Assembly: GCA_006503475.1 (NCBI GenBank)
Contig: RSEH01000027.1
Location: 1 to 64,000 of the forward strand
DNA from: Stentor roeselii
Lineage: Eukaryota > Ciliophora > Heterotrichea > Heterotrichida > Stentoridae
Reading direction: 5' to 3'
Length of the DNA: 64,000 bases
Shown: one piece after another, positions 1-64,000 of the stretch
Position numbering within the stretch: position 1 is the first letter of the stretch
How the letters are laid out: each line of letters starts with the position of its first letter
The notes under the pieces: generated by a model
What the model was told of the DNA's origin: nothing
What the model saw: only the letters and a program-made list of their open reading frames with translations
Database searches by the model: none
Program-made: the position numbers and the translations under genes

Positions 1-763
1 TAAACTTCTCCAGAATGTCCACAGTACAAATTTTGAAGGCATTTCTTTTGAATGTCCCATAAAACAAGAGTCTTATCCAAAGATCCAGAAACTGCAATTG
101 CTCCGTCCTTAGAAATTACTATGCACAAAACCACCGATTTATGGTGGAGAAGGCAAGCTACTTGTCTTTTCGTCTGAATGTCCCAGACCCTCACAGAAGT
201 GTCGTCCGAGCCAGTGACAAGAGTCCATCCATCACTGGTTATGGCAAGACATCTGAATCCTCCGTTGTGAGTTTGAAGGAATTTGTTGTATTTAATCGCT
301 TCACCTCTGCAGGATCAATGATGAAAGAATAGAGCTGTTGAGAATATTCTTACAAAGCAGTTTGGTTTAAATCATTCAAGTTCAGTTGATTAACGATAAT
401 ATCTGTGGCAAGTATTGATGTAATTTTCTGAATCTGCGATTTTTTATAAGCTGAAGTGGTGATAAGGTCGAGGTAATACTTGGTAAGAGTGTTGATTCGT
501 TGGATAACTGAGTTACTGCAGGTTTTAATAATTTTGATTGTCTCCTTAGTTTCAAGATGAACTTTTTTCTCTAAATATTTGAGAGATTGGATCCAATAAT
601 GAAGTTTGTCATTGAGCATTAATTTTTGGATTGAGTCAAGTTCGTCGAACAACCGTTCATGCCGATGCTTTGCTAAGTGTTCACCAAGGTGAGCTTTACA
701 AAGATAAGAATTGGAGCAGTAGCAGATGAAGAAAGCTTGATTTGAGCAAACTTGACATTTCAT
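1..763 (-). CDS. B-box zinc finger / WD40 repeat protein, 3' end outside window, frame disrupted
   Basis: The N-terminal part (763 down to 350) starts with a B-box-like zinc cluster (CQVC, CYC, C.AH, H..H within the first 35 residues) followed by a helical, probably coiled-coil stretch. From about 320 down to the left edge the minus strand reads as WD40 repeats with two clear blades, each ending in a VWDIQ or LWDIQ type motif. B-box/coiled-coil/WD40 proteins are expected scaffold or ubiquitin-linked proteins. The two parts are not in one continuous frame. The B-box frame meets a TAA at 350-352 but continues sensibly behind it, then a frame change near 310 is needed to reach the WD40 frame. 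A 47-nt GTAAG...GCAG intron would join them exactly, but every other intron seen here is 15-17 nt. It is therefore either an unusually long intron or a decaying gene. The WD40 assignment is firm; the intactness is not. Confidence 0.65.
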
Positions 764-1113
764 TTTATCATCAAAGTTCTACAATTCTAAGATTTAAAAT
801 GGAAGAAAAAATGAATAAAAAGTGTTATCGGGGTTCTTATGAACCCCATAAACTAACTTAGCGTGGCCTTCAAGTCGCTTGATAACTGAGAGGATCCCCA
901 TCCGCATGCGTTAAAGAACTCTGTAAAAAGAGGTTTGAAAGAATGACCTGCAACTCAACAAACCAGCTGGAAATTTGACTTTTACCTCTTTTCTGACTTC
1001 CTTTTGCTGGGTCTTGAGTCGTGTTTCGTCAAGGGCCTTGGTGACAGAATTGAGACTTATGAGGGTTGTTTAAGATGTTAGCCTTTAAAACCTTGCGCTT
1101 CAGAACTTTATAT

Positions 1114-1159
1114 CCTTTTTCAATGATCATCTTTTTCAATGATCATCTTTTTCAATGAG
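1114..1159 (+). repeat. 16-bp tandem repeat, about 2.6 copies
   Basis: The unit TTTTTCAATGATCATC is repeated directly with no mismatch over two full copies and a partial third. It sits inside the G+C-richer relic region. Confidence 0.8.
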
Positions 1160-1169
1160 AATAACAACT

Positions 1170-1315
1170 GGGGTCTGCAATTCCTTCATGGGCTCTCAAC
1201 GACTTCAAGTGTTCTTGCAGGTATGAGTGGATGTGGCAAAGAATCACTTCCGAGTTACACTGCCAGATCTCTCGGCTTTGCCTGGAAGGATTCCTTCCAG
1301 TTTCTCGCCCTTTAA
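1170..1315 (+). pseudogene. Possible relic of a P-loop NTPase
   Basis: A short open plus-strand stretch ending in TAA at 1313 contains GMSGCGKES, a Walker A-like motif (GxxGxGK). The residues after it resemble the region behind the P-loop of dynein-type AAA modules (small residues, then an aromatic-rich strand), but this similarity is weak. No start codon, Walker B or flanking domain is recognisable. The local base composition is coding-like. I infer a decayed gene fragment; chance is a real alternative. Confidence 0.25.
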
Positions 1316-2625
1316 CAGTAGACTAATCAAACGACTTAACACTTATCTTTATCACAGCTCAAGAATTATCAAAACTAGCAGATAATCTCAGCTATATTTT
1401 CATCATTATTTTCAAATGACTCTATCATTTAACTACTTTATTATCTTAATAAGGAATTTACCTCAGAAAACACGATTTTTGATTGTTCTTGTCAGCTTAG
1501 GCCAAAAAAATTGCAACTTGACCTCTTTCGTTTCTATATAAGACATCACAGTTTTTATATTTGCCACTATGTAACGTTCAGTCTTGACTTTTCTTTCTTA
1601 TAGCTCACTCATTCTCACCCCATCTTACAAAATTTTTTATTGATTGGATTCTGTACAATATAAGGAAGGGCGGAACTTGTTGAATTTGATCTTCTCCTAT
1701 TTTTAAAATTGAAACTATTGTTCACTTCAATTTCAACAAGATATCAAAGTAGGATTCTCACAACTGCTTGAAAGAACGATCGTAAATATTATACTGAAAT
1801 ATCTGATCAAACTAGTAAACTTCGCTGATATTATCTCTGTCATTTTGATCATTTCTTGTAATTGAAATTCTTTTTAATCCCAACTTTTTCGATTCTGATT
1901 TCTGAATTTACTACTGTATCGACTATATTGGAAATAGATATTAAAATTTGTTGAAGACTTAAAGGATTAAACTTTAAAATGTTTATATCTAGGATTATTA
2001 GCTTAAGCTTAAGTTATTTGTGTTCAAATGCATAAAGTGATCAGAGAAGCCACTGTAGAAACCCGAATCAAAGAATAATTACCCAATTGAATAAAGAAAA
2101 TATTAATATGGTAAATAATGACTGTTTTTTGAATATTTTTATTAGAACTTGTTGAAATAGCACTATTAATCATAATAATGTGAGAAAAAAAATTAGAAAA
2201 GCAACTCTTTTATCATTTGAATTAATCAGATTAAGTATTAAATGATGATTTTGTCCAATAAGATGCTTATTTTCCTTCATATCTCTCATAAATTAGCTAA
2301 TACTCTCAATTTATTTAAATTTCTATTTACTTTAAATCTTAAAATCTTACTTATTTTCAGTATTTTAAAAAAACTAGTGCTTTTCATATAGAATTCTTAT
2401 TTAAATTAGTTAATCTTACTCTTGAGATGTGATTTTCTTTCTAGTTTGAAAATTTAAAGGTCTTTCACTTCAAGCATAAACATTTCTTGATGAAATAGAA
2501 AACTTCCAGATTGAACTTGATAAAGATGAATATTTTATGAAAGTAATAATCAACCCTCCTATGATTAGAACAAAATTGTAAAATTTAGTTATTTCTCAAT
2601 ACATAAAACAAATCTGGTGTAATAA

Positions 2626-5600
2626 ATGAAATCTGCAGAAACAACTCGTAGATTGGATCAAGATAGCACCAGTGTCTTTGATTCAAGCGATATATTGAAG
2701 AGCATTGATTCAATAAGAAACCCAACACTTGACAATGCTGACCTACTCGAGATCGAAAATGAAATCTTAGAGGCTTCAACCTATTTCCAAAAAGTTTTAG
2801 AAGATAAAGACATTGAAAATAAAGGTTTAGGCATTCCAATTTTATTTTCAATCTTTCTAGTAATGTTTCTGCTAGAAATATTCAGGATGTCGAATTCCTA
2901 CAACCTAAAAAGTATTACTTCTTCTCTGTTGAAGACCGATGAAAATGGCTTCGAGATAAAGTCTCTCGATGACATCGATGTGTTTATTAGAGATAAAGTC
3001 TTCAATACTTTTCTCTCAAATTCTTCCAGTCATTCATATCTTGCCCTAGTTGGTTTGAAGTTAACATTGAAAAAATCAAAAATAATAAAAAACCCTTATA
3101 AACACTTTGAATACCCGAAGTTCGTGAGTGATACTTATGATTATCAAGGAGTTAATGAAGAGGCTAATGAAAGGACTTCGAAATTCGGGATCTGGAATTA
3201 CGATTCGGACAATCAAGCGTATACTGAGTACTTTATTAACACGTCTCTCCAAGATTCTCTTATCAAGTGGAGAGAAATGAAGTCAGTCTGGCTAGACTCA
3301 GAGAATTTTATTTCACTAGACATTCAGATGGTGACTCACTGTAGAAATACTTTCACAACTTCTTACTTTTCGAAAATAATCACAGTCAAAAGTTCTGGAA
3401 AGTTTGTGTGTGAAGATTTCAGTCAAGGCTTTAGCCCAGAGGTTTATACTTATTCAGGAAAGCGGTTTACTTCGATTATAACTATTTTTACATTCTTAAT
3501 GATTTTATACGCCGTTCAGTTATTGCAGTTCGTGAAGAGTTATTATATGATTTGTGCAAGGTTTATCAAAAAGTTTGAAATGAAACTTAATTTGTACGAC
3601 TACCTCGAGGTAATTTTTATCATTTGTCAAACCATGGCGATCTCTCTATTCATAAAACTTGACCTTTCGAATCCAAAAGAGTTTTCCATGCCTTTAAGTC
3701 CTGTAGTTTTTGACAACCTTATCGCCCATTTATCTGAATACAGACATTTGATTAGAATTTCGTCTATGGCTTGTCTTTTCAGCATAATGAGATTAGTGGC
3801 ACTAATGAAAATCCAGTTCCCATCCTTTGGAGTTTTATTCGAAACAATACAACTCTCGAAAAACGACATGCTCAACATTTGCTTCATTAGTTCTATTTTA
3901 TTTTGCGGGTTTTTTATTTCAGGCCATGTAGCTTATGGGCTTCAAGCAGAAGAATTCAGCAATTTATCATTCGCAGCTATGGAGTATTTCCGATGCATGA
4001 CAGGAAACGTGACATTTTTTTATTGTAAAGAATTTTCGTGCATTGTGATTACGATTATAACTATGCTGTTTATCAATATATTTTACTTTGTACTGACCAA
4101 TTTGCTTTATGCAGTCATCATAAGCACTTTTTACACGATTAAATCAAAAGATCGACTTTTAATCGCTGCTAAAACTGAAATCGTGCTTGAAAGAACGAAA
4201 GAGTTTTTAAAGATTCTAATCGGGTTTTTGAAGTTCGACAATAGATCTATGCTTTATAAAGAAGCGAAAGAATATAAAAAACTCAGTGAAGTTGATACAG
4301 CCTGCATGAATAATGAAACCAGGGAAAAAGTAAAAAATATTGAAAATTTTATTAGAGGGCAAATGAATATTGGTTTTTTTCAGAAGATTAAATTCAATTT
4401 AAGTGCTTTGAGGATGTTTTTATATGAAACCAATTTAGTAAATCAAGAACATTTCATCGAAAACTTTAAAAATAAATTCAGAAAAATCTTAGTCCAAGAA
4501 AAAATGGAAGAAAAAGTTCATCAATTGAGAGAATTCGATGTTGAGTATAACTTCAGATTGATAAGAGGTTTGTTTTGCTATATTTTGTTGATCTTATTCT
4601 TTATGCTCACAGTGATTTCGTTTTTAAGCATAAAAGACTCTTATGAAGTCAGCAAAATCAATCAAGATTGCGCAACCAAGTATATAATAGAAGGCAATTC
4701 CTTTGAAAGTTTAAAAGACATTAAAACGCTACAAGATGTATATAATGCAAGTGAATTACTAGTAACTTCTCTCTTGAGTCATCAATGCAATTGGCAGGAA
4801 TATTTAAATAGTTCTATTCGACTTACAATCCAGATTTATCATCATGAAAACAATCCGAGCTCCTTTTCTAATTCAATTTTACCTTCTTACACCTCAGGAA
4901 CGTTGGATTTGTCAGAATTCAGAGGAAAAAATACAAGGATTGATTATCTTCAGTATCCAAAAGGAAACAACAATACTTACCAATTTCAAGGAGGAATATC
5001 ATTTACCTTTAATGATGTGCCTTATGTAAAACAAACTTTTACTGCAATAAAACTTGACGAACTTTTAAATGTTTTCAAATTATTTGCTATTGAATGGGTT
5101 TCAGTCAATCCGAATGTGAATACAATTACTTATAATTCGGCATTATTTACAATTGGAATTGATGAATTTATTACTACTGAAATCACTGCCGTTACAATCA
5201 ATCAATATTTCCATTCAAATGATAATAAATCCGCGATTTTTTCAATATCGATAAGCTTTATTCTCTGCTTCTATTTTTTCATTGCAAACTTAATTGATCT
5301 AGGTGAGTTATGGAGATCTGTTAATGAGAAAAGACTTTCAACTAAAAGGAAGTATTATGATATGTATTTTATTATCGAACAAATTTGTGGATCTCAAAAT
5401 AAAACTTTTGATTCTTTAGCCGGTTCTTATTATTATTCCAAGATAAAAGGGTTGATCGAAGGATTATTTGAGTACTCTTTCCAGCTAGCTAAGGTTTTAT
5501 CTATTTACTTTTTCACTATTCCTTTCAACCTTCTCGAATCAGTATCAATCATTACGACATTTGTTACATTACTCAATTTATTCTATGTAAGCATTGACTA

Positions 5601-7083
5601 TTTCGAAATAAATAATGTTACAGAAGCGGCTTCAGTAGCTGAATATATCAAATACATAAGAACTCTTACTGCAATAAATTCAATGATTTTACTGATTCAG
5701 TTACCAGCCTACCTTCAAATAATTTCAAAAATTTCTTATTTGATGAGGATGATATTGAGTGCAAGGCTCGACTTCATATTTTTCATGATCATGTATTTTA
5801 TGATCTTGTTTTCCTTTGTCTTTTCAGGATATATTTTATTAGGTCATTACAATAGTGGCTATTCCACAGTTCCTCTATCGTTATTTTCATGTTATTTTAT
5901 GCAATTCGGTCAATACGACCAAGAAGATTACTCAAAGGCAGACAATATTTTGGGAATTCCTTTCATTTTCATGTATGTAATCGTCATCATGTTTTTCTTA
6001 ACAACTATGTTCACAGCTATTTTTTCAGGAAACTATCAAGAAGATACTCACATTTACAAAATGTCAACACTTGAAAAAATTAAAAACACTATTAGTTCAA
6101 GATTGCAAGGGAAAAAAGTTATTCACTTATTAAAACATCAAGAATTTGATCAAGAAAATTCAATTTCCGCCATCGATCAAATAGGCAATCCCAAAGAAGA
6201 TGAAAAAATAATGAAATTAGATGAAACTGTTCAAAAAGAAATTGATAAACTCAGTTATTTTTCAGCTCTACAAAAGCAACTTGCACTCAACAACTTTAAG
6301 TTCTTCATTTCGCCCTCAAATACAAATTATAAAATACAATATTCTGAACCTTCAACATTGGCATTTATGAATCAACATATTTGGAAAGAATTATCGATAG
6401 AAGAAAGAGTGAAAATATGGAATAGTCTTTCAATTCAATATTGTGACCAAACAATTGCAACGGAAGATTTGTTTTATCGAGAACTACTAAATCACGTTGT
6501 AGGAGATTTTTCAGATTTACAGCAGAGACTATGGAGGAGCTTGAATCAACAAGAAAAAATTGAAATTTGGAAGAGTGACTTGTGCAATGAGGGAAGGGCT
6601 TTTATTTGGAAAATCGAGGAAAATTCAGAAAATTTTTTTGAAAAATGGGAAATGACAAGCACTAAAGAAAAAATTGAAATTGCCAGAGAATTTATTAAAG
6701 GTGAAGGGTCTTGGCAAGAACTTTGGAGATCACTTCCTCGATATTCAACAATAAAATTGAACCTTTTGTTAAGTTTGAAAGAAAATCCGCAGAATCAAAT
6801 TGTTATGTTTCTTTGTATTTTAGATACTATTGAAAGTCCAACTTTTATTGAAATGATTGATGACAAATTGGAAGATATTCTGAATAATGTGATTTTTAAT
6901 ACTAAATTAAGAATGTGTGAATATTATGCAGAGAGGAAAAAATTTCAGAAAATTAAATATATGAAACTTTTAGCTCTTGAAGAATGCAACTCTTTAATTG
7001 ACTACAAGAATTATTTGAATGCGAAAATAATAGGGCATTATAAGAATCAAAGAGTTCAAATAAACAACTTTATGAATAGTTAG
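2626..7083 (+). CDS. Tandem double polycystin (PKD2-like) channel protein, 1485 aa
   Basis: This is an intronless gene of two polycystin-type modules in one chain. Module 1 (about residues 62-515) has a first membrane segment near 64-85, a large extracellular polycystin-type domain with an FGIWNY motif near 190 and a WLDSENFISLDIQ stretch near 225, then five further membrane segments and a pore region near 450-470. Module 2 (about 645-1140) repeats the plan: membrane segment at 646-665, an N-glycosylation-rich ectodomain with a W/Y-rich core, five more segments, and a pore region near 1085-1110. The tail (1140-1485) is cytoplasmic, with repeated tryptophan-containing helices of the LW.SL or IW.SL type. 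Polycystins are usually single-module subunits that assemble as tetramers of Ca-permeable cation channels, often ciliary. Two linked modules would allow a dimer to form the pore, as in two-pore channels. Family assignment is good; ion selectivity cannot be read from the pore. Confidence 0.8.
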   Translation: MKSAETTRRLDQDSTSVFDSSDILKSIDSIRNPTLDNADLLEIENEILEASTYFQKVLEDKDIENKGLGIPILFSIFLVMFLLEIFRMSNSYNLKSITSSLLKTDENGFEIKSLDDIDVFIRDKVFNTFLSNSSSHSYLALVGLKLTLKKSKIIKNPYKHFEYPKFVSDTYDYQGVNEEANERTSKFGIWNYDSDNQAYTEYFINTSLQDSLIKWREMKSVWLDSENFISLDIQMVTHCRNTFTTSYFSKIITVKSSGKFVCEDFSQGFSPEVYTYSGKRFTSIITIFTFLMILYAVQLLQFVKSYYMICARFIKKFEMKLNLYDYLEVIFIICQTMAISLFIKLDLSNPKEFSMPLSPVVFDNLIAHLSEYRHLIRISSMACLFSIMRLVALMKIQFPSFGVLFETIQLSKNDMLNICFISSILFCGFFISGHVAYGLQAEEFSNLSFAAMEYFRCMTGNVTFFYCKEFSCIVITIITMLFINIFYFVLTNLLYAVIISTFYTIKSKDRLLIAAKTEIVLERTKEFLKILIGFLKFDNRSMLYKEAKEYKKLSEVDTACMNNETREKVKNIENFIRGQMNIGFFQKIKFNLSALRMFLYETNLVNQEHFIENFKNKFRKILVQEKMEEKVHQLREFDVEYNFRLIRGLFCYILLILFFMLTVISFLSIKDSYEVSKINQDCATKYIIEGNSFESLKDIKTLQDVYNASELLVTSLLSHQCNWQEYLNSSIRLTIQIYHHENNPSSFSNSILPSYTSGTLDLSEFRGKNTRIDYLQYPKGNNNTYQFQGGISFTFNDVPYVKQTFTAIKLDELLNVFKLFAIEWVSVNPNVNTITYNSALFTIGIDEFITTEITAVTINQYFHSNDNKSAIFSISISFILCFYFFIANLIDLGELWRSVNEKRLSTKRKYYDMYFIIEQICGSQNKTFDSLAGSYYYSKIKGLIEGLFEYSFQLAKVLSIYFFTIPFNLLESVSIITTFVTLLNLFYVSIDYFEINNVTEAASVAEYIKYIRTLTAINSMILLIQLPAYLQIISKISYLMRMILSARLDFIFFMIMYFMILFSFVFSGYILLGHYNSGYSTVPLSLFSCYFMQFGQYDQEDYSKADNILGIPFIFMYVIVIMFFLTTMFTAIFSGNYQEDTHIYKMSTLEKIKNTISSRLQGKKVIHLLKHQEFDQENSISAIDQIGNPKEDEKIMKLDETVQKEIDKLSYFSALQKQLALNNFKFFISPSNTNYKIQYSEPSTLAFMNQHIWKELSIEERVKIWNSLSIQYCDQTIATEDLFYRELLNHVVGDFSDLQQRLWRSLNQQEKIEIWKSDLCNEGRAFIWKIEENSENFFEKWEMTSTKEKIEIAREFIKGEGSWQELWRSLPRYSTIKLNLLLSLKENPQNQIVMFLCILDTIESPTFIEMIDDKLEDILNNVIFNTKLRMCEYYAERKKFQKIKYMKLLALEECNSLIDYKNYLNAKIIGHYKNQRVQINNFMNS

Positions 7084-7870
7084 GTAACAATAATATTTAG
7101 TTAGAATCATCCTCATAATTTATTATTTGAATGAATAAAGCTTAGCGAATAAAGCATTGGAATGTTTGATCGATATTGTTTAGGATAAAGAAGTATTGTA
7201 ATTTTCAGGCAATATAAGATAAATAGCTAATTCAAATATGAATTAATGATAGATCAATGTTTAAGATTCAATTTAAAAATACATTAAAGAATTTTTTTGT
7301 TTTGAATACAAAAAATTGGTATCTTGAGCATAATTTAAATCAAGTTCATGAAAAAATCTAAATAATGATATTTAATCATTCTTAATACTTATTCTGAAAT
7401 TATTAGGTTATTAATTACAGGTTTCCTATTATTTGAGAATTAGTATTTTGTATATATGAATAGGCATTGAGCATGTCAGTAAAGAATCTTTGAAAAGGAG
7501 ACTACACCGAAAACTTAGCAAGGAAATATTTCTAGTTTATAATAAAACACTCATATATTTAAAAATTATAAAATTCAAAGCATCTGATTAATATATAAAA
7601 GTTGATGATTAAATAATTCTACGAAATAGTAAAATATTAAGATGTGAATCAATTGAAATAAAGCTTATAATTAGGAAGTAAAATAGGTTTATATTACGTA
7701 TTTTACATTAAATATCTGATTTCATCATTCAATATCCTTTCATATTGATAGGCTCTGTTGAAAATAAGCATTAATTAATTAATGAAGTTCTACCTGCATC
7801 GAATCTTCTAACTATTTATTTCATTGTATCACTAATCATTTAATCCTAATAATTTAACTAATATTTTCCC
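7084..7870. other. AT-rich convergent intergenic gap
   Basis: This lies between the convergent polycystin and acylated-protein genes. It is low-complexity, A/T-dominated spacer, and I see no gene or RNA in it. Confidence 0.5.
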
Positions 7871-8662
7871 TTATCTAACGGTTTTGACTTTTGAATTTTT
7901 TTGAGTCTCTAAGTTAAGATCTACTCGTGATTTATCAGGCCAGTAGTGAACCACAATATCTCGCATGCTCTTTATATTTGCTTTATGGATTTCTTTACCA
8001 ATTTTTTTTAAATCTGATAGTCCTTCATCTTGAAGAAGTTTTTGAAGGTTTTCAAATGCTTTCTTTAGGGAATCAAGAAAATTTTTTGTTTCCTCGAGTA
8101 ATGCTGGTGCTTTTGCTAAATTCTCTAAGTTTTGAAATAATCCTTTCGCAGCCCTCAAGGATTTAAGAGTATCAAAATTCGCCTTTTCAATCGCATTTTT
8201 GAACTTGATTATATAGTCTAGAACTTCTCCTTTAAGTTTATCAAGTTGATTTGGGACTTCAGTTATTTTGGAAGTAGCCTCCTTAACATTTCCAGAAAGA
8301 TTATTCCAAGCATCAATCGCTTCATGGAACCCTTCATCAAATTTTTCCTTACATATAAGGATAAAAGGAGGTGAAGATATTATTTCGAATGCATCCCCTT
8401 CAAGGTTTCCATCAGTTCCAGCTAACAAGGCGTAAAGCAAGGCAGTAATCGAATCATCAATAGTGCAATCAGTCAAAAGATAAGTAAAAGTTATCATCTT
8501 CAGCTTTTTGAATCCTTGCTTCAGAGATGCATTGATTTTCGCTAGAAACTGCAGAGGCGCTGCTATAAATTCGAATATTTCATCGATTTCACGATTACCA
8601 GTTTTCACGATTACAATATCGTTATCCTTTTTCTTGGAGGATTTGGTCACTCCACAGCCCAT
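7871..8662 (-). CDS. Predicted N-myristoylated/palmitoylated helical protein, 263 aa
   Basis: I do not recognise a family. The protein begins MGCGVTKSSKKK, a textbook dual-acylation start: Gly2 for myristoyl, Cys3 for palmitoyl, and a basic patch behind it. That predicts attachment to the inner face of a membrane. The remainder is soluble and mainly helical. A compact, partly hydrophobic region with two cysteines spans about residues 55-110. From about 120 to 235, lysine/leucine-rich heptad-like helices suggest a coiled coil or helical bundle. The tail is basic. The start is clear because the acylation motif sits exactly at this ATG, with an in-frame upstream region that is AT-rich and non-coding. 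TAA ends the gene. There are no introns. Three more genes in this window have similar MG starts, so this looks like a common way of membrane targeting in this genome. Confidence 0.6.
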   Translation of the reverse strand: MGCGVTKSSKKKDNDIVIVKTGNREIDEIFEFIAAPLQFLAKINASLKQGFKKLKMITFTYLLTDCTIDDSITALLYALLAGTDGNLEGDAFEIISSPPFILICKEKFDEGFHEAIDAWNNLSGNVKEATSKITEVPNQLDKLKGEVLDYIIKFKNAIEKANFDTLKSLRAAKGLFQNLENLAKAPALLEETKNFLDSLKKAFENLQKLLQDEGLSDLKKIGKEIHKANIKSMRDIVVHYWPDKSRVDLNLETQKNSKVKTVR

Positions 8663-10276
8663 TTATAAGAAACTTAGCCATACTAATCCTAAAGGTTTTA
8701 AAAGGATGATAGATTTACTTTTAGTAAGAAGTATTATCTTATAAGGAAATCAAGTCTTAAGGTCTTTAATAATCGAAATTAAACATTATAGTATTTCAAG
8801 TCTTTTAAATATTAATAGATGAATGCATTCGATCCTATTCGCATCCAAATTTTGAATTTTTACTATTTGGATATGAAAATTTAACGATTCTTAAGTATCT
8901 GAGTCTGCATTTAATTAATTAAATTAACTCGAATAGTAATTGCTTGAATTTGGTTTTAGTATATTTTTTGATCTCTTTGTAATTGTAAGCCTCAAGTTAT
9001 TTCCTGGCTTCGAATTCCAGGGTCGATTCATGATGAATCATTACCGAAAGCGCTATTGCTATCTAGTCCTTTTAGATTATGATAATTGTATAGTTTTGAA
9101 TAATTTATATCTATCTCGATGTCGTAAAGGAATTTCATCAGGTACAATACTTTGAATCTCGTTATTCTACTTATATAATTTATTGAAAGTTTATACATAA
9201 AAGTAAAAGCGTAGTAGTCATTCATTCCTTAAATATTCGTAATCCCTGAGATTGAAGAAATCGAAAGAAAATGATGATGGTTTAATTTTTTAGATGAGGA
9301 ATGATTGAAGAAAATTACTTGGGTAAAAGGTTATTAATTTTGGGAGCTTTAAGAAGTTTATTTATAAATTTTGTCTTCAAATTTGCTTAATTTTTAAAAT
9401 TTCTAAAGTTTAGCCTTTTATTGTTCTAAAAAGCTATAATTTGTTTGTTAGAAATATTCCCAATAATTTTTTCATAGGCCCAAACAAATTTTTCGTAAAA
9501 AAATTACTAAATAATTATATACAGAAATTTACAAAATTTTGGTTGGTGTTTTTTTTTTCTATTCAACGAAACTAAATCAATATCGATTTTTATTTTAGAA
9601 ATGCTTTGCTCTGATTGATAAATTTAACTATAACTGAAATTAGTCAAGAATTAAACCTTCCTAAACTAAGATCTTATTGAAGAATAATTTTTGTATCTAA
9701 AAAGATAAACCTTTCTATACTCACTCTTAATTCTATAAGTTTATTAGTACTATTTACTTCAATAATTTTATGTTATATGATCTTTGTAGTGAAATTTATC
9801 CCAATACAAAGTCCTTTTTTATTAAAATTTACAAATCTTTTATCCTTCTCAAATAAAGATTAATAATTAAAGATTTAAATAATTAAACTGGATAAGGCCT
9901 TATTTGTTAGAATACAGCTACCGAATCATTCTGAAAAAAACTAATGAAATCTTGAACATATACTATCAGATATAAAAATCTTTCAGAAAAAGTATATGCT
10001 ACGAACTAAATCAATAGTAAACGACTAGTGAGTATAATTTATCCTTGAATAAATAATTCCTATCGAAACTATGTAAAATCAATCCTTCTTCTCTTCAGAA
10101 AATTTACAAATATTTTTGGTGATTTTTTTTTCTTCTGAATCTGGTCCCGAGAGAAACCAAATCAAATAAAAATCAATTCAAGACAAAAAGTCTTGAACGC
10201 TTTAAAAATATTCAAGAGTTTAAAATTCTTACATCCAAAAATAATCCAAACCCAGGCCTACTAAAGGTTGATAAAA
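8663..10276. other. Long divergent AT-rich intergenic gap with a duplicated segment
   Basis: I see no gene. Two related segments at about 9525-9590 and 10095-10165 share the order AAATTTACAAA, a T-run, then a GAAACTAAATCAA or GAAACCAAATCAAA string, suggesting an old duplication of upstream DNA. The small open frames in this stretch have no coding character. Confidence 0.4.
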
Positions 10277-13200
10277 ATGGTTAGTGTTCTTTGTTTCGGG
10301 CTTTTATTTCAACGAGTCTTATCATCTCAGCTTGTTTCATATAAATTCGGTAAAAACTTTGGGCAAGTTTTTTACGATTTCTCCGGTTTAGGAAATCATG
10401 GACAAAACGGTGAAAGTGTTGATTCAACTCTCTATGATACAATCCCTATTGACAGAGGGGCTTACTTTCCTTCTTCGAGTTCTTTCATCCAGCTTCCTCC
10501 AAACAATATAAACTCAAATGGAATTTCTTTAGGTTCACTTTTTTCAATGGTTTTGTGGGTGTATCCATTCGATGTTGAAAATGATCTTCATCTAACTTTC
10601 CGGATTAAAGATTGTTCAAACTATTTCTCTTTTTCTCGTTTAGCGAATTTCAACACATTTCGAGGTGAAATAAATAAATCTGGACTAAATATAATTCATT
10701 CAAGTTCAAAAGTCCAAATTGCTGTTCCAAGTAATTCATATATAGAAAAATGGGTCTGCGCATCAATGACAAACGACGGTATAACAACTCTATATGCTGC
10801 AAATGGAATTCAAGTACTTAAAATCACCCAGAAAACTACCTACTCTGAAATAGGATCATATAATCATTACATAGGGTCACCAGGGATTTCATTTATCGGA
10901 TTTCTTTGGAGTTTCTATATTTTCAATGAATCAGTTATTCTAAGTAACTTCTACGATGTTTCATATAATGGCGTTAATTGTTTAGTGCCTCCTTGTTCTC
11001 CACCCTGCTCACCCGCTATCAAAGAAGAAAGCTTAAGTTACTGCATCTCTATTTTGGATACTACTTCGTGTCTATCCTGCTCGTTTGGCTGTGCTGAAGG
11101 AGTTTGCCTTGATTGCAGTCCTTGCAATTCAAAGAGCTGTACACTTCTTAACCAAAAAGTCATGTGCATATGCCCTGATGCATCAACAGCTTCCATTTGT
11201 TCTTGCGACTCTGATCAATACTTTAATAGCTCTATTTTTAAGTGTAAGAAATGCCATGATGAATGCTCAAGTTGTAAAGAAGACAATATATGTCTTGAAT
11301 GTGCTAAAACTAACTCAGAGCCTCACATCTCAGCAGGTTGTCAATGCAAAGTTGGCTATTTTAATGTTTCAGCTTTGATTGATCAAGGAACTTGTTCAAT
11401 CTGCTCCTCTGACTGCTTATCATGTTCAAATGGAATTTCATGCACATCTTGCAAAGCTCAAAATTCTGAATTGGATAGTTTTGGGAAGTGTGCATGTAAA
11501 ACTGGATTCATTCAGGACAAAGAAATGAGTTTCATTGATGCTTGCGTATGTCGAGGTATAAACAAAATTTTAGAAAGTGATAGCTGCAAATGTAAAATCG
11601 GTTATTATATTAAAGACGATTTTATAGGTCCTGATGGTTGTAGCGCCTGTCCTCAAACTTGTTTCGACTGCGAAAACTCAGTTCATTGTGAGTCCTGCAA
11701 CTTTACCACAAGTTTTTTTGATTCAAAAGGAACTTGCCGATGTGTTGAAGGCTTTTATAATAATAATTCAAAATCGTGTGTGAATTGTACCAAAGACTGC
11801 TTCGGATGTGATTCCAAAAGCAACTGCACATTATGTGATTACCAAAATTCTTTACTCGAAAACAATACCTGTTTCTGTAAACAAGGGTACTGGAAAAATT
11901 CAAGTTCAGAAGAAGAGGCCTGCTTGCCCTGCACAGAGCTAAATTCAGGTCTCATTTTAGATGAAACTTGCATGTGCGATGATGGTTTTTTTCTGCAAAA
12001 CGATCTCACATGTGTCAAATGTGAAAAAGACTGTTTTCAATGTCAACCTTCCAGTTATTGTTCTATCTGTGATTATGAAAACTCTCACTTTGAGGATGGA
12101 GTTTGTAAGTGTAAAGATGGGTTCATTCTTGACCAGACCTGTCAGCCGAATGTCTTTTATGCGAATCTTACCATAAGCACTGACCTCAAAATAACAATAT
12201 GGTTTGATCAGAAATTAAAAAATCCTCTTGATGAATCTCAGCTTTTGGTATTTTTAGACGAAAAAATCATCGACTTTCAGATAAAAAAACTTCAAATGGA
12301 TCGATTTGAAGTTGAATATGATCAACATTTATTAACGAAAACTTCTATCTTTAAAGTGTCTTTCTTTAATGGAATAATTTCTGAAAGTTCAGCGAGGCTT
12401 CAGACTAAGTTTCTGAATAAAACTATCATTGTTAGTAATCAAATGGCCAAACTTCAAGAACTCGAAAAAGAAGCAAAGGAATCTGAGGAAATAGCTGAGA
12501 CTGGAACTACTGCTGGTATCTCAGTCTCTTTAGGAATTAGTTTATTGAGTTTTGACCCGAATACTTTTTTTGATTTTTTGAGTACGGCAGAAATATTTTA
12601 TAGTGCATATCTTTTCAATCTGCAGCTTAATCCTATTCTCGAACGTTTCTTACTTGGAACTAGAGTCCATAAAAAATCTGTTAAAGTAATAACGAAGTTG
12701 ATCGATCCACGAAATGGTATCGCATTAAATAAAAAGTACGAGTTATTCGGATTTTCAACAAATTTGTTTTTACTCAATACTGAGCCTTTCCTGCAAACAT
12801 TCATAGTTATTTGTGCACTGTTCATTCTTGTCTCACTTCTTAAAATGATAAAAATGCTTGAAACAAAGTTAAATCCGATCTATTCTCTTTTCAAATACAC
12901 CATCTTTCTCAGATTCTGGATGCAGTCATTTTTAGAGTTTCTTCTTTGTTTGGATATAGGATTTTCGAAGAACAAGCTTGATAATACTTTTCAAATAATA
13001 AATCTAAGTATTTTAGCCATCGTTTCAGTATTTTTTAAGCAGGCCGTAGAATTATTGATGGTTTTTTACCTAATTAAGCTGGTTTATGACCGATCCCAGT
13101 TAAAAAATCAACAAGAAATTGAAGAATTCAACAAAGAGTTCGGTATTTTCTTCATTGAGTTCAAAGATGAACATTTAAGATACTGGTTGTTTTATGTTTT

Positions 13201-13639
13201 CTTCATTTGGAGGAGAGTTTTAATCGCAGGATTTTTAGTAATTGAAATAGATGGGGCAGCTCAGATCATTTTCTCTGCATCTTTGAGCTTGATTGTATTT
13301 GAAATTTAGATTTTCTTTTATGTTTTATTTTTCAGATGTTTCAAATCAAATCTGCTCAACACTTACCATATCGTCAAGGAAGCTTTGATCTTGGTTTATT
13401 ATGCAGCGATTTTTTATTCTTGTCTTAATGGGCAAAGTATGACAAAAAATGTTTCTTATTGTTGCGTTTATATAATCGCTATAACTTGGGGTCTGAATTT
13501 TTTATTCAATATCTTGACCTTGACTATGAAAATCATTGAAAGAATTAAAAGATGTAGGCAAAGAACATCAATAGCGAAAGTTCATAATTTCAATACTAGT
13601 GATACAAATATGTTAAGTAGGCCTAACCCCAAAACTTAA
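10277..13639 (+). CDS. LamG-like / cysteine-rich repeat / multi-membrane protein A (1115 aa, one 15-nt intron)
   Basis: Exon 1 is 10277-13294 and exon 2 is 13310-13639. A signal peptide (about residues 1-20) is followed by a concanavalin/LamG-like lectin fold (about 22-230: YKFG, DFSG.GNHG, DRGAYF motifs). Growth-factor-receptor-like cysteine repeats (about 236-625) recur as C..C...C..C followed by C.C..G(F/Y). A beta-rich membrane-proximal module (about 630-720) and a C-terminal block of roughly eight hydrophobic segments (740-1100) complete it. This architecture is typical of large surface-protein families in ciliates; ligand and function are unknown. I chose the ATG at 10277, directly before the signal peptide. 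The 15-nt intron contains an in-frame TAG, so retention would cut off the last membrane part. Two full paralogues and a relic follow downstream. Confidence 0.8.
13295..13309 (+). other. 15-nt intron of gene A
   Basis: GTATTTGAAATTTAG has GT/AG ends and A at position 10, is phase 0, and its last codon is an in-frame TAG. Removal joins two frames that encode one continuous hydrophobic segment similar to the paralogues. Confidence 0.85.
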
Positions 13640-13973
13640 TAGTTAATAATATATAGGCAAATATTTTATAGATTATTGATTTGTGATCAGAATATTATGA
13701 TATGATTGTCTGAGATAATTTTGGACAAGTCTTATTTAAAATTATTGAACTTGTAAATATAATCAACTTTAAAAAACAAAATATAAACTTTCATTCTAGC
13801 TAAAAATCATTAATAAAATTAATTATTACTTATTAAATTCGTTACTAGAAATTAAATATATAATTATTTTAGGATTTAATTTTATATTAAATGAGTTTTT
13901 AGAATATTCTTTCAGCAATCACAAAGGTTTCGTAAAGATCATGGAATACCTATATTAGTCATAAATAAAAATC
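13640..13973. other. AT-rich convergent gap between genes A and B
   Basis: This is about 330 bp of A/T-rich spacer between two convergent members of the same family. Nothing else is visible. Confidence 0.5.
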
Positions 13974-16900
13974 TTATTTATTAAAGTTCTCTAATCTATT
14001 TACGGTGTCAGCTCTATTCACAAAATTCAAAGATCTCTGCTTAATAACTTCATCCCATAATTCTTTTAAAGTTTTCATGAAAATGATCACACATATAATA
14101 AACTGTATTCCAACTGTGAAAAGTATAGAATAAATACAAATATCATCAATAATTTCAATTTTTTCTTTATCTTTTATGAATAGAACTAAACTTGAAACAA
14201 TGAAAACCAAAAGAATGCAGAGTTCCGCTAAAATTTCTGAAACCAAAACCATTTTATCTTTAAATGATCTGAATTTTATCAAGTAAAACAAAACAAAGGC
14301 GCTACAAGCAACGTGAATAAAAGCCTGGAGTTCAGAATAATTATTGAAGTATATTTGAAATATCGAATAAATTAACCTTCTAAGTAAAAATAAAGGGTAA
14401 TAAAGAATGAGAATGATTTCCCTTGTTACCCGAAATTCATCATATAAAGACCCATACTTTAAAAGAAATTCTTCATTCTTAATTGATTCTGATGAGTTTT
14501 TGGTGTAACAAAGAGTATAAAAGGAGAAAAAGTAGCTAGCAGCTAAATAAAACTTACACTGATAATCGCAGAAATGCAAATATAAATGATACCTTCAACT
14601 TTAATTAATGCTTTCTTCGTAGAAATTACTGCTTCTAATTGAATAAAAGCGAAAATTGAAAGTTCCAAAAAGGCTTCAATCCAAAACCTAATCAAAATGT
14701 TAAATTTGTACTTTTCTTTATATTTTTGTAGTTTTGCCGACTTTTTGAAGCACTTATGAAGTAATACAAAGAAAAGGGTTGTTGCCAAGCATTGAGCAAG
14801 AACAAGGCAAAGTTCCCTGGTGTTAATTATTATAACAGTTGTTGAAATTCCAAATCTCTTTGCGTATTTACTTGGAGGTGAAGTTGCATCTGACTTTGAA
14901 AAATGTCTGAAGTAGATAGGAATCAAATTATTATAATTTAATGAATCTGAATTTTCTCTGAAACGTTCTGAATAAGGTACGGAGTTTAAAGGTAAGTAAA
15001 TTATTAGTTGGATCATGTTGAAAAGTGACCAAAAACCTGCTGGATTTGATGATGCTCCCATTCCTGCACAAGCTGCAACAGCGATCTGAAATATTGGTTT
15101 AAGGATAGATTCAGATGTTTTGATTGTTATCGTTTCAGGAGATACCTTACCAAAAAATTCATAATTAAACAGCATAGAGTTATTGCTACTATAAATTTCT
15201 CTTCTTGTAATGTTGATAAACATATCAGCTTTTGTATTGATTACTAGTTTTCCTAATACTGAAATTCGGTAATTCGAAGAATTACTTCTCTTGAGATAGA
15301 ATTTGTAATTGTTTTGATTAATTTCTAATAAAATTTCTTCAGTCTTTATTCGAGTCATCGAAGGTTCGCTGAATTTAATTTCGAATTGATGTGAGTTTAA
15401 CACAGTAAAGTTGGCATAAAAGTACTTTTCTTTGCACTTTCCTTTAATTTTTTCATATCCTTTTCTGCAAATACATTTTTTATTAATTGAAACTGCGTTT
15501 TCTGAGCAAGTTATACATTTCAAGTCTTTGTCACAGTTTTCACATAATTCATTACACTGCACACATGAGGCTTTTTGAACTTTCGAGCACAGTACTATAC
15601 ATTCGCCTTTCTGATTAACTTCAGCAAATGGATCTTTGCAACTTGTGCAATGAGTATCATTCAAACAAGTGAGGCACTGACTGTTGCATTTGATACAAGA
15701 ATTTTCATTAAGTAACGAAGTTTTATTCCAAAAGCCCTCCTTGCAAATGCAGCCAGTTTCAGTTAAAGGTAAAGCATTTTTAGATACGCAGGTTAAACAT
15801 TTATTTTTTTCTGTACAATCCAAGCATTCATCAAAGCAAGGTTGACAAGAATTTTCATTTGAAGGTTCATGTTCACTCCAAAACCCTGGCTTGCATTTAC
15901 ATTTCTTTCCAGATTTTTCAAAATTCTCATTAATGCATTCTAAACATTCGAAATTGTTACATCTTTTGCAACTCAATTGGCAGGGAGTACAAAAGTGAGA
16001 GTTTTCATCCATGAAGTAATTTTCCATACACTCACAAGATACTCCTGTATTCAATGCGAGAGTGTCATAACAAGAAATACACAAATTGAACTCTGAGCAT
16101 GTTTTGCAATGACTTCCACAAGCAGTGCAGATACTTAAAGTTCCTATATAAAAACCCAGAGCGCAAATACATGTAGAATCAACTAAAATTGCTTTATTAT
16201 CTATGCAGGATATACATGGATCTGTTGAAGAGCATTCCTTGCAACCTAATTGACAAGAAGCGCAGATGCTATCGTCGGTAATATAGAATCCTGAGTTGCA
16301 TTTGCATTCATTTCCATCAGAATATGAGTTTAAATCAAAACAACTTAAACAACGGCTCAGTTCTGAGCATGTTTGGCACCCAGCACCACATGGTTCGCAA
16401 CTTGATGCACTTTTTGCATAGAACCCATCGTTGCAAATGCAAGAACCTTCTGAAACATGAGCACTGGGATTGGCACAACTGGTGCAAGGATTATCATTTA
16501 TACAGGAGGCGCATCCTGAGTTTTTTATGCAACAAGAATCAGAATCAGTAAGTTGTGAAGTTGGATAATAATCTGGCACACAATAGCAAAATCCAGATAC
16601 AATATGACTATTTAAACTTTTGCAAGTTAAACAATCTCCATGATTATCACATGTTTGGCATCCAGGTTTACAGCAAATCCCATTAGAACTGCAAGTCAAG
16701 CATCCAGTCATGCAGCATTTTCCATCCAAATTGCAAGTATTACATCCAATTTCACAGCATATTCCAGCAAAATTGCAAGTATTGCATCCAGTTTTACAGC
16801 ATTGATTATTGATACTGATAAATCCAGCCCTGCACGGGCATGCAGCGACATTATATTCAAAAGGTGCAACAATATTCTTTTCAAAGCAAGTATTTGTGGT

Positions 16901-17728
16901 TCGGTCATATCCACAACTCACTGTATTCGAATTGCAAATATAGTTGATAGTGACTGAACATCCAGCTGATGTTGAGTCGCATGGAGAACCTTCTGAGTCC
17001 TGCAGAGAATTCAAGTTGATTGGCAAGCAGCCATTTCCTAGACTGTCAACTATTGTGATGGTGCAGGAGCAAGTCCCAGGAATTAAACAAGAAGAGGATG
17101 GAGAGTTGATCATGTATAAAGAATGGTCAGGACTGCCTTGCATTATGAGGAAGTTCCAAACAAATCCTCTTACACTTGTGAATAATTCCACACTACTTGT
17201 TCCTATTCCTATGTTATAGTTGGTGAACGATGTGGGATAATTACAAGTCACTGACGCCTTTTCAATTGAATTTGTTAAAGCTCGAAAAGTTTGTCCGTCA
17301 TAGGAAAGAACTACCAACAACCATTGTTTAGAAGGAAAACTTCCTAAACTGCCTTTTCCTTTTTTATTTCCTTGATAGTCAACATTAATATAAACTGAAT
17401 CACTAGAAGAAATCCTTCCTAGAAAGTATCGATTATTCTCGTTAAGACCTCTGAAGATAAATCTGTATTGAGTGTCTTCAGCCATTACCCAGGTCAAGTA
17501 TGAAACCGAGACTGGCAATTCAAGACCAACTGGTCCCATTATTCTACTATTGTCTTTTCTTAGGTGAGCTCCGCGATCTGTGAAACGAACTGAATCGTCT
17601 TGCAAATTTCTTGTACCGTGATTGTTGTTTCCGGAATAATCCCAAATTTTTACACCGAAGTTGATACTAAAGCGGTAGTCTAGGATTGTTGCCTTCACTG
17701 TGAAGAAAATTAAACCTAAGGTCAGCAT
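13974..17728 (-). CDS. LamG-like / cysteine-rich repeat / multi-membrane protein B (about 1245 aa, one short intron)
   Basis: It has the same plan as its neighbours: signal peptide (1-15), LamG-like domain (about 16-215), a very long cysteine-rich region (about 220-780), beta-rich module (about 785-880) and a C-terminal multi-membrane block. Unlike A and C, the start of the cysteine region has a compact run of CC-containing units (TGC.TC....CC pattern, about residues 300-360). The first exon runs from 17728 to about 14560; the second ends at 13974. The two frames join exactly if a 17-nt intron (14543-14559, starting GTGTAAG) is removed. A 15-nt intron starting two bases later would keep frame 1, which matches paralogue C for only a few residues and then fails. 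I prefer 17 nt, with a frame error as the alternative. Confidence 0.75.
14543..14559 (-). other. Short intron of gene B, probably 17 nt
   Basis: On the minus strand the sequence is GTGTAAGTTTTATTTAG. It has the usual A six bases from the 3' end. Using the GT at 14559 puts exon 2 in the frame of the conserved family sequence; using the inner GT (15 nt) does not. Confidence 0.6.
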
Positions 17729-18893
17729 TAAATATGAAAGTTCGAAACTAAACTTTAGGAATGGAAAGATTAATGGAAACTTGATATTTAAATCTCCAGG
17801 GTTTTGAAAATTTAATTTAGAATTTGAATATTTATTGAGAATGCTGGTTTTAGCTAGGTTTTTCTCTGATTATTAACTTCAATTGATTTTATTAAGCAGA
17901 CTTTTAAGAATGAATTCTAAGAATCATGTGATGCTTCAAAGATCTCTAGATCAAATTTTTTCGAAGCTTGTAATGATCATTTTGGCCTAATCCTTTCAGT
18001 TGCTTAAAAATTGTACTACCATTTATTTCTCTGGAAAATCCTTTAGAGGATTAAGCATTCATCGAGCTTTTGGAAGATTGAAGAAGTTCTTGCATTACTG
18101 ATTATATCCAAAAATAGTTCTATGAACTAGACTTATTTTTAGTTCCTTACTTTCAACATGATGAGGTCTAATTGGAAACTAGCCTTTTTATTAGATTAGT
18201 ATTTTTGTAGTTTTAAGAACCCATATAAGAAAGAAGAATGTTTAAAGTCATTCTGAGTGGAATTTTATTCAACATAAACATAAGAACTTTCAAATTATTG
18301 ATTATTTCTAGATTCAGCCTAATATTCTATTATTAGTGTTCATTGTGTCTATATTTTGATGTATATAAAGTGAATTACTATAGATTATTACGAAATCCTG
18401 TATTTCAACATTTAAAGTATAAAAAATATTTTCTTAAAGACTTATATAGAAATAATAGACTCATTCAAAACATTTAAAATTTCTATTGTTTGATTCAGAT
18501 TGATAATTTTTTTACTATTAGGCTTTAGTTATTCTCTCTTCAAATAATCTTAAATGTAAGAATTTCAAATAATAAGTTTAGTTATATGTGAGAAATTTAC
18601 CTTATGACCTAAATTATAATATTTTAAAAAGATTTTTGAATGAAAGCTTCAAGATATATTAATCAATGAAGTGACTCTGTTAGATAATTTCAATATTGAT
18701 AAAATATATCAAAATTCAGTATTATAATAAAATATTTAATTTTATGCACATAACAGAACCTATCTGAATCATGATAATGAAATTCCCGATATTTATACTA
18801 AAGGTGGAACTGTGTGAGTCGATTTCTTTTTAATTTTAAATTCACATATTCAATCATCCCACTTTTACAATAAAAATATAGTTGTAGTATAAA
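17729..18893. other. Long divergent AT-rich gap between genes B and C
   Basis: This is about 1.16 kb of A/T-rich sequence upstream of both genes, so promoters of both should lie here. I see no gene, RNA or clear repeat. Confidence 0.5.
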
Positions 18894-21800
18894 ATGGTTG
18901 CTTCCATCATCAGATCTTTTTTGATAACCTCCGCCTTAGCAGTCCTGTTAGTTCACTACAAATTCGGTTCAGTTTTCAATCAAAGCTTCCTTGACCTCTC
19001 AGGTTCTGAGAACCACGGTCAAAACGGAGCCAGTACCTCTTCTCTAATCCACGACACATCATCAATCGACAGAGGTGCATTTTTCTCATCAAGTTCCGAG
19101 TTCATCCAACTTCCTCCTAACGATTTGAAGTCATCATCAATAACCATAGGTCAATATTTTTCAATAGTGATGTGGATTTACCCATTCAATACTTCGACTG
19201 ACCATTTCCTATCAATGAGATTCAAAGACTGTGAAAATTTCATATCCTTCACGCGAGTAATGACATATCACAGCATTCGTGGAGAAATAAAAAACAACAA
19301 CAACTTAACAGCGAGGTCAAGTCCGAGCTTCAACATCGCACTTCCGAGTGAGTTTTAGATAGGAACATGGGTGTTGGTCTCTTTGCATTCAAGCAGTTCC
19401 TTTTTTGACTTTTACACGAATGGAGTGAAAAGATTCACAATGACTCTTCTTTCCCCGTACTCTGAGACAGGGACTTATTATCACTACATCGGCTATCAAA
19501 ATTCCTCGTTTGTCGGGTACCTTTGGAGTTTTTTCCTTTATGACAATAACGTGAATCTTCATGAATTTTATTCGGACACTTATGCAGGGAGTAATTGTTT
19601 GGTTCCGATCTGCACCCCACCTTGCACGCCAGCAATAAGACAAGATTCTGTTGACTACTGCATCTCGACTTCAGAATATTCAAATTGTGAACTTTGTAGC
19701 AAGATTTGCATCGATTCTGCCGATCCTAATTACCCTCTTTGCACTTCAGAACGCTGCAATGAAAACTCTGAGTCTTTTCGATGTTTTTGCTTTAATCACA
19801 GAAATCTTTTGAACTGCTCTTGTGATGCTAAATTTTTTTTCAATAGAAAAGTTTTTCAATGCAGGTCTTGCGAAGATGCGAATGCAGAGCCTGATAAGAG
19901 CTCCGGTTGTGTCTGTAAAAAAGGATTTTTCAATGTTTCTGAGATTTCAGATGACGAGTCTTGTCTGCCTTGTCAGTCTTCTTGTGAGTCCTGCAGTCAA
20001 TCTGAGACATGCCTGACTTGCAAAGATAAGAAGGCAAAGCCGAAGTTAGAAAAAGGCTGCGAATGTGAGAAAGGGTTTTTCAATTCGACGCCTTTGGAAG
20101 AGAACGGGTCTTGTCAGAGTTGTTATAGTGACTGCTCCAGTTGTTCAGAGGAGTTGGAATGTATAAATTGCATTGATTTCAACTCTATTCCTGTAAAAGG
20201 AGGAAAAGGATGCGAGTGTAAAGAAAGGTTTTACAATTTAACGTCATTAGATAAAAATGACTCCTGCCTTCCTTGTTTTAATGAATGTCTCAGTTGTTCA
20301 CATGAGTTCAACTGTACAAAATGTGCTGATATCAACTCGCTTCCAACAGATACTGGAGAATGTCGATGTAATCAAGGCTTTTACAAGAAAACCACTTCTG
20401 AAATTAACACCTTCTGTGAAAAATGCCATTTTGAATGCAAAACCTGTGAAAAGCCCTTCCAATGCCTGACATGCTTAGATGAAAACTCTAAAGTCTCTCC
20501 TACTCAAGGCTGTGACTGCATCGAAGAGCACTTCAAAGACGGAAAATGTAAAAAATGTCATCCAGACTGCAAAATTTGCAAAAATTTCAAATCCTGCTCA
20601 GTTTGCAAAGACTCATCCGCATATTTTAACGGAACTTCCTGCATTTGCAAGCCAGGTTTCTTCAACTCTTCAACTAACTCTCAACTTGAATGCTCGAAAT
20701 GCGAAGAAAACTGCAAAATATGTGAAAATCTTGACTTTTGCTTAGAATGTCTCAACTCTCAGATGAGTCCAACAAATGGTTCATGTAAATGTGGCGATTC
20801 TCAATATTTAAATAACGGCACTTGTGAAAATTGCCCAGTTCTTTGTTTGACTTGTGGACCGGACTGTAAAACTTGTGTGAAAAATTCAGAAGTTAATGAG
20901 TCAGGTCTTTGTGAGTGCGACTTGGGTTTCGGGTATTCTTCTGATAATTCTTGTGTTGAAAGGTTTTTTCAAGGGTTTCTTGAAATTCTTTCGATTAAAT
21001 TTGTAGCTCTTGGGTTTTCTGAGCCTCTTGGAGAAAAATTGATGGAAGATAAATTTCTTTTTTCTGTTGGTGGGAGAAGTGATTTTAAAGTCAAGTTGTT
21101 GAAGGCGGATTCTTCGAGGCTTTTATTTGGGATGAAATTTGAGGATGAAGTGGTAGAGGGAACTGTTCTTGATGTTAAGATAGTTAGTTCTGCTGTTTAT
21201 AGTAAAAACAGGGCTCAGCTGGAAAAGTATAGATTTTCAGGGAAGCTTCCTGAGTATAAACCTGTAGAAAATCCTGATATGGAAGAACTAATGAATTCAA
21301 CTCACCACATAATCAAAGTCGCTGTCACAACATCAATCGGCTCTTCATTAATAAGTAACCCAGCTGCTGCCTGGGCCTTGCTTAATACAATACAACTGCT
21401 GATCTTTTTACCATTAAACATCAACGAAATGACTCCAAACGTGAGAAAGTTCTTAAAAGGCTTTCAAGGCTACAACATTCTTCCAAATTTCTTCGAAAAA
21501 ATCATCAACAGCAAAGCTTCATCAGAGCCTTATCAAGAAGCGAAAAATTTCGGACTAGTTACTTCAATGTTTTTGATTAACGAAGGAAAAATCTTAACAA
21601 TTTTAATAGTGGCTCTTTTATTATGGCCCTTAGCGATAGTTGTTTCTAGGTCAAAAGCAGGGAATTTTTCATTGAAAGCTTTGAAAATATTAGGAAATTT
21701 CAAATATAGTTTTTTTTTAAGGTTTTGGATTCAGGGATTTTTGGAGATTCTTGTTTTTAGTCTGGTTCAGCTTCGGTCAGTAATTTTTAAATAGGAAGTT

Positions 21801-22445
21801 GTTTATCCTGTTCAAGGGTATTTCAGCGAACTTGTAGCTTCATTGGCTGCTGTATTAAAAATTTAGTTAGCTACTGTTTTAAGCACTCCATTGATTTTCG
21901 TTTGCTCTTTTGTTTCTTTTTCTAAGATTAGTGAAGGTTCAGAAGGGTTTAAAAAGAAGTGGGGAAGTCTTTTCGTTGAATTCAAAAACGATAAAGGATT
22001 TTTCAGCACTCAATATTATTTTCTATACTTCGCAAGACGAGTTTCTTATGCATTCAGTCAAATTTTTCTGAACTCCTGGCCTTTCATTCAAGCTGGTTTA
22101 AATGTTTCAACCTCGATTTTATCGTTGGCGTTTTTGATTTATTACAAACCTTTCATTAAACTGTCAAGTTTCATTACAAATTTCGCAGGTGAACTTGTAA
22201 TTACTCTTGTTATGATAATTTCTTCTTGCTATTTGTGGGATCTCAGTGATTCTACTAAAAAAATATATGAACTTGTTATCATTTTTTCAATTATTTCTTC
22301 AGTTTGCATCCAATTTATTGTTTTTATATATACCTTTATTCAGGCGATCAAACATCTGTGGGAAAAACTCGTTAAAATCAGAGCTATTGAATTTGTAAAC
22401 AACTTTGAAGGTATTTGTACATCTTCCCATAATCGAAGAACTTAG
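18894..22445 (+). CDS. LamG-like / cysteine-rich repeat / multi-membrane protein C (1168 aa, three 15-nt introns)
   Basis: The exons are 18894-19347, 19363-21779, 21795-21851 and 21867-22445, and the joined frame is uninterrupted. Domains: signal peptide (1-22), LamG-like (about 23-235, again with DLSG.ENHG and DRGAFF motifs), growth-factor-receptor-like cysteine repeats (about 240-680), beta-rich module (about 685-780), then a multi-membrane C-terminus. The last intron is at nearly the same place as the intron of B, whereas the intron of A lies further downstream, so introns have been gained or lost within the family. The 57-nt third exon is one of the smallest that can still be defined. The cysteine region has more CxC and basic residues than A. 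Function is unknown; a surface or sensory role is an inference from architecture only. Confidence 0.8.
19348..19362 (+). other. 15-nt intron 1 of gene C
   Basis: GTGAGTTTTAGATAG is phase 1, with A at position 10. If retained, the frame meets TAG inside the intron. It interrupts the LamG-like domain. Confidence 0.85.
21780..21794 (+). other. 15-nt intron 2 of gene C
   Basis: GTAATTTTTAAATAG is phase 0, with A at position 10 and TAG in frame at its end. Confidence 0.85.
21852..21866 (+). other. 15-nt intron 3 of gene C
   Basis: GTATTAAAAATTTAG is phase 0, with A at position 10 and TAG in frame at its end. It is followed by the conserved membrane segment seen in paralogue B. Confidence 0.85.
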
Positions 22446-23114
22446 GTTAAAGTGAGATTAATTCAAGTATTAGTAATAGTTAAGATTTATAAAGTTTAAT
22501 ATCATTATTTTGAATGATATGTAAGTAATTCTAAGTAGGTACGGAAATAATGAAGCATACTTCTAATAAGGAAGTTTTTGCGCTTTTAAACATTATAAAA
22601 TCAAGACAAGGTATTATTTTAAAGAAATTCATAATAATCTTATCCAGTTAAGAAAACATTTTAATATGAATTCGAGTCGAAAAAATCATTAAAATCCTCA
22701 AAAAATATGAATCTAGTAACGGAATGATCTTAAGTTAGAGGTTTAAGGATTTCAGATATAATATACACTTATTAAACCCTGAACCTTATATCCAAACCTT
22801 TTATTATCCATATACTTCAATAAAATAAGAGTTTTTGAAACACATTACGAAAAATTTACTCAATTTTTAAGTTTCAGTATTTATAAAGTTTGAATTCAGC
22901 CTTTTGAAGAGTTTCTCAATATTTTTTAGCTTTTAATTTTCTGATTTTAATCTTGTAAAAAAAATACAAGCCATTGACTTTTTCATTTGTTTATTTTTAG
23001 GTAATTTTTAAGCACATTATTGAAATTTCAATGGTTTCCTTTCAAACTTTCATATTTTTCAGGAAAAATAGTAAAAATATTCAAGGTTCAGATAATTAAC
23101 ATCAGATAACTGCG
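22446..23114. other. AT-rich gap downstream of gene C
   Basis: No gene is seen. The last few hundred bases may include further decayed sequence of the relic that follows, but no residue pattern is clear. Confidence 0.4.
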
Positions 23115-23255
23115 ACCTTCTTTGCTGAATTTAAAGAAGAAGGTATAAAAATTGTTTTTTATGTGATTTTTATTTGGCGAAGAGTTTTCATAGCTGGACT
23201 TATTCAATTTTTAGAAAGGGTAGAAAGCAGATTTTTCGCAGGGTTATTTATTTAA
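23115..23255 (+). pseudogene. Relic of a fourth LamG/cysteine-rich multi-membrane gene
   Basis: The plus strand encodes a 46-residue stretch ending in TAA that matches the C-terminal membrane region of protein A: the pattern EFK.E......FYV.FIWRRV.IAG is shared nearly residue for residue. It is closer to A than to B or C although it lies next to C. No signal peptide, LamG or cysteine repeat can be found upstream, so only a fragment remains. It is followed directly by an imperfect tandem duplication. Confidence 0.7.
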
Positions 23256-23296
23256 TTGTAAAGTATTTTGCAGGGTTAATTATTTAATTATAAAGT
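23234..23296 (+). repeat. Imperfect 30-odd-bp tandem duplication
   Basis: A unit around GCAGGGTTATTTATTTAATT is followed at once by a second copy differing at a few bases. It overlaps the end of the relic, so it arose after the gene had died. Confidence 0.65.
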
Positions 23297-23670
23297 AAAT
23301 TCAAGTATTTTTTATGTTTAAGTTGTCTGACGTTCAAATGGAACATATTAACTTTTATCATATTTTAAAAGAATTAATATCTTGGGATATTATTTGAAAC
23401 CATATAATTCTTTTAAGTATGGACAAATTACTGAAAGAGGCTTTGTAAATATATATATATTTGATAACACCCGCATGGAGTGTTAATTTTACTTATAATC
23501 TTGTTCATATATCTCAAATTCTTTCTGATTAACTCAAAAATCCATTCAAAAGTGCTTAAAACAAAATAATATTCAATAATTCAATACTTCATTTAAAAGT
23601 TAAATCAATATAAACCTAAATTACCCAAAACCCTAAATTAATTATTAATTCCTACTAATAATAAATTAAT
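23256..23670. other. AT-rich spacer with a small hairpin
   Basis: A run of TA repeats near 23450 precedes an 8-bp imperfect inverted repeat at 23465-23485 (TAACACCC...GTGTTA). No gene is seen. Confidence 0.35.
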
Positions 23671-24255
23671 CTATCTAAGTTCAGGATCTGGATGATCAAT
23701 CCAAGGAATTTCTTCATCTTTATTTGAAACTCTTCTACTGCTATTCATCCCATCTCTCTCAATGGCTCTCCACCTGCCAGTGGCTTCATTAATCTGCACC
23801 ATATTAACAAAATCAATAAGATAAGCATATCCACTAGTTCCAGAAACCAACACAGACTCATTCATGACCATCTTCCTATTCTGTGCAAAAAGTGAAAGTT
23901 AAGTTCCTGCAAACTTCGCAACGAAATTTCTATAATGTTGTTCAATAAGATTGCAAGCTTCAGGCTCATACTTCCTCCACTTATCAGTCACTTCATCAGC
24001 CCAAAACCAAATGACTAGAGCCGGGTCTGAATCTGGATTTTTGCCTTTTCTGACAGTTCTGCTTAATTTACTGCCTTGAAGGACTTGCTGGTGAGGATTT
24101 CCTCCCTTGCCGAAGTGAATTGTGTAAGTAGAGCCGTTTGAAGCTTTGATTTCAATTGAATCTTCACCGTTATTGAATGCATTTTCGATGAGTGTTGAAG
24201 TTTCAGGGGAGTAAGGAGTAAAATCACCGTCATTTCCGAGCCAGTACCAGTTTGG
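23671..24255 (-). pseudogene. Broken two-WWE-domain gene
   Basis: Read from about 24255 down to 23671, one frame encodes two WWE domains. The first begins W.W.GNDGDF and has IE.A....E.....AS.GS.Y.I.F and a ......R..R end. The second begins WFWADE...KWRKY, with IE..Y, then Y.IDF..M.Q.N..TG..R.I.R. WWE domains bind ADP-ribose-type ligands and occur in PARPs and ubiquitin ligases. The same frame holds one TAA at 23899-23901 in the middle of the second domain, no short GT-AG intron of useful length removes it, and no start codon is present before the first domain. I read it as a 5'-truncated pseudogene with one stop; an unseen upstream exon is possible. Confidence 0.65.
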
Positions 24256-24548
24256 TTATGTTCGATTATGGTAGTAGCTGTATATCTTTTATTCTTAGTA
24301 AAATTTTAATGAATTATGATTTTATTTATGTTAAAAGTACTGAGCACTTTTATATTAAAAGTAAATCCAATATTATTATATACGTTCATCTTATTGGAAA
24401 ACATCAATTGTTGATCTCAGTAGGTAATAAATTCTAAGTTTTTTTGAATATTAAGTTTTATTTATAATAGTTTCATTTATTGAATGATTCTTTTAATCTT
24501 TTAAACTCTAATTCCTTATCAGATTCAATGGGACATAAAAAAAGATCA

Positions 24549-24851
24549 TTAGCAGTTTATATCATTTTGAGGGTTTATTTTTCGGATTTTATTTGCTACT
24601 TGATTCATTTCTGAAAAATTTTTCGCTACAATGTTAATGTATTGCTGACCCTCTCCAGCATTATCTAGATACATTCCCACACCCGGAAATTTTTGCTTTA
24701 TTCTTTTAATCTTACCATTAGCTTTAGCTGCTCTAAGTGAAATGTGGCTTGTTTGAACTCTACTTTGAAACTTATTATCAGCTCCAAGAGTTTCTCCAAG
24801 AGGTGTTCCAAAATTTTTTGGTGTATCAGGCATGTATGGTCTGGATTCCAT
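24549..24851 (-). CDS. Small protein of unknown function, 100 aa
   Basis: I do not recognise a family. The reading frame has ordinary codon use, starts at an ATG after an A/T-only leader like other genes here, and ends in TAA. The N-terminal third is polar with several Pro and Gly residues. The middle is strongly basic (Lys/Arg-rich, about 40-55). A short Gly-rich link (GEGQQY) then leads to a C-terminal amphipathic helix. There is no signal peptide or membrane segment. It could bind nucleic acid or acidic partners, but that is only suggested by charge. A chance frame cannot be excluded. Confidence 0.45.
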   Translation of the reverse strand: MESRPYMPDTPKNFGTPLGETLGADNKFQSRVQTSHISLRAAKANGKIKRIKQKFPGVGMYLDNAGEGQQYINIVAKNFSEMNQVANKIRKINPQNDINC

Positions 24852-25384
24852 TATTATAAGGGTATATTTAGGGTTCTGGAAGTTAAAAGAAATACAATTG
24901 TTTGATCAAGATGTTGAATTTTTAAGGATTTTATAGTTTTTGAGTGATTTCATAAAATATTTTTTCCTATATTTTATTACCATATATAGACAATTATAAA
25001 TGAAGGCTTTTAGTTGTTTTCAGAAGTGTATATCTAGCTAATTTCAAAAACTAGATTTTTTCAATTGATTTACCAAACTTTGATCATCTAATGATATTCA
25101 GATCCTTGAAAAGACCAGAATTCAAAACTATCTATTAAACAAAATTGTAAATTACCTTTATCCCTTTTTAAAGTCTACTAGCTTTTATAAGATTTATACT
25201 AAAGCCAAACCTATAATTCAATCTGACCTCAACCAAATAATCAAACTTATAAAATAATTTATCCTAAAATAGTCCTATAATTCCAAGACATCTAAACAAT
25301 GATGTTAAGCCTATAAAGTAAAAAAGCCTTGAAATTTAAAAAAGAGGTACATGGCCTCAGCATTTCTTTCTATGAATGTAAAAA
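24852..25384. other. Divergent intergenic gap
   Basis: It holds A/T-rich sequence with an A+C-rich part just before the downstream gene. Promoters for both neighbours should lie here. No gene is seen. Confidence 0.4.
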
Positions 25385-27994
25385 ATGGATTTTATAGAAC
25401 ATTCAAATATCCCGGGCCCGCCCATAATAAAGAGTTTTTCCTCTGTTTCAAAGGCTAAGAATGCTCCAGTAAGCTTTTTATTTTCATTCTCGTTGATAAT
25501 CCTAATGACTTATTCAATTTCAGGGTATTTAGTCGACTCTGAATTCTTTCAAGAAGTCACTTTGAAAGACTTCCAAAGAGGAGAGATTTACACCTTTTCA
25601 TGTTCAAACATCTTACAGGTTCTCAAGAATAGCTCTGAGGACTCAACCAAAACCTTTGACGAGAAGGTAAATTTTACCTTGATAGTTCTCGATAGGAATC
25701 AAACAAATCTTCAGCTTATTTTCATGGAAGGGAATTTCAGTCAAATTTACATGAGCGAGTTGGATGAAATTGACCTTCAACTGTTAAGCGAAATAACTTA
25801 TGTTGTGGTTGAAGTAGATGCTACCACAGGAGAAATACAAAAAGTTAAGTATCCTGAGCATGTAACTGAAAGCTACATGCATGTCATTCTTCCTTATATC
25901 AGAGGATATTTAGTAGACAAGAGGTATCTCCATACTCCAAGTTCCGGAGAAAGAAACCTGATTCCTCATCACTCTTCAATGAAAGTGCGAAACACTTTAA
26001 CAGAAACCAACTCATCTCGAATCCTCCATCAGCACATCAGAAGTGACGAAAAATTTCCAACAATCTTAGAATCCGACAACAATTCATTCAAATCCCTAGT
26101 CGACGGAGTCTCTTCAAGCACAGTACTCAGCCAGTTCATAAGCAAAGACCTAAAAAAAGTAAACATGTTCCAAATTCACAGTGAAACAAACCTGAACTTC
26201 TTAAATTCCAGTCTAGGAGAAGCAACCACAATAATTCAAGATTCTTTTGTGAAAATCGAAGAATCATCAGAAAAAATCAAAACTGTTTGGCTTGACAGAG
26301 CTTTAAGTTTAACAGAAAACATAAAACATAATCAATATGAGGAGAATTTCGATAATTTTCAAGAAAATCAACCGAAAAATAACCAAAGACAACTGAAACA
26401 AGTCCATGCTCAGAAGATTTACTTGACTGATATATTTGGTAAAAAATTGCACTGGGAAATGATTATCGATGACTTGAGAAATGAAACTTCTAACTTCACA
26501 ACCTGGCTTCGACTGGAATCCTTGTTTGATTGGAAGCTCTGTGAAGGGGCTTATCGTCCTGAGACCACCAGGTGGGTCAAACAGACTTACACGTTAAAAA
26601 ATATTTATGAAGATGTTGCCAATGAGGTTCATAGAATGTTAAATCTTATAAAAACTGAAAGAATGCTTTTAACTCAGGTCTTTATTTCTGAGATTTATTT
26701 GGAGATTAAGTATTTGCTTTCTTTTATTGATGTTAACTTTGAAATGAAAATGATTGAGATAAAAAGAAAACAAAGTGAATATTCGAATATTCTTAGGAAT
26801 GGGGCCATGGACTCTTATGTCCCTGATACATATAAACAGATTTTTGAAGAATTTAATTCAACTTGTCGAAATTTTATTAATCAGGTTAATGCTGATGTGG
26901 AGTTTAAAGTCTCAGAGTTCAAGAAATTGGAAGTTAGTTATGATGATGCTAATGATAAGGCAAATGTATTGATAAAAACAAATAATCAGTTTTTGAATCT
27001 TGTTAATTCAACTACTGTTAAGAATTCTGCACAATTACTGAATTTTACTTATTTCTACAAGATTCGAGATGATATTTTAAATGATTTAACTCAAATAAAG
27101 GTGAACCAAGAAAAATTATTTAAAAAGATAAACGATCAAACTATTGAGCTAAATTTAACAAGAAATAAGATGTTCACTAAATTTGAAAACTCGCTTGCAG
27201 AATCTTTAAAACAATTTAATATGATAGAGATGCAATATAAGATTAATCCTACAAATAATTCCTTTATGTATGGTATTAACAATATCACAAACTATACCTT
27301 GGAATTAGCTTATAGGATTTCTGCTCCAATGAACTTAACCCAATTTTTATATACAAAATTTACCAACATCAACAAAACGATTCCAAGTACTTTGAGTAAA
27401 TCAAAAAATTTTATAGATACCACAGTTGTAAAGTATGTAAACTCACATAGTTTAAAAGAATCAGAAGTATTTTGTGAACAAAGAAACAATGTTCAAATTA
27501 ACATGAGCGTTATCACCAGATTCACAATGATTCAAACTCCGATATATATATCAATTCCACAAACATCGATTATCAACAACTTCACTAATTCTATCTATCA
27601 AGCAAAAGAATATCAAATAACTTCTAAAATTTCAATGAATGCCAGTGTCGTTATTCCAACTTCAACATATATAGTTTCAGATTTCCTTAAAGCAACTTTT
27701 ATCCTTGGCTTATTGTACAATATTGGTTACAATTTTCAAAAGTTGTTATTTTATTATAATGGGACTACTTCATTTTTGTTGACCAAAAACACTCATTTAT
27801 GGGAGAAGAATACATATAAATATCAATATAGAAAATGCAGATGGAGGTGGGGTAAAAGATCTTGCTGGACTGAAACAGAAACTAGATGGACTGATCCAAA
27901 ATATATTATCAGAGAGACTACCAATAACGCTTTATTGAAGAGCTCTTTTGATAAATATCTTGAAGGATTTCTTTTAGAGAACAATAGCATTTAG
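25385..27994 (+). CDS. Large ecto-domain membrane protein, unrecognised family, copy 1 (869 aa)
   Basis: This is not a family I know. A cytoplasmic N-terminus of about 28 residues leads to a membrane segment (about 29-49), then a roughly 700-residue region with many N-x-S/T sites. That predicts a lumenal or extracellular location. A second membrane segment lies at about 765-790, and the last part (about 800-869) is rich in Trp, Arg and paired cysteines (CRWRW, SCWTETETRW). The ectodomain has a mixed alpha/beta first half and a long helical second half (about 410-640). Copy 2 at 35363 shares the layout and several motifs: YP.HV.E..M...LPY, D.FGK.L.W, W.LCEG.Y.PET and CWTE. These two define a paralogous family. 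No enzyme motif is seen, so adhesion or sensing is only a guess. TAG ends the gene; no intron. Confidence 0.6.
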   Translation: MDFIEHSNIPGPPIIKSFSSVSKAKNAPVSFLFSFSLIILMTYSISGYLVDSEFFQEVTLKDFQRGEIYTFSCSNILQVLKNSSEDSTKTFDEKVNFTLIVLDRNQTNLQLIFMEGNFSQIYMSELDEIDLQLLSEITYVVVEVDATTGEIQKVKYPEHVTESYMHVILPYIRGYLVDKRYLHTPSSGERNLIPHHSSMKVRNTLTETNSSRILHQHIRSDEKFPTILESDNNSFKSLVDGVSSSTVLSQFISKDLKKVNMFQIHSETNLNFLNSSLGEATTIIQDSFVKIEESSEKIKTVWLDRALSLTENIKHNQYEENFDNFQENQPKNNQRQLKQVHAQKIYLTDIFGKKLHWEMIIDDLRNETSNFTTWLRLESLFDWKLCEGAYRPETTRWVKQTYTLKNIYEDVANEVHRMLNLIKTERMLLTQVFISEIYLEIKYLLSFIDVNFEMKMIEIKRKQSEYSNILRNGAMDSYVPDTYKQIFEEFNSTCRNFINQVNADVEFKVSEFKKLEVSYDDANDKANVLIKTNNQFLNLVNSTTVKNSAQLLNFTYFYKIRDDILNDLTQIKVNQEKLFKKINDQTIELNLTRNKMFTKFENSLAESLKQFNMIEMQYKINPTNNSFMYGINNITNYTLELAYRISAPMNLTQFLYTKFTNINKTIPSTLSKSKNFIDTTVVKYVNSHSLKESEVFCEQRNNVQINMSVITRFTMIQTPIYISIPQTSIINNFTNSIYQAKEYQITSKISMNASVVIPTSTYIVSDFLKATFILGLLYNIGYNFQKLLFYYNGTTSFLLTKNTHLWEKNTYKYQYRKCRWRWGKRSCWTETETRWTDPKYIIRETTNNALLKSSFDKYLEGFLLENNSI

Positions 27995-28873
27995 TTAACT
28001 TGAATATCAATTAGGATAATAATGGTATATAATCTTAACTTTATAAGTTTTTGTAATTATACTGATACAAATGATTAAATTACTAGTGAGAAAATATTGA
28101 AAATAATAGCATGATAATATACTTGACTTTATGTTTGAGTGTTAAGATGTTCAATTGGATTAGCTCAATATAATTCTAAGCGAATTTTTTAAATACAAAA
28201 ATTAAAAAAGTTTAAATATCATTTAGAGTAATAGGATGGTGGAAGAGCAGTAAAATTGACAGTATATGGATGCATTTCTGGAATAGAAGAAAATTGTAAA
28301 ATAAATTTAATTCATCATAGAGTATCCAAAGATTAGACAGACAGAATATATTAACTCAATTGTAGAAATACTAAACTTAAATAAGATAATTTAGTAATAT
28401 ATTTGTATCAATCATTTTAAAATATTTCAAATGCTATGAAATCCTTTATAGTTATCATTTTCAATAAATCCTATATTATTTAGACTTTAAAACTTGTGCT
28501 AATATAACTAGAATAAAATAATTATCAAGTATCATATCAATATCATAAAAAGAATTCAGGGTTATTATATTTGATGAGTAATGATCTTAGTCAGATATAT
28601 GACATTAAGCTCAAAGTCAATAAAAAATTAGATCTAATTTTTCCCCTTTATAAAAATATTTGAGACATTTAAATTGATTCATTGATCAACACATTAACAT
28701 CTAAATTTCTCAAACTAATATATTTATTTACCAATATATTTAAAACCCTTAACTCATTATCAATGCATAGAAATTCTCCTAAAACCCCCTCCAAAAATCA
28801 CATCAATCATCTAAAAAACCCAATCATCCATCTTAAAAATCCAAATCAAATCTAAAAAAATCCAAATATAAAA
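27995..28873. other. AT-rich gap ending in an A+C-rich leader
   Basis: The first 650 bp are plain AT-rich spacer. The last 120 bp before the next ATG are almost free of G, with repeated AAATCC-like strings, and form part of a skew block. No gene is seen. Confidence 0.45.
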
Positions 28874-31800
28874 ATGAACTCAACCCTCGAGCACTTCCTG
28901 AAAGCTTCATCAGCCGACGACCAACGTCGCACTCCGGCATCAGAGAACATCGAAGAAGCGATAGAAGGCGTGATCTCTTACATCGAGACTCAACTTCCTA
29001 AAGTGATCGACGTGGACTTCACCCCGATCTGCTTCGACCTGACAGAAGACGAGAACCGTTTAATAATGGGCGGTCTTCATGGAAACATCGCGATATTCGA
29101 CGTTTCCAGTGAAAAAGTCGTGAAAGACATCGAGTTATGTTCTTGTCGCATCAGTTCCGTCACTTTTTGTCTGAAGGACTCGATGGTTCTCGTCATCAAC
29201 GAAGAGAAAGTCTTTTATATTCTTGACTTTCCTTCTTTTAACCTTGTCTACAACTTCACTCTTTCTTATCCAAAGCTGGTAATCAAAGCAGGCTTTTTAA
29301 AAGACTCGATTTTTATTTCGACTTGCACAAATGCAGTGATTGCTTTTGACCTTAAACAACTGGAAGAAGATGTTGAAAATAGAAGTGAGTTAATTAGAAG
29401 AGAAATTGAAGTTGATGGAATTGTTACTTGTCTTGATATCTGTGATGATGGGTCACTTTTTGTTTATGGATTCCTTAATGGCTTCGTTCGTCTTTATCAT
29501 GGAGAAACTGAGACACCTTTGCAAGAGTCAGAAAGTTATGAAGGCCAGGTCGATATTGTTATGTTTGGAAGTTTGAGAAAACTATTGGCCGCTGGATTTA
29601 GTGATTTTTTGATTGTGGTTTGGAATATCGATACCTCCTTGACTGTGAAGAACTTGATACGAGTTCATGAGGGGGAAATAAAAGGATTGTCTTTTTTAAA
29701 GGATAATAGGTACCTGGTGACCGGCGGAGACGACTGCAAAATCGTAGTGCACGACATGAAAGTCGACCGTCAGCCTTACCCATTAGAACTCTTCGACCAA
29801 AACGTTCTATGTTTCAAGTCCTCATCGGACTACAAAAAGCTTTTTTACACCCAAAACATGAACAAGTTAATGATCTGGGACGTTCCACTTCTCTCAAAAA
29901 ACGCTCGTTACAAAAAGCACAGTCAAAAAATAACAAAACTCGTATTCATCAAAAACACTTTCGACCTTCTAAGCATCGGAGAAGACGGCTTCGCAATAAT
30001 TTGGGACTACCGCAACGACGTGATGCAAGAAATGATTGAAGTGAACTGGCCTCTGACAACAGGCATCGTGTCTTCCAAGTCGAACTTCGCTTTTCTCTGT
30101 TCTGAGAAGCCGAGTCTTCTGCGGTGGAGTCTTGCGACTTACAAGTACTACGACTACGACTTGAATTCAGTGGTCCGTTCGATTCGCTTCAGTTCAGATG
30201 AGAACCTCCTGGCACTTGGCGACGACTTGAATCGGATAATCGTATACGACGCGGTGATAATGGAAAGAAAGTACATCATCAAAGGACATACTGACGTCGT
30301 CATTGAAATTTACTTCATTCGCTCTGATACTGAAGTACTCACTGCTAGTCGTGATCATAGTCTTGTTAATTGGAATTTGAATACTTCTGATAAAATCACA
30401 AATTTTCATGGACATACTGCCCCTGTCACTTGCATGATTGTCACTCCTGATGAAGCTTGGATCATCTCAGGGGCTGAGGATTGCTCGGTTATTATTTGGA
30501 GTATTGATAATGTCTTAATGCATGTTTTAAGACATGATAGTCCGCCACTTGGACTTTATTTGTCTAAAAGTAAATCGTATTTGTTGTGTATTGAACTTGA
30601 AATGTTGAATTGCTGGCAACTTGATAATCTTTCAAGGATTTTTCAGAAAAATATTGGAGGGGCTTCGAATTTAGCACTTTCAGATGATGAAAAAACCATC
30701 GCAATTTCTGAGGGTGACTCGATTTTTATTGAGGAAAATCCTTTGCAGAGTAGTAATATTCGAGTTGTGGGGAAGAATTATGGCTCTTCTCATAAGTTCA
30801 TGAATTATATCTTGGAAATTGCTAGGGATGGCATTAGAGCTCCACATTTAGATATTTATAATCATTGGCTGTTCACTCCCTACTGCATGGGAGTGACACA
30901 CATCCTAGCCTTCAAGAACCGTTACGACTCTCTATTCCCAGTACTTCTCGAAAACGAGAACCGTCCTCCATTCTGTTCGACAATAAACCAAGAGACGCCA
31001 TTATCAATAAGTGTAGAAATGGACCACAAGTCATGCATAGAGGCTTGTTTAAAGTACTTAAAAAACGAGTTTAACCGGGACAACAAGCGAGCTTACGTTC
31101 CTTTAGGAGCCTGTTTAACAAAGCTTAACACACTCGACATAAGTTCCATTCCAAAGATCTACGAAACCCTTTACGAGCGAAGCTACAGCCTTCATCTTCC
31201 GAGCTTCTGCCTTCACGGTACTCAACTTCCAACTCTTTTCCACAGTGAAGAGTTTCTAATAAAGCCAGGTGACTTAATCGCTGATGAAAACGTCTCAACT
31301 CACGGCCTTTCCATAGTTTTTTACCATACCATCTGCCCAATGGACCTTGACATCGGCACCACAGGTTCCATTGAATTCTTAGAAAGTCTTTTAGAATGTC
31401 CTTATTCTGAAATCTTCAGAACCAAGTTACTTAAAGAAATCCTTCAGAATAAATGGCAGAAACTTAAATGGGCGATTTATATTCAAGGCATTCTTTACAT
31501 TTTTTACTTGGTGCAACTTTCATTTTACTGCATTTTCTTTAGACAGTCGCCGATGTACTTGATTGTTTTGTTTATTGTGCATGTTTTTTTGTTTCTTTAT
31601 GAAGTTATTCAGATCACTACTGATTTTTATGATTATTGGCTGGATGTTTGGAATATTTTAGATCAACTTCGAGGAATTTCTTTTACTTTGTTCTGCTTTT
31701 TAGAATGGGCAGGACATGATAATAAAAATGTTTTGTTAATCGTGATTATCTTCTCGTGGACTAGAGGAATTTCTTACTTTCGCATGTTTGACGGGACTCG

Positions 31801-32467
31801 GTATATGGTCCGGTTGTTGTCTGAGGTGATTAAAGACATGAAGGTTTTTTTTATCATTCTTTTTTACTCGACTCTTGCTTTTACCTTTATTTTTTACCTG
31901 AGAAACCCGGACAACTTGTCATTTTCTGAGTTTTTAACAATTAGTTACAGATTGGATCTTGGGGACTTCGATGCTGATTATACTGAAGCTTTTGATTGGG
32001 TTATTTTCTTTTTAGCAACTGTGATCAACCCTCTTATCATGTTGAACCTTTTGATTTCAATCATGGGAGATACTTATGGAAAAGTACAGGAAACGAATGA
32101 TATCGCGAATTTTCAGGAATTGACTGAAATGATCATTGAAATTGAAAAACTCATGTTTTGGAAAAAAGGAAATTCTCAACAATTTTATATGCAATCTTGT
32201 GATTATTTAAAGGGAAATGAAACTGAAAAGGATAAAGTTAATGAAAGGATCAAGGCGTTGAGGACTCAGCTGCTGGGAATTGAAAATACGGTTACTAATC
32301 TTAAGAGTAAAGTTAAGGCTAGTAAAGTCAAATTGCTTTATGAGACTATTGATGCACTTGTCAAGGAAAGGGAAGAACTACAGATGGTAATTATAAGAAA
32401 TCAAGAAACCATAGAAAGAAGTAACCAAATCATGAGTGAAATCTACGAAAAACTTGAAAATAGATAG
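28874..32467 (+). CDS. WD40 beta-propeller fused to a TRP-like cation channel, 1197 aa
   Basis: The first 620 residues are about twelve WD40 blades, probably two propellers (recurring GH.D.V, VTGGDDC.I.VHD, SGAEDCSVIIWS). A linker (about 620-860) resembles the region before the channel in TRP-type proteins. Six membrane segments span about 865-1085, with a pore loop between the last two at about 1022-1036 containing LDLGDFDADY, rich in acidic residues as in Ca-permeable TRP channels. The last segment ends in NLLISIMGDTYGKV, a strong match to the TRPV/TRPA S6 end. A coiled coil (about 1110-1195) closes the protein and could drive tetramer formation. I infer a plasma or ciliary membrane cation channel with a cytoplasmic propeller as sensor or scaffold. 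No introns; TAG stop. Codon use switches sharply along the gene. Confidence 0.8.
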   Translation: MNSTLEHFLKASSADDQRRTPASENIEEAIEGVISYIETQLPKVIDVDFTPICFDLTEDENRLIMGGLHGNIAIFDVSSEKVVKDIELCSCRISSVTFCLKDSMVLVINEEKVFYILDFPSFNLVYNFTLSYPKLVIKAGFLKDSIFISTCTNAVIAFDLKQLEEDVENRSELIRREIEVDGIVTCLDICDDGSLFVYGFLNGFVRLYHGETETPLQESESYEGQVDIVMFGSLRKLLAAGFSDFLIVVWNIDTSLTVKNLIRVHEGEIKGLSFLKDNRYLVTGGDDCKIVVHDMKVDRQPYPLELFDQNVLCFKSSSDYKKLFYTQNMNKLMIWDVPLLSKNARYKKHSQKITKLVFIKNTFDLLSIGEDGFAIIWDYRNDVMQEMIEVNWPLTTGIVSSKSNFAFLCSEKPSLLRWSLATYKYYDYDLNSVVRSIRFSSDENLLALGDDLNRIIVYDAVIMERKYIIKGHTDVVIEIYFIRSDTEVLTASRDHSLVNWNLNTSDKITNFHGHTAPVTCMIVTPDEAWIISGAEDCSVIIWSIDNVLMHVLRHDSPPLGLYLSKSKSYLLCIELEMLNCWQLDNLSRIFQKNIGGASNLALSDDEKTIAISEGDSIFIEENPLQSSNIRVVGKNYGSSHKFMNYILEIARDGIRAPHLDIYNHWLFTPYCMGVTHILAFKNRYDSLFPVLLENENRPPFCSTINQETPLSISVEMDHKSCIEACLKYLKNEFNRDNKRAYVPLGACLTKLNTLDISSIPKIYETLYERSYSLHLPSFCLHGTQLPTLFHSEEFLIKPGDLIADENVSTHGLSIVFYHTICPMDLDIGTTGSIEFLESLLECPYSEIFRTKLLKEILQNKWQKLKWAIYIQGILYIFYLVQLSFYCIFFRQSPMYLIVLFIVHVFLFLYEVIQITTDFYDYWLDVWNILDQLRGISFTLFCFLEWAGHDNKNVLLIVIIFSWTRGISYFRMFDGTRYMVRLLSEVIKDMKVFFIILFYSTLAFTFIFYLRNPDNLSFSEFLTISYRLDLGDFDADYTEAFDWVIFFLATVINPLIMLNLLISIMGDTYGKVQETNDIANFQELTEMIIEIEKLMFWKKGNSQQFYMQSCDYLKGNETEKDKVNERIKALRTQLLGIENTVTNLKSKVKASKVKLLYETIDALVKEREELQMVIIRNQETIERSNQIMSEIYEKLENR

Positions 32468-32551
32468 TAACCTCTAACCATCCTAAAATCCTTACTCTAT
32501 TAAAATCTCTAACTACTTAACCTATAATCTTCAATACAAACTTCAGAATAA

Positions 32552-33748
32552 ATGTCGCTAAGAGACTTCGAAATCCTCTCAGAAATCGGAGAAGGAGCCT
32601 ACAGCAAAGTTTTCAAAGTCCTTCGTTTATCCGACCAAGAAATCTACGCCCTTAAAAAAGTGAAAATAAAATCTCTTAAAAAAAAAGAAAAAATCAACGC
32701 ATTGAACGAAATCCGTATTCTCGCAAGTATTTCTCATCCAAACATAATCTCCTACAAAGAAGCTTTTTTCGATGACAACTCAGACAGTTTATGCATCGTG
32801 ATGGAATACGCCGACGGTGGCGACTTGTACCAGAAAATCTTAGACTCAAAGAAAAAACAGTCATACATGAGCGAGGCTTTTCTTTGGCACTTGTTGATAA
32901 AATTAACTCGTGCTTTAAAGGCCTTGCATGAGTTGAACATAATGCATCGAGACTTGAAAAGTGCCAACGTTTTTTTAACGCGTGATGGAAAAGTCAAGTT
33001 AGGTGATTTGAATGTCTCGAAAGTGGCGAAGGAAGCAATGAACCATACTCAAACAGGGACTCCTTATTATGCAAGTCCTGAAGTGTGGAAAGACGACCCT
33101 TATGATGTCAAGTCTGATATTTGGTCACTTGGATGTGTTTTGTATGAAGCGGCGGCACTCAGGCCGCCTTTTAAAGCAGAAGATATGAAGTCTTTGTTTA
33201 AAAAAGTCACTAAAGGCGTATTCCCTCCTTTGCCGACTTGTTATTCTCAGGATTTTTCAGAGGTTTTGTCGTTTTTTATCATTGTTGATGCGAAAAAAAG
33301 ACCTAGTGCTAGTCAGATCTTGAAATTGAATCTTGTGAATAAAAGAGTTAATGTGAAAGAGGAAAGTGAATCGATTTGTGCGGGGTTAATTGGAACTATC
33401 AAGTTGCCGTCGAATATTTCAAGTATTTCGCAGTATCTGCCGGGGTCGAAGTATAGTAAAAGTGAATTGAATACAAGTCGCACTCCCCTACCGCAGATCG
33501 TTATGATTAATAGACTACAGAGAAGTGATGATGAAGAATGTCAACCCCATCGGAATGCTAGTCGAATTGAAATGCCTTTAAGGGCTAGTCCTGTACTTCG
33601 CAGGAACTATGAAGCTTTGAGACTGCCGAGGGTTAAGTATCCCCACAAGGTTAACTCAATGCACGAGGAGCTCCTGAATAAGCTAGTCAGGAGAAAAGAA
33701 GAAATTCTACCCTTACCCATTCAAGAGAGAAAGATAAGAAGATATTAA
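32552..33748 (+). CDS. NEK-family Ser/Thr protein kinase, 398 aa
   Basis: The kinase domain is residues 4-260. It has a Gly loop GEGAYSKVFKV, catalytic Lys in YALKKV, the catalytic loop HRDLKSANVFL, activation segment GTPYYASPEVW, and the SDIWSLGCVLYE motif, all of the NIMA-related type. The Mg-binding DFG is replaced by DLN (GDLNVSK); the key Asp is kept, so activity is expected. The tail (260-398) is basic and unstructured, without a clear coiled coil. NEK kinases are greatly expanded in ciliates and act in cilia length control, basal bodies and cortical organisation. The gene starts 84 bp after the WD40-channel gene, same strand. Confidence 0.9.
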   Translation: MSLRDFEILSEIGEGAYSKVFKVLRLSDQEIYALKKVKIKSLKKKEKINALNEIRILASISHPNIISYKEAFFDDNSDSLCIVMEYADGGDLYQKILDSKKKQSYMSEAFLWHLLIKLTRALKALHELNIMHRDLKSANVFLTRDGKVKLGDLNVSKVAKEAMNHTQTGTPYYASPEVWKDDPYDVKSDIWSLGCVLYEAAALRPPFKAEDMKSLFKKVTKGVFPPLPTCYSQDFSEVLSFFIIVDAKKRPSASQILKLNLVNKRVNVKEESESICAGLIGTIKLPSNISSISQYLPGSKYSKSELNTSRTPLPQIVMINRLQRSDDEECQPHRNASRIEMPLRASPVLRRNYEALRLPRVKYPHKVNSMHEELLNKLVRRKEEILPLPIQERKIRRY

Positions 33749-33844
33749 TAATCCATCTCAAGTTCTAAAATAATAACTTCAGCAAATCAATAAACCATCA
33801 AAAGTTAACAGTTCCAAAAAAGTTCCATTTCGATAATTTAATAA

Positions 33845-34387
33845 ATGCAAGATTTCAATTCTCGACAAGTCCCAAAGTCGACATCGCCAAAGCGTCACCC
33901 ATCCTACCCGCTGCCCAGCTTCATGACTATCTCAAAGCCGATTGATTCAGGAGACATCGAAAGTACCTGCGAAGAAAGCGTCAATCATCTTCACTCGTAT
34001 CACAAGACCTGGGACCAAGAACTATGCAAAGTGACTGAGTACAACGAGTCCATGGAATATTCTGCATGCAAAGAAGAAAGTGATTTAACCGGTAAAATCA
34101 ATGAAATCAAATTTGCCAACTCAATCACTGACAAATTCCCTAAATTCTCTGTTGCTTCTCTTTGTATCAGCGACTGCTCTGCTCAGAACGTCGATGGCAA
34201 AAGAGCGGAATTTGAATATACTGATAATTTGGAAGTTTTGATTTATTCTGAAAATGATAAGGAAATTTCTATTGATGTTAAAGATACTTGTCAGGGAACT
34301 AAAGGGTCTTTTGAAGGGGATACTTTTGAAACGAAGTTTGAGAAAAACTCTAAACTTTGTGCTTGTAGTGGATGCTCTATTATTTAA
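33845..34387 (+). CDS. Small acidic protein with a CaaX-type end, 180 aa
   Basis: No family is recognised. The protein is soluble and Ser/Glu-rich, with a basic, proline-containing N-terminus (about 1-40). It ends CACSGCSII: the last four residues CSII fit a CaaX prenylation box, and the two cysteines just upstream (CAC) could be palmitoylated, which together predict stable membrane attachment. The start is the first ATG after an A-rich leader, 96 bp behind the NEK gene and on the same strand. The stop is TAA. The predicted lipid anchor is inference from sequence alone, but the arrangement is the same as in many prenylated signalling proteins. Confidence 0.6.
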   Translation: MQDFNSRQVPKSTSPKRHPSYPLPSFMTISKPIDSGDIESTCEESVNHLHSYHKTWDQELCKVTEYNESMEYSACKEESDLTGKINEIKFANSITDKFPKFSVASLCISDCSAQNVDGKRAEFEYTDNLEVLIYSENDKEISIDVKDTCQGTKGSFEGDTFETKFEKNSKLCACSGCSII

Positions 34388-35362
34388 GATTTTTTTCAGG
34401 TTGGGTTAGAATTGATTAGGGTTTTAGGATTTAGTTTTTTGGAATTTTTAAGTGGTTGATTTTTCTGGATTTTAATGTTTTTAGGTTTGGATTTTTTTTT
34501 GAGGAGTATTAGCTTGATTGATTTTTAATAGGTATCTTAATATTTTATCGATAGAAATTGTAAAGAATTGGAAAAGAGGAATTTTCGCTTGTTTAAAATT
34601 TAAAAAATGCATCAAGGTAGTTACAGTGAATTGAATCTAATATCAGAACTTGTGCTAGGCTTATTTTTAATAATCCATCGTTCTTATAAATTTCATTTCA
34701 AATACCCAATAAAAATAAAAATTAGAAATCTTTGGAGATGGTCTTTACCAAATGAATTTTAAGTTTTAAGCATTTTCTTTAGAAACTGTCTTCATGTTTA
34801 ATTCAATATCTATCTATTTTAAATCTATTCTAAAAATATTCTTTTCAATTTTTAGTTTAGGGTGTATGATGAATATTGAAAAGTTAAATGCATTTAAAAT
34901 ATTAGTTGCTCAATTATATCTCAAAAATTCATAAAATATAAGAATTTCAATATAGTTAAACTCAATTTTAAATAAGCATAACAATATTAGTTCTATGAAG
35001 TCAAACAAAAGAAAATTTCATAATATATAAACAATTAATATGTAAATAAGTTGATCCTTCCACTTCAATTAAATCAGAACTCTAGATATCCTAATTTGCA
35101 ATGAAATCAATAATATGTTATTTTTAAATCATTTCTTTAGAAGCCTTATACTTGATATTTTTATTTGAATATAAATATCAGTATACTCTAGATTTTATTT
35201 TAAAAATACGATTGAGAGGCTTCAATAATAATCTTTCGATTTGAGGATCATGATATTTATAGTAAATGTGAGTTTTATCATTTATACTTGATAAGTTGGA
35301 ATACTTAGTTATAGGCATTTACATAGCTAATAATATATTCTATATTTTAACTAAATATAAAA
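34388..35362. other. AT-rich intergenic gap
   Basis: The first 130 bp are strikingly G+T-rich (almost no C), continuing the skew of the preceding gene end. The rest is A/T spacer. No gene is seen. Confidence 0.45.
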
Positions 35363-38074
35363 ATGAAAATGGATTTTCAAATTGTCAAAAGTCCGGCAAA
35401 AGAGTCTAACTTGGACTCTAATGATAAGTCTCATTTTCAAACTACTGACAAAAATATAGAAAATCACCCAAAATCTCACTTGAGGATCAATGATCCAAAT
35501 GAAGTTGAAAAAAAATCGAACCAAAAAACCCGGAATTCAAGTTTTCTGATTGGCTTAATGAAAGCTTGTTCTCCATTCGCCGTACTGATTATCGCATACA
35601 TATTGCTATACATATCATTGAATTCTTCTGAGTCAGAATATAATCTTCCTTCTTTAAAAAAAGGTGAAATCTACATCTTAAACTGTTCATCTTTCACCGA
35701 AATGACCAACAGTTTCAAGGCAGAAGAGAGCAATGAAAACTTTTCAAACGCTTCATCAATCTACAGCATAATAATCACAAACAATTCCGAAAAATCCATA
35801 ACCTTTGCATTCATAAAAAGCAACATGGCGAAGTCCCATTTGATAAACATTGAAAAAATGGACCGAACATTTATCTCGTCTCTTTTTTACTTGATAATCG
35901 AATCAAGCATAGACTCAGGAGAGATCCTAAACGTGAAATACCCTTCACACGTATCAGAAGAAGACATGATTTTATCTCTTCCTTACGCAAGAGCTTTTCT
36001 GGTCAACAAGAAAGCGGCAGAGCAGTTAAACGGTTCTTTCTTCCATGAAAACGACTACGACACCTTCGATCATTCAATTCAAGACGATGAAAATGGACGA
36101 AAACTTGAAACATTCATTAAAAATAAAGGCTTAAATTACGGAACTTTAACTTCAGAAAATCTTTCAATTAACACCCTTATCGCTGGAGTTGAAGGAAAAA
36201 CGAATGTCAAACAATTTTTTGAGAAAAACAGCAGAAAGTTAACTAAAACTCAAGTTAAACATCATGGATTTATCAACTTCTTAACTGATGATCAGAATCT
36301 TAAAATGGCTTCAAATTTTTATCATGAAATTAATGTTGATGTTAAAACGATTGAAGAAAAAATTGATCATGGAAAAATTGATTTTGTTTGGAAAATTGTG
36401 GAAAATCAAACATTTTTTGATTATTCTGAAAAAAATCGAGAGGTTAAAATTATGGAAAAACATAAAAATACGAGAAAGATGCAAAGTGAGATTTTGTATC
36501 AGAATTATACTATTTCGGATGTTTTTGGGAAGGAGTTGTCTTGGGATTTCACTGCGTTTTTAATGGATAATGAAACTTGTGGATTCAAAACGAAAATGAT
36601 GTTAAAGGATTATTTTGTCTGGGATCTTTGTGAAGGAATTTATGGACCTGAGACATCTAAAAGACTGAAACAGGTTTTTGCATTTAAAAATGCTTTAAAT
36701 TATAAAGCAGATCAGACTGCTGAAATCGTTTATACTCTAACTCATTCACAATTAGATGAAGCTGATAAACTTGTAGATGATATTAAAAGTCAAATGCTCG
36801 ATTATTTAATTTCTATTGAAGTAGCTTTTGATGATTTACTGAAAAATTATACAGATTATAAAACAAAATACTCATTTGCTCTTAATAATGGTAGAACTGA
36901 CTTTAACATCAATGATATGTTCATCAATAATCTAACTAGTTTCAAGTTAAATCAAAATATTTACTCAGTTCAATTTAACAATGAAGTAAAAAACAATGTA
37001 TCGAATTTTCTTGAAATTTCATCAAGACTAGCACAAAAAGCCAATTCTAGAGCTAAAGAAATATCTAGTCAGGTAGTTAATAAGTTCAAATATTTGACAG
37101 ATTCAATAACAGTCACTGACAAAAATTCTTTGTTGGACTATAGCTACTTTCAAGGAATACAAAAAACAATAGAGAGTCAAATCATAGAAGGAAAAACCAT
37201 TACTGAAATTATTTCTAAAAAAATAATGAACATTATCAATGAACTTAAGGAAGTTCAAGATAATATGAAAAACGACTTCAAAAACAAATTGGAAATATAT
37301 ATACAAGAATTTAATGAAATTTCGATCATTTATAAAGCTAAAGTTTCAGATAATCTATTAATCAAAGAATTATCTGGAGAAATTGATCTTATCTTTAATT
37401 TCTTTGAAATTTTTCAAAAAGAATACAACAAAATTGTGACTGATTTACTTCAAATGCTAGATAATTCTTATAAAACAATACCCAGTAGCTTTATAAAACC
37501 ATATAATTATGCAAGTAATACTGTATCTGCCCATATCAAGCAAAATATAAAAGAAGAATATCAACTGAAATGCAAAAGCAATAATATTCAAATCACTATG
37601 AACATTCCTACTCAATACACAAAAATCAAAACAATCATTAATATTGACTTACCTCTAGGTAATAATATTTTTGACATGTTTAATCAAGTGAATTATGTTT
37701 CAAAAGATATTAAATTAGAATCAGTTTTAACAATAAAAGGTAGTAACCAGATATCTACCTCAGCTTATATTGTTGAGGATTTTATTGATGCCACAATAAT
37801 TTTTATAATTTTATATCAAATAGGACTCAGCTTATCCAAGTTAAGTTTCTATCATTTGTTAAATATAACATTTAAAGTGACAAGAAGAATGTATGTTTGG
37901 AAGAAATACTCATATGTATATTCCTATGAAGACTGTGATCTTTCTGATTGTTGGACAGAATATGCAACTGCATGGTCTAGTACATCTTATGATACTAACA
38001 AAAACGAAATTGCAAAGATTTCCAGCTATCTTGGAGAGGAAAAAACAATAAACTGGTTCGCAGGGACTGGTTAA
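35363..38074 (+). CDS. Large ecto-domain membrane protein, unrecognised family, copy 2 (903 aa)
   Basis: This is a paralogue of the gene at 25385. The cytoplasmic N-terminus is longer (about 58 residues, very charged). The membrane segment spans about 60-83. The lumenal or extracellular region has many N-x-S/T sites and the shared motifs YPSHVSEEDM, DVFGKELSW and WDLCEGIYGPET (about 420-432). The second membrane segment lies near 803-830. The C-terminus keeps the CWTE motif but lacks the dense Arg/Trp cluster of copy 1. The helical second half (about 450-720) is the least conserved. The WD40-channel, NEK and CaaX-type genes lie between the two copies. Function is unknown. A mis-assignment of topology is possible because the order of inside and outside rests on the glycosylation sites. 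Confidence 0.6.
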   Translation: MKMDFQIVKSPAKESNLDSNDKSHFQTTDKNIENHPKSHLRINDPNEVEKKSNQKTRNSSFLIGLMKACSPFAVLIIAYILLYISLNSSESEYNLPSLKKGEIYILNCSSFTEMTNSFKAEESNENFSNASSIYSIIITNNSEKSITFAFIKSNMAKSHLINIEKMDRTFISSLFYLIIESSIDSGEILNVKYPSHVSEEDMILSLPYARAFLVNKKAAEQLNGSFFHENDYDTFDHSIQDDENGRKLETFIKNKGLNYGTLTSENLSINTLIAGVEGKTNVKQFFEKNSRKLTKTQVKHHGFINFLTDDQNLKMASNFYHEINVDVKTIEEKIDHGKIDFVWKIVENQTFFDYSEKNREVKIMEKHKNTRKMQSEILYQNYTISDVFGKELSWDFTAFLMDNETCGFKTKMMLKDYFVWDLCEGIYGPETSKRLKQVFAFKNALNYKADQTAEIVYTLTHSQLDEADKLVDDIKSQMLDYLISIEVAFDDLLKNYTDYKTKYSFALNNGRTDFNINDMFINNLTSFKLNQNIYSVQFNNEVKNNVSNFLEISSRLAQKANSRAKEISSQVVNKFKYLTDSITVTDKNSLLDYSYFQGIQKTIESQIIEGKTITEIISKKIMNIINELKEVQDNMKNDFKNKLEIYIQEFNEISIIYKAKVSDNLLIKELSGEIDLIFNFFEIFQKEYNKIVTDLLQMLDNSYKTIPSSFIKPYNYASNTVSAHIKQNIKEEYQLKCKSNNIQITMNIPTQYTKIKTIINIDLPLGNNIFDMFNQVNYVSKDIKLESVLTIKGSNQISTSAYIVEDFIDATIIFIILYQIGLSLSKLSFYHLLNITFKVTRRMYVWKKYSYVYSYEDCDLSDCWTEYATAWSSTSYDTNKNEIAKISSYLGEEKTINWFAGTG

Positions 38075-38800
38075 TATTTACAATTATTTAGATAATCATC
38101 GATAAAATATGGCCATTTTCAATCCTTTCTCATTTATAGTAGAGAGTAAATGATTCTCTATAGTGACTCATAGAACTTAAAAAATTTGAGAATGATAAAA
38201 AATAGAAAGTGAGAAATGATTAGCTTTATCTATTCAAGTCATGAATAATTTTGCTTATCTAAGGCTGATCAATAATCCTACAAGTATAAATCACCATTAA
38301 AGTAAAACAATAATTAAAGTAAAACAATAATTAACTAATACTTAAAATTATATAATTTATATTCAGAATAAACATCTTCCATAATAATCTTCTTCAGATA
38401 TCAAAATTCAATTTTTTTTGTTTATTGATTGCCCTGGATATAAAATTTTCTTACAATTTATAAACTAAGTCACCTTAAAAGCTAGCCTTGGTTAAAATTA
38501 ATGCCTTCCTCAAACAGATCAGCAACAAACTTTTTTCATACAAAATAATCTAAACTCTTTTTCATAATATCGAATATTATCCTATTTCTAGATGAAGATA
38601 TTTCATCTAATTCTTCTTTATAGTTATAATCATCTATTGCCGAATTAAAAAAGTCTTCCTTCTGATATATAATTAAAATACTTAATCTAGCAACACAAGA
38701 TTAAAAGGGCCGTAAACTATTTTCAATACTAATAACTATTAATTGTATGAAGACTGCAAAAGATAAACCTTCAATCTAAACTAATAAGCCAGGAGTTAAT
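38075..38800. other. AT-rich intergenic gap
   Basis: It contains a perfect 17-bp direct tandem repeat (listed separately). No gene is seen. Confidence 0.45.
38296..38329 (+). repeat. 17-bp perfect tandem duplication
   Basis: ATTAAAGTAAAACAATA occurs twice in direct succession without mismatch. Confidence 0.8.
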
Positions 38801-40072
38801 ATGGTAGATTTGTCTATATTTCTAATGTCGAAGAAGTGTTTTGAAAAAAACTGCAAAGAAATTCCTTTATTTTACTGTCTCTGCCCTGATTCGCCTTATA
38901 TCTGTGAGTCTCACCTATTGACCCATATGTTTTCTATTGGGGATCACACAGCAAAGCAGCTGTTCATTCGTCCGAAAGATGATGAAAAAGGTAAAATAAT
39001 TGACTATATCGTCTCAGAGCAAAAAATTGTTAAAAGAAACATTCAAAAAGTCAAAGCTTTTTCAGATTTAATTATCAAGATGATCATTACTGAGTCAAAT
39101 AAAATAGTTCAAAAATTGATTAATTATCGTGAAATGATGGATAAACAATTTAAACTTATTATTCATCGATCTTTAGCTGATCGGGATACTTTAAAGAAAA
39201 TCAATTTCATTAAGTCGAATTTTCAGCTTGGAGTTGAGTTTGATGCTAAAAGTATTAAAAATAATGTTTTAAAAATTTTTGATTTACATTTGCCGAATTT
39301 TTATAATCCTGATGAGGAAGATGATGAATATGCTATTCTTTTTCCTAGTAGCACAAGTAGAAATGTTGAATTAATCGATTTAAAGAGTTTTAAAAAGACA
39401 AGTATTGATATGCGACTGAATGAATTTTCAAGTTTTTGTTTGTGCTGTAAAATTGATTCAAATAAGTATTTTGTATATGGTGGTAACGTTTCTGGCAGTG
39501 GTCTAAGTTCGGTTAAAATTATAAATATTAAAGAAAAATCATCTGTGCTTCTTGATCCTAAATCACCTGCTTCAAGATTAGGAGGCTGTTATCTTGAAAA
39601 TGAAATTTATGTTTTTGGAGGATGGATAAGTTCAGCTAATACAAATGAATGCCATAAACTAAATCTACTTACCAACCAATGGAAATCAATTCAGCCTTTA
39701 CCTGAGAAAAATTATAGGACAAGTGCATATAAACTAGATAGTAGAACTATTTTTGTCTGTGGATTTGAAAGCTCAAAAATTTTTTCATATAATATCAAAC
39801 AGAATCAATTTACAACTTGGAAAGATACTCTTCCTATTAATACATTCAAATATCTTATAAGAAATTGGATCATATGTTTTGGGAATTTCCTTTATGAGAT
39901 CGATGATCAAGAAAATTTGATAAGTAGGCAAGTTTTCCAGGATTCAGGCCTTAATGTAAACTCTTCAGGATATTTTAAACAAGAAAAATTTTTATATTTT
40001 CTCATGGGAGATGGAAAACTCTATCGCATAAATACTGAAGCCAAAATAATAGAAATAGTTAATTATAGTTAG
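38801..40072 (+). CDS. B-box zinc finger / Kelch-repeat protein, 423 aa
   Basis: A B-box-like cluster lies in residues 12-45 (C...C, CLC, C..H, H). A helical linker (about 60-170) follows, then a Kelch-type beta-propeller (about 175-423) with a clear GG..., YVFGGW and W..I.PLP repeat pattern. It resembles the B-box/WD40 gene at the left edge in its first 120 residues, so the two belong to one expanded family in which the propeller type differs. Such proteins are usual substrate-binding or cytoskeletal scaffolds. The first ATG (38801) gives a short extra N-terminus; the ATG at 38825, just before the zinc cluster, may be used instead. TAG stop, no intron. Confidence 0.7.
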   Translation: MVDLSIFLMSKKCFEKNCKEIPLFYCLCPDSPYICESHLLTHMFSIGDHTAKQLFIRPKDDEKGKIIDYIVSEQKIVKRNIQKVKAFSDLIIKMIITESNKIVQKLINYREMMDKQFKLIIHRSLADRDTLKKINFIKSNFQLGVEFDAKSIKNNVLKIFDLHLPNFYNPDEEDDEYAILFPSSTSRNVELIDLKSFKKTSIDMRLNEFSSFCLCCKIDSNKYFVYGGNVSGSGLSSVKIINIKEKSSVLLDPKSPASRLGGCYLENEIYVFGGWISSANTNECHKLNLLTNQWKSIQPLPEKNYRTSAYKLDSRTIFVCGFESSKIFSYNIKQNQFTTWKDTLPINTFKYLIRNWIICFGNFLYEIDDQENLISRQVFQDSGLNVNSSGYFKQEKFLYFLMGDGKLYRINTEAKIIEIVNYS

Positions 40073-40766
40073 AATAATAGACAAGAGTTTAAAATTTAAG
40101 TGATTTTTTAACAATTATATATACATAGTCATAGACTCAATTTATCAAATGTCAACAGAAGAAACTCCAAATTTGATCAAGAGTTTCCTTGTTCCTAAAT
40201 TTTATTAAAAATTGGATTGATGTTTTAATTTAAGCCCAAAATTCTACTTTAAACTGTTTATTAAGGTCTAAATTGATAATCCTTATTGCAAGTAAGATTT
40301 TCCATATGCGGGGTAAATAGATAAAAACTCTAACAATGAAAATAGACTTTTAATTTTGGCTTAATCAAAGTAATAGCAACTTTAAGCTTCAAATAATTTA
40401 AAAAATTATACCATTACTATGATTCATGATGAAAAAAAAATTCAATACATTTTTTCTAGTAAATCAGGTTTATTTTACAATTTGAGTTTACTATAATTGA
40501 TAAATCTTCAAGTATATTACCAAGATTTACTTTGAAAAACGTGAAAATTTAATTCTTACGAATATGAAACTTTGCTAAAGATGAACATTATCAGGAGAGT
40601 ATTTATAGGTTGATTTTTATCAACACAATCTTATATTGAAATATTTAATTTCCATTAAATATTCTCTTTCAACATAACCCTTTCTCATAGCTTCCATCCC
40701 ATAAAAATCCCATTAAACCCATCCCTAAATTTCCAAACCCATCTAAAATGAAAAATTAAAATTACC
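40073..40766. other. AT-rich convergent gap
   Basis: It lies between the convergent Kelch and MORN genes. A/T-rich, with no gene or repeat recognised. Confidence 0.45.
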
Positions 40767-41696
40767 TTAAAATTCTTGAAACTGTTTAACTTTTTTTCCA
40801 TCCTCCCAAATTCCATCCTCAACACTTCCATCACAAGAAAAGATCTTTCCCCTTCCATGTTGTTTTCCATCTTTCCACCCTCCAACATATTTTTTTCCAT
40901 CAGGCCACAAATAAATTCCATTTCCATTTTTTTTATCATCAAAATAGTCCCCATCATACATTCTGCCATCCCTCCAAGTATATTTCCCCTTTCCATGCAT
41001 TTTATTATCAGCCCACAATCCGACATATTTCCTTCCATCAAGCCAAGTATAATTTCCGAATCCATGCAATTTATTCTCTTTCCAATACCCAACATAAACA
41101 GAGCCATCTCTCCATCTATACATTCCAAAGCCGTCCTTTTTGCCAAGTCTATAAAACCCTTTATAAGCGCTTCCATCATTCCAAACCTCTTCTCCATATC
41201 CAGTCTGAGCATCTTCTTTCCAATCGCCGACGTATTTGCCGCCACTTTTCTTGTCATATACGCCTTTACCGTTGGCTTTGTCATTTTCCCAGTGCCCTTC
41301 GAAAACATCACCAGAAACATGAAAGAACTTGCCATGGCCATTTGATTTACTGTTCTTACAAACGCCGACATATTTAGAACCATCTGGCCAGGCCTTTGTA
41401 GCGAAGCCATCAGGAACTCTTTTCTTTTGATTTCGAGAGTTTCTTTTCCGATCATGAGTCACTTTCTTTTTACCCTTCAACAAGTTATTCTTCTTGAGAT
41501 ACCGAAGGACCTTTCTAGTTTTGTACCCTTTCCAAAATGCCTGAAGCTTGAGACAAGCAGCGATATGAACTCCGGTATAATAAAAGTTAGAGTAGTCAGT
41601 TCCTAAACTTTCATTTTCACTTGAAACTTTTTCGACTTCTAAAACCAATTCATTTTCCTTAGCAGCCCAAGTGCAATTCGAGCATCGTTGGCCCAT
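40767..41696 (-). CDS. IQ motif / MORN-repeat protein, 309 aa
   Basis: The N-terminus MGQRCSN has Gly2 and a nearby Cys and may be acylated. An IQ-like calmodulin-binding helix (KLQAFWKGYKTRKVL) lies near residues 55-69. From about 108 to 300 there are about eight or nine MORN repeats with the canonical Y.G.W....HG.G.Y.W.DG spacing. MORN proteins bind lipid or form flat scaffolds at membranes and basal bodies. An IQ plus MORN layout with a possible N-acyl anchor suggests a Ca/calmodulin-linked cortical scaffold. The gene lies 14 bp downstream of the phosphodiesterase stop, same strand. The opposite strand carries long open frames that are shadows of the repetitive codons. Confidence 0.85.
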   Translation of the reverse strand: MGQRCSNCTWAAKENELVLEVEKVSSENESLGTDYSNFYYTGVHIAACLKLQAFWKGYKTRKVLRYLKKNNLLKGKKKVTHDRKRNSRNQKKRVPDGFATKAWPDGSKYVGVCKNSKSNGHGKFFHVSGDVFEGHWENDKANGKGVYDKKSGGKYVGDWKEDAQTGYGEEVWNDGSAYKGFYRLGKKDGFGMYRWRDGSVYVGYWKENKLHGFGNYTWLDGRKYVGLWADNKMHGKGKYTWRDGRMYDGDYFDDKKNGNGIYLWPDGKKYVGGWKDGKQHGRGKIFSCDGSVEDGIWEDGKKVKQFQEF

Positions 41697-41710
41697 TTAT
41701 AACTAATTAT

Positions 41711-42925
41711 CTAAAGATTTTCGATTTTTTCCCAACTTCTTCTATTTTCCTCAATACTTTGAAGGTACTTCTCAATGCCTTCAACATGACTCGAAAGTAA
41801 TTGCCAGAGAGGATGAATGAACATATCAATAAAACCTATTTGATTTCTCTTGATTTTATTGATATCTGAACCGATTCTCATAAACTCACTGACAGGAATA
41901 CCTTTCTGCTCTTCTTTCCACACCTGTTCATTAAACTCCTGAATAATTCTCAAGCTCCAGACAGTAGCGAGTTCAAATTTAAGTACCGGGTTTCCAACAT
42001 CTGCAGCATGTAAGACCAAATCCATGAAACTTTGCCGATGTTCCGAGTTTTCTTTATTATAATCCCTAACACAACTACAAAAGTGCTCCATGACAAAGTT
42101 ATGCTTTGCCATATCAGTCGCTAAAACAGTAGGAATAATGATTTTTCTCATACTGGTCTGCTCTGTCTGGCTAAGATTCGCAAAGATATCACAACCGGGT
42201 AGTTCTAAAAAGCGAATTAACGTCGCAGCATGATGGTTCTCAAGAACTGAGATGTCATTATAACGCACTGCAAGAGGGTGACGTGAATTTATCATGAAAA
42301 CATTTGTGACTCCTGGATGGTTCAGGTCGTGTCCTAGACCTGAAATCAGAAGAGCCAGGTTTTCAAAGGGAAGAAGACGAGACTCGAACTGACTGTTTCG
42401 CTCGGATATCGTGAAAATCATCTGGCATACTGAAAATGCGTGAAAAAAGTTGTGAAAAGGGTTGTCTTGGTAGTTTTCACTTATCGCTAGAATAAAACGC
42501 TGCATTTTCACTAGGTCTAATGAGAACTGACACATGTTCGGCCAAAAGATGTGAAGAAGACTTTCACGGAGCTCGTCTTTTGACTTCATTATTGTGTCGT
42601 AGTCCTTGTCACGAAGCTGCACTAAAAGGTCTTCTCGTGGAGTGAAGGGACTTGAAGGACTGTATTTGAAGTTCTCAAGCTTTGAAAAGTAAAGAGGGGC
42701 TAGGATGTCGTTGTGGAGAGCTTGAAGCCAGATGTTACGACGACCTGTGTCGATTTCTTGAAGACTCATGAATGTTTGGTGGATTAACTCGAGTTCGGCG
42801 TTTGAACCTACACCTTCGAATTGAAGACCTAGCTCACGGATCTTTGCTATAATTCGTTGCTCTTGGTCAGTCGCTTGAATAGGATCAGAGACTTTTGGTT
42901 TTTTAACTAACGATGAGCAGCCCAT
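41711..42925 (-). CDS. 3',5'-cyclic nucleotide phosphodiesterase with N-acylation start, 404 aa
   Basis: It hydrolyses cAMP and/or cGMP. The catalytic domain (about 110-400) has the metal-binding motifs HNFFHA, GHDLNHPG and LHAADVGNP, and the invariant purine-binding Gln in NQIGFID. No GAF, PAS or membrane domain precedes it; the first 100 residues are short and helical. The protein starts MGCSSLVKK, predicting myristoylation and palmitoylation, so it should work at the membrane. Substrate preference cannot be deduced safely. The start is fixed by the acylation motif. It is divergent from the Myb gene with 481 bp between, and only 14 bp separates its stop from the next gene. Confidence 0.93.
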   Translation of the reverse strand: MGCSSLVKKPKVSDPIQATDQEQRIIAKIRELGLQFEGVGSNAELELIHQTFMSLQEIDTGRRNIWLQALHNDILAPLYFSKLENFKYSPSSPFTPREDLLVQLRDKDYDTIMKSKDELRESLLHIFWPNMCQFSLDLVKMQRFILAISENYQDNPFHNFFHAFSVCQMIFTISERNSQFESRLLPFENLALLISGLGHDLNHPGVTNVFMINSRHPLAVRYNDISVLENHHAATLIRFLELPGCDIFANLSQTEQTSMRKIIIPTVLATDMAKHNFVMEHFCSCVRDYNKENSEHRQSFMDLVLHAADVGNPVLKFELATVWSLRIIQEFNEQVWKEEQKGIPVSEFMRIGSDINKIKRNQIGFIDMFIHPLWQLLSSHVEGIEKYLQSIEENRRSWEKIENL

Positions 42926-43406
42926 TTATTGGTTAAAAAGAAAAACAGAAGAAAGCCTTTGAATTAACTCAAACTTTTCATCCTTTCACAGCGATAAGAT
43001 CTTTCGAAACACCGAAAACCAAATCCTTAAATTAAAACAAAAAGAACTTTTAAGTCTCGAGATGAAAAAAAAATTTGACTTTTATTGATTTTTATTTTTT
43101 GTATCAAAAAATCCTGAAATCCCAAAAAAACCAACTCAAACTACTTCAATCTCCAATTTTTAAAAAATCCTAAAATGGTCAAACTCAAACAATTTTAATA
43201 GAAATTCAATAAATCTAAAAAAATCCATTATTCCTTATAAAATTCCAATTTTCTCAATAATCCAATCAGCCAATCCCATTCCCGTTATTTTTAACTAACC
43301 CTCTGAAAACTGACCATAAACCAAATTAAAAATTTCTGAATTCACGAGCATTTGCTATACCAACCCTTCTACAATATCCATTAATCTCCTAAAATTCGAC
43401 AAATCA
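42926..43406. other. Divergent promoter region between PDE and Myb genes
   Basis: From about 43030 to 43400 the plus strand is A+C-rich, with many AAATCC and CCAAA strings. It must hold both promoters. No gene is seen. Confidence 0.5.
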
Positions 43407-44474
43407 ATGACAAAAACCGGTAATAATCTAAAAATGAACCTTCCTGAAGTCCTCAAACTGGCAACCGATGTCTGGCTAGTCCCATGCAAACTAACCTGCG
43501 ATTCCTTCGAGCCACTTCTCCGTCCTCTCTTATCCGAAGACGACTACATAAGTAAAAACGTGCGAAAGACCTGGAAAAACGAGGAAGACAAGGTCTTAAT
43601 GCAGATAATTCTAGAAAGAGGTGCAAAACATTGGAGCTCTGTCGCAAAAGAACACAACCTTCGCTTTCACTCAGGGAAGCCTATTCGTAAAGGAAAGAAC
43701 TGCAGAGAGCGATGGTTCAACCACTTGAACCCAGACCTTCAGAAAGGTCAATGGTCTGCGGAGGAGGACGAGTTGGTTCTTCAAAAACACATGGAAATCG
43801 GGAATAAATGGAGCGAAATCGCTAAACTTCTACCGGGCCGGACTGAAAACCAGGTAAAAAACAGGTTTTATAGTTTAAAGAAAAAGAGTGAAAAAGAAGA
43901 AGAGTCCCCGAAAAGTCTTTTTAAAGTTCCTATACCTGAGTTTACTTTACCTGCACCTGCATTTTATAGACTTCCCTCGTTTTTAACAACTCAGGTTGAA
44001 AAGGGGTTTAATGAGGAAGAGTCTCTGGAAAAAAAAAATGAAAATGATGCTTTGAGTCAGAATAAACTTGAAATGATTGCCTTGCCGATTAGGATCTCTT
44101 CTCTTACTTCAGACCCTGAACTGCAGAACTTGCCTCAAAGGGTCTTTTCGACATCTTCGGAAGTAGAGACTCAGTCAGGATCAAGCTTTGATATCAACAA
44201 TATTTTTATTTCTAAAAAACTTGATATCGACACGCTTTACAACTCGAAAAATGTAGAAAAAAACGAAATTGATTACTCGTTTGGAAATTTCATGAAAAAC
44301 AGTGAAAATTTACATTGGGGATTTGAAACTGATGGATTTGGAATGGAAAAGAAATTTGAAATGTTTGGAAATTTTGAATTTGATGGGTTTTTCCCTGATT
44401 TGCAGGTCATGAAACTTATTTCAGGACAGGGTTTTGAACCTGATGCGCTTGAGATGTTTCGGGAGAAGAAGTAG
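43407..44474 (+). CDS. R2R3-type Myb DNA-binding protein, 355 aa
   Basis: Two Myb repeats lie at about residues 50-160. R2 has W(K)NEED...L.......W..VA and CRERW.NHL; R3 has KGQWSAEEDELVL.......W.EIA..LPGRTENQVKNRF. R2 carries an insertion (a basic GKPIRKGK stretch) before its third helix. The rest is acidic and low-complexity, consistent with an activation region, ending in a Phe/Glu-rich tail. It is likely a transcription factor; Myb proteins of this type are related to the c-Myb family and differ from the CDC5 type. TAG stop, no intron. Confidence 0.9.
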   Translation: MTKTGNNLKMNLPEVLKLATDVWLVPCKLTCDSFEPLLRPLLSEDDYISKNVRKTWKNEEDKVLMQIILERGAKHWSSVAKEHNLRFHSGKPIRKGKNCRERWFNHLNPDLQKGQWSAEEDELVLQKHMEIGNKWSEIAKLLPGRTENQVKNRFYSLKKKSEKEEESPKSLFKVPIPEFTLPAPAFYRLPSFLTTQVEKGFNEEESLEKKNENDALSQNKLEMIALPIRISSLTSDPELQNLPQRVFSTSSEVETQSGSSFDINNIFISKKLDIDTLYNSKNVEKNEIDYSFGNFMKNSENLHWGFETDGFGMEKKFEMFGNFEFDGFFPDLQVMKLISGQGFEPDALEMFREKK

Positions 44475-44626
44475 AGGAAGGATTGAGAATGGAATATTTA
44501 TCGTAATTAGTTTGAAGAGTCTCTTAGTTAAATATTTGAACATCCCCCATTAAGTCATTAATACATCAAATTGCATTATCTGAATAATACAAACTTTACT
44601 ATCCCCTTTAATCTAAAGACTTATAA

Positions 44627-44983
44627 ATGGACCTCAGATCAAAATTAGAAGCTTTACTTGAACGTGACCTACAAATGCAAAACGTTTACAAGTCCTCCAA
44701 CACTCCTCTTCTAAGCGAGGGTCTCGACATGTTCACCATCGAAACCCCAGCAAAGTTAAAGCCAAACCCTCAACCCGTTCAACGTCCTCAATCCTGCCAC
44801 CCAAGCCGTTTGGTTTACCCTTCAACAATGCAAGTCCCAAATCCGAGTTCTAAAATTTTTTACCCATCAACTCAACTAGCCAACTCTAAAGTTTCATTCG
44901 GGACAATTTTTTCCGACCCGACTCCTTTACGCTTTATAAGCGAGAGTCCTCTGGTAACACCTTCGCGTTTCCATAATTATTAA
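44627..44983 (+). CDS. Small Pro/Ser-rich protein, 118 aa
   Basis: No family is recognised. Residues 1-18 form an amphipathic helix. The rest is disordered and rich in Pro, Ser and Thr, with repeated (Y/F)PST strings (VYPSTMQ, FYPSTQL) and a C-terminal TPLRF..ESPLVTPSRF stretch that includes TP and SP pairs possibly phosphorylated. The codon use is C-rich and coding-like, and the frame starts after an A/T leader 152 bp behind the Myb gene. It converges with uL14 with 24 bp between stops. It may be an adaptor or a regulatory peptide; that is only a guess. Confidence 0.5.
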   Translation: MDLRSKLEALLERDLQMQNVYKSSNTPLLSEGLDMFTIETPAKLKPNPQPVQRPQSCHPSRLVYPSTMQVPNPSSKIFYPSTQLANSKVSFGTIFSDPTPLRFISESPLVTPSRFHNY

Positions 44984-45007
44984 TTTTGGTTATTGAATCC
45001 TACTTAA

Positions 45008-45430
45008 TTAAACTATCGCTCCAGCATGAGCCGCTACCCTCGGCCAAAGATCTGCGCATTCTTTCGTCACAGGCCCTGAAACTCCAGATCCTTTCATTTC
45101 ACCCTTCGGGTTAACAATGACCCCAGCGTTGTCCTCACAACAAATAAAAACGCCATCAGCCCTTCTCCAAGCTTTTCGCTGACGAATGACGACGGCGGGC
45201 ATGACTTTTTTCCTTAACTCTGGCTTTCCTTTCTTAACAGTCACAAGAACCATGTCGCCTATCGTCGCTGCTGGAAGACGATTGAGACGGGCACCGAACC
45301 GAGTCACGGCCATTATATACAAAATCTTCGCTCCTGTGTTATCTGCACAGTTTATCCGAGCTCCTACGGGCAAGGCGAGCGTGATGCGCATTTTTATGCC
45401 GGTAGCTCCAGTCCTTCCTCTTTTACTCAT
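45008..45430 (-). CDS. RPL23: 60S ribosomal protein uL14 (L23), 140 aa
   Basis: This is a full-length eukaryotic/archaeal-type uL14, 140 residues as in most eukaryotes. The family signature is present: [10 protein letters not shown], the [17 protein letters not shown] strand, VIRQRK..RR.DG, and [15 protein letters not shown]. It is part of the large subunit near the subunit interface. No intron. The start ATG lies only 28 bp from the ATG of the divergent LNR/EGF gene. Codon use is markedly C-rich, as expected for a highly expressed gene. Confidence 0.97.
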
Positions 45431-45458
45431 TTATTTCCATTCAATGGATTGAAAAAGT
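45431..45458. promoter_or_regulatory. 28-bp space between divergent start codons
   Basis: This is all that separates the uL14 and LNR/EGF start codons. Any two-way promoter must extend into the coding sequence of at least one gene. No motif is recognised. Confidence 0.4.
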
Positions 45459-47990
45459 ATGGAAAAGAATTTGGATTTTCAAGGGTTTTCAGGAAATTTC
45501 AAAGGGTTCAAAGGTTTTTTAGCGATTTTGGTTGGATTGGGTGTTGTTCAGGCTAGTCTTGACTTTTCTAGCACGACTTATCCGTTTCCTGCTGATGATG
45601 TTACTGATTTGAATGAGTCGCCTGAGCAGGAGAAGTATGATTGTGCTTATGATTTGGTGAATGATGGAAAATGTGACGGTTTTAATAATAAAGTGGAATG
45701 TGGATTTGATGGAGGTGATTGCTGTAGAGAGAGTTGTGAAAGATATTGTAAGGAGGAAAAGTGTTATTTTGAGTGTGGAAGTGCTGGGTATGATTGTCTT
45801 GTTGATACAACGTGTTGGAATTGCACGCATGGCACTTGTAATTCTATGTCTAAGTGCTTTTTGAGTGATGAGCAGGTTAAACTTGGGGTATTAAATTGTC
45901 AACGAAATAACATCGCTCACGGAAACTCAAGCACTGCTGATTTTTACTGCGGAAAAGACCCAAACAAGACTATTTCTCACAGTTTCGACCAATACGGCTT
46001 CCACTTTCCCGGATGTGGCCTAGCAGAAGACCTTTGCTCATCATACCAGTGCTGTTCAGACCTTGAAGCAAACAACTTGACAAGTGAAACCTGCACAACA
46101 GAAAAGCAAACTCTTTTAAGTTTTAACTATGAAACTAAAAATTTAGAAGAAGTTGAAACTTCTTGTATTGAATTATTTAGAGAGTGCTTTGTTAATAACT
46201 CTAGAGTGAATAAAGGCGAGTGTTGTGAATGTGATGAGGGGTGGGTTGGAAGGAACTGTGATATTCCCAGTTGTTTTCCTGATTGTAAACATGGAAAGTG
46301 TGTTGATATCGATCTTTGTGAATGCGATGATGGATGGTCTGATGTTGACTGCAGTGTTGCCACTTGTAAGGATTGTAAAAATGGAAAATGTATTGCTCCT
46401 GATGTTTGTTTTTGCACTTATGGATGGAATGGAACTGCTTGTGATGTTCCTTATGCTACTCCTGCTTGTGTTTATGGAATTGCTACGGCTCCTGATGTTT
46501 GTAAGTGTGAGGATAAGTACACTGGCGACCGTTGCGAGATCCCAAAATGCGAAACCTGCAACAAAGGCTGGTGCGTGAATCCAGGAGTATGCGAATGTTA
46601 CCCTCCATACTACTCCAAATCCCCATCTCTCTGGTGCACAGACTTAATCTGCAGCGAGATCTTCGGATCCTCATGTTTAAACTGCAGTAACTCATCATGC
46701 ACTCGTTGCAAAGTAGGTTATTTCCTAAACGATTCCTTTTGCACAGAATGTGAAAGTTTCAACGTTCACTGCTTAGAATGTAACAAATCTCAATGCACCC
46801 AATGTGCTTGGCCATATTCAGCAGAAGGCTATGACTGTATTTTTTCAGGTTTTTTAGAGTTTTCAAGCAAATTCTTCACATTTTTAAAGTCAAGTGAAAC
46901 AGCAGAACTTAAAGTTTTCAGAATCGGGCCAGTTACAAGTCGAGTCGAGGTTTCATTTAAATTAGTTGGGATAAGTGGAAGAATTAGGAAAGATGCTGAT
47001 TTTGGGTATTCTGAAGGGTCACTTTTTTTTGACCCTGGAGTTAGTGAGCAGGTGATAAGGATTCCTATTTACAACAAGTTTTATGATAGTGTTGGAAGTG
47101 TCAATTTTTATGTCCTGTTGTTTAATCCTGTTGGAGGAGTTTTTTTTGGATTGAACTTGACGAGAATTGTTGATTTCACTTGGAGTGATAAAGGAATTTC
47201 TGTTATTTCTTATTGTGTCGTTGAGATTTGGGATAACCCTACACAGGCACTTCCGGAATTGACTTCATATGTGCAAGAACACCCTGAAACTTCATATGGA
47301 TCTTTTAATTTCACGTTTAATGCTTTTAACTCTGAAGGAAAAACAACGAATACAGCGATATTTGTGGTGCAGGTGAGGAAAATCCTTAGTTTTTCCATTA
47401 ATACTCATTCCTGCCTGTTTGATTCTAACTCATTCGACGAGAAGTCCTCGATTTTCACAATAAAAAAAGTGACAGGTTCAAGTACAGGTTACTATTCAGA
47501 GTATTTATTAACAAAAGGTCTTTACACCCTAACACCTTACACAGCACTTCCAGGAGTTTACTGCAAGATTTACTCAAATCTGCTACTTCAGGGTGTTGCT
47601 ATCGAAGAAGGAATCCGAAGATCTCCAGGGTGGTACAACAACTACACAATGCCCAGAGGCAACTCAAGTTCAACCTGGGAATTCATTTATTTCCCAAGCA
47701 GTTCATTTGAAGGGTCATTATCAGTCACTTGTTCTTCATCAGACCTGATAAACGTGACAATCAATGAAAACTTGATCCTTGACTGTACCGGAAGTTGTTC
47801 TTCATCAGTTCAAACAATAACTCAAGGTATAGGTCTTCTTTTTTTCATCAAATATTTTCACTTTCAGGACAATCCTGGTTTTTTCTTAGTTTTTCAGTCA
47901 TCAGCGACGTATTCTTTAACAGAGATCTTTGCAGTGAATAAAACTTCAGTCTTAAGTCGCTTGTTCGTGGTAGAAAAAGACGAGTGTTAA
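45459..47990 (+). CDS. Secreted LNR / EGF-like / Calx-beta-like protein, 843 aa
   Basis: The start gives an N-terminus with a hydrophobic secretion signal at about residues 22-33. Lin-12/Notch-type repeats (YDCAYDLVNDGKCD..., GFDGGDCC) lie at about 50-105. EGF-like units (C.C..GW.G..C) fill about 245-395, followed by a cysteine-rich stretch to about 465. Next comes a Calx-beta-like module (about 485-595, with FGYSEGSLFFDPG). The C-terminal 240 residues are beta-rich with several N-x-S/T sites and scattered Cys, with no membrane anchor. It is likely secreted or lumenal; ligand unknown. The gene shows alternating C-rich and T/G-rich codon blocks. Its TAA is followed 6 bp later by the next ATG. 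Confidence 0.75.
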   Translation: MEKNLDFQGFSGNFKGFKGFLAILVGLGVVQASLDFSSTTYPFPADDVTDLNESPEQEKYDCAYDLVNDGKCDGFNNKVECGFDGGDCCRESCERYCKEEKCYFECGSAGYDCLVDTTCWNCTHGTCNSMSKCFLSDEQVKLGVLNCQRNNIAHGNSSTADFYCGKDPNKTISHSFDQYGFHFPGCGLAEDLCSSYQCCSDLEANNLTSETCTTEKQTLLSFNYETKNLEEVETSCIELFRECFVNNSRVNKGECCECDEGWVGRNCDIPSCFPDCKHGKCVDIDLCECDDGWSDVDCSVATCKDCKNGKCIAPDVCFCTYGWNGTACDVPYATPACVYGIATAPDVCKCEDKYTGDRCEIPKCETCNKGWCVNPGVCECYPPYYSKSPSLWCTDLICSEIFGSSCLNCSNSSCTRCKVGYFLNDSFCTECESFNVHCLECNKSQCTQCAWPYSAEGYDCIFSGFLEFSSKFFTFLKSSETAELKVFRIGPVTSRVEVSFKLVGISGRIRKDADFGYSEGSLFFDPGVSEQVIRIPIYNKFYDSVGSVNFYVLLFNPVGGVFFGLNLTRIVDFTWSDKGISVISYCVVEIWDNPTQALPELTSYVQEHPETSYGSFNFTFNAFNSEGKTTNTAIFVVQVRKILSFSINTHSCLFDSNSFDEKSSIFTIKKVTGSSTGYYSEYLLTKGLYTLTPYTALPGVYCKIYSNLLLQGVAIEEGIRRSPGWYNNYTMPRGNSSSTWEFIYFPSSSFEGSLSVTCSSSDLINVTINENLILDCTGSCSSSVQTITQGIGLLFFIKYFHFQDNPGFFLVFQSSATYSLTEIFAVNKTSVLSRLFVVEKDEC

Positions 47991-47996
47991 TAAATC

Positions 47997-50099
47997 ATGT
48001 CGCAAGGGCAGTCTCAACGTGCCTGGTGGAACACGATTCTCAACACTGAGTCATTCACGCAGCGTTGCCAGGTCTACGAAGAGGCTTTAGAAGTACTTCC
48101 TGGGTCTTATAAGTTGTGGTTTAACTATTTACATGAAGTAAGGACTTATGTGCAAAACAATGAAAGTCTTGATCATTACGAACTTGCTAACACCCTGCAT
48201 GAAAGGAGTTTGACCTTCATGCATCAAATGCCGCAGATCTGGCTGGATTATGCAGAGTTTCTTGCAGGACAAGGACATATCACTAGGACTCGAAAGGTTT
48301 TTGACTTGTCTTTGAATCGACTACCGCTTACTCAGCATGATTTGATTTGGGAAGCGTATTTGCCCTGGTCACTTTCGATGAGAAGTACTGAAAGTACTCG
48401 CAGAATTCTTAGAAGGTATCTTATTTTCAACCCTGGGTATTTAGCTGATTTTGTCGATTTCTTAATCAATAATCAATTTTACTCTGAAGCAGTTGTTAGG
48501 ATACAAGAATTACTTAATGTTGAAGATTCACCTGAACTTTGGAGAAAACTTGCTGAAGTGGTTTCAAAACATCCGGAATCTTGTAGGTATTCTGATGAAT
48601 TGCTTAAAACTTGTGAAAGTCGAATGGATGATAAGGCGGAAGCTTGGGGACTTTTAGCGGAGTTTTATATTAGAAGTGGCGACCTGGACAATGCCCGAGC
48701 AACATATGAAAAAGCCTTAAACGAGTTAGACTCAGTAAAGCACTTCACCGTGATTTTCGCAGCATACGCAGAACTAGAAGAGCAAGTCTTGCAATCAGTT
48801 CTCACCAACCCAGATGCTGCCGAATCCGCCATATCCCGACTAGAAACCCTTTTAACTCGACGAGAAGAACTATTATCCGACGTGAAATTACGAGAAAACC
48901 CAAACGACGTCGAAGAATGGTTAAAGCGAGTTTCTCTCTACCCAGAAAGCATCGAAAAGCAGCTTCGTACCTACGCAAAGGCAGTGACATTAGTCGACCC
49001 ATTCAAAGCTCGAGGTTCTCCCCAGCATCTTTGGATAAACTTCGCAAAGCTCTACGAAAATCACGGTCAAATGTCAAGCGCCCGTTTAGTCTTTCACAAA
49101 GGAACATTAAGCACAATGAAGAAAAGTGATCAACTTGCAGACATCTGGGAAGAATGGATCGAAATGGAACTTCGTCATCGTCATTACTCCGACGCTTTAC
49201 ACCTATCAAAAACAGTTTGTTTAAAACAACAAAAGTCCTACAAAGCGAAAACTGCCCAAGCCGAAGTCTCTACAAGTATTCGCCTCTGGTCACTTTACCT
49301 GGACCTGGAAGAGTCCCTGGGCAGTCTCGAGTCCACCCGCGAGGCCTACGAAAAAATGATCACTAACAAGTTCGCAACAGTGCAAACAGTTCTTAATTAC
49401 GTGAAGTACCTTGAAGGCCATGAACTGTGGGAAGAGTCTTTTCGTGCCTATGAAAAAGGACTGAATAAGTTTTCATGGCCACATGTTTATGATGTCTGGG
49501 TCTCTTACTTGACCTCTTTCGTCTCAAGATTCGGGAAAACGAAACTTGAAAGGGCTCGAGACTTGTTTGAACAGGTCCTTTCTACCTGCCCTAAAGACAA
49601 AATTAAAGTTTTTTACATGATGTATGCGCAACTTGAGGAAAAGTTCGGACTTGGAAATCACGTCATTGAAATCTTTGAAAAAGCCATTCGTGATGTTCCA
49701 ACTTCTAACGTTCCTGAAGTTTTTTTAACTTATATGCAAAAAGTAAATGAATTTTACGGAATCATCAAAATGAGGAACTTGTTTGAACTCGGTTTTGAAG
49801 TCATTCAAGAAACTTCTCATGTAATTGACTTAGGCTTGCAATTTGTTGAAATCGAGAAAAAACTTGGAGAAGTTGAAAGAGCTCGAAACATTTTTATTTA
49901 TATTTCGCAGTTTTGTGATGCAAGAAAAACTGAACATTTGAAGTTCTGGAATAAGTGGAATGAATTCGAGGTCTATCACGGCAGTCAAGACACTTTTAGA
50001 GAAATGATGAGGATCAAAAGAACTTCCATGTTCAACGCGGCTGGAGTCAACCTCGCTGACCTTGACGAGCCTGATGAAGGGTTTGAAGAAGATGCTTAA
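47997..50099 (+). CDS. SYF1: Pre-mRNA splicing factor SYF1/XAB2-like, 700 aa
   Basis: It is a chain of HAT (half-TPR) repeats over nearly the whole length. Motifs typical of SYF1/XAB2 are seen: YEEALEVLPGSYKLW, FMHQMPQIWLDY, RTRKVFDLSLNRLPLTQHDLIW, and GSPQHLWINFAKLYE. SYF1 belongs to the NineTeen/Prp19-associated complex, needed for spliceosome activation; here it must support removal of 15-nt introns. The C-terminal tail is acidic (DEPDEGFEEDA), as in the family. It is about 150 residues shorter than human XAB2, mainly at the N-terminus and tail. The start is only 6 bp after the preceding gene's stop, and the stop directly abuts the stop of the convergent gene. Confidence 0.9.
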   Translation: MSQGQSQRAWWNTILNTESFTQRCQVYEEALEVLPGSYKLWFNYLHEVRTYVQNNESLDHYELANTLHERSLTFMHQMPQIWLDYAEFLAGQGHITRTRKVFDLSLNRLPLTQHDLIWEAYLPWSLSMRSTESTRRILRRYLIFNPGYLADFVDFLINNQFYSEAVVRIQELLNVEDSPELWRKLAEVVSKHPESCRYSDELLKTCESRMDDKAEAWGLLAEFYIRSGDLDNARATYEKALNELDSVKHFTVIFAAYAELEEQVLQSVLTNPDAAESAISRLETLLTRREELLSDVKLRENPNDVEEWLKRVSLYPESIEKQLRTYAKAVTLVDPFKARGSPQHLWINFAKLYENHGQMSSARLVFHKGTLSTMKKSDQLADIWEEWIEMELRHRHYSDALHLSKTVCLKQQKSYKAKTAQAEVSTSIRLWSLYLDLEESLGSLESTREAYEKMITNKFATVQTVLNYVKYLEGHELWEESFRAYEKGLNKFSWPHVYDVWVSYLTSFVSRFGKTKLERARDLFEQVLSTCPKDKIKVFYMMYAQLEEKFGLGNHVIEIFEKAIRDVPTSNVPEVFLTYMQKVNEFYGIIKMRNLFELGFEVIQETSHVIDLGLQFVEIEKKLGEVERARNIFIYISQFCDARKTEHLKFWNKWNEFEVYHGSQDTFREMMRIKRTSMFNAAGVNLADLDEPDEGFEEDA

Positions 50100-50498
50100 T
50101 TAATTCATTTCTTGAATTTCTTGGTAGAACTTTTCAAGGTCGTCAACGACTGGCTCAGGTTTCGCTTCAATGAAAGAAAAGTCGAAAGAATGCGGGTGGA
50201 TCTCAAATTCAATTTTTTCTGTTTTACTTTGAAGGGATTTAACAGGGTGCATCAAGTTGATTTCTAAAGTCTTCGATTGAAGTTCAGTTGAAGGAAGATC
50301 TCGTTGATTAGTCTTAAAAGCTGGAGATAAGTTTAAATTCGTGTCAGTAAATTCATCAAGTTTAGTACGACTTTCTCCTTTTCCATGATGAACAACTAAA
50401 ACTTCAGCTTCTTCACTTTTCAACATCTGTTGATTGACAGGAACATCGAGATTAGCACTAATGTGTCGAAATTCCGTTTTTAATAGAGTGCATCCCAT
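50100..50498 (-). CDS. Small predicted N-acylated protein, 132 aa
   Basis: No family is recognised. It begins MGCTLLKTE, a myristoylation/palmitoylation start. The rest is charged and disordered, with a lysine/glutamate-rich C-terminus and an EIHPHSFDFSFIEAKPEP stretch. Its stop codon (50100-50102) touches the stop of SYF1 (50097-50099) with no spacer. Its start is 35 bp from the start of the divergent coiled-coil gene. The N-terminal motif and coding-like codon use support it as a real gene. Confidence 0.6.
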   Translation of the reverse strand: MGCTLLKTEFRHISANLDVPVNQQMLKSEEAEVLVVHHGKGESRTKLDEFTDTNLNLSPAFKTNQRDLPSTELQSKTLEINLMHPVKSLQSKTEKIEFEIHPHSFDFSFIEAKPEPVVDDLEKFYQEIQEMN

Positions 50499-50533
50499 TT
50501 TTACTACCTTAGAATTCCTGTCATTTAAATAAA

Positions 50534-53500
50534 ATGAAATCTGAAATGGACAACCTTACCACTGAAGAAAGTCTGGCACATTCACCTGAAGTCTTTTCTC
50601 CGACGTTTAAAAGTAACTTGTCGCGATTTAGCATCAGTCAGTCTCGACGAGAAGAGATCCTTCGCTTCGCTCTTCAAGAAGGTGAGCAGAAACTACAGGC
50701 GTTGTCTAGTGCACATCGAATGATCAAAGGAACTTTGAAAGAAAAGTCAAATATCCTTCTTCACAACATTCAGAAAAACCGAGAAGATATCAATCGACTG
50801 GAAAAACAACTGGAAAAACTTGAACTTAACTCAGCGAATATGACCCTTGCCATTAAGAAACAGAATCAACAGAAACTTGAAGCTTTTAAAGTTGCTTTAA
50901 AGCCTTTGGAAGATGTGATGGAAATGCTTCATACAAGTAAAGCGACACTTGTTCAACAGCTTAATGAAAAAGATGAAGCTTTGAAGGCTTTTACTGAAAA
51001 AGAAGCTGAATTTTTAATGTGCTTGGATTTGAAGTACTCGGAAGACTTGAAGTTTGAGAATGAAAAGAAAGGAGTTGTTGCTAGGATTGAAGATATGAAA
51101 CTTGAACATCCTTGGGAATATAAAGAATTCATTGAAGACCGCGAAACTAAAGAGTTTCTTGCGAAAACTAGGGAAAATAAAAAGGGGAAACTTGCACAGT
51201 TGAATTTTTTGGATAAGGTTATTGCGGATTTGAATAATCAGAGTGAAGTACTTTCGAGGGATATTGATGTTTTGAGGGCTAATACTATTTCGCATGATTT
51301 ACTGGTTAAGAATGATGCGGAGTTGCAGCAGTTGGAAAGCTTTTTGGATTTACAGTGTAGGAACTTTGAAGGGCCAGTCCTAAGCGAAGTAATCGAAGAC
51401 CTCTGCACCCTAGGAAATTTCCCAGTAAACCAAATGGTATTCAAAGAGCAATTCCGTCTAATCGAGCGAGAAGAGCTCGAGATGTTAGAATCTGTAAAAA
51501 ACCAGCAAGAATCCTTCGAATCCCGTATCGAAGACCTGACACGCACAATAGAAGAACTTGAGGTAGAAGTCTACGCTTTAATCAGCGTTCAACAAAGTGA
51601 CCCAAGTTTAGAACGTCAACTTTCCCAAGCGAAGTCAAATCTAGAGAAGACCAAAGCGGAAGCAAAGAAGTTTTCAAGAGACAACCAAATAAAAGCTCAA
51701 GTGATCAGCAAATGGAAAAGCGAGAATCGCAACATTTTACTGATAACTGACACCATCCGGATCCCGAGTGATGAAAAAGTCTCAGAAGAGTTCAAATCTC
51801 GACTCAGTCCTTTCGTCACCAACGCTGAGCACTGGAAGTCCATGGAAAGCATCATTTCACGATATTGCGAAAAAGCCTTAGACAGAGAAAACATGCAGAA
51901 TTCAATTATTCTTCAAAAGGAAAAAGAAGACTCACTAGTTGATAGCAAAATGGAAACTCTTCGACAAGTAAGGGCTGTAAAAACCTCGAAAGAAAGCGAA
52001 AGAACTGCTCTTCACAATGAATTCAAACAAATCTTGAATACTGAAAAAGTCACCATCAAAAACCTGGAAAGTTCTAAACTTGAAGTCGAATCCGCGAATA
52101 AGACAATGTTTCGAGAAAGACTTAATCAGACCTTGCAATGTAATTTAAACTACTCGAAAATTCAAAAGACTTATGGAGACAAAGCTATTAAAAAACTCAT
52201 TGAAAAGGAAACAACTGGACTCAAAGCGAAAATTGAACAAGAAAAAAAAATGCTTAGAGAAAATCTTGAAACTCTTTACAATGAAAAACTCGCCTGGGAA
52301 AAAAATCAGGGAGAATTAAAAAAAGAAATTTCTGATAACTTTTTAAATAAACTCACAGAAATCCAGAACGAAATCAAGAGAATCAAGCAGGAAAAGGCGA
52401 AAGTTGAAAAAGAAATCCAGATTTTAAATGACTCTGAAAATGAAGCTCATGCTAAACTTGACCAACTCGCTGAACAAAAAAGAAATGAACTTGTAAAAGA
52501 AGCGAAAAAAGTCGCTTGTTCTCATGGTGGAGGAAGACATGAAAGGATTGAACAGCTTTACAACTTGAGGACTAAAAAAGAAACTGAAATCGTCGAGTTT
52601 GAATCTCAGTTAATTCAATTAGAATGCGGATTAAGTGACAAGGAAACCCAAGCCGAAATGGAAATCTTTAAAATCAAGGCACGGATTCAAAACATTCAAA
52701 ACGAGTTAGACGAGATCGAAAAGGCCAAGAAACAAGCTCAGAAACTAGAAAAAACGATCAGTAAAATCGATATCACGACCTCTGACTTCGCTTCTGATAT
52801 TGATATCGCCAGTGATTCCCCGAAAAAGTCGATAAAAGAGGCTTTTTCACCTTTAGAAAAGCCGATGTCGCCTTTTGAAATCAACCCGAATATCACTGAA
52901 GAAGTGAAAGATATTGAAGAAGACAGTGAAATGCCTCCTCCAATACGTCAGGTCTACTCACGAGAGACTTTCGAGATTTATGAGGAGTATTTTTCTGATG
53001 TGAGTTCTGAAATTCCTTGTCCCCCCGAACCGAAGTACTTTTTTGACTGTCCTGAAGCGAAGTACCGTCCTTTCTTCGAAGCTGTGATGCCTTTATTAGA
53101 AGGAAGTGTTGTTTACAAGCTCTTTAAACTTAAAAAACCTGTTCCTTTCGACCCTCTTGAAAGTAAAGTTTGTTCTCCTGAAACTTGCGGCTTTGCTGTG
53201 AGAAAGATGAAACTCAATAAACAGCTGAATAAAGTCGAAATTAGACAAATTGGGAAAAATGGAGTCGAAAGCTCGATCATGGTCGACCAGATTAGCAGCA
53301 TTGTTATTCCTGCAACAACTTCTGATATTGTCAGGGCAAGGGCTAAAGGTGGAAATGAAGAACATACCTTGGAAAAAAGTCAGGAGTTTAATAAGGTTTA
53401 TCGAAATATGAAGGCTGCTGGAAAAGTTGATGTCAATTCGCAGGCTTTTGTTTATAAGGCTAAGGAAAATACTCTTTTTCCTTTTGTGGTTGTTGTTAAG

Positions 53501-53632
53501 TCAGGGAGAATTGAATTGTTGGCTGATGGAATCATTGGGTATAAGGCATGGGTCAATGGGCTGAACATGCTTATTAAGAATAAAAGTGAGTTGGAAAGAT
53601 TGAAGTATAAGATCAGTGAAGTTAAGGACTAG
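50534..53632 (+). CDS. Long coiled-coil protein with a C-terminal PH-like domain, 1032 aa
   Basis: Residues about 35-760 are almost entirely coiled coil (Leu, Glu, Lys heptads), with a short break near 270-290. A low-complexity acidic linker (760-815) leads to a folded part (815-1032). Its last 110 residues (about 915-1020) resemble a PH domain: beta-rich, then a final helix with an invariant-like Trp (GYKAWVNGLNMLI). Such proteins can link a membrane or cytoskeletal site to a partner. Basal-body, cortical or vesicle tethering roles are all possible. No orthologue is recognised. It is divergent from the small acylated gene with 35 bp between starts. Confidence 0.65.
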   Translation: MKSEMDNLTTEESLAHSPEVFSPTFKSNLSRFSISQSRREEILRFALQEGEQKLQALSSAHRMIKGTLKEKSNILLHNIQKNREDINRLEKQLEKLELNSANMTLAIKKQNQQKLEAFKVALKPLEDVMEMLHTSKATLVQQLNEKDEALKAFTEKEAEFLMCLDLKYSEDLKFENEKKGVVARIEDMKLEHPWEYKEFIEDRETKEFLAKTRENKKGKLAQLNFLDKVIADLNNQSEVLSRDIDVLRANTISHDLLVKNDAELQQLESFLDLQCRNFEGPVLSEVIEDLCTLGNFPVNQMVFKEQFRLIEREELEMLESVKNQQESFESRIEDLTRTIEELEVEVYALISVQQSDPSLERQLSQAKSNLEKTKAEAKKFSRDNQIKAQVISKWKSENRNILLITDTIRIPSDEKVSEEFKSRLSPFVTNAEHWKSMESIISRYCEKALDRENMQNSIILQKEKEDSLVDSKMETLRQVRAVKTSKESERTALHNEFKQILNTEKVTIKNLESSKLEVESANKTMFRERLNQTLQCNLNYSKIQKTYGDKAIKKLIEKETTGLKAKIEQEKKMLRENLETLYNEKLAWEKNQGELKKEISDNFLNKLTEIQNEIKRIKQEKAKVEKEIQILNDSENEAHAKLDQLAEQKRNELVKEAKKVACSHGGGRHERIEQLYNLRTKKETEIVEFESQLIQLECGLSDKETQAEMEIFKIKARIQNIQNELDEIEKAKKQAQKLEKTISKIDITTSDFASDIDIASDSPKKSIKEAFSPLEKPMSPFEINPNITEEVKDIEEDSEMPPPIRQVYSRETFEIYEEYFSDVSSEIPCPPEPKYFFDCPEAKYRPFFEAVMPLLEGSVVYKLFKLKKPVPFDPLESKVCSPETCGFAVRKMKLNKQLNKVEIRQIGKNGVESSIMVDQISSIVIPATTSDIVRARAKGGNEEHTLEKSQEFNKVYRNMKAAGKVDVNSQAFVYKAKENTLFPFVVVVKSGRIELLADGIIGYKAWVNGLNMLIKNKSELERLKYKISEVKD

Positions 53633-54534
53633 ATAATATTTTTTTATAATTTTAGGAATTTTTAGAGGATTAGTTAGATTTCTTGATAATATTTTTTACT
53701 AGTTTAAGTAGAGAATTTGGAAATAAAGACTTTTTATCTTTGTTTGGATATTGGATGGAGTTTCTGGTGGGTTTGAATTTAGGGTGAATTTGGATTGTAT
53801 ATTGAAGGAATCTTTTATTTTAGGTACTGGAGATTCGGAATCAGTTTTCACTATTGATTGGGATTAATTTCGAAGAAGAATATATCGTTATTATTTTAGA
53901 AGTTTTAATAGTATATTGACTTGTGCCTGCATTAAGTTTACTCCAATTCGCTGCATAATATGATCCTTACCATTCCAGTTTCTATCAAGATACACGATAT
54001 AGTCAGTTCCCTAAGGGAAAATATAATCAATAGCATACTCATAATCCGATTCACTTAACTTACAAATTATTCACTCCAGTTTGTATAAAATGATCATTGT
54101 TGTTCTAGTACCTTTTATATTCAGTTGCTTCGACTGGGTCTCTTAGATATAAAAATCAATCCCTTCAAATGAAAATTGATTTTTCGACTGTAAAGTTCAT
54201 CCGTTTAAAAATTAAAATGATCACCTTTTCCTCAATATCACAAGACAGACAAAAAGTCAGCAAAATATCATTATTCCCAAAAATCAAAGTTTTGAGTTAA
54301 AATTAGACCTATTTTGAATTATACAATATTTAATAGGGTGCATAAATGTTTTATCTTTTATCATATTGTTGCTTTTTTAGTGTCTTTGCAAACGAAAATC
54401 TTTTATATTCAATTTTTTAATGATCCTAAGCAAGCAACAAATAGCCATCAAATTTTAAGCTAATCTTGTGAATGTATAATATCAACAACATACATAGTTT
54501 TATATATTTAATTGAATTTGATGAATCTACTGCC
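53633..54534. other. Intergenic gap with a decayed secreted-repeat gene
   Basis: The first 200 bp are G+T-rich spacer. Then follows a minus-strand relic (listed separately) and AT-rich sequence. No intact gene. Confidence 0.5.
53900..54290 (-). pseudogene. Relic of a DUF5648-like secreted repeat gene
   Basis: On the minus strand, DNA resembling the intact gene at 54535-54972 is seen, with several pieces of the repeat (GNGDHF, the ELG.GK.G part, and EG.E.YI) in changing frames and with internal stops. It has roughly the full three-repeat length. It is a recent enough copy to be aligned by eye. Confidence 0.6.
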
Positions 54535-54972
54535 TTAATTTTTTCTGTTGCATCTCAAGTATCGTTTGAAAACGTATCCTGCAATAGATTCAAGATTCCA
54601 TCCATTTTTTCCATAGCCAAGTTCATTCCAATCAGTTGCATAAAAATGATCGAAGTCATTCCAGTATCGATAAAGAGGCACTGTATTTTCAACCTGATAC
54701 TGGAAAATATAGCCCATAACACCCTTAAGGACCCATCCATGTTTACCTTCTCCTAATTCATGAAAGTTCACCGTATAAAAACTATCGCCATTGCCAAAAT
54801 ACCTATAAAAAGGTACAGCTCCTTCTACTGGGTCTTTTATTATATAAAACTCTATCCCTTCATATGAATATCCATATTTCCCACTGCCAAGTTCCTCCCA
54901 ATCAGTTGTATAGAGATGATCTCCGTTTCCCCAATATCTGAAGACAGGCAATAATACAACTAACAAATACAT
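54535..54972 (-). CDS. Secreted three-repeat protein, DUF5648-like, copy 1 (145 aa)
   Basis: A very short hydrophobic start (MYLLVVLLP) is followed by three repeats of about 46 residues. Each has the pattern (F/Y)RY(W/F)...D.(F/L)Y(T/A)..(W/F).ELG.GK.GW..(E/K)(G/S)(I/V).(G/F)Y(I/V). This resembles the aromatic-rich repeat known as DUF5648, found in secreted proteins of bacteria and eukaryotes; its function is unknown. The tail is basic (KRYLRCNRKN). The hydrophobic start is shorter than a usual signal peptide. A string upstream of the ATG is conserved with copy 2 and a relic. Confidence 0.75.
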   Translation of the reverse strand: MYLLVVLLPVFRYWGNGDHLYTTDWEELGSGKYGYSYEGIEFYIIKDPVEGAVPFYRYFGNGDSFYTVNFHELGEGKHGWVLKGVMGYIFQYQVENTVPLYRYWNDFDHFYATDWNELGYGKNGWNLESIAGYVFKRYLRCNRKN

Positions 54973-55415
54973 AATTATAATCCATTTAAAAAAATGTTTA
55001 ATCTAAATGAGATTAATTTGGAATGATAAATTCCAAAAAAGTTAAATTGAAATGATCTTTATTATTTTTATATAGAGTTTGATTAGATCTTTAGTGTCTG
55101 ATAAGTTGAAATTATTAAGATTTTCAAAAAATAAATAACCAGATCATGAACTTGGTATTTTTTTTAGCATACCAGTTATGCACATGAATGGAATTTGTAT
55201 AAAATAATCAGCTATATATCTAGCATAAGTCAAATTAGAGGCTAAGTAGCTAAAATCTTCTAATCAATCAGATCTTAGACTTAAAAAATATATATAATTA
55301 GATATTTAAATGGTACTATTAATTTTTAATATACGGATTATGAATTTTTCACTACAATATTGTTAATACATAACGATGATATTTCATCAAAGTGATAAAG
55401 AAATGAAATTAATAT
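54973..55415. other. AT-rich gap
   Basis: The gap lies upstream of copy 1, next to the VPS9 gene end. A/T-dominated; no gene is seen. Confidence 0.45.
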
Positions 55416-56645
55416 TTACTCAAACGGACTATCCCCATCTAAACCCTCATTTTTTCCATTCTTTTCAATTCCAGTGCTTCGAGGCCTGGCAGCATTGATT
55501 TCTTCAGCAATCTTGCATATAGTATGAACAGCAGCCAGTAAGTTAGTCAAATGATATTTTTTCCCTCCCGATCCCTGTGCAATAGCAAATTCAGTCACAA
55601 AGGTAAGATTAGCCTGCAGATTCTTTGGTTTATTCATAATAATAAAATAAATAAGCAAAGGAAAATACTGATCAGCAGACATTTCCCATTTTTCAGCTTT
55701 AGCAACATTAACCCGATACAAGAACCTTTTGCATTCTTTCTCAATACTCATAGCAAGTTTACAGAAAATCTCAAGTTTTTCCCAAGGAGTTCTCAACTGA
55801 TTGATCGAATTCATGACCTGAGCACTTTCTTCAAATTCAATCCCTTCAAGATCCGTATCAAATCCAAGTTTATCAGGATGTTCTTTAACTTTTTCACAGT
55901 TTTCAATAAGAACTCTTTCCTGTTCCGTATGAAATTCAATCATCGCATTAAAAAGTTTAGGATAAATCCCATGTAAAATATTAGACTCAACCATTTCACA
56001 TAAAGTCTGATTAAAATCAGTATTCAAAGGAACTTCGTTAAACTGTTCAATTTTAAGCACTAAGATCTTCAAATCATTTAAAGCACCTTTCACTTTATTA
56101 TAAGCTTCTTTAGCGAATTGTTTAAACATGATGTAAGAGTTGTTGAAGTGGTCGATGAAAGCTTTAGAGAATTGAAAGGCTGCTTCTGAGTCTTCCACTG
56201 CACAAGAGAGGTACCCGATGTACTCTTGGGAACTTTGGAACTTGTAAATGGGGTCTGGCTTCATCATCACGTGCTTGTTGGGGTTGTCGTCAAGAGGGGC
56301 TGTTACGAAGATTTGCTTGAAAACTCGGCCTTTTGGGTCGTGTGCGTTTTCTTCTTTGATGATTTGTAAAGCGAACTTGTGGGTGTAACCTGTATGAGCC
56401 TTTATTTCGTCGTTCTTTATTATTAGGTTCTTTCCTGTCATCGTTTGGAATAAGTTGTCCACGTAGGGAGATGGCTTTATCATGTGGTCCACTGAATGGA
56501 AATTACTTATGAAGCGACGGTTTATCACGTGGTTCTTTAATGATGCAGGGTTCGGAACACAGACTAGGTAGTTGTGGGTTATCGCGTGCTCGAGAACGTC
56601 TGAAAATGTTGTTGACAAGGCTTCTTGGAAAATGTTTTCGGTCAT
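55416..56645 (-). CDS. VPS9-domain protein, probable Rab5-type GEF, 409 aa
   Basis: The C-terminal part (about 245-390) has a VPS9-type core: TPWEKL...C at its start, then ADQYFPLLIYFII, P.NL.....FV..FA, and YHLTNLLAAV. VPS9 proteins exchange nucleotide on Rab5/Rab21 at early endosomes. The first 240 residues are not a known domain and are helical from about 160. It lacks ankyrin repeats, SH2, A20-type zinc fingers or other partners, so it is a simple form. No intron; TAA stop. It sits inside the cluster of secreted repeat genes without obvious link to them. Confidence 0.8.
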   Translation of the reverse strand: MTENIFQEALSTTFSDVLEHAITHNYLVCVPNPASLKNHVINRRFISNFHSVDHMIKPSPYVDNLFQTMTGKNLIIKNDEIKAHTGYTHKFALQIIKEENAHDPKGRVFKQIFVTAPLDDNPNKHVMMKPDPIYKFQSSQEYIGYLSCAVEDSEAAFQFSKAFIDHFNNSYIMFKQFAKEAYNKVKGALNDLKILVLKIEQFNEVPLNTDFNQTLCEMVESNILHGIYPKLFNAMIEFHTEQERVLIENCEKVKEHPDKLGFDTDLEGIEFEESAQVMNSINQLRTPWEKLEIFCKLAMSIEKECKRFLYRVNVAKAEKWEMSADQYFPLLIYFIIMNKPKNLQANLTFVTEFAIAQGSGGKKYHLTNLLAAVHTICKIAEEINAARPRSTGIEKNGKNEGLDGDSPFE

Positions 56646-57718
56646 TTTTTGTTGGTTAGAGTTCTAATGGAATGGAATTAATAGCTTTGGGCTAGTATTA
56701 GTTTTTGGGAAGTGAGTGATAAGCATCTAAATGTCTTGATATATACTCTGAAAACTAAAAATCTGATTGATAAGAAGATTTCAAGGTACTTAGGCATTAA
56801 TGTAAAGTGTATCATCTGGCCATTTAACTGTCTGAAATCTTGAAAATTCCTACTTGATGAGGCACTAAAATGCAAAGCTATAATAGAATATAAAAGACCA
56901 TTTAAATTTACCTTATTTTTATACATAGGTTTATTTTTAGATTTAAACTTTGAATTAATGGATTATAATTATGTTTTTGTTGGCTTTTAGTTTATTGTCT
57001 TCATATTAGGAAACAATGAGCTTTTTATAATACAAATTGGGATAATTTGGCGTGTGAAAAGTTAATACATTCGAATGTATTGATTTTTATCTTAAGAGAC
57101 CTTATTTAAGTAGTAATATCTTTTGATAGATATTTGGCCTAAGGAAATCATTTTATGCAACATACTGGAGTGAATTAGATGCAGGTAAAAGTGGATGGGT
57201 TCTTGAGAGTGTTATATTTTCCTGATTTCGATTGACAATACAGAGTCTGCTTATTCATTAAAAGTAATCCTACAGCTGATTCAAACAATAGATGATTATA
57301 GACTCTTGTAATTATAAAATTATAATGGTAATATCATTTTTATAAACTAATTAGAGTTAATTTGGTGTAGGTAATTAGGGATGGAATCTTGAATCAATTG
57401 AAGGATGTGCTAATAAGCAGTCCTTCTCTTGCAAAAGAGTTAAATTAGAATAATTAATCATCAAATTTATTTCAGAATAATAAATTACGTATATTTGTTT
57501 ATATTACAGATTCACTAAGACTAGACTAAAATTGGACCACTATTGGCTAATTATATAGCTCATCATTTAAAAATCCAGCAGTAGAAACATTCCTATTTGC
57601 AAAAGTTCCTAAAAAGCCAAAAAAACTATCTCTAATAAAACCATTTCAATTTATCCTATATTTCCATATAAATCCAAATTTTAGATATAAAGCTTTGATT
57701 TAATGGATAATAATAATT
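56646..57718. other. Intergenic gap holding a decayed secreted-repeat gene
   Basis: The first 300 bp after the VPS9 start are AT-rich spacer; a small open frame there has no coding character. A relic follows (listed separately). The rest up to copy 2 is A/T-rich. Confidence 0.45.
56955..57440 (+). pseudogene. Relic of a DUF5648-like secreted repeat gene
   Basis: It begins with the same leader (ATGGATTATAATTATG) and a hydrophobic start (MFLLAFSLL) as the intact copies, then loses frame. Fragments YWSELDAGKSGWVLES, DNTES and LGV...GWNLESIEG mark the remains of all three repeats. It contains at least three breaks. Confidence 0.7.
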
Positions 57719-58147
57719 ATGTTAATCTTGGCTGTCTTATTACCTGTGTTTAGATATTGGGGAAACGGAGAACATTTCTATACCCCTTATTGGGATGAAC
57801 TTGGCAGTGGAAAAAACGGATATGTATTGGAATCGATTGAATATTATATTTTTAGAGACCCAGTTGAGGGAACTGTGCCTCTATATAGGTACTGGGGCAA
57901 CGGAGATCATTTTTATACAACAAACTGGAGTGAATTAGGTGCGAGTAAGAATGGATATATTCTTGAGGGTATTATGGGTTATATTTACCCAAAGGCAACT
58001 GACAATACCGTACCTCTTTACAGATACTGGAATGGTAGGGATCATTTTTATACAACTAGTTGGGGTGAACTTGGTGCAGGCAAAAATGGAAATACTCTTG
58101 AAATGATTGCTGGATATGTTCATAAGGAACCTTATGCTCCAAAATAA
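57719..58147 (+). CDS. Secreted three-repeat protein, DUF5648-like, copy 2 (142 aa)
   Basis: It has the same design as copy 1 on the opposite strand: short hydrophobic start (MLILAVLLP), three repeats with very clear YRYWGNGDHFYTTNWSELG and GKNGY.LE.I.GYI patterns, and a short basic tail. The repeats within the protein are more alike than the copies are to each other in places, suggesting internal conversion. No cysteines are present. The function is unknown; secreted or vacuolar location is inferred from the start. Confidence 0.75.
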   Translation: MLILAVLLPVFRYWGNGEHFYTPYWDELGSGKNGYVLESIEYYIFRDPVEGTVPLYRYWGNGDHFYTTNWSELGASKNGYILEGIMGYIYPKATDNTVPLYRYWNGRDHFYTTSWGELGAGKNGNTLEMIAGYVHKEPYAPK

Positions 58148-58928
58148 GCAAAGAAATAGTTTAATATTTAGATTCATTAGATCATAATAAAAGTTACATG
58201 AATGATAAATCTACGATATTTAGAATTCTATATACTAATCAAATCTAATCAAAAATAAGCAGGCATTCCAAATTTACCTTATTGGCTGAGTAATAATTCG
58301 ATATAGGGTTAATTTTCATCAAAATTTTGATATCATGGGTAATAGTTATCGTGCATATTCCTATGTATTATTATACAAATAAATTAATTTCTATACCGCT
58401 TATTGGATTAACTTAGCAGTTTAAAAATTGATAAGAGAAGGAGGGACTGAATATCATTTATAAAGATTCTGTGTAAAGAGCAGTGCTTCTCTATAACTAC
58501 TGGGTAGAGTGGTCATTTTTTACAACAAACTGAAGTTAATTATATAAAGGCAAAAGTGGATATGCTTTTAAATTATTAATGACGGGTTCAATTTTTAATC
58601 TTCCTCATATTTATATAACGATTAATCATCAGTATATTCTTAAATATTTTTCTCTTGTTGATTTCGTGACACCTGATGATATCTTTATTATTGGGTGGAA
58701 CCTGGCTTGAGCTTTCTTGTTTATCTTATATTTCTCATCCAATTTTTATAACTTATTATGAAACATAAATATAAAAATAAATCTAATTTCCTAATCCAAT
58801 ATCCAAACAAAATCTTTTAAAATCCCCAAAAATCTGCAAACCCTTAAAAAACCAAAACAAAAAATCATCCCAAGAAACCACATTACTACATAACCCATTT
58901 AATCTCTAATCAATCATCCATCTCTAAC
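58148..58928. other. Gap with a decayed repeat gene, then an A+C-rich tract
   Basis: A relic is found at about 58320-58600 (listed separately). From about 58770 to 58920 the plus strand is strongly A+C-rich with few G, up to the stop of the next minus-strand gene. Confidence 0.45.
58320..58600 (+). pseudogene. Relic of a DUF5648-like secreted repeat gene
   Basis: DNA similar to the first two repeats of copy 2 (NFYTAYWI, then the second-repeat string up to the GKSGY region) is recognisable but contains many stops and small shifts. It is the most decayed of the three relics. Confidence 0.6.
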
Positions 58929-59534
58929 CTAAAGCAACTTATCAAGTCCTTTCATAATCTCCCTAACCCTCCTCCTTTCAATTTCATCTCCCTTTCTAAA
59001 AGCATCAGCAACATTCTTCCAAATCCCTTTACTAACTCCAAATTCCGCCATCATAACTTTCATACTATCCACAATTTTATCCTGTTCATTCCTCAGCAAT
59101 TCGCCTTCAACAACTCCATTAGTTTCCCTGCTCGGATGTGCATACAAGCATCTAGTTCTAACAACATCAACTTCATTTAAAGTTTTAAACCTTTCAACCT
59201 TTTGATTATCAACATAAAGTTTATGAATATCATCCACATCAAAAGTTTTTTTAAAGTATTTCGGATTAGGTGGTAAAAACGCGATTTGATTTGCAGGGTT
59301 CATGTACAACAAAGGTTGATTCGGCATATTCGCAGCAGGATTTCTGAAGATCGAGACATAGAAAATCGCAAGCAAGTTCATATAATGCCCGATAAATGAA
59401 ACCAGTTCAACTTTGAAGGGATAAGCGAAGAGACATGCGACGACAATCGCTTGAAACCTGAACCTGTTAAAGCTTCTGCCCCAGTAAACCAGTTTTCGAT
59501 GAGTGAATCCGCCTTGAAAAGGTCTGATTATCAT
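58929..59534 (-). CDS. Small membrane protein of unknown function, 201 aa
   Basis: No family is recognised. The basic N-terminus (about 1-26, with several Arg/Phe and no acidic residue) could be a mitochondrial presequence. Hydrophobic stretches follow at about 27-43 and 45-63. The rest is soluble, with a Pro/Asn-rich linker (about 64-90) and a charged helical C-terminus. A mitochondrial inner-membrane subunit or accessory protein is one option; no motif proves it. The gene starts 12 bp after the stop of the upstream zinc-finger gene and is on the same strand. The plus strand here is A+C-rich. TAG stop. Confidence 0.55.
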   Translation of the reverse strand: MIIRPFQGGFTHRKLVYWGRSFNRFRFQAIVVACLFAYPFKVELVSFIGHYMNLLAIFYVSIFRNPAANMPNQPLLYMNPANQIAFLPPNPKYFKKTFDVDDIHKLYVDNQKVERFKTLNEVDVVRTRCLYAHPSRETNGVVEGELLRNEQDKIVDSMKVMMAEFGVSKGIWKNVADAFRKGDEIERRRVREIMKGLDKLL

Positions 59535-59546
59535 ATTTAAGCAAAA

Positions 59547-60311
59547 TTACTTGTCTTGTAAACTCTTAAAAATGACCTCGTTCATCATCTGCTCCTCATC
59601 GGTAAGGCCGGTCCAGCTGTTTTCACTTATGCCTCGATCTAAGTCGGGAACGGGGACGGGTACTTCGAAGTTTTCGAGATAGGCTTGGCCTTCATTTAAA
59701 GCTTTTGACTCTTCGGGCTGGGAATCTCGACTTGGAGATCTTTCCATCATGAGTTTCTTGTATATTTCTTCGGCGTAGACACGGTCTTGGTCTTCAGCTA
59801 GTCTTCTTACAATTTCGGTCTCGTAGTCGAACCCGGGCTGGTCTGCAAACTCGGACATCACCTCATCTGTGATTTTTTGAAGACGCTCTGTGTCCAGGTC
59901 TCGCGTTCCTAAGCAGTCGATTTCGCCAACGTGATGATCGTAGTCTCGGATCTGGATGAACTTCAGGCATCTTGGACATTGCTCTGTTCGTGATGAACAT
60001 TGATAAAGGTGGTCTGAAAACTGGTCTGGAGGAAAGTTTCCTTCGCAGAATTGACATGATTTCGGTTTTAATGGACAATCGTGAGATTTCTGATGAGATG
60101 GAAGCAAAGGAATAGAACAATTAGGACAAGGCCGTGCTGTGTGAAACTCAAGAACATGGGATTCAAGAGAAGATTTCTGAACAGGTAAGTCACAATCAGG
60201 ACATTTCATATAATTTCTCCTACAATGTATCAAGTGAAGTTCAAGACTATTCGAAGGCACTTCTTTGCCGCTTACTAAAACTTACCAATTTTCGCATTTC
60301 AGATTTTCCAT
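59547..60311 (-). CDS. Zinc-finger protein (TRAF/C2H2-like CxxC...H...C units), one 15-nt intron
   Basis: Exon 1 is 60311-60286 and exon 2 is 60270-59547. Removing the intron gives MENLKCENC followed by GKEVPSN, completing the first finger. At least four units of CxxC...(H)...C/H lie within residues 6-125 (e.g. KCPDCDLPVQ...H, PCPNCSIPLLPSHQKSHDC, CQFCEGNFPPDQF..H). This resembles TRAF-type or XIAP-associated-factor-like zinc fingers. The C-terminal half is acidic and mainly disordered, with a final helix. Protein binding or E3-adaptor function is likely; no RING is seen. The start lies 15 bp from the stop of the VPS13 gene. Confidence 0.75.
60271..60285 (-). other. 15-nt intron of the zinc-finger gene
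   Basis: On the minus strand: GTAAGTTTTAGTAAG, phase 2, A at position 10. If retained, the frame meets TAA at once. Without its removal the first zinc finger has no start codon. Confidence 0.85.
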
Positions 60312-60326
60312 TTATAAGAAAATAAC

Positions 60327-63300
60327 CTAATCCTTAAGACAATCCTTGACTTGAATGCCCTTAGGGCATTTATAAAAAACTCTTCCATCAATAGTTTTCA
60401 ATCCAAGTTCTGAAACCCTATTAAAAATGCAAGCAACTCCAGCGAATTCCAAACTTGGAATCAAGAACTGATGAGATTTTCCAGCGACAGCCAAGAAAAA
60501 CACTCCATCAAAAAAATGAACTTCAAGTCTCTGGAGGTCAAAAAGTTGAACTTTTTTCTTTAACTTTGCATTTCTGACATAAATCAGCCAGTTAAGGGTG
60601 ATAATGATGAAAACCTGTGAATTTTCCAAGACATTTGGCCCAACAGGTAACAAACATTCAGTGAAATAAAGAATCTTTTCTTCTCGAAACTCTTCAAAGC
60701 TATATAAAAACGCTTGAGCCTGTGCAAATCCTTCATTATAAGCTTCAATCGCTACTTTCGAGGTCCAATGTCGTGGAAACCTTGCTCTTCCAAAGGTATG
60801 AATTTTTCCTTCAGCAACTAAACTAGCAGTTGAAGCAATTGTAGAAGTGATCACATTTCCAAGTTTCAAAACAAGTTTAAAAGGTGAAACAATAAGTCCC
60901 ACAGTTCCTGACAAAAGTCCTGAAGCGAATCCTTTAGCTCCTCGACTTTTCGCTCCTTTGAAAGGTTTAACGACGACTCCAGCAATGCCCTGAAAGATGT
61001 CATTAGCGCCTTCTTTTAGTCCAGTCACTGCATTTTTTCCAATGTCGCCTGAATCCAAAGGCTGCACTGAGGCCGTCTCGCCAGTGGCGGACTTCAGGAC
61101 ATTATAAAGGCCGCCTGTTATTTTCGAAGCGGATTCAAAGCTGCCCTTGATGACTGACGTGACCAAAGACCGGACGCCTTTGCCCAGCCCGACCACGAAG
61201 GCCTTGGGACCGCCTAAGAGACCTTTGGCCGGTTCTGTCATGAACTGGAAGACGCCAGTCCCAAGAGTTTCTATCAGCGACAAGGGATTTCCGATAATGT
61301 CAATTGATCCAAATATCTTATATATCTGAACCATTCCTTGCCTTGCATAGTTCTTCACTAAAAGACTTCGGAAGTTTGAAAGTGTTTGAAATGAATTGAT
61401 TATGATTATTTCATTGAAGTTTAATTTTGAATTCGATATGTTGATGAAAGCACCTCCGACGGCTTTTAACACCCTGAATAATTTTTTGGATTCTTTGGAT
61501 TTACTTGGTTTTGATGAACGTTGGAAGGTTAAAGTGAATTGCATCACGCCTAACTTGATGAAACGAAAATACCATTTTGATTGAGAAGATGCTTTTGATG
61601 CTGGGGTCTCGAGTTTTGAATATGATGGACTTATTGAATCTTGAAGGGAAGATGTGGAAGACTTTAGGATTTTGAAGAGGTTGCCAAGGTGGACTAGCTT
61701 TATAATTGTCTCTTCGTTTAGCTTTAGTTGAGTCTTTTGAAGAACAAGGTCGAAGTTTTGAATGATTTTTATTGAAGGAGTCATTTCTCCTGACCTGGAG
61801 ACTTTGAAAGAATTCACCATTTCTACTTGAAATTCTAAATAGTTACTTTTTTCTGAGTTTTGTGGACTTTCTTTGAATTCTGATAAGGGACAGAGGATTA
61901 CTGGGAATAGGTCTGGGTCTGGGTCGCAGGAGTCGATTTGAAGATGACGGACTTTGAATACAACATTGATTTTCTGTTCTTTTCTTGAAGAAGTTGTAAA
62001 GTTTTCAAGGCCAAGTTCTAGTTTAAAGTTTTTAAAAGAAATGTAAAAAGTTTCTCGGTTTTCCTGGTCGAATAAAGAAATTCCTATTTCTTTTGAAGTT
62101 ATTTTAAATGCAAAAAGTGATCCTTGAGGTACAAGAGAAATTTCTTTTGAGTCTCTGGAGTCCTTCGATTCATTCAAATCAGTACTTTTGTAACTTTTAA
62201 TTCGTTGATTAAAAACATCTTCAAAGTCCGTAGCATATTCAGGACTCTTTAAATAAAATTCCCTTGTCGAGTCTTTAATTTCATTATAAACAAAACAATC
62301 TCCAAGTTTCTTAAAAGTTTTTTCATGAGTGTCAACAGAATTAACATCAGTCCCTTTAGCACCCTTATTAAAAAACAATTTCTCAATAGAGTACTTTCCC
62401 TGCAAATCCTGGTAAAACACTTTCAATTTTTTCTTATTCAAGGTATGATCATCCCACGCAAAGTAACAATAAGATCCAGGTTTCAACTTCAATTCTTTTT
62501 CTTCTACTCCAGCCTGACAATATCTAATCTCTTTTCTCGTGTAATTAAAAATTCTAAAGTCAGGGTCTTTCGGGTTAGTTAAAGCGACATGAATAGTCGA
62601 TTCATCTGCTGAGGTAATAGAAACCTGTACAAATCGAGTAGTCGACAAGTACCAAGGTGTTCTTTTCGACTTTTTACTAGGTACAAAGTCAGGGTCTTCC
62701 AATTTCAGCTGAAAATCATTCAAATTTTCCAAAGAAAATCGACCTGACCAATGACTCGAATTCGCTGAAAGTTCAACAGACTTAAACTTATCAATGAAAG
62801 AATAATCAAAACTAACACCTTCTGGGCAAGCTTCTGAAATGCAAGGAATTTTCATTTGTTCTGATGAATGCCCTGCTTGTCTCATAAAAACAGGAGCTTC
62901 TAAATAGTTCCATATCAAAAAACGTGGAGATAGGTGGATCATTGTTGTTAGTTTCAAAGGATCTGGACATGATGATATCTTTATTCCGATTGTCACTAGT
63001 TTTGGACTTGGATATGAAAGAAATGTTTCTAAAGCTCCTGAAACTCCAATTGTGTCGATTCGGAATTCTTCTGACCAGGACGAGTCTGTTTCGGAAAGCT
63101 TCAACTGGATCTTTTTGTTGTCTGTTGAGAAGAAACTTCGGGAGTATGAAGGAAGGACCAGGTCGTAGATGTTTAGGTTGTGGCTTGTCTTGTTTATTAT
63201 TAGGTAGTCGGAAAATAATGTAAGGATTTGAGGGTAAAATTTAGACTTTTCTTCTTTTTCTTGATCGGATAGGTCGAGTTTAGAGGGCTCGAAACCTGCA

Positions 63301-64000
63301 CTGGAAAAGGTGTACTCGGAAAAGAGCTTTTCGCTGGTGTTTACAGCTATTGAATAACCTGGAACGTTTTGGATGTCCAATATTTTATTTTCTAGCTCTT
63401 GAACGGTGAAAACTTCAGTTTTGAATACCTGAGAAGATTCTAAGATACTAATAAAAACATCTGAAAAACTAGGAACCACAATTTTCGTCTCTTGTCCAGG
63501 GTTGAGTAATTTTTCACAAATCGCATTTTGGTTATCTTTAGTAAAAATCTGAACATCAGAATGAAGCAAGTTGCAAAAGTAGTGCTTATAACTGACTTCA
63601 AACAAATAAAAGTAGCTTTTTTTTATCTTATACCTGCAAAGTTGATGAACAACAGTTTTCGGGTTAATTTGGACTTCATTATCAACCCCATAGTAAAAAC
63701 TTTGAGATTCAATACGAACCAAGACCTGCGAAACATTCAAAGTCCAAGTAAAAGGAACAGAAACAACAGTCATAGGGGGACATTTTACTTCAACCATCTG
63801 ATAATTTAAACTAATCAGATACTCAGTATTATTCGCAATCTTATAAAGTGGTTCAAAGCTCACAAATCTTTTCCCAACATCAGAAAAAATCCTAACAAGA
63901 AACTCAATAATTTTCCCATCATGTTCAGCAGAAAACAAGAAAAATCCAGGTTTATCAGCATTGATATTTTCAGTTTCTTTTAAAAACATAAATGTAAACA
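60327..64000 (-). CDS. VPS13: VPS13-type lipid-transfer protein, C-terminal 1220 aa, 5' end outside window
   Basis: The frame is open to the window edge, so the protein is longer; VPS13 proteins have about 3000 residues. Counting from the ATG at 63989, the SHR-BD/VAB-like beta-rich region spans about 1-640 (RFVQVSI, IRYCQ motifs), and the conserved C-terminal helical part about 850-1080 (GSIDIIGNPLSL, EPAKGLLGGP, GLGKGVRSLV). A PH-like end follows at about 1110-1215. VPS13 bridges membranes at contact sites and moves lipids in bulk along a groove formed by its N-terminal part, which lies outside the window. The region before residue 1 is open in frame, so 63989 is not the true start. TAG stop, no intron seen. 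Confidence 0.9.
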   Translation of the reverse strand, partial: FTFMFLKETENINADKPGFFLFSAEHDGKIIEFLVRIFSDVGKRFVSFEPLYKIANNTEYLISLNYQMVEVKCPPMTVVSVPFTWTLNVSQVLVRIESQSFYYGVDNEVQINPKTVVHQLCRYKIKKSYFYLFEVSYKHYFCNLLHSDVQIFTKDNQNAICEKLLNPGQETKIVVPSFSDVFISILESSQVFKTEVFTVQELENKILDIQNVPGYSIAVNTSEKLFSEYTFSSAGFEPSKLDLSDQEKEEKSKFYPQILTLFSDYLIINKTSHNLNIYDLVLPSYSRSFFSTDNKKIQLKLSETDSSWSEEFRIDTIGVSGALETFLSYPSPKLVTIGIKISSCPDPLKLTTMIHLSPRFLIWNYLEAPVFMRQAGHSSEQMKIPCISEACPEGVSFDYSFIDKFKSVELSANSSHWSGRFSLENLNDFQLKLEDPDFVPSKKSKRTPWYLSTTRFVQVSITSADESTIHVALTNPKDPDFRIFNYTRKEIRYCQAGVEEKELKLKPGSYCYFAWDDHTLNKKKLKVFYQDLQGKYSIEKLFFNKGAKGTDVNSVDTHEKTFKKLGDCFVYNEIKDSTREFYLKSPEYATDFEDVFNQRIKSYKSTDLNESKDSRDSKEISLVPQGSLFAFKITSKEIGISLFDQENRETFYISFKNFKLELGLENFTTSSRKEQKINVVFKVRHLQIDSCDPDPDLFPVILCPLSEFKESPQNSEKSNYLEFQVEMVNSFKVSRSGEMTPSIKIIQNFDLVLQKTQLKLNEETIIKLVHLGNLFKILKSSTSSLQDSISPSYSKLETPASKASSQSKWYFRFIKLGVMQFTLTFQRSSKPSKSKESKKLFRVLKAVGGAFINISNSKLNFNEIIIINSFQTLSNFRSLLVKNYARQGMVQIYKIFGSIDIIGNPLSLIETLGTGVFQFMTEPAKGLLGGPKAFVVGLGKGVRSLVTSVIKGSFESASKITGGLYNVLKSATGETASVQPLDSGDIGKNAVTGLKEGANDIFQGIAGVVVKPFKGAKSRGAKGFASGLLSGTVGLIVSPFKLVLKLGNVITSTIASTASLVAEGKIHTFGRARFPRHWTSKVAIEAYNEGFAQAQAFLYSFEEFREEKILYFTECLLPVGPNVLENSQVFIIITLNWLIYVRNAKLKKKVQLFDLQRLEVHFFDGVFFLAVAGKSHQFLIPSLEFAGVACIFNRVSELGLKTIDGRVFYKCPKGIQVKDCLKD

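Follow-up and report, generated by a model that had tools for sequence, protein, structure and literature searches.

Replication and transcription leave strand skews of longer range, in which GC and AT skew are coupled and one sign is kept per replichore or per gene. A subtelomeric base bias of hypotrich nanochromosomes was reportedly described by Prescott and Dizick in 2000. Excerpts of three papers report such a bias in hypotrich and Halteria nanochromosomes, one of them terming it a purine bias (PMC3558436, PMC7858049, PMC1805493). Around human meiotic breaks, according to the excerpted account (PMC7615360), changes affect C and A on the forward strand to the left of the break, where the DNA is single-stranded, and the complementary bases on the opposite side; resection covers 1-2 kb, C>T is elevated at CpG, asymmetry is absent from the central ±100 bp, and the peaks of several mutation types lie 700-800 bp off.

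We analyzed a window of 64,000 nucleotides from Stentor roeselii, in which a sequence-only reading had proposed that A+C-rich (AC) and G+T-rich (GT) blocks alternate abruptly, ignoring gene limits. The genome has the look of a somatic one from a heterotrich ciliate. Plus-strand segmentation of positions 28687-34594 was based on synonymous codons within three open reading frames (ORFs) and on single bases elsewhere, and yielded the blocks and boundaries listed below with the ORF calls. Neutral sequence flanks the series on either side.

28687..29305, plus strand: AC block spanning the 5' flank and the first part of the WD40-channel gene
28874..32467, plus strand: ORF of 1197 amino acids, WD40 repeats (by Pfam) followed by a putative ion-channel region
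29306..29710, plus strand: GT block in the WD40-channel gene
29711, no strand: sharp GT-to-AC boundary (posterior sd 0.5 codon)
29711..30316, plus strand: AC block
30317..30865, plus strand: GT block
30866, no strand: sharp GT-to-AC boundary (posterior sd 1.3 codons)
30866..31441, plus strand: AC block
31442..32377, plus strand: GT block
32378..32968, plus strand: AC block spanning the gene gap 32467/32552
32552..33748, plus strand: ORF of 398 amino acids, protein kinase (PF00069, E 3.9e-60)
32969..33640, plus strand: GT block in the kinase gene
33641, no strand: sharp GT-to-AC boundary, 108 bp upstream of the kinase ORF end (posterior sd 0.7 codon)
33641..34147, plus strand: AC block spanning the gene gap 33748/33845
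33845..34387, plus strand: ORF of 180 amino acids with a CaaX-like C-terminal tail
34148..34594, plus strand: GT block covering the third gene's end and 3' flank

The first ORF matches 35 Pfam families; the 25 that were listed are WD40/propeller models, with no channel among these 25. The region after its repeats we take, as did the sequence-only reading, to be an ion channel. The kinase owes its name NEK to that reading, and the third ORF has no Pfam match at E 0.001.

The block pattern is real. The nine flips first proposed lie within 4-169 bp of those of the segmentation (in order 6, 6, 13, 4, 67, 8, 169, 89 and 48 bp). When windowed-skew variance was compared with synonymous-codon shuffles (300 per gene), all three genes proved blockier than every shuffle. 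The ratio of observed to null variance was 1.95-3.4 for ORF 28874-32467 (z 8.5-9.9), 1.6-4.5 for ORF 32552-33748 (z 3.9-7.0) and 2.3-4.6 for ORF 33845-34387 (z 4.6-6.5). The pattern is not uniform among the 20 window ORFs tested: ORFs 2626-7083, 10268-13309 and 14543-17728 are not above their shuffles (|z| at most 1.7), and 38801-40072 and 40767-41696 are not clearly so (z at most 1.5). Trained on sequence outside the window, a codon model gained 596 log units on these 20 ORFs, against a shuffle average of -85. Regional clustering of block strength is weak (permutation p 0.045 in the window and 0.12 in a 150-kb stretch of C429).

The blocks do not alternate freely: the pattern is a sawtooth, in which AC relaxes gradually to GT and GT snaps to AC over about 30 bp. 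Among 119 ORFs we counted 94 transitions from AC to neutral, 103 from neutral to GT and 44 from GT to AC; those in the opposite direction numbered 0 from AC to GT, 23 from neutral to AC and 18 from GT to neutral. Reading the codons of the 20 held-out window ORFs forward rather than reversed gained 17.7 log units (13 ORFs positive, 5 negative, 2 zero). Large jumps in the model-weighted score (40-codon windows, threshold 1.0) went from GT to AC 36 times and from AC to GT 4 times; when a simple C/T score was used instead, sharp jumps from GT to AC were not significantly more frequent (36 v 25, 15 v 8, 7 v 3).

Each block is a flank, left or right, of a narrow boundary. To the left of a boundary the plus strand contains little C and, less markedly, little A; to the right it contains little G and T. 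Across 50 aligned boundaries, the proportion of NNY codons ending in C is 0.08 immediately to the left and 0.75 immediately to the right, relaxing both ways. Fitted with one width for all, the boundaries are best described by a sign change over 10 codons, about 30 bp; not all of them are sharp, since 17 of the 50, taken singly, are best fitted by widths of at least 40 codons. The effect reaches about 200 codons, roughly 600 bp, on each side, and coding sequence carries about 0.26 sharp GT-to-AC sites per kb, to which many spacers are added. The regular short period that had been suggested does not hold: there are two unlike kinds of flip, sharp sites are scattered, and 15 boundary-free ORFs of at least 600 codons show almost no skew once about 600 bp away from either end.

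Third codon positions, within long intact ORFs, carry most of the change. Codon positions 1 and 2 shift too (0.498 versus 0.542), as does non-coding DNA: G stands at 0.077 upstream of AC-start genes versus 0.130 upstream of neutral-start genes, and C at 0.086 downstream of GT-end genes versus 0.134 downstream of neutral-end genes. In the window, the G fraction is 0.07 across 28687-28957, and the spacer between 32467 and 32552 holds hardly any G. Because non-coding DNA and codon positions 1 and 2 shift as well, the process acts on DNA, as the sequence-only reading had supposed. C preceding G stands at 0.05 in the GT state versus 0.77 in the AC state. C/T-ending codons respond more than A/G-ending codons, and Gly codons and Arg CGN codons shift partly in the wrong direction. 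The GAC share is 0.79 in the AC state versus 0.39 in neutral sequence; C thus exceeds its neutral level in the AC state, so that one-strand loss of C is insufficient alone. A pure C-deamination model fails on this point and on the weak response of A/G-ending codons. Amino-acid composition also contributes to the raw skew.

With respect to genes, the claim that blocks ignore gene limits needs qualification. Blocks do cross gene gaps, the AC blocks at 32378-32968 and 33641-34147 each taking in one gene's stop codon, the spacer after it and the start of the following gene, but flips concentrate near gene starts and ends, gene ends being preferred sites, and starts rarely lie in GT: ORF starts are AC in 50 of 119 cases, neutral in 64 and GT in 5. 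Whether tandem, convergent or divergent, many spacers are themselves boundaries, and those that flip go from GT to AC whatever the orientation: 20 versus 1 in the other direction among 81 tandem spacers, 8 versus 1 among 27 convergent and 14 versus 0 among 28 divergent ones. Transcription direction is therefore not the cause, in agreement with the first interpretation, which is partly supported overall.

Nor are protein domains, since long paralogues sharing the same domains flip elsewhere. In-gene boundaries fall mostly at different places in the long paralogues examined. The comparison comprised 115 rows, in which some genes are counted twice because kinase loci overlap separately fetched stretches; the 11 pairs with at least 100 interior positions, 10 of them from five related proteins, have interior-profile correlations from -0.61 to 0.66 with a mean of 0.00. 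Profiles are correlated in the long pair L045/L046 (r 0.66) and shared within a tandem pair of recent origin with 84% identity (r 0.96). Among short kinase paralogues, an AC start and a GT end are common to most, L003 and L008 being flat or opposite. Two other candidates were rejected. Introns: of five candidates one was compared, at window position 19348, and it adjoins an ORF that is neutral for 497 codons. Telomere addition sites: the AC fractions in the first 100 bp past the telomere at three ends (0.32, 0.45 and 0.63) have no common sign, and boundaries are internal to the 64-kb window and to the C429 stretch.

We tentatively infer, as a reading that may well be right but falls short of probable, that boundaries are sites of repeated germline (micronuclear) breakage with 5' resection, most likely meiotic (Spo11-type). 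Germline DNA would be broken again and again at GT-to-AC boundaries; 5' to 3' end resection would leave the 3'-ended strand single-stranded, that is, the top strand to the left and the bottom strand to the right; and C-to-T and A-to-G changes, of deamination type or from error-prone repair, would befall the exposed strand, so that in the long term the left flank would become GT-rich and the right flank AC-rich. The breaks would most likely be meiotic and lie in open intergenic DNA; those within genes would mark lineage-specific sites, which could be germline-only inserts (IES). An IES missing from the somatic copy would make an in-gene flip look sharp. The genome contains one match to the Spo11/Top6A N-terminal family (PF04406, E 3.9e-18) and 12 Piwi matches. 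The composition shows the mirror-image loss of C and A on the left and of G and T on the right, the A/G part being weak and context-dependent, and the asymmetry is limited to a flank of about 600 bp per side, within the range of some hundreds to about 2000 bp expected for meiotic breaks. A further step, possible although we think it rather unlikely, is that each sharp flip within a gene is the scar of a germline-only element that interrupts the micronuclear gene now or did so long ago, and that is broken or cut in germline descent; a hidden germline architecture and break map would then be readable from somatic sequence to within a few codons.

It is improbable, in our judgement, that boundaries are IES junctions whose skew stems from a non-break effect of the IES on adjacent germline DNA, for example replication-fork stopping or transcription launch. 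In the long paralogues compared, most in-gene boundaries are indeed specific to a lineage, no insert is visible in the present DNA, the average transition is narrow, and Blepharisma, another heterotrich, has about 40,000 IESs, about 70% of them intragenic, in the excerpted account (PMC9942856). However, TA is not clearly placed at boundaries. An initial excess over flanks (79 versus 53.1, z 3.6) is lost with amino acids fixed (79 versus 77.9, p 0.46, in a simulation that over-predicts TA in flanks as well) and against shifted positions (z 1.42); among 23 motifs set against shifted positions, GTA reached z 2.42 and TAT 2.82, so that neither TA nor another motif clearly marks the boundaries. At C429:144340, where a boundary is placed precisely (sd 0.7 codon), the 42 bp on the left side are free of TA, and the closest TA is some 11 bp away on the right side. 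Moreover, boundaries strongly favor spacers over early coding sequence (AC 50 versus GT 5 among the 119 starts), whereas Blepharisma IESs are just slightly depleted in genes, according to the same excerpt (PMC9942856). A search for PiggyBac (PF13843) gave no match; its controls were silent as well and hence uninformative.

Replication asymmetry, with mid-unit origins, forks meeting at fixed barriers and leading strands turning G+T-rich, seems distinctly improbable. Leading strands are usually G+T-rich, so the sign agrees, and a diffuse origin with a fixed terminus would yield a sawtooth. Against this, the 15 long boundary-free ORFs lose their skew beyond about 600 bp rather than keeping one sign to the center, and an origin and a barrier would be required roughly each kilobase. 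We hold out little prospect for transcription-linked mutation or repair, or R-loops, including those from internal or antisense promoters: flips do gather near gene starts and ends, and divergent spacers flip most often, but the skew switches sign within genes, convergent spacers also flip, and one polarity is common to all gene orientations. Codon selection through tRNA re-use, translation speed or mRNA structure is already disfavored and very unlikely. AC-state codons include GAC, AAC, TAC, CGT and GGT, favored in many organisms, and the Gly and Arg anomalies also suit it; yet the shift extends beyond synonymous coding sites to non-coding flanks and codon positions 1 and 2, and blocks span spacers and are mostly not common to long paralogues. 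To chance, domain composition or assembly artefact we give almost no credence, given the amino-acid-preserving shuffles, the held-out likelihood and long intact ORFs changed mainly at third positions, even though raw skew comes partly from amino-acid composition and some ORFs lack any pattern.

If repeated germline breakage is the right reading, one somatic genome records both germline break sites and the one-strand damage suffered there, damage strong enough to alter codon choice and even amino acids. This would provide a map of germline breaks or inserts for ciliates in which mating is difficult to obtain, and would allow one to test the extent to which break-centered mutation shapes proteins; in such genomes, the distance to a hidden boundary could mislead studies of codon usage and selection.

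Replication and transcription skews commonly couple GC and AT as well; here, the range is shorter and the sign is not fixed per gene. Blepharisma IESs, as excerpted (PMC9942856), resemble the in-gene boundaries in having many intragenic sites that are invisible in the somatic genome; here, no IES is seen in the somatic-type sequence and TA is not significant. Hypotrich and Halteria nanochromosomes carry a complementary strand bias at both DNA ends, like the boundary flanks, and a further likeness is that the Halteria coding strand has a GC skew at its 3' end; in these excerpted accounts, the bias lies at real telomeres and spans about 50 bp in Oxytricha, in contrast to about 600 bp within long contigs here (PMC3558436, PMC7858049, PMC1805493). 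The human data, as excerpted (PMC7615360), concern variants at PRDM9 hotspots that are rare or have newly arisen, as opposed to a fixed compositional footprint in coding DNA with a range of about 0.6 kb. We do not assign the boundaries to the meiotic-break class, because the symmetric center of about 200 bp (±100 bp in humans) is replaced here by a bias strongest at the boundary itself, with a sign change over about 30 bp. Both share the mirrored polarity of C and A versus their complement, and the boundaries appear to work like meiotic-break footprints.

The skew between A+C-rich (AC) and G+T-rich (GT) sequence on the + strand is a sawtooth. We studied it in 303 kb, comprising the window, positions 1-150000 of a second contig (C429) and nine other 9-10-kb stretches from five contigs. 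The sequence-only reading had described abrupt blocks between 28640 and 34520 that ignore gene limits. Against synonymous shuffling, which preserves every protein sequence and codon count (20 window ORFs, 300 shuffles per gene), the three genes concerned are indeed blockier than codon-shuffled sequence (z 8.5-9.9, 3.9-7.0 and 4.6-6.5), and in each of them 0 of 300 shuffles was as blocky as observed. The same test reveals strong blocks in ORFs 19371-21794, 45459-47990, 47997-50099, 50534-53632, 55416-56645 and 60327-63989, and blocks seen chiefly with longer windows in ORFs 25385-27994, 35363-38074 and 41711-42925; they are absent from ORFs 2626-7083, 10268-13309 and 14543-17728, and the signal is not significant in 38801-40072 and 40767-41696. 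Positions 1-20837 are neutral in a base-level segmentation and hold none of the window's 10 in-gene boundaries, that is, sharp switches from GT to AC. The long ORFs at 10268, 14543 and 18894 in this stretch are cysteine-rich and receptor-like, as judged by eye; weak signal occurs in ORF 7871-8662 (z 2.4-3.1 in the shuffle test), and ORF 2626-7083 ends in GT.

Hidden Markov models of codon choice conditional on amino acid, built on 263 of the 303 kb (119 ORFs, 60128 codons), gain 2283 log units over one state with two states and 2804 with three. When trained on the 99 non-window ORFs, the three-state model gains 595.7 log units on the 20 window ORFs, unevenly, with a slight loss in 2 of the 20; on 20 shuffles it averages -85.3 (best, -70.5). 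From the AC through the neutral to the GT state, the share of GAC is 0.79, 0.39 and 0.19, and that of TAC 0.82, 0.37 and 0.18. The usual order across the 119 ORFs is AC, neutral, GT and AC again: we counted 94 transitions from AC to neutral, 103 from neutral to GT, 44 from GT to AC, 23 from neutral to AC, 18 from GT to neutral and none from AC to GT. This order is identical on the opposite strand and therefore tells nothing of gene direction.

In the 20 held-out window ORFs, true codon order outscores reversed order by 17.7 log units in total (true order favoured in 13, reversed in 5, zero in 2). With model weights in 40-codon windows, jumps above 1.0 number 36 from GT to AC versus 4 from AC to GT, and jumps above 0.8 number 58 versus 40; above 0.6, those from AC to GT prevail (164 versus 125), a surplus that gradual AC-to-GT change would give. 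The excess of GT-to-AC jumps is not significant with a plain C/T score, and a third-moment test on unweighted scores yields z 2.5-2.8 at 30-60 codons and 1.0-1.9 at 10-20.

Genes and boundaries between 28874 and 34387 are as follows.

28874-32467, + strand: WD40-channel gene (first gene)
29711 and 30866: boundaries inside the first gene
about 32378: boundary near the end of the first gene
32552-33748, + strand: kinase (NEK) gene
33641: boundary within the kinase ORF, 108 bp short of its end, acting as 5' boundary of the next gene
33845-34387, + strand: CaaX-like tail gene

In-gene boundaries have a density of about 0.26 per kb. Among the 119 ORFs, 50 start in AC, 64 in neutral and 5 in GT, and 46 end in GT, 50 in neutral and 23 in AC; the mean sign change lies about 250 bp upstream of the ATG and about 130 bp past the stop. 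With 60 flanking codons on each side and a threshold of 0.2, GT|AC switches span 20 of 81 tandem, 8 of 27 convergent and 14 of 28 divergent spacers, versus 1, 1 and 0 for AC|GT. Therefore, each kind of spacer can be a boundary, and sign-changing spacers nearly always run from GT to AC. A flank is below threshold in 50 tandem, 15 convergent and 14 divergent spacers, and both flanks have equal sign in 10, 3 and 0.

To describe the shape of a boundary, we used 154 ORFs of at least 150 aa, from which 50 GT-to-AC boundaries were taken. In two-fold NNY codons, the C fraction rises from 0.08-0.18 (the 80 codons on the left) to 0.70-0.77 (the 90 on the right); roughly 190 codons away, it has returned to about 0.45 in both directions. 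Because aligning on the best position exaggerates a step, we fitted ramps. A shared width of 10 codons fits best; a pure step is worse by 5.4 units and a 40-codon ramp by 24, and simulations with known widths place the common value at about 10-15 codons. Fitted singly, 17 of the 50 boundaries favour a width of at least 40 codons, which makes the set mixed or noisy. Where an ORF has a single boundary (30 ORFs), the score has returned to zero by about 200 codons and reverses its sign farther out, an effect that adjoining boundaries would produce; 15 long ORFs that lack a boundary score close to zero at more than about 200 codons from either end. Boundaries per ORF vary less than Poisson (0.66), which may reflect only unresolvable close pairs.

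Protein and codon choice are not the cause of the pattern. L048, a paralogue that matches the first gene at 51% identity over codons 73-1194, flips sharply at query codons 165 and 1020, versus 279 and 665 in the window gene; flips thus placed elsewhere agree with the earlier denial that domains are responsible. Interior profiles of 11 paralogue pairs, ten of them from five related proteins, correlate at a mean r of 0.00 (-0.61 to 0.66). Short kinase paralogues mostly have an AC start and a GT end in common, with L003 and L008 as exceptions. Non-coding sequence also responds: G in the 150 bp upstream is 0.077 at AC-start versus 0.130 at neutral-start genes, and C in the 150 bp downstream is 0.086 at GT-end versus 0.134 at neutral-end genes. 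At codon positions 1 and 2, AC is 0.498 to the left versus 0.542 to the right of the 50 boundaries (p 0.0002); Trp, Phe, Gly and Val are commoner on the left, Ser and Ile on the right.

C before G is almost gone on the GT side (0.05 versus 0.77 on the AC side), and C before T is least changed (0.28 versus 0.61). The GT side spares A before C and the AC side spares T after G, a pair that we read as mirror images. A simple loss of C is insufficient: on the AC side C exceeds its neutral level and Gly GGT and Arg CGT increase, and NNR codons respond weakly. The pattern requires both transition kinds on one strand, together with context. In all ORFs studied (for example, 28874-32467), AC blocks are richer in Gly GGT/GGC and Arg CGT, and GT blocks in GGA/GGG, a context effect that partly opposes the general A/C versus G/T rule.

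The assembly comprises 44.4 Mb in 522 contigs, one of which (C186) has the window as its bases 1-64000. The CCCTAACA telomere repeat, a mark of heterotrichs, was present at 3 of the 12 contig ends that we inspected; five candidate introns measure 15 bp (four) or 17 bp (one), the window's ORFs are long and unbroken, and the code looks standard (TGA absent from 71 of 91 long frames; TGG 501, TGA 62). Together, these features point to a heterotrich ciliate somatic (macronuclear) genome resembling that of Stentor. Despite this code, TGA is a rare stop in the 119 ORFs of window and loci (TAA 63, TAG 45, TGA 11). A 15-bp GT..AG stretch at 19348-19362, which would fuse ORFs 18894-19358 and 19371-21794, is probably a tiny intron. 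At 40685-41696, three long ORFs overlap on both strands, including a 309-aa frame (40767-41696, - strand) that resembles a MORN-type repeat protein. T makes up 53-57% of the first 300 bp inside the telomere at the left end of C429, versus 43-46% and 25-31% at two other telomeric ends. We set Blepharisma aside as the source, because UGA is reported to encode Trp there (PMC9942806).

The geometry of the pattern is independent of protein, and a point-mirrored, range-limited polarity indifferent to gene direction is what double-strand-break resection would be expected to give. A resected break would leave 3'-ended single strands, the top strand to the left and the bottom strand to the right, which deamination or error-prone repair could then hit; we infer such breaks, and their timing would be meiotic. 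A Spo11/Top6A N-terminal domain has one match in the genome (E 3.9e-18). Piwi domains have 12 matches without internal stops genome-wide. Inside genes, the sign change is narrow on average, which suggests a loss of DNA at the boundary of the kind that excision of germline-only inserts (IES) would cause. Blepharisma is described as having about 40,000 IES, about 70% of them in genes (PMC9942856). TA at boundaries, which the IES idea predicts, is not clearly borne out, and a PiggyBac PF13843 profile search of the genome gave no match, with an uninformative control; PiggyBac homologues are reported in Stentor and Condylostoma (PMC9942806).

Among the matches listed, titles and abstract openings in the open-access literature revealed no such sawtooth in a ciliate. 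As for resected breaks, a human study describes the same geometry at meiotic breaks: forward-strand C>N and A>N are mirrored by their complements on the other strand, the asymmetry occupies 2-kb flanks, and CpG sites show elevated C>T (PMC7615360). Unlike the boundaries here, human breaks are described there as having a central +/-100 bp without asymmetry and several types peaking 700-800 bp away (PMC7615360). The nearest known systems are this human meiotic-break spectrum and the composition bias at nanochromosome ends; the sawtooth differs from both in range, in shape and in its place in the coding DNA of long chromosomes.
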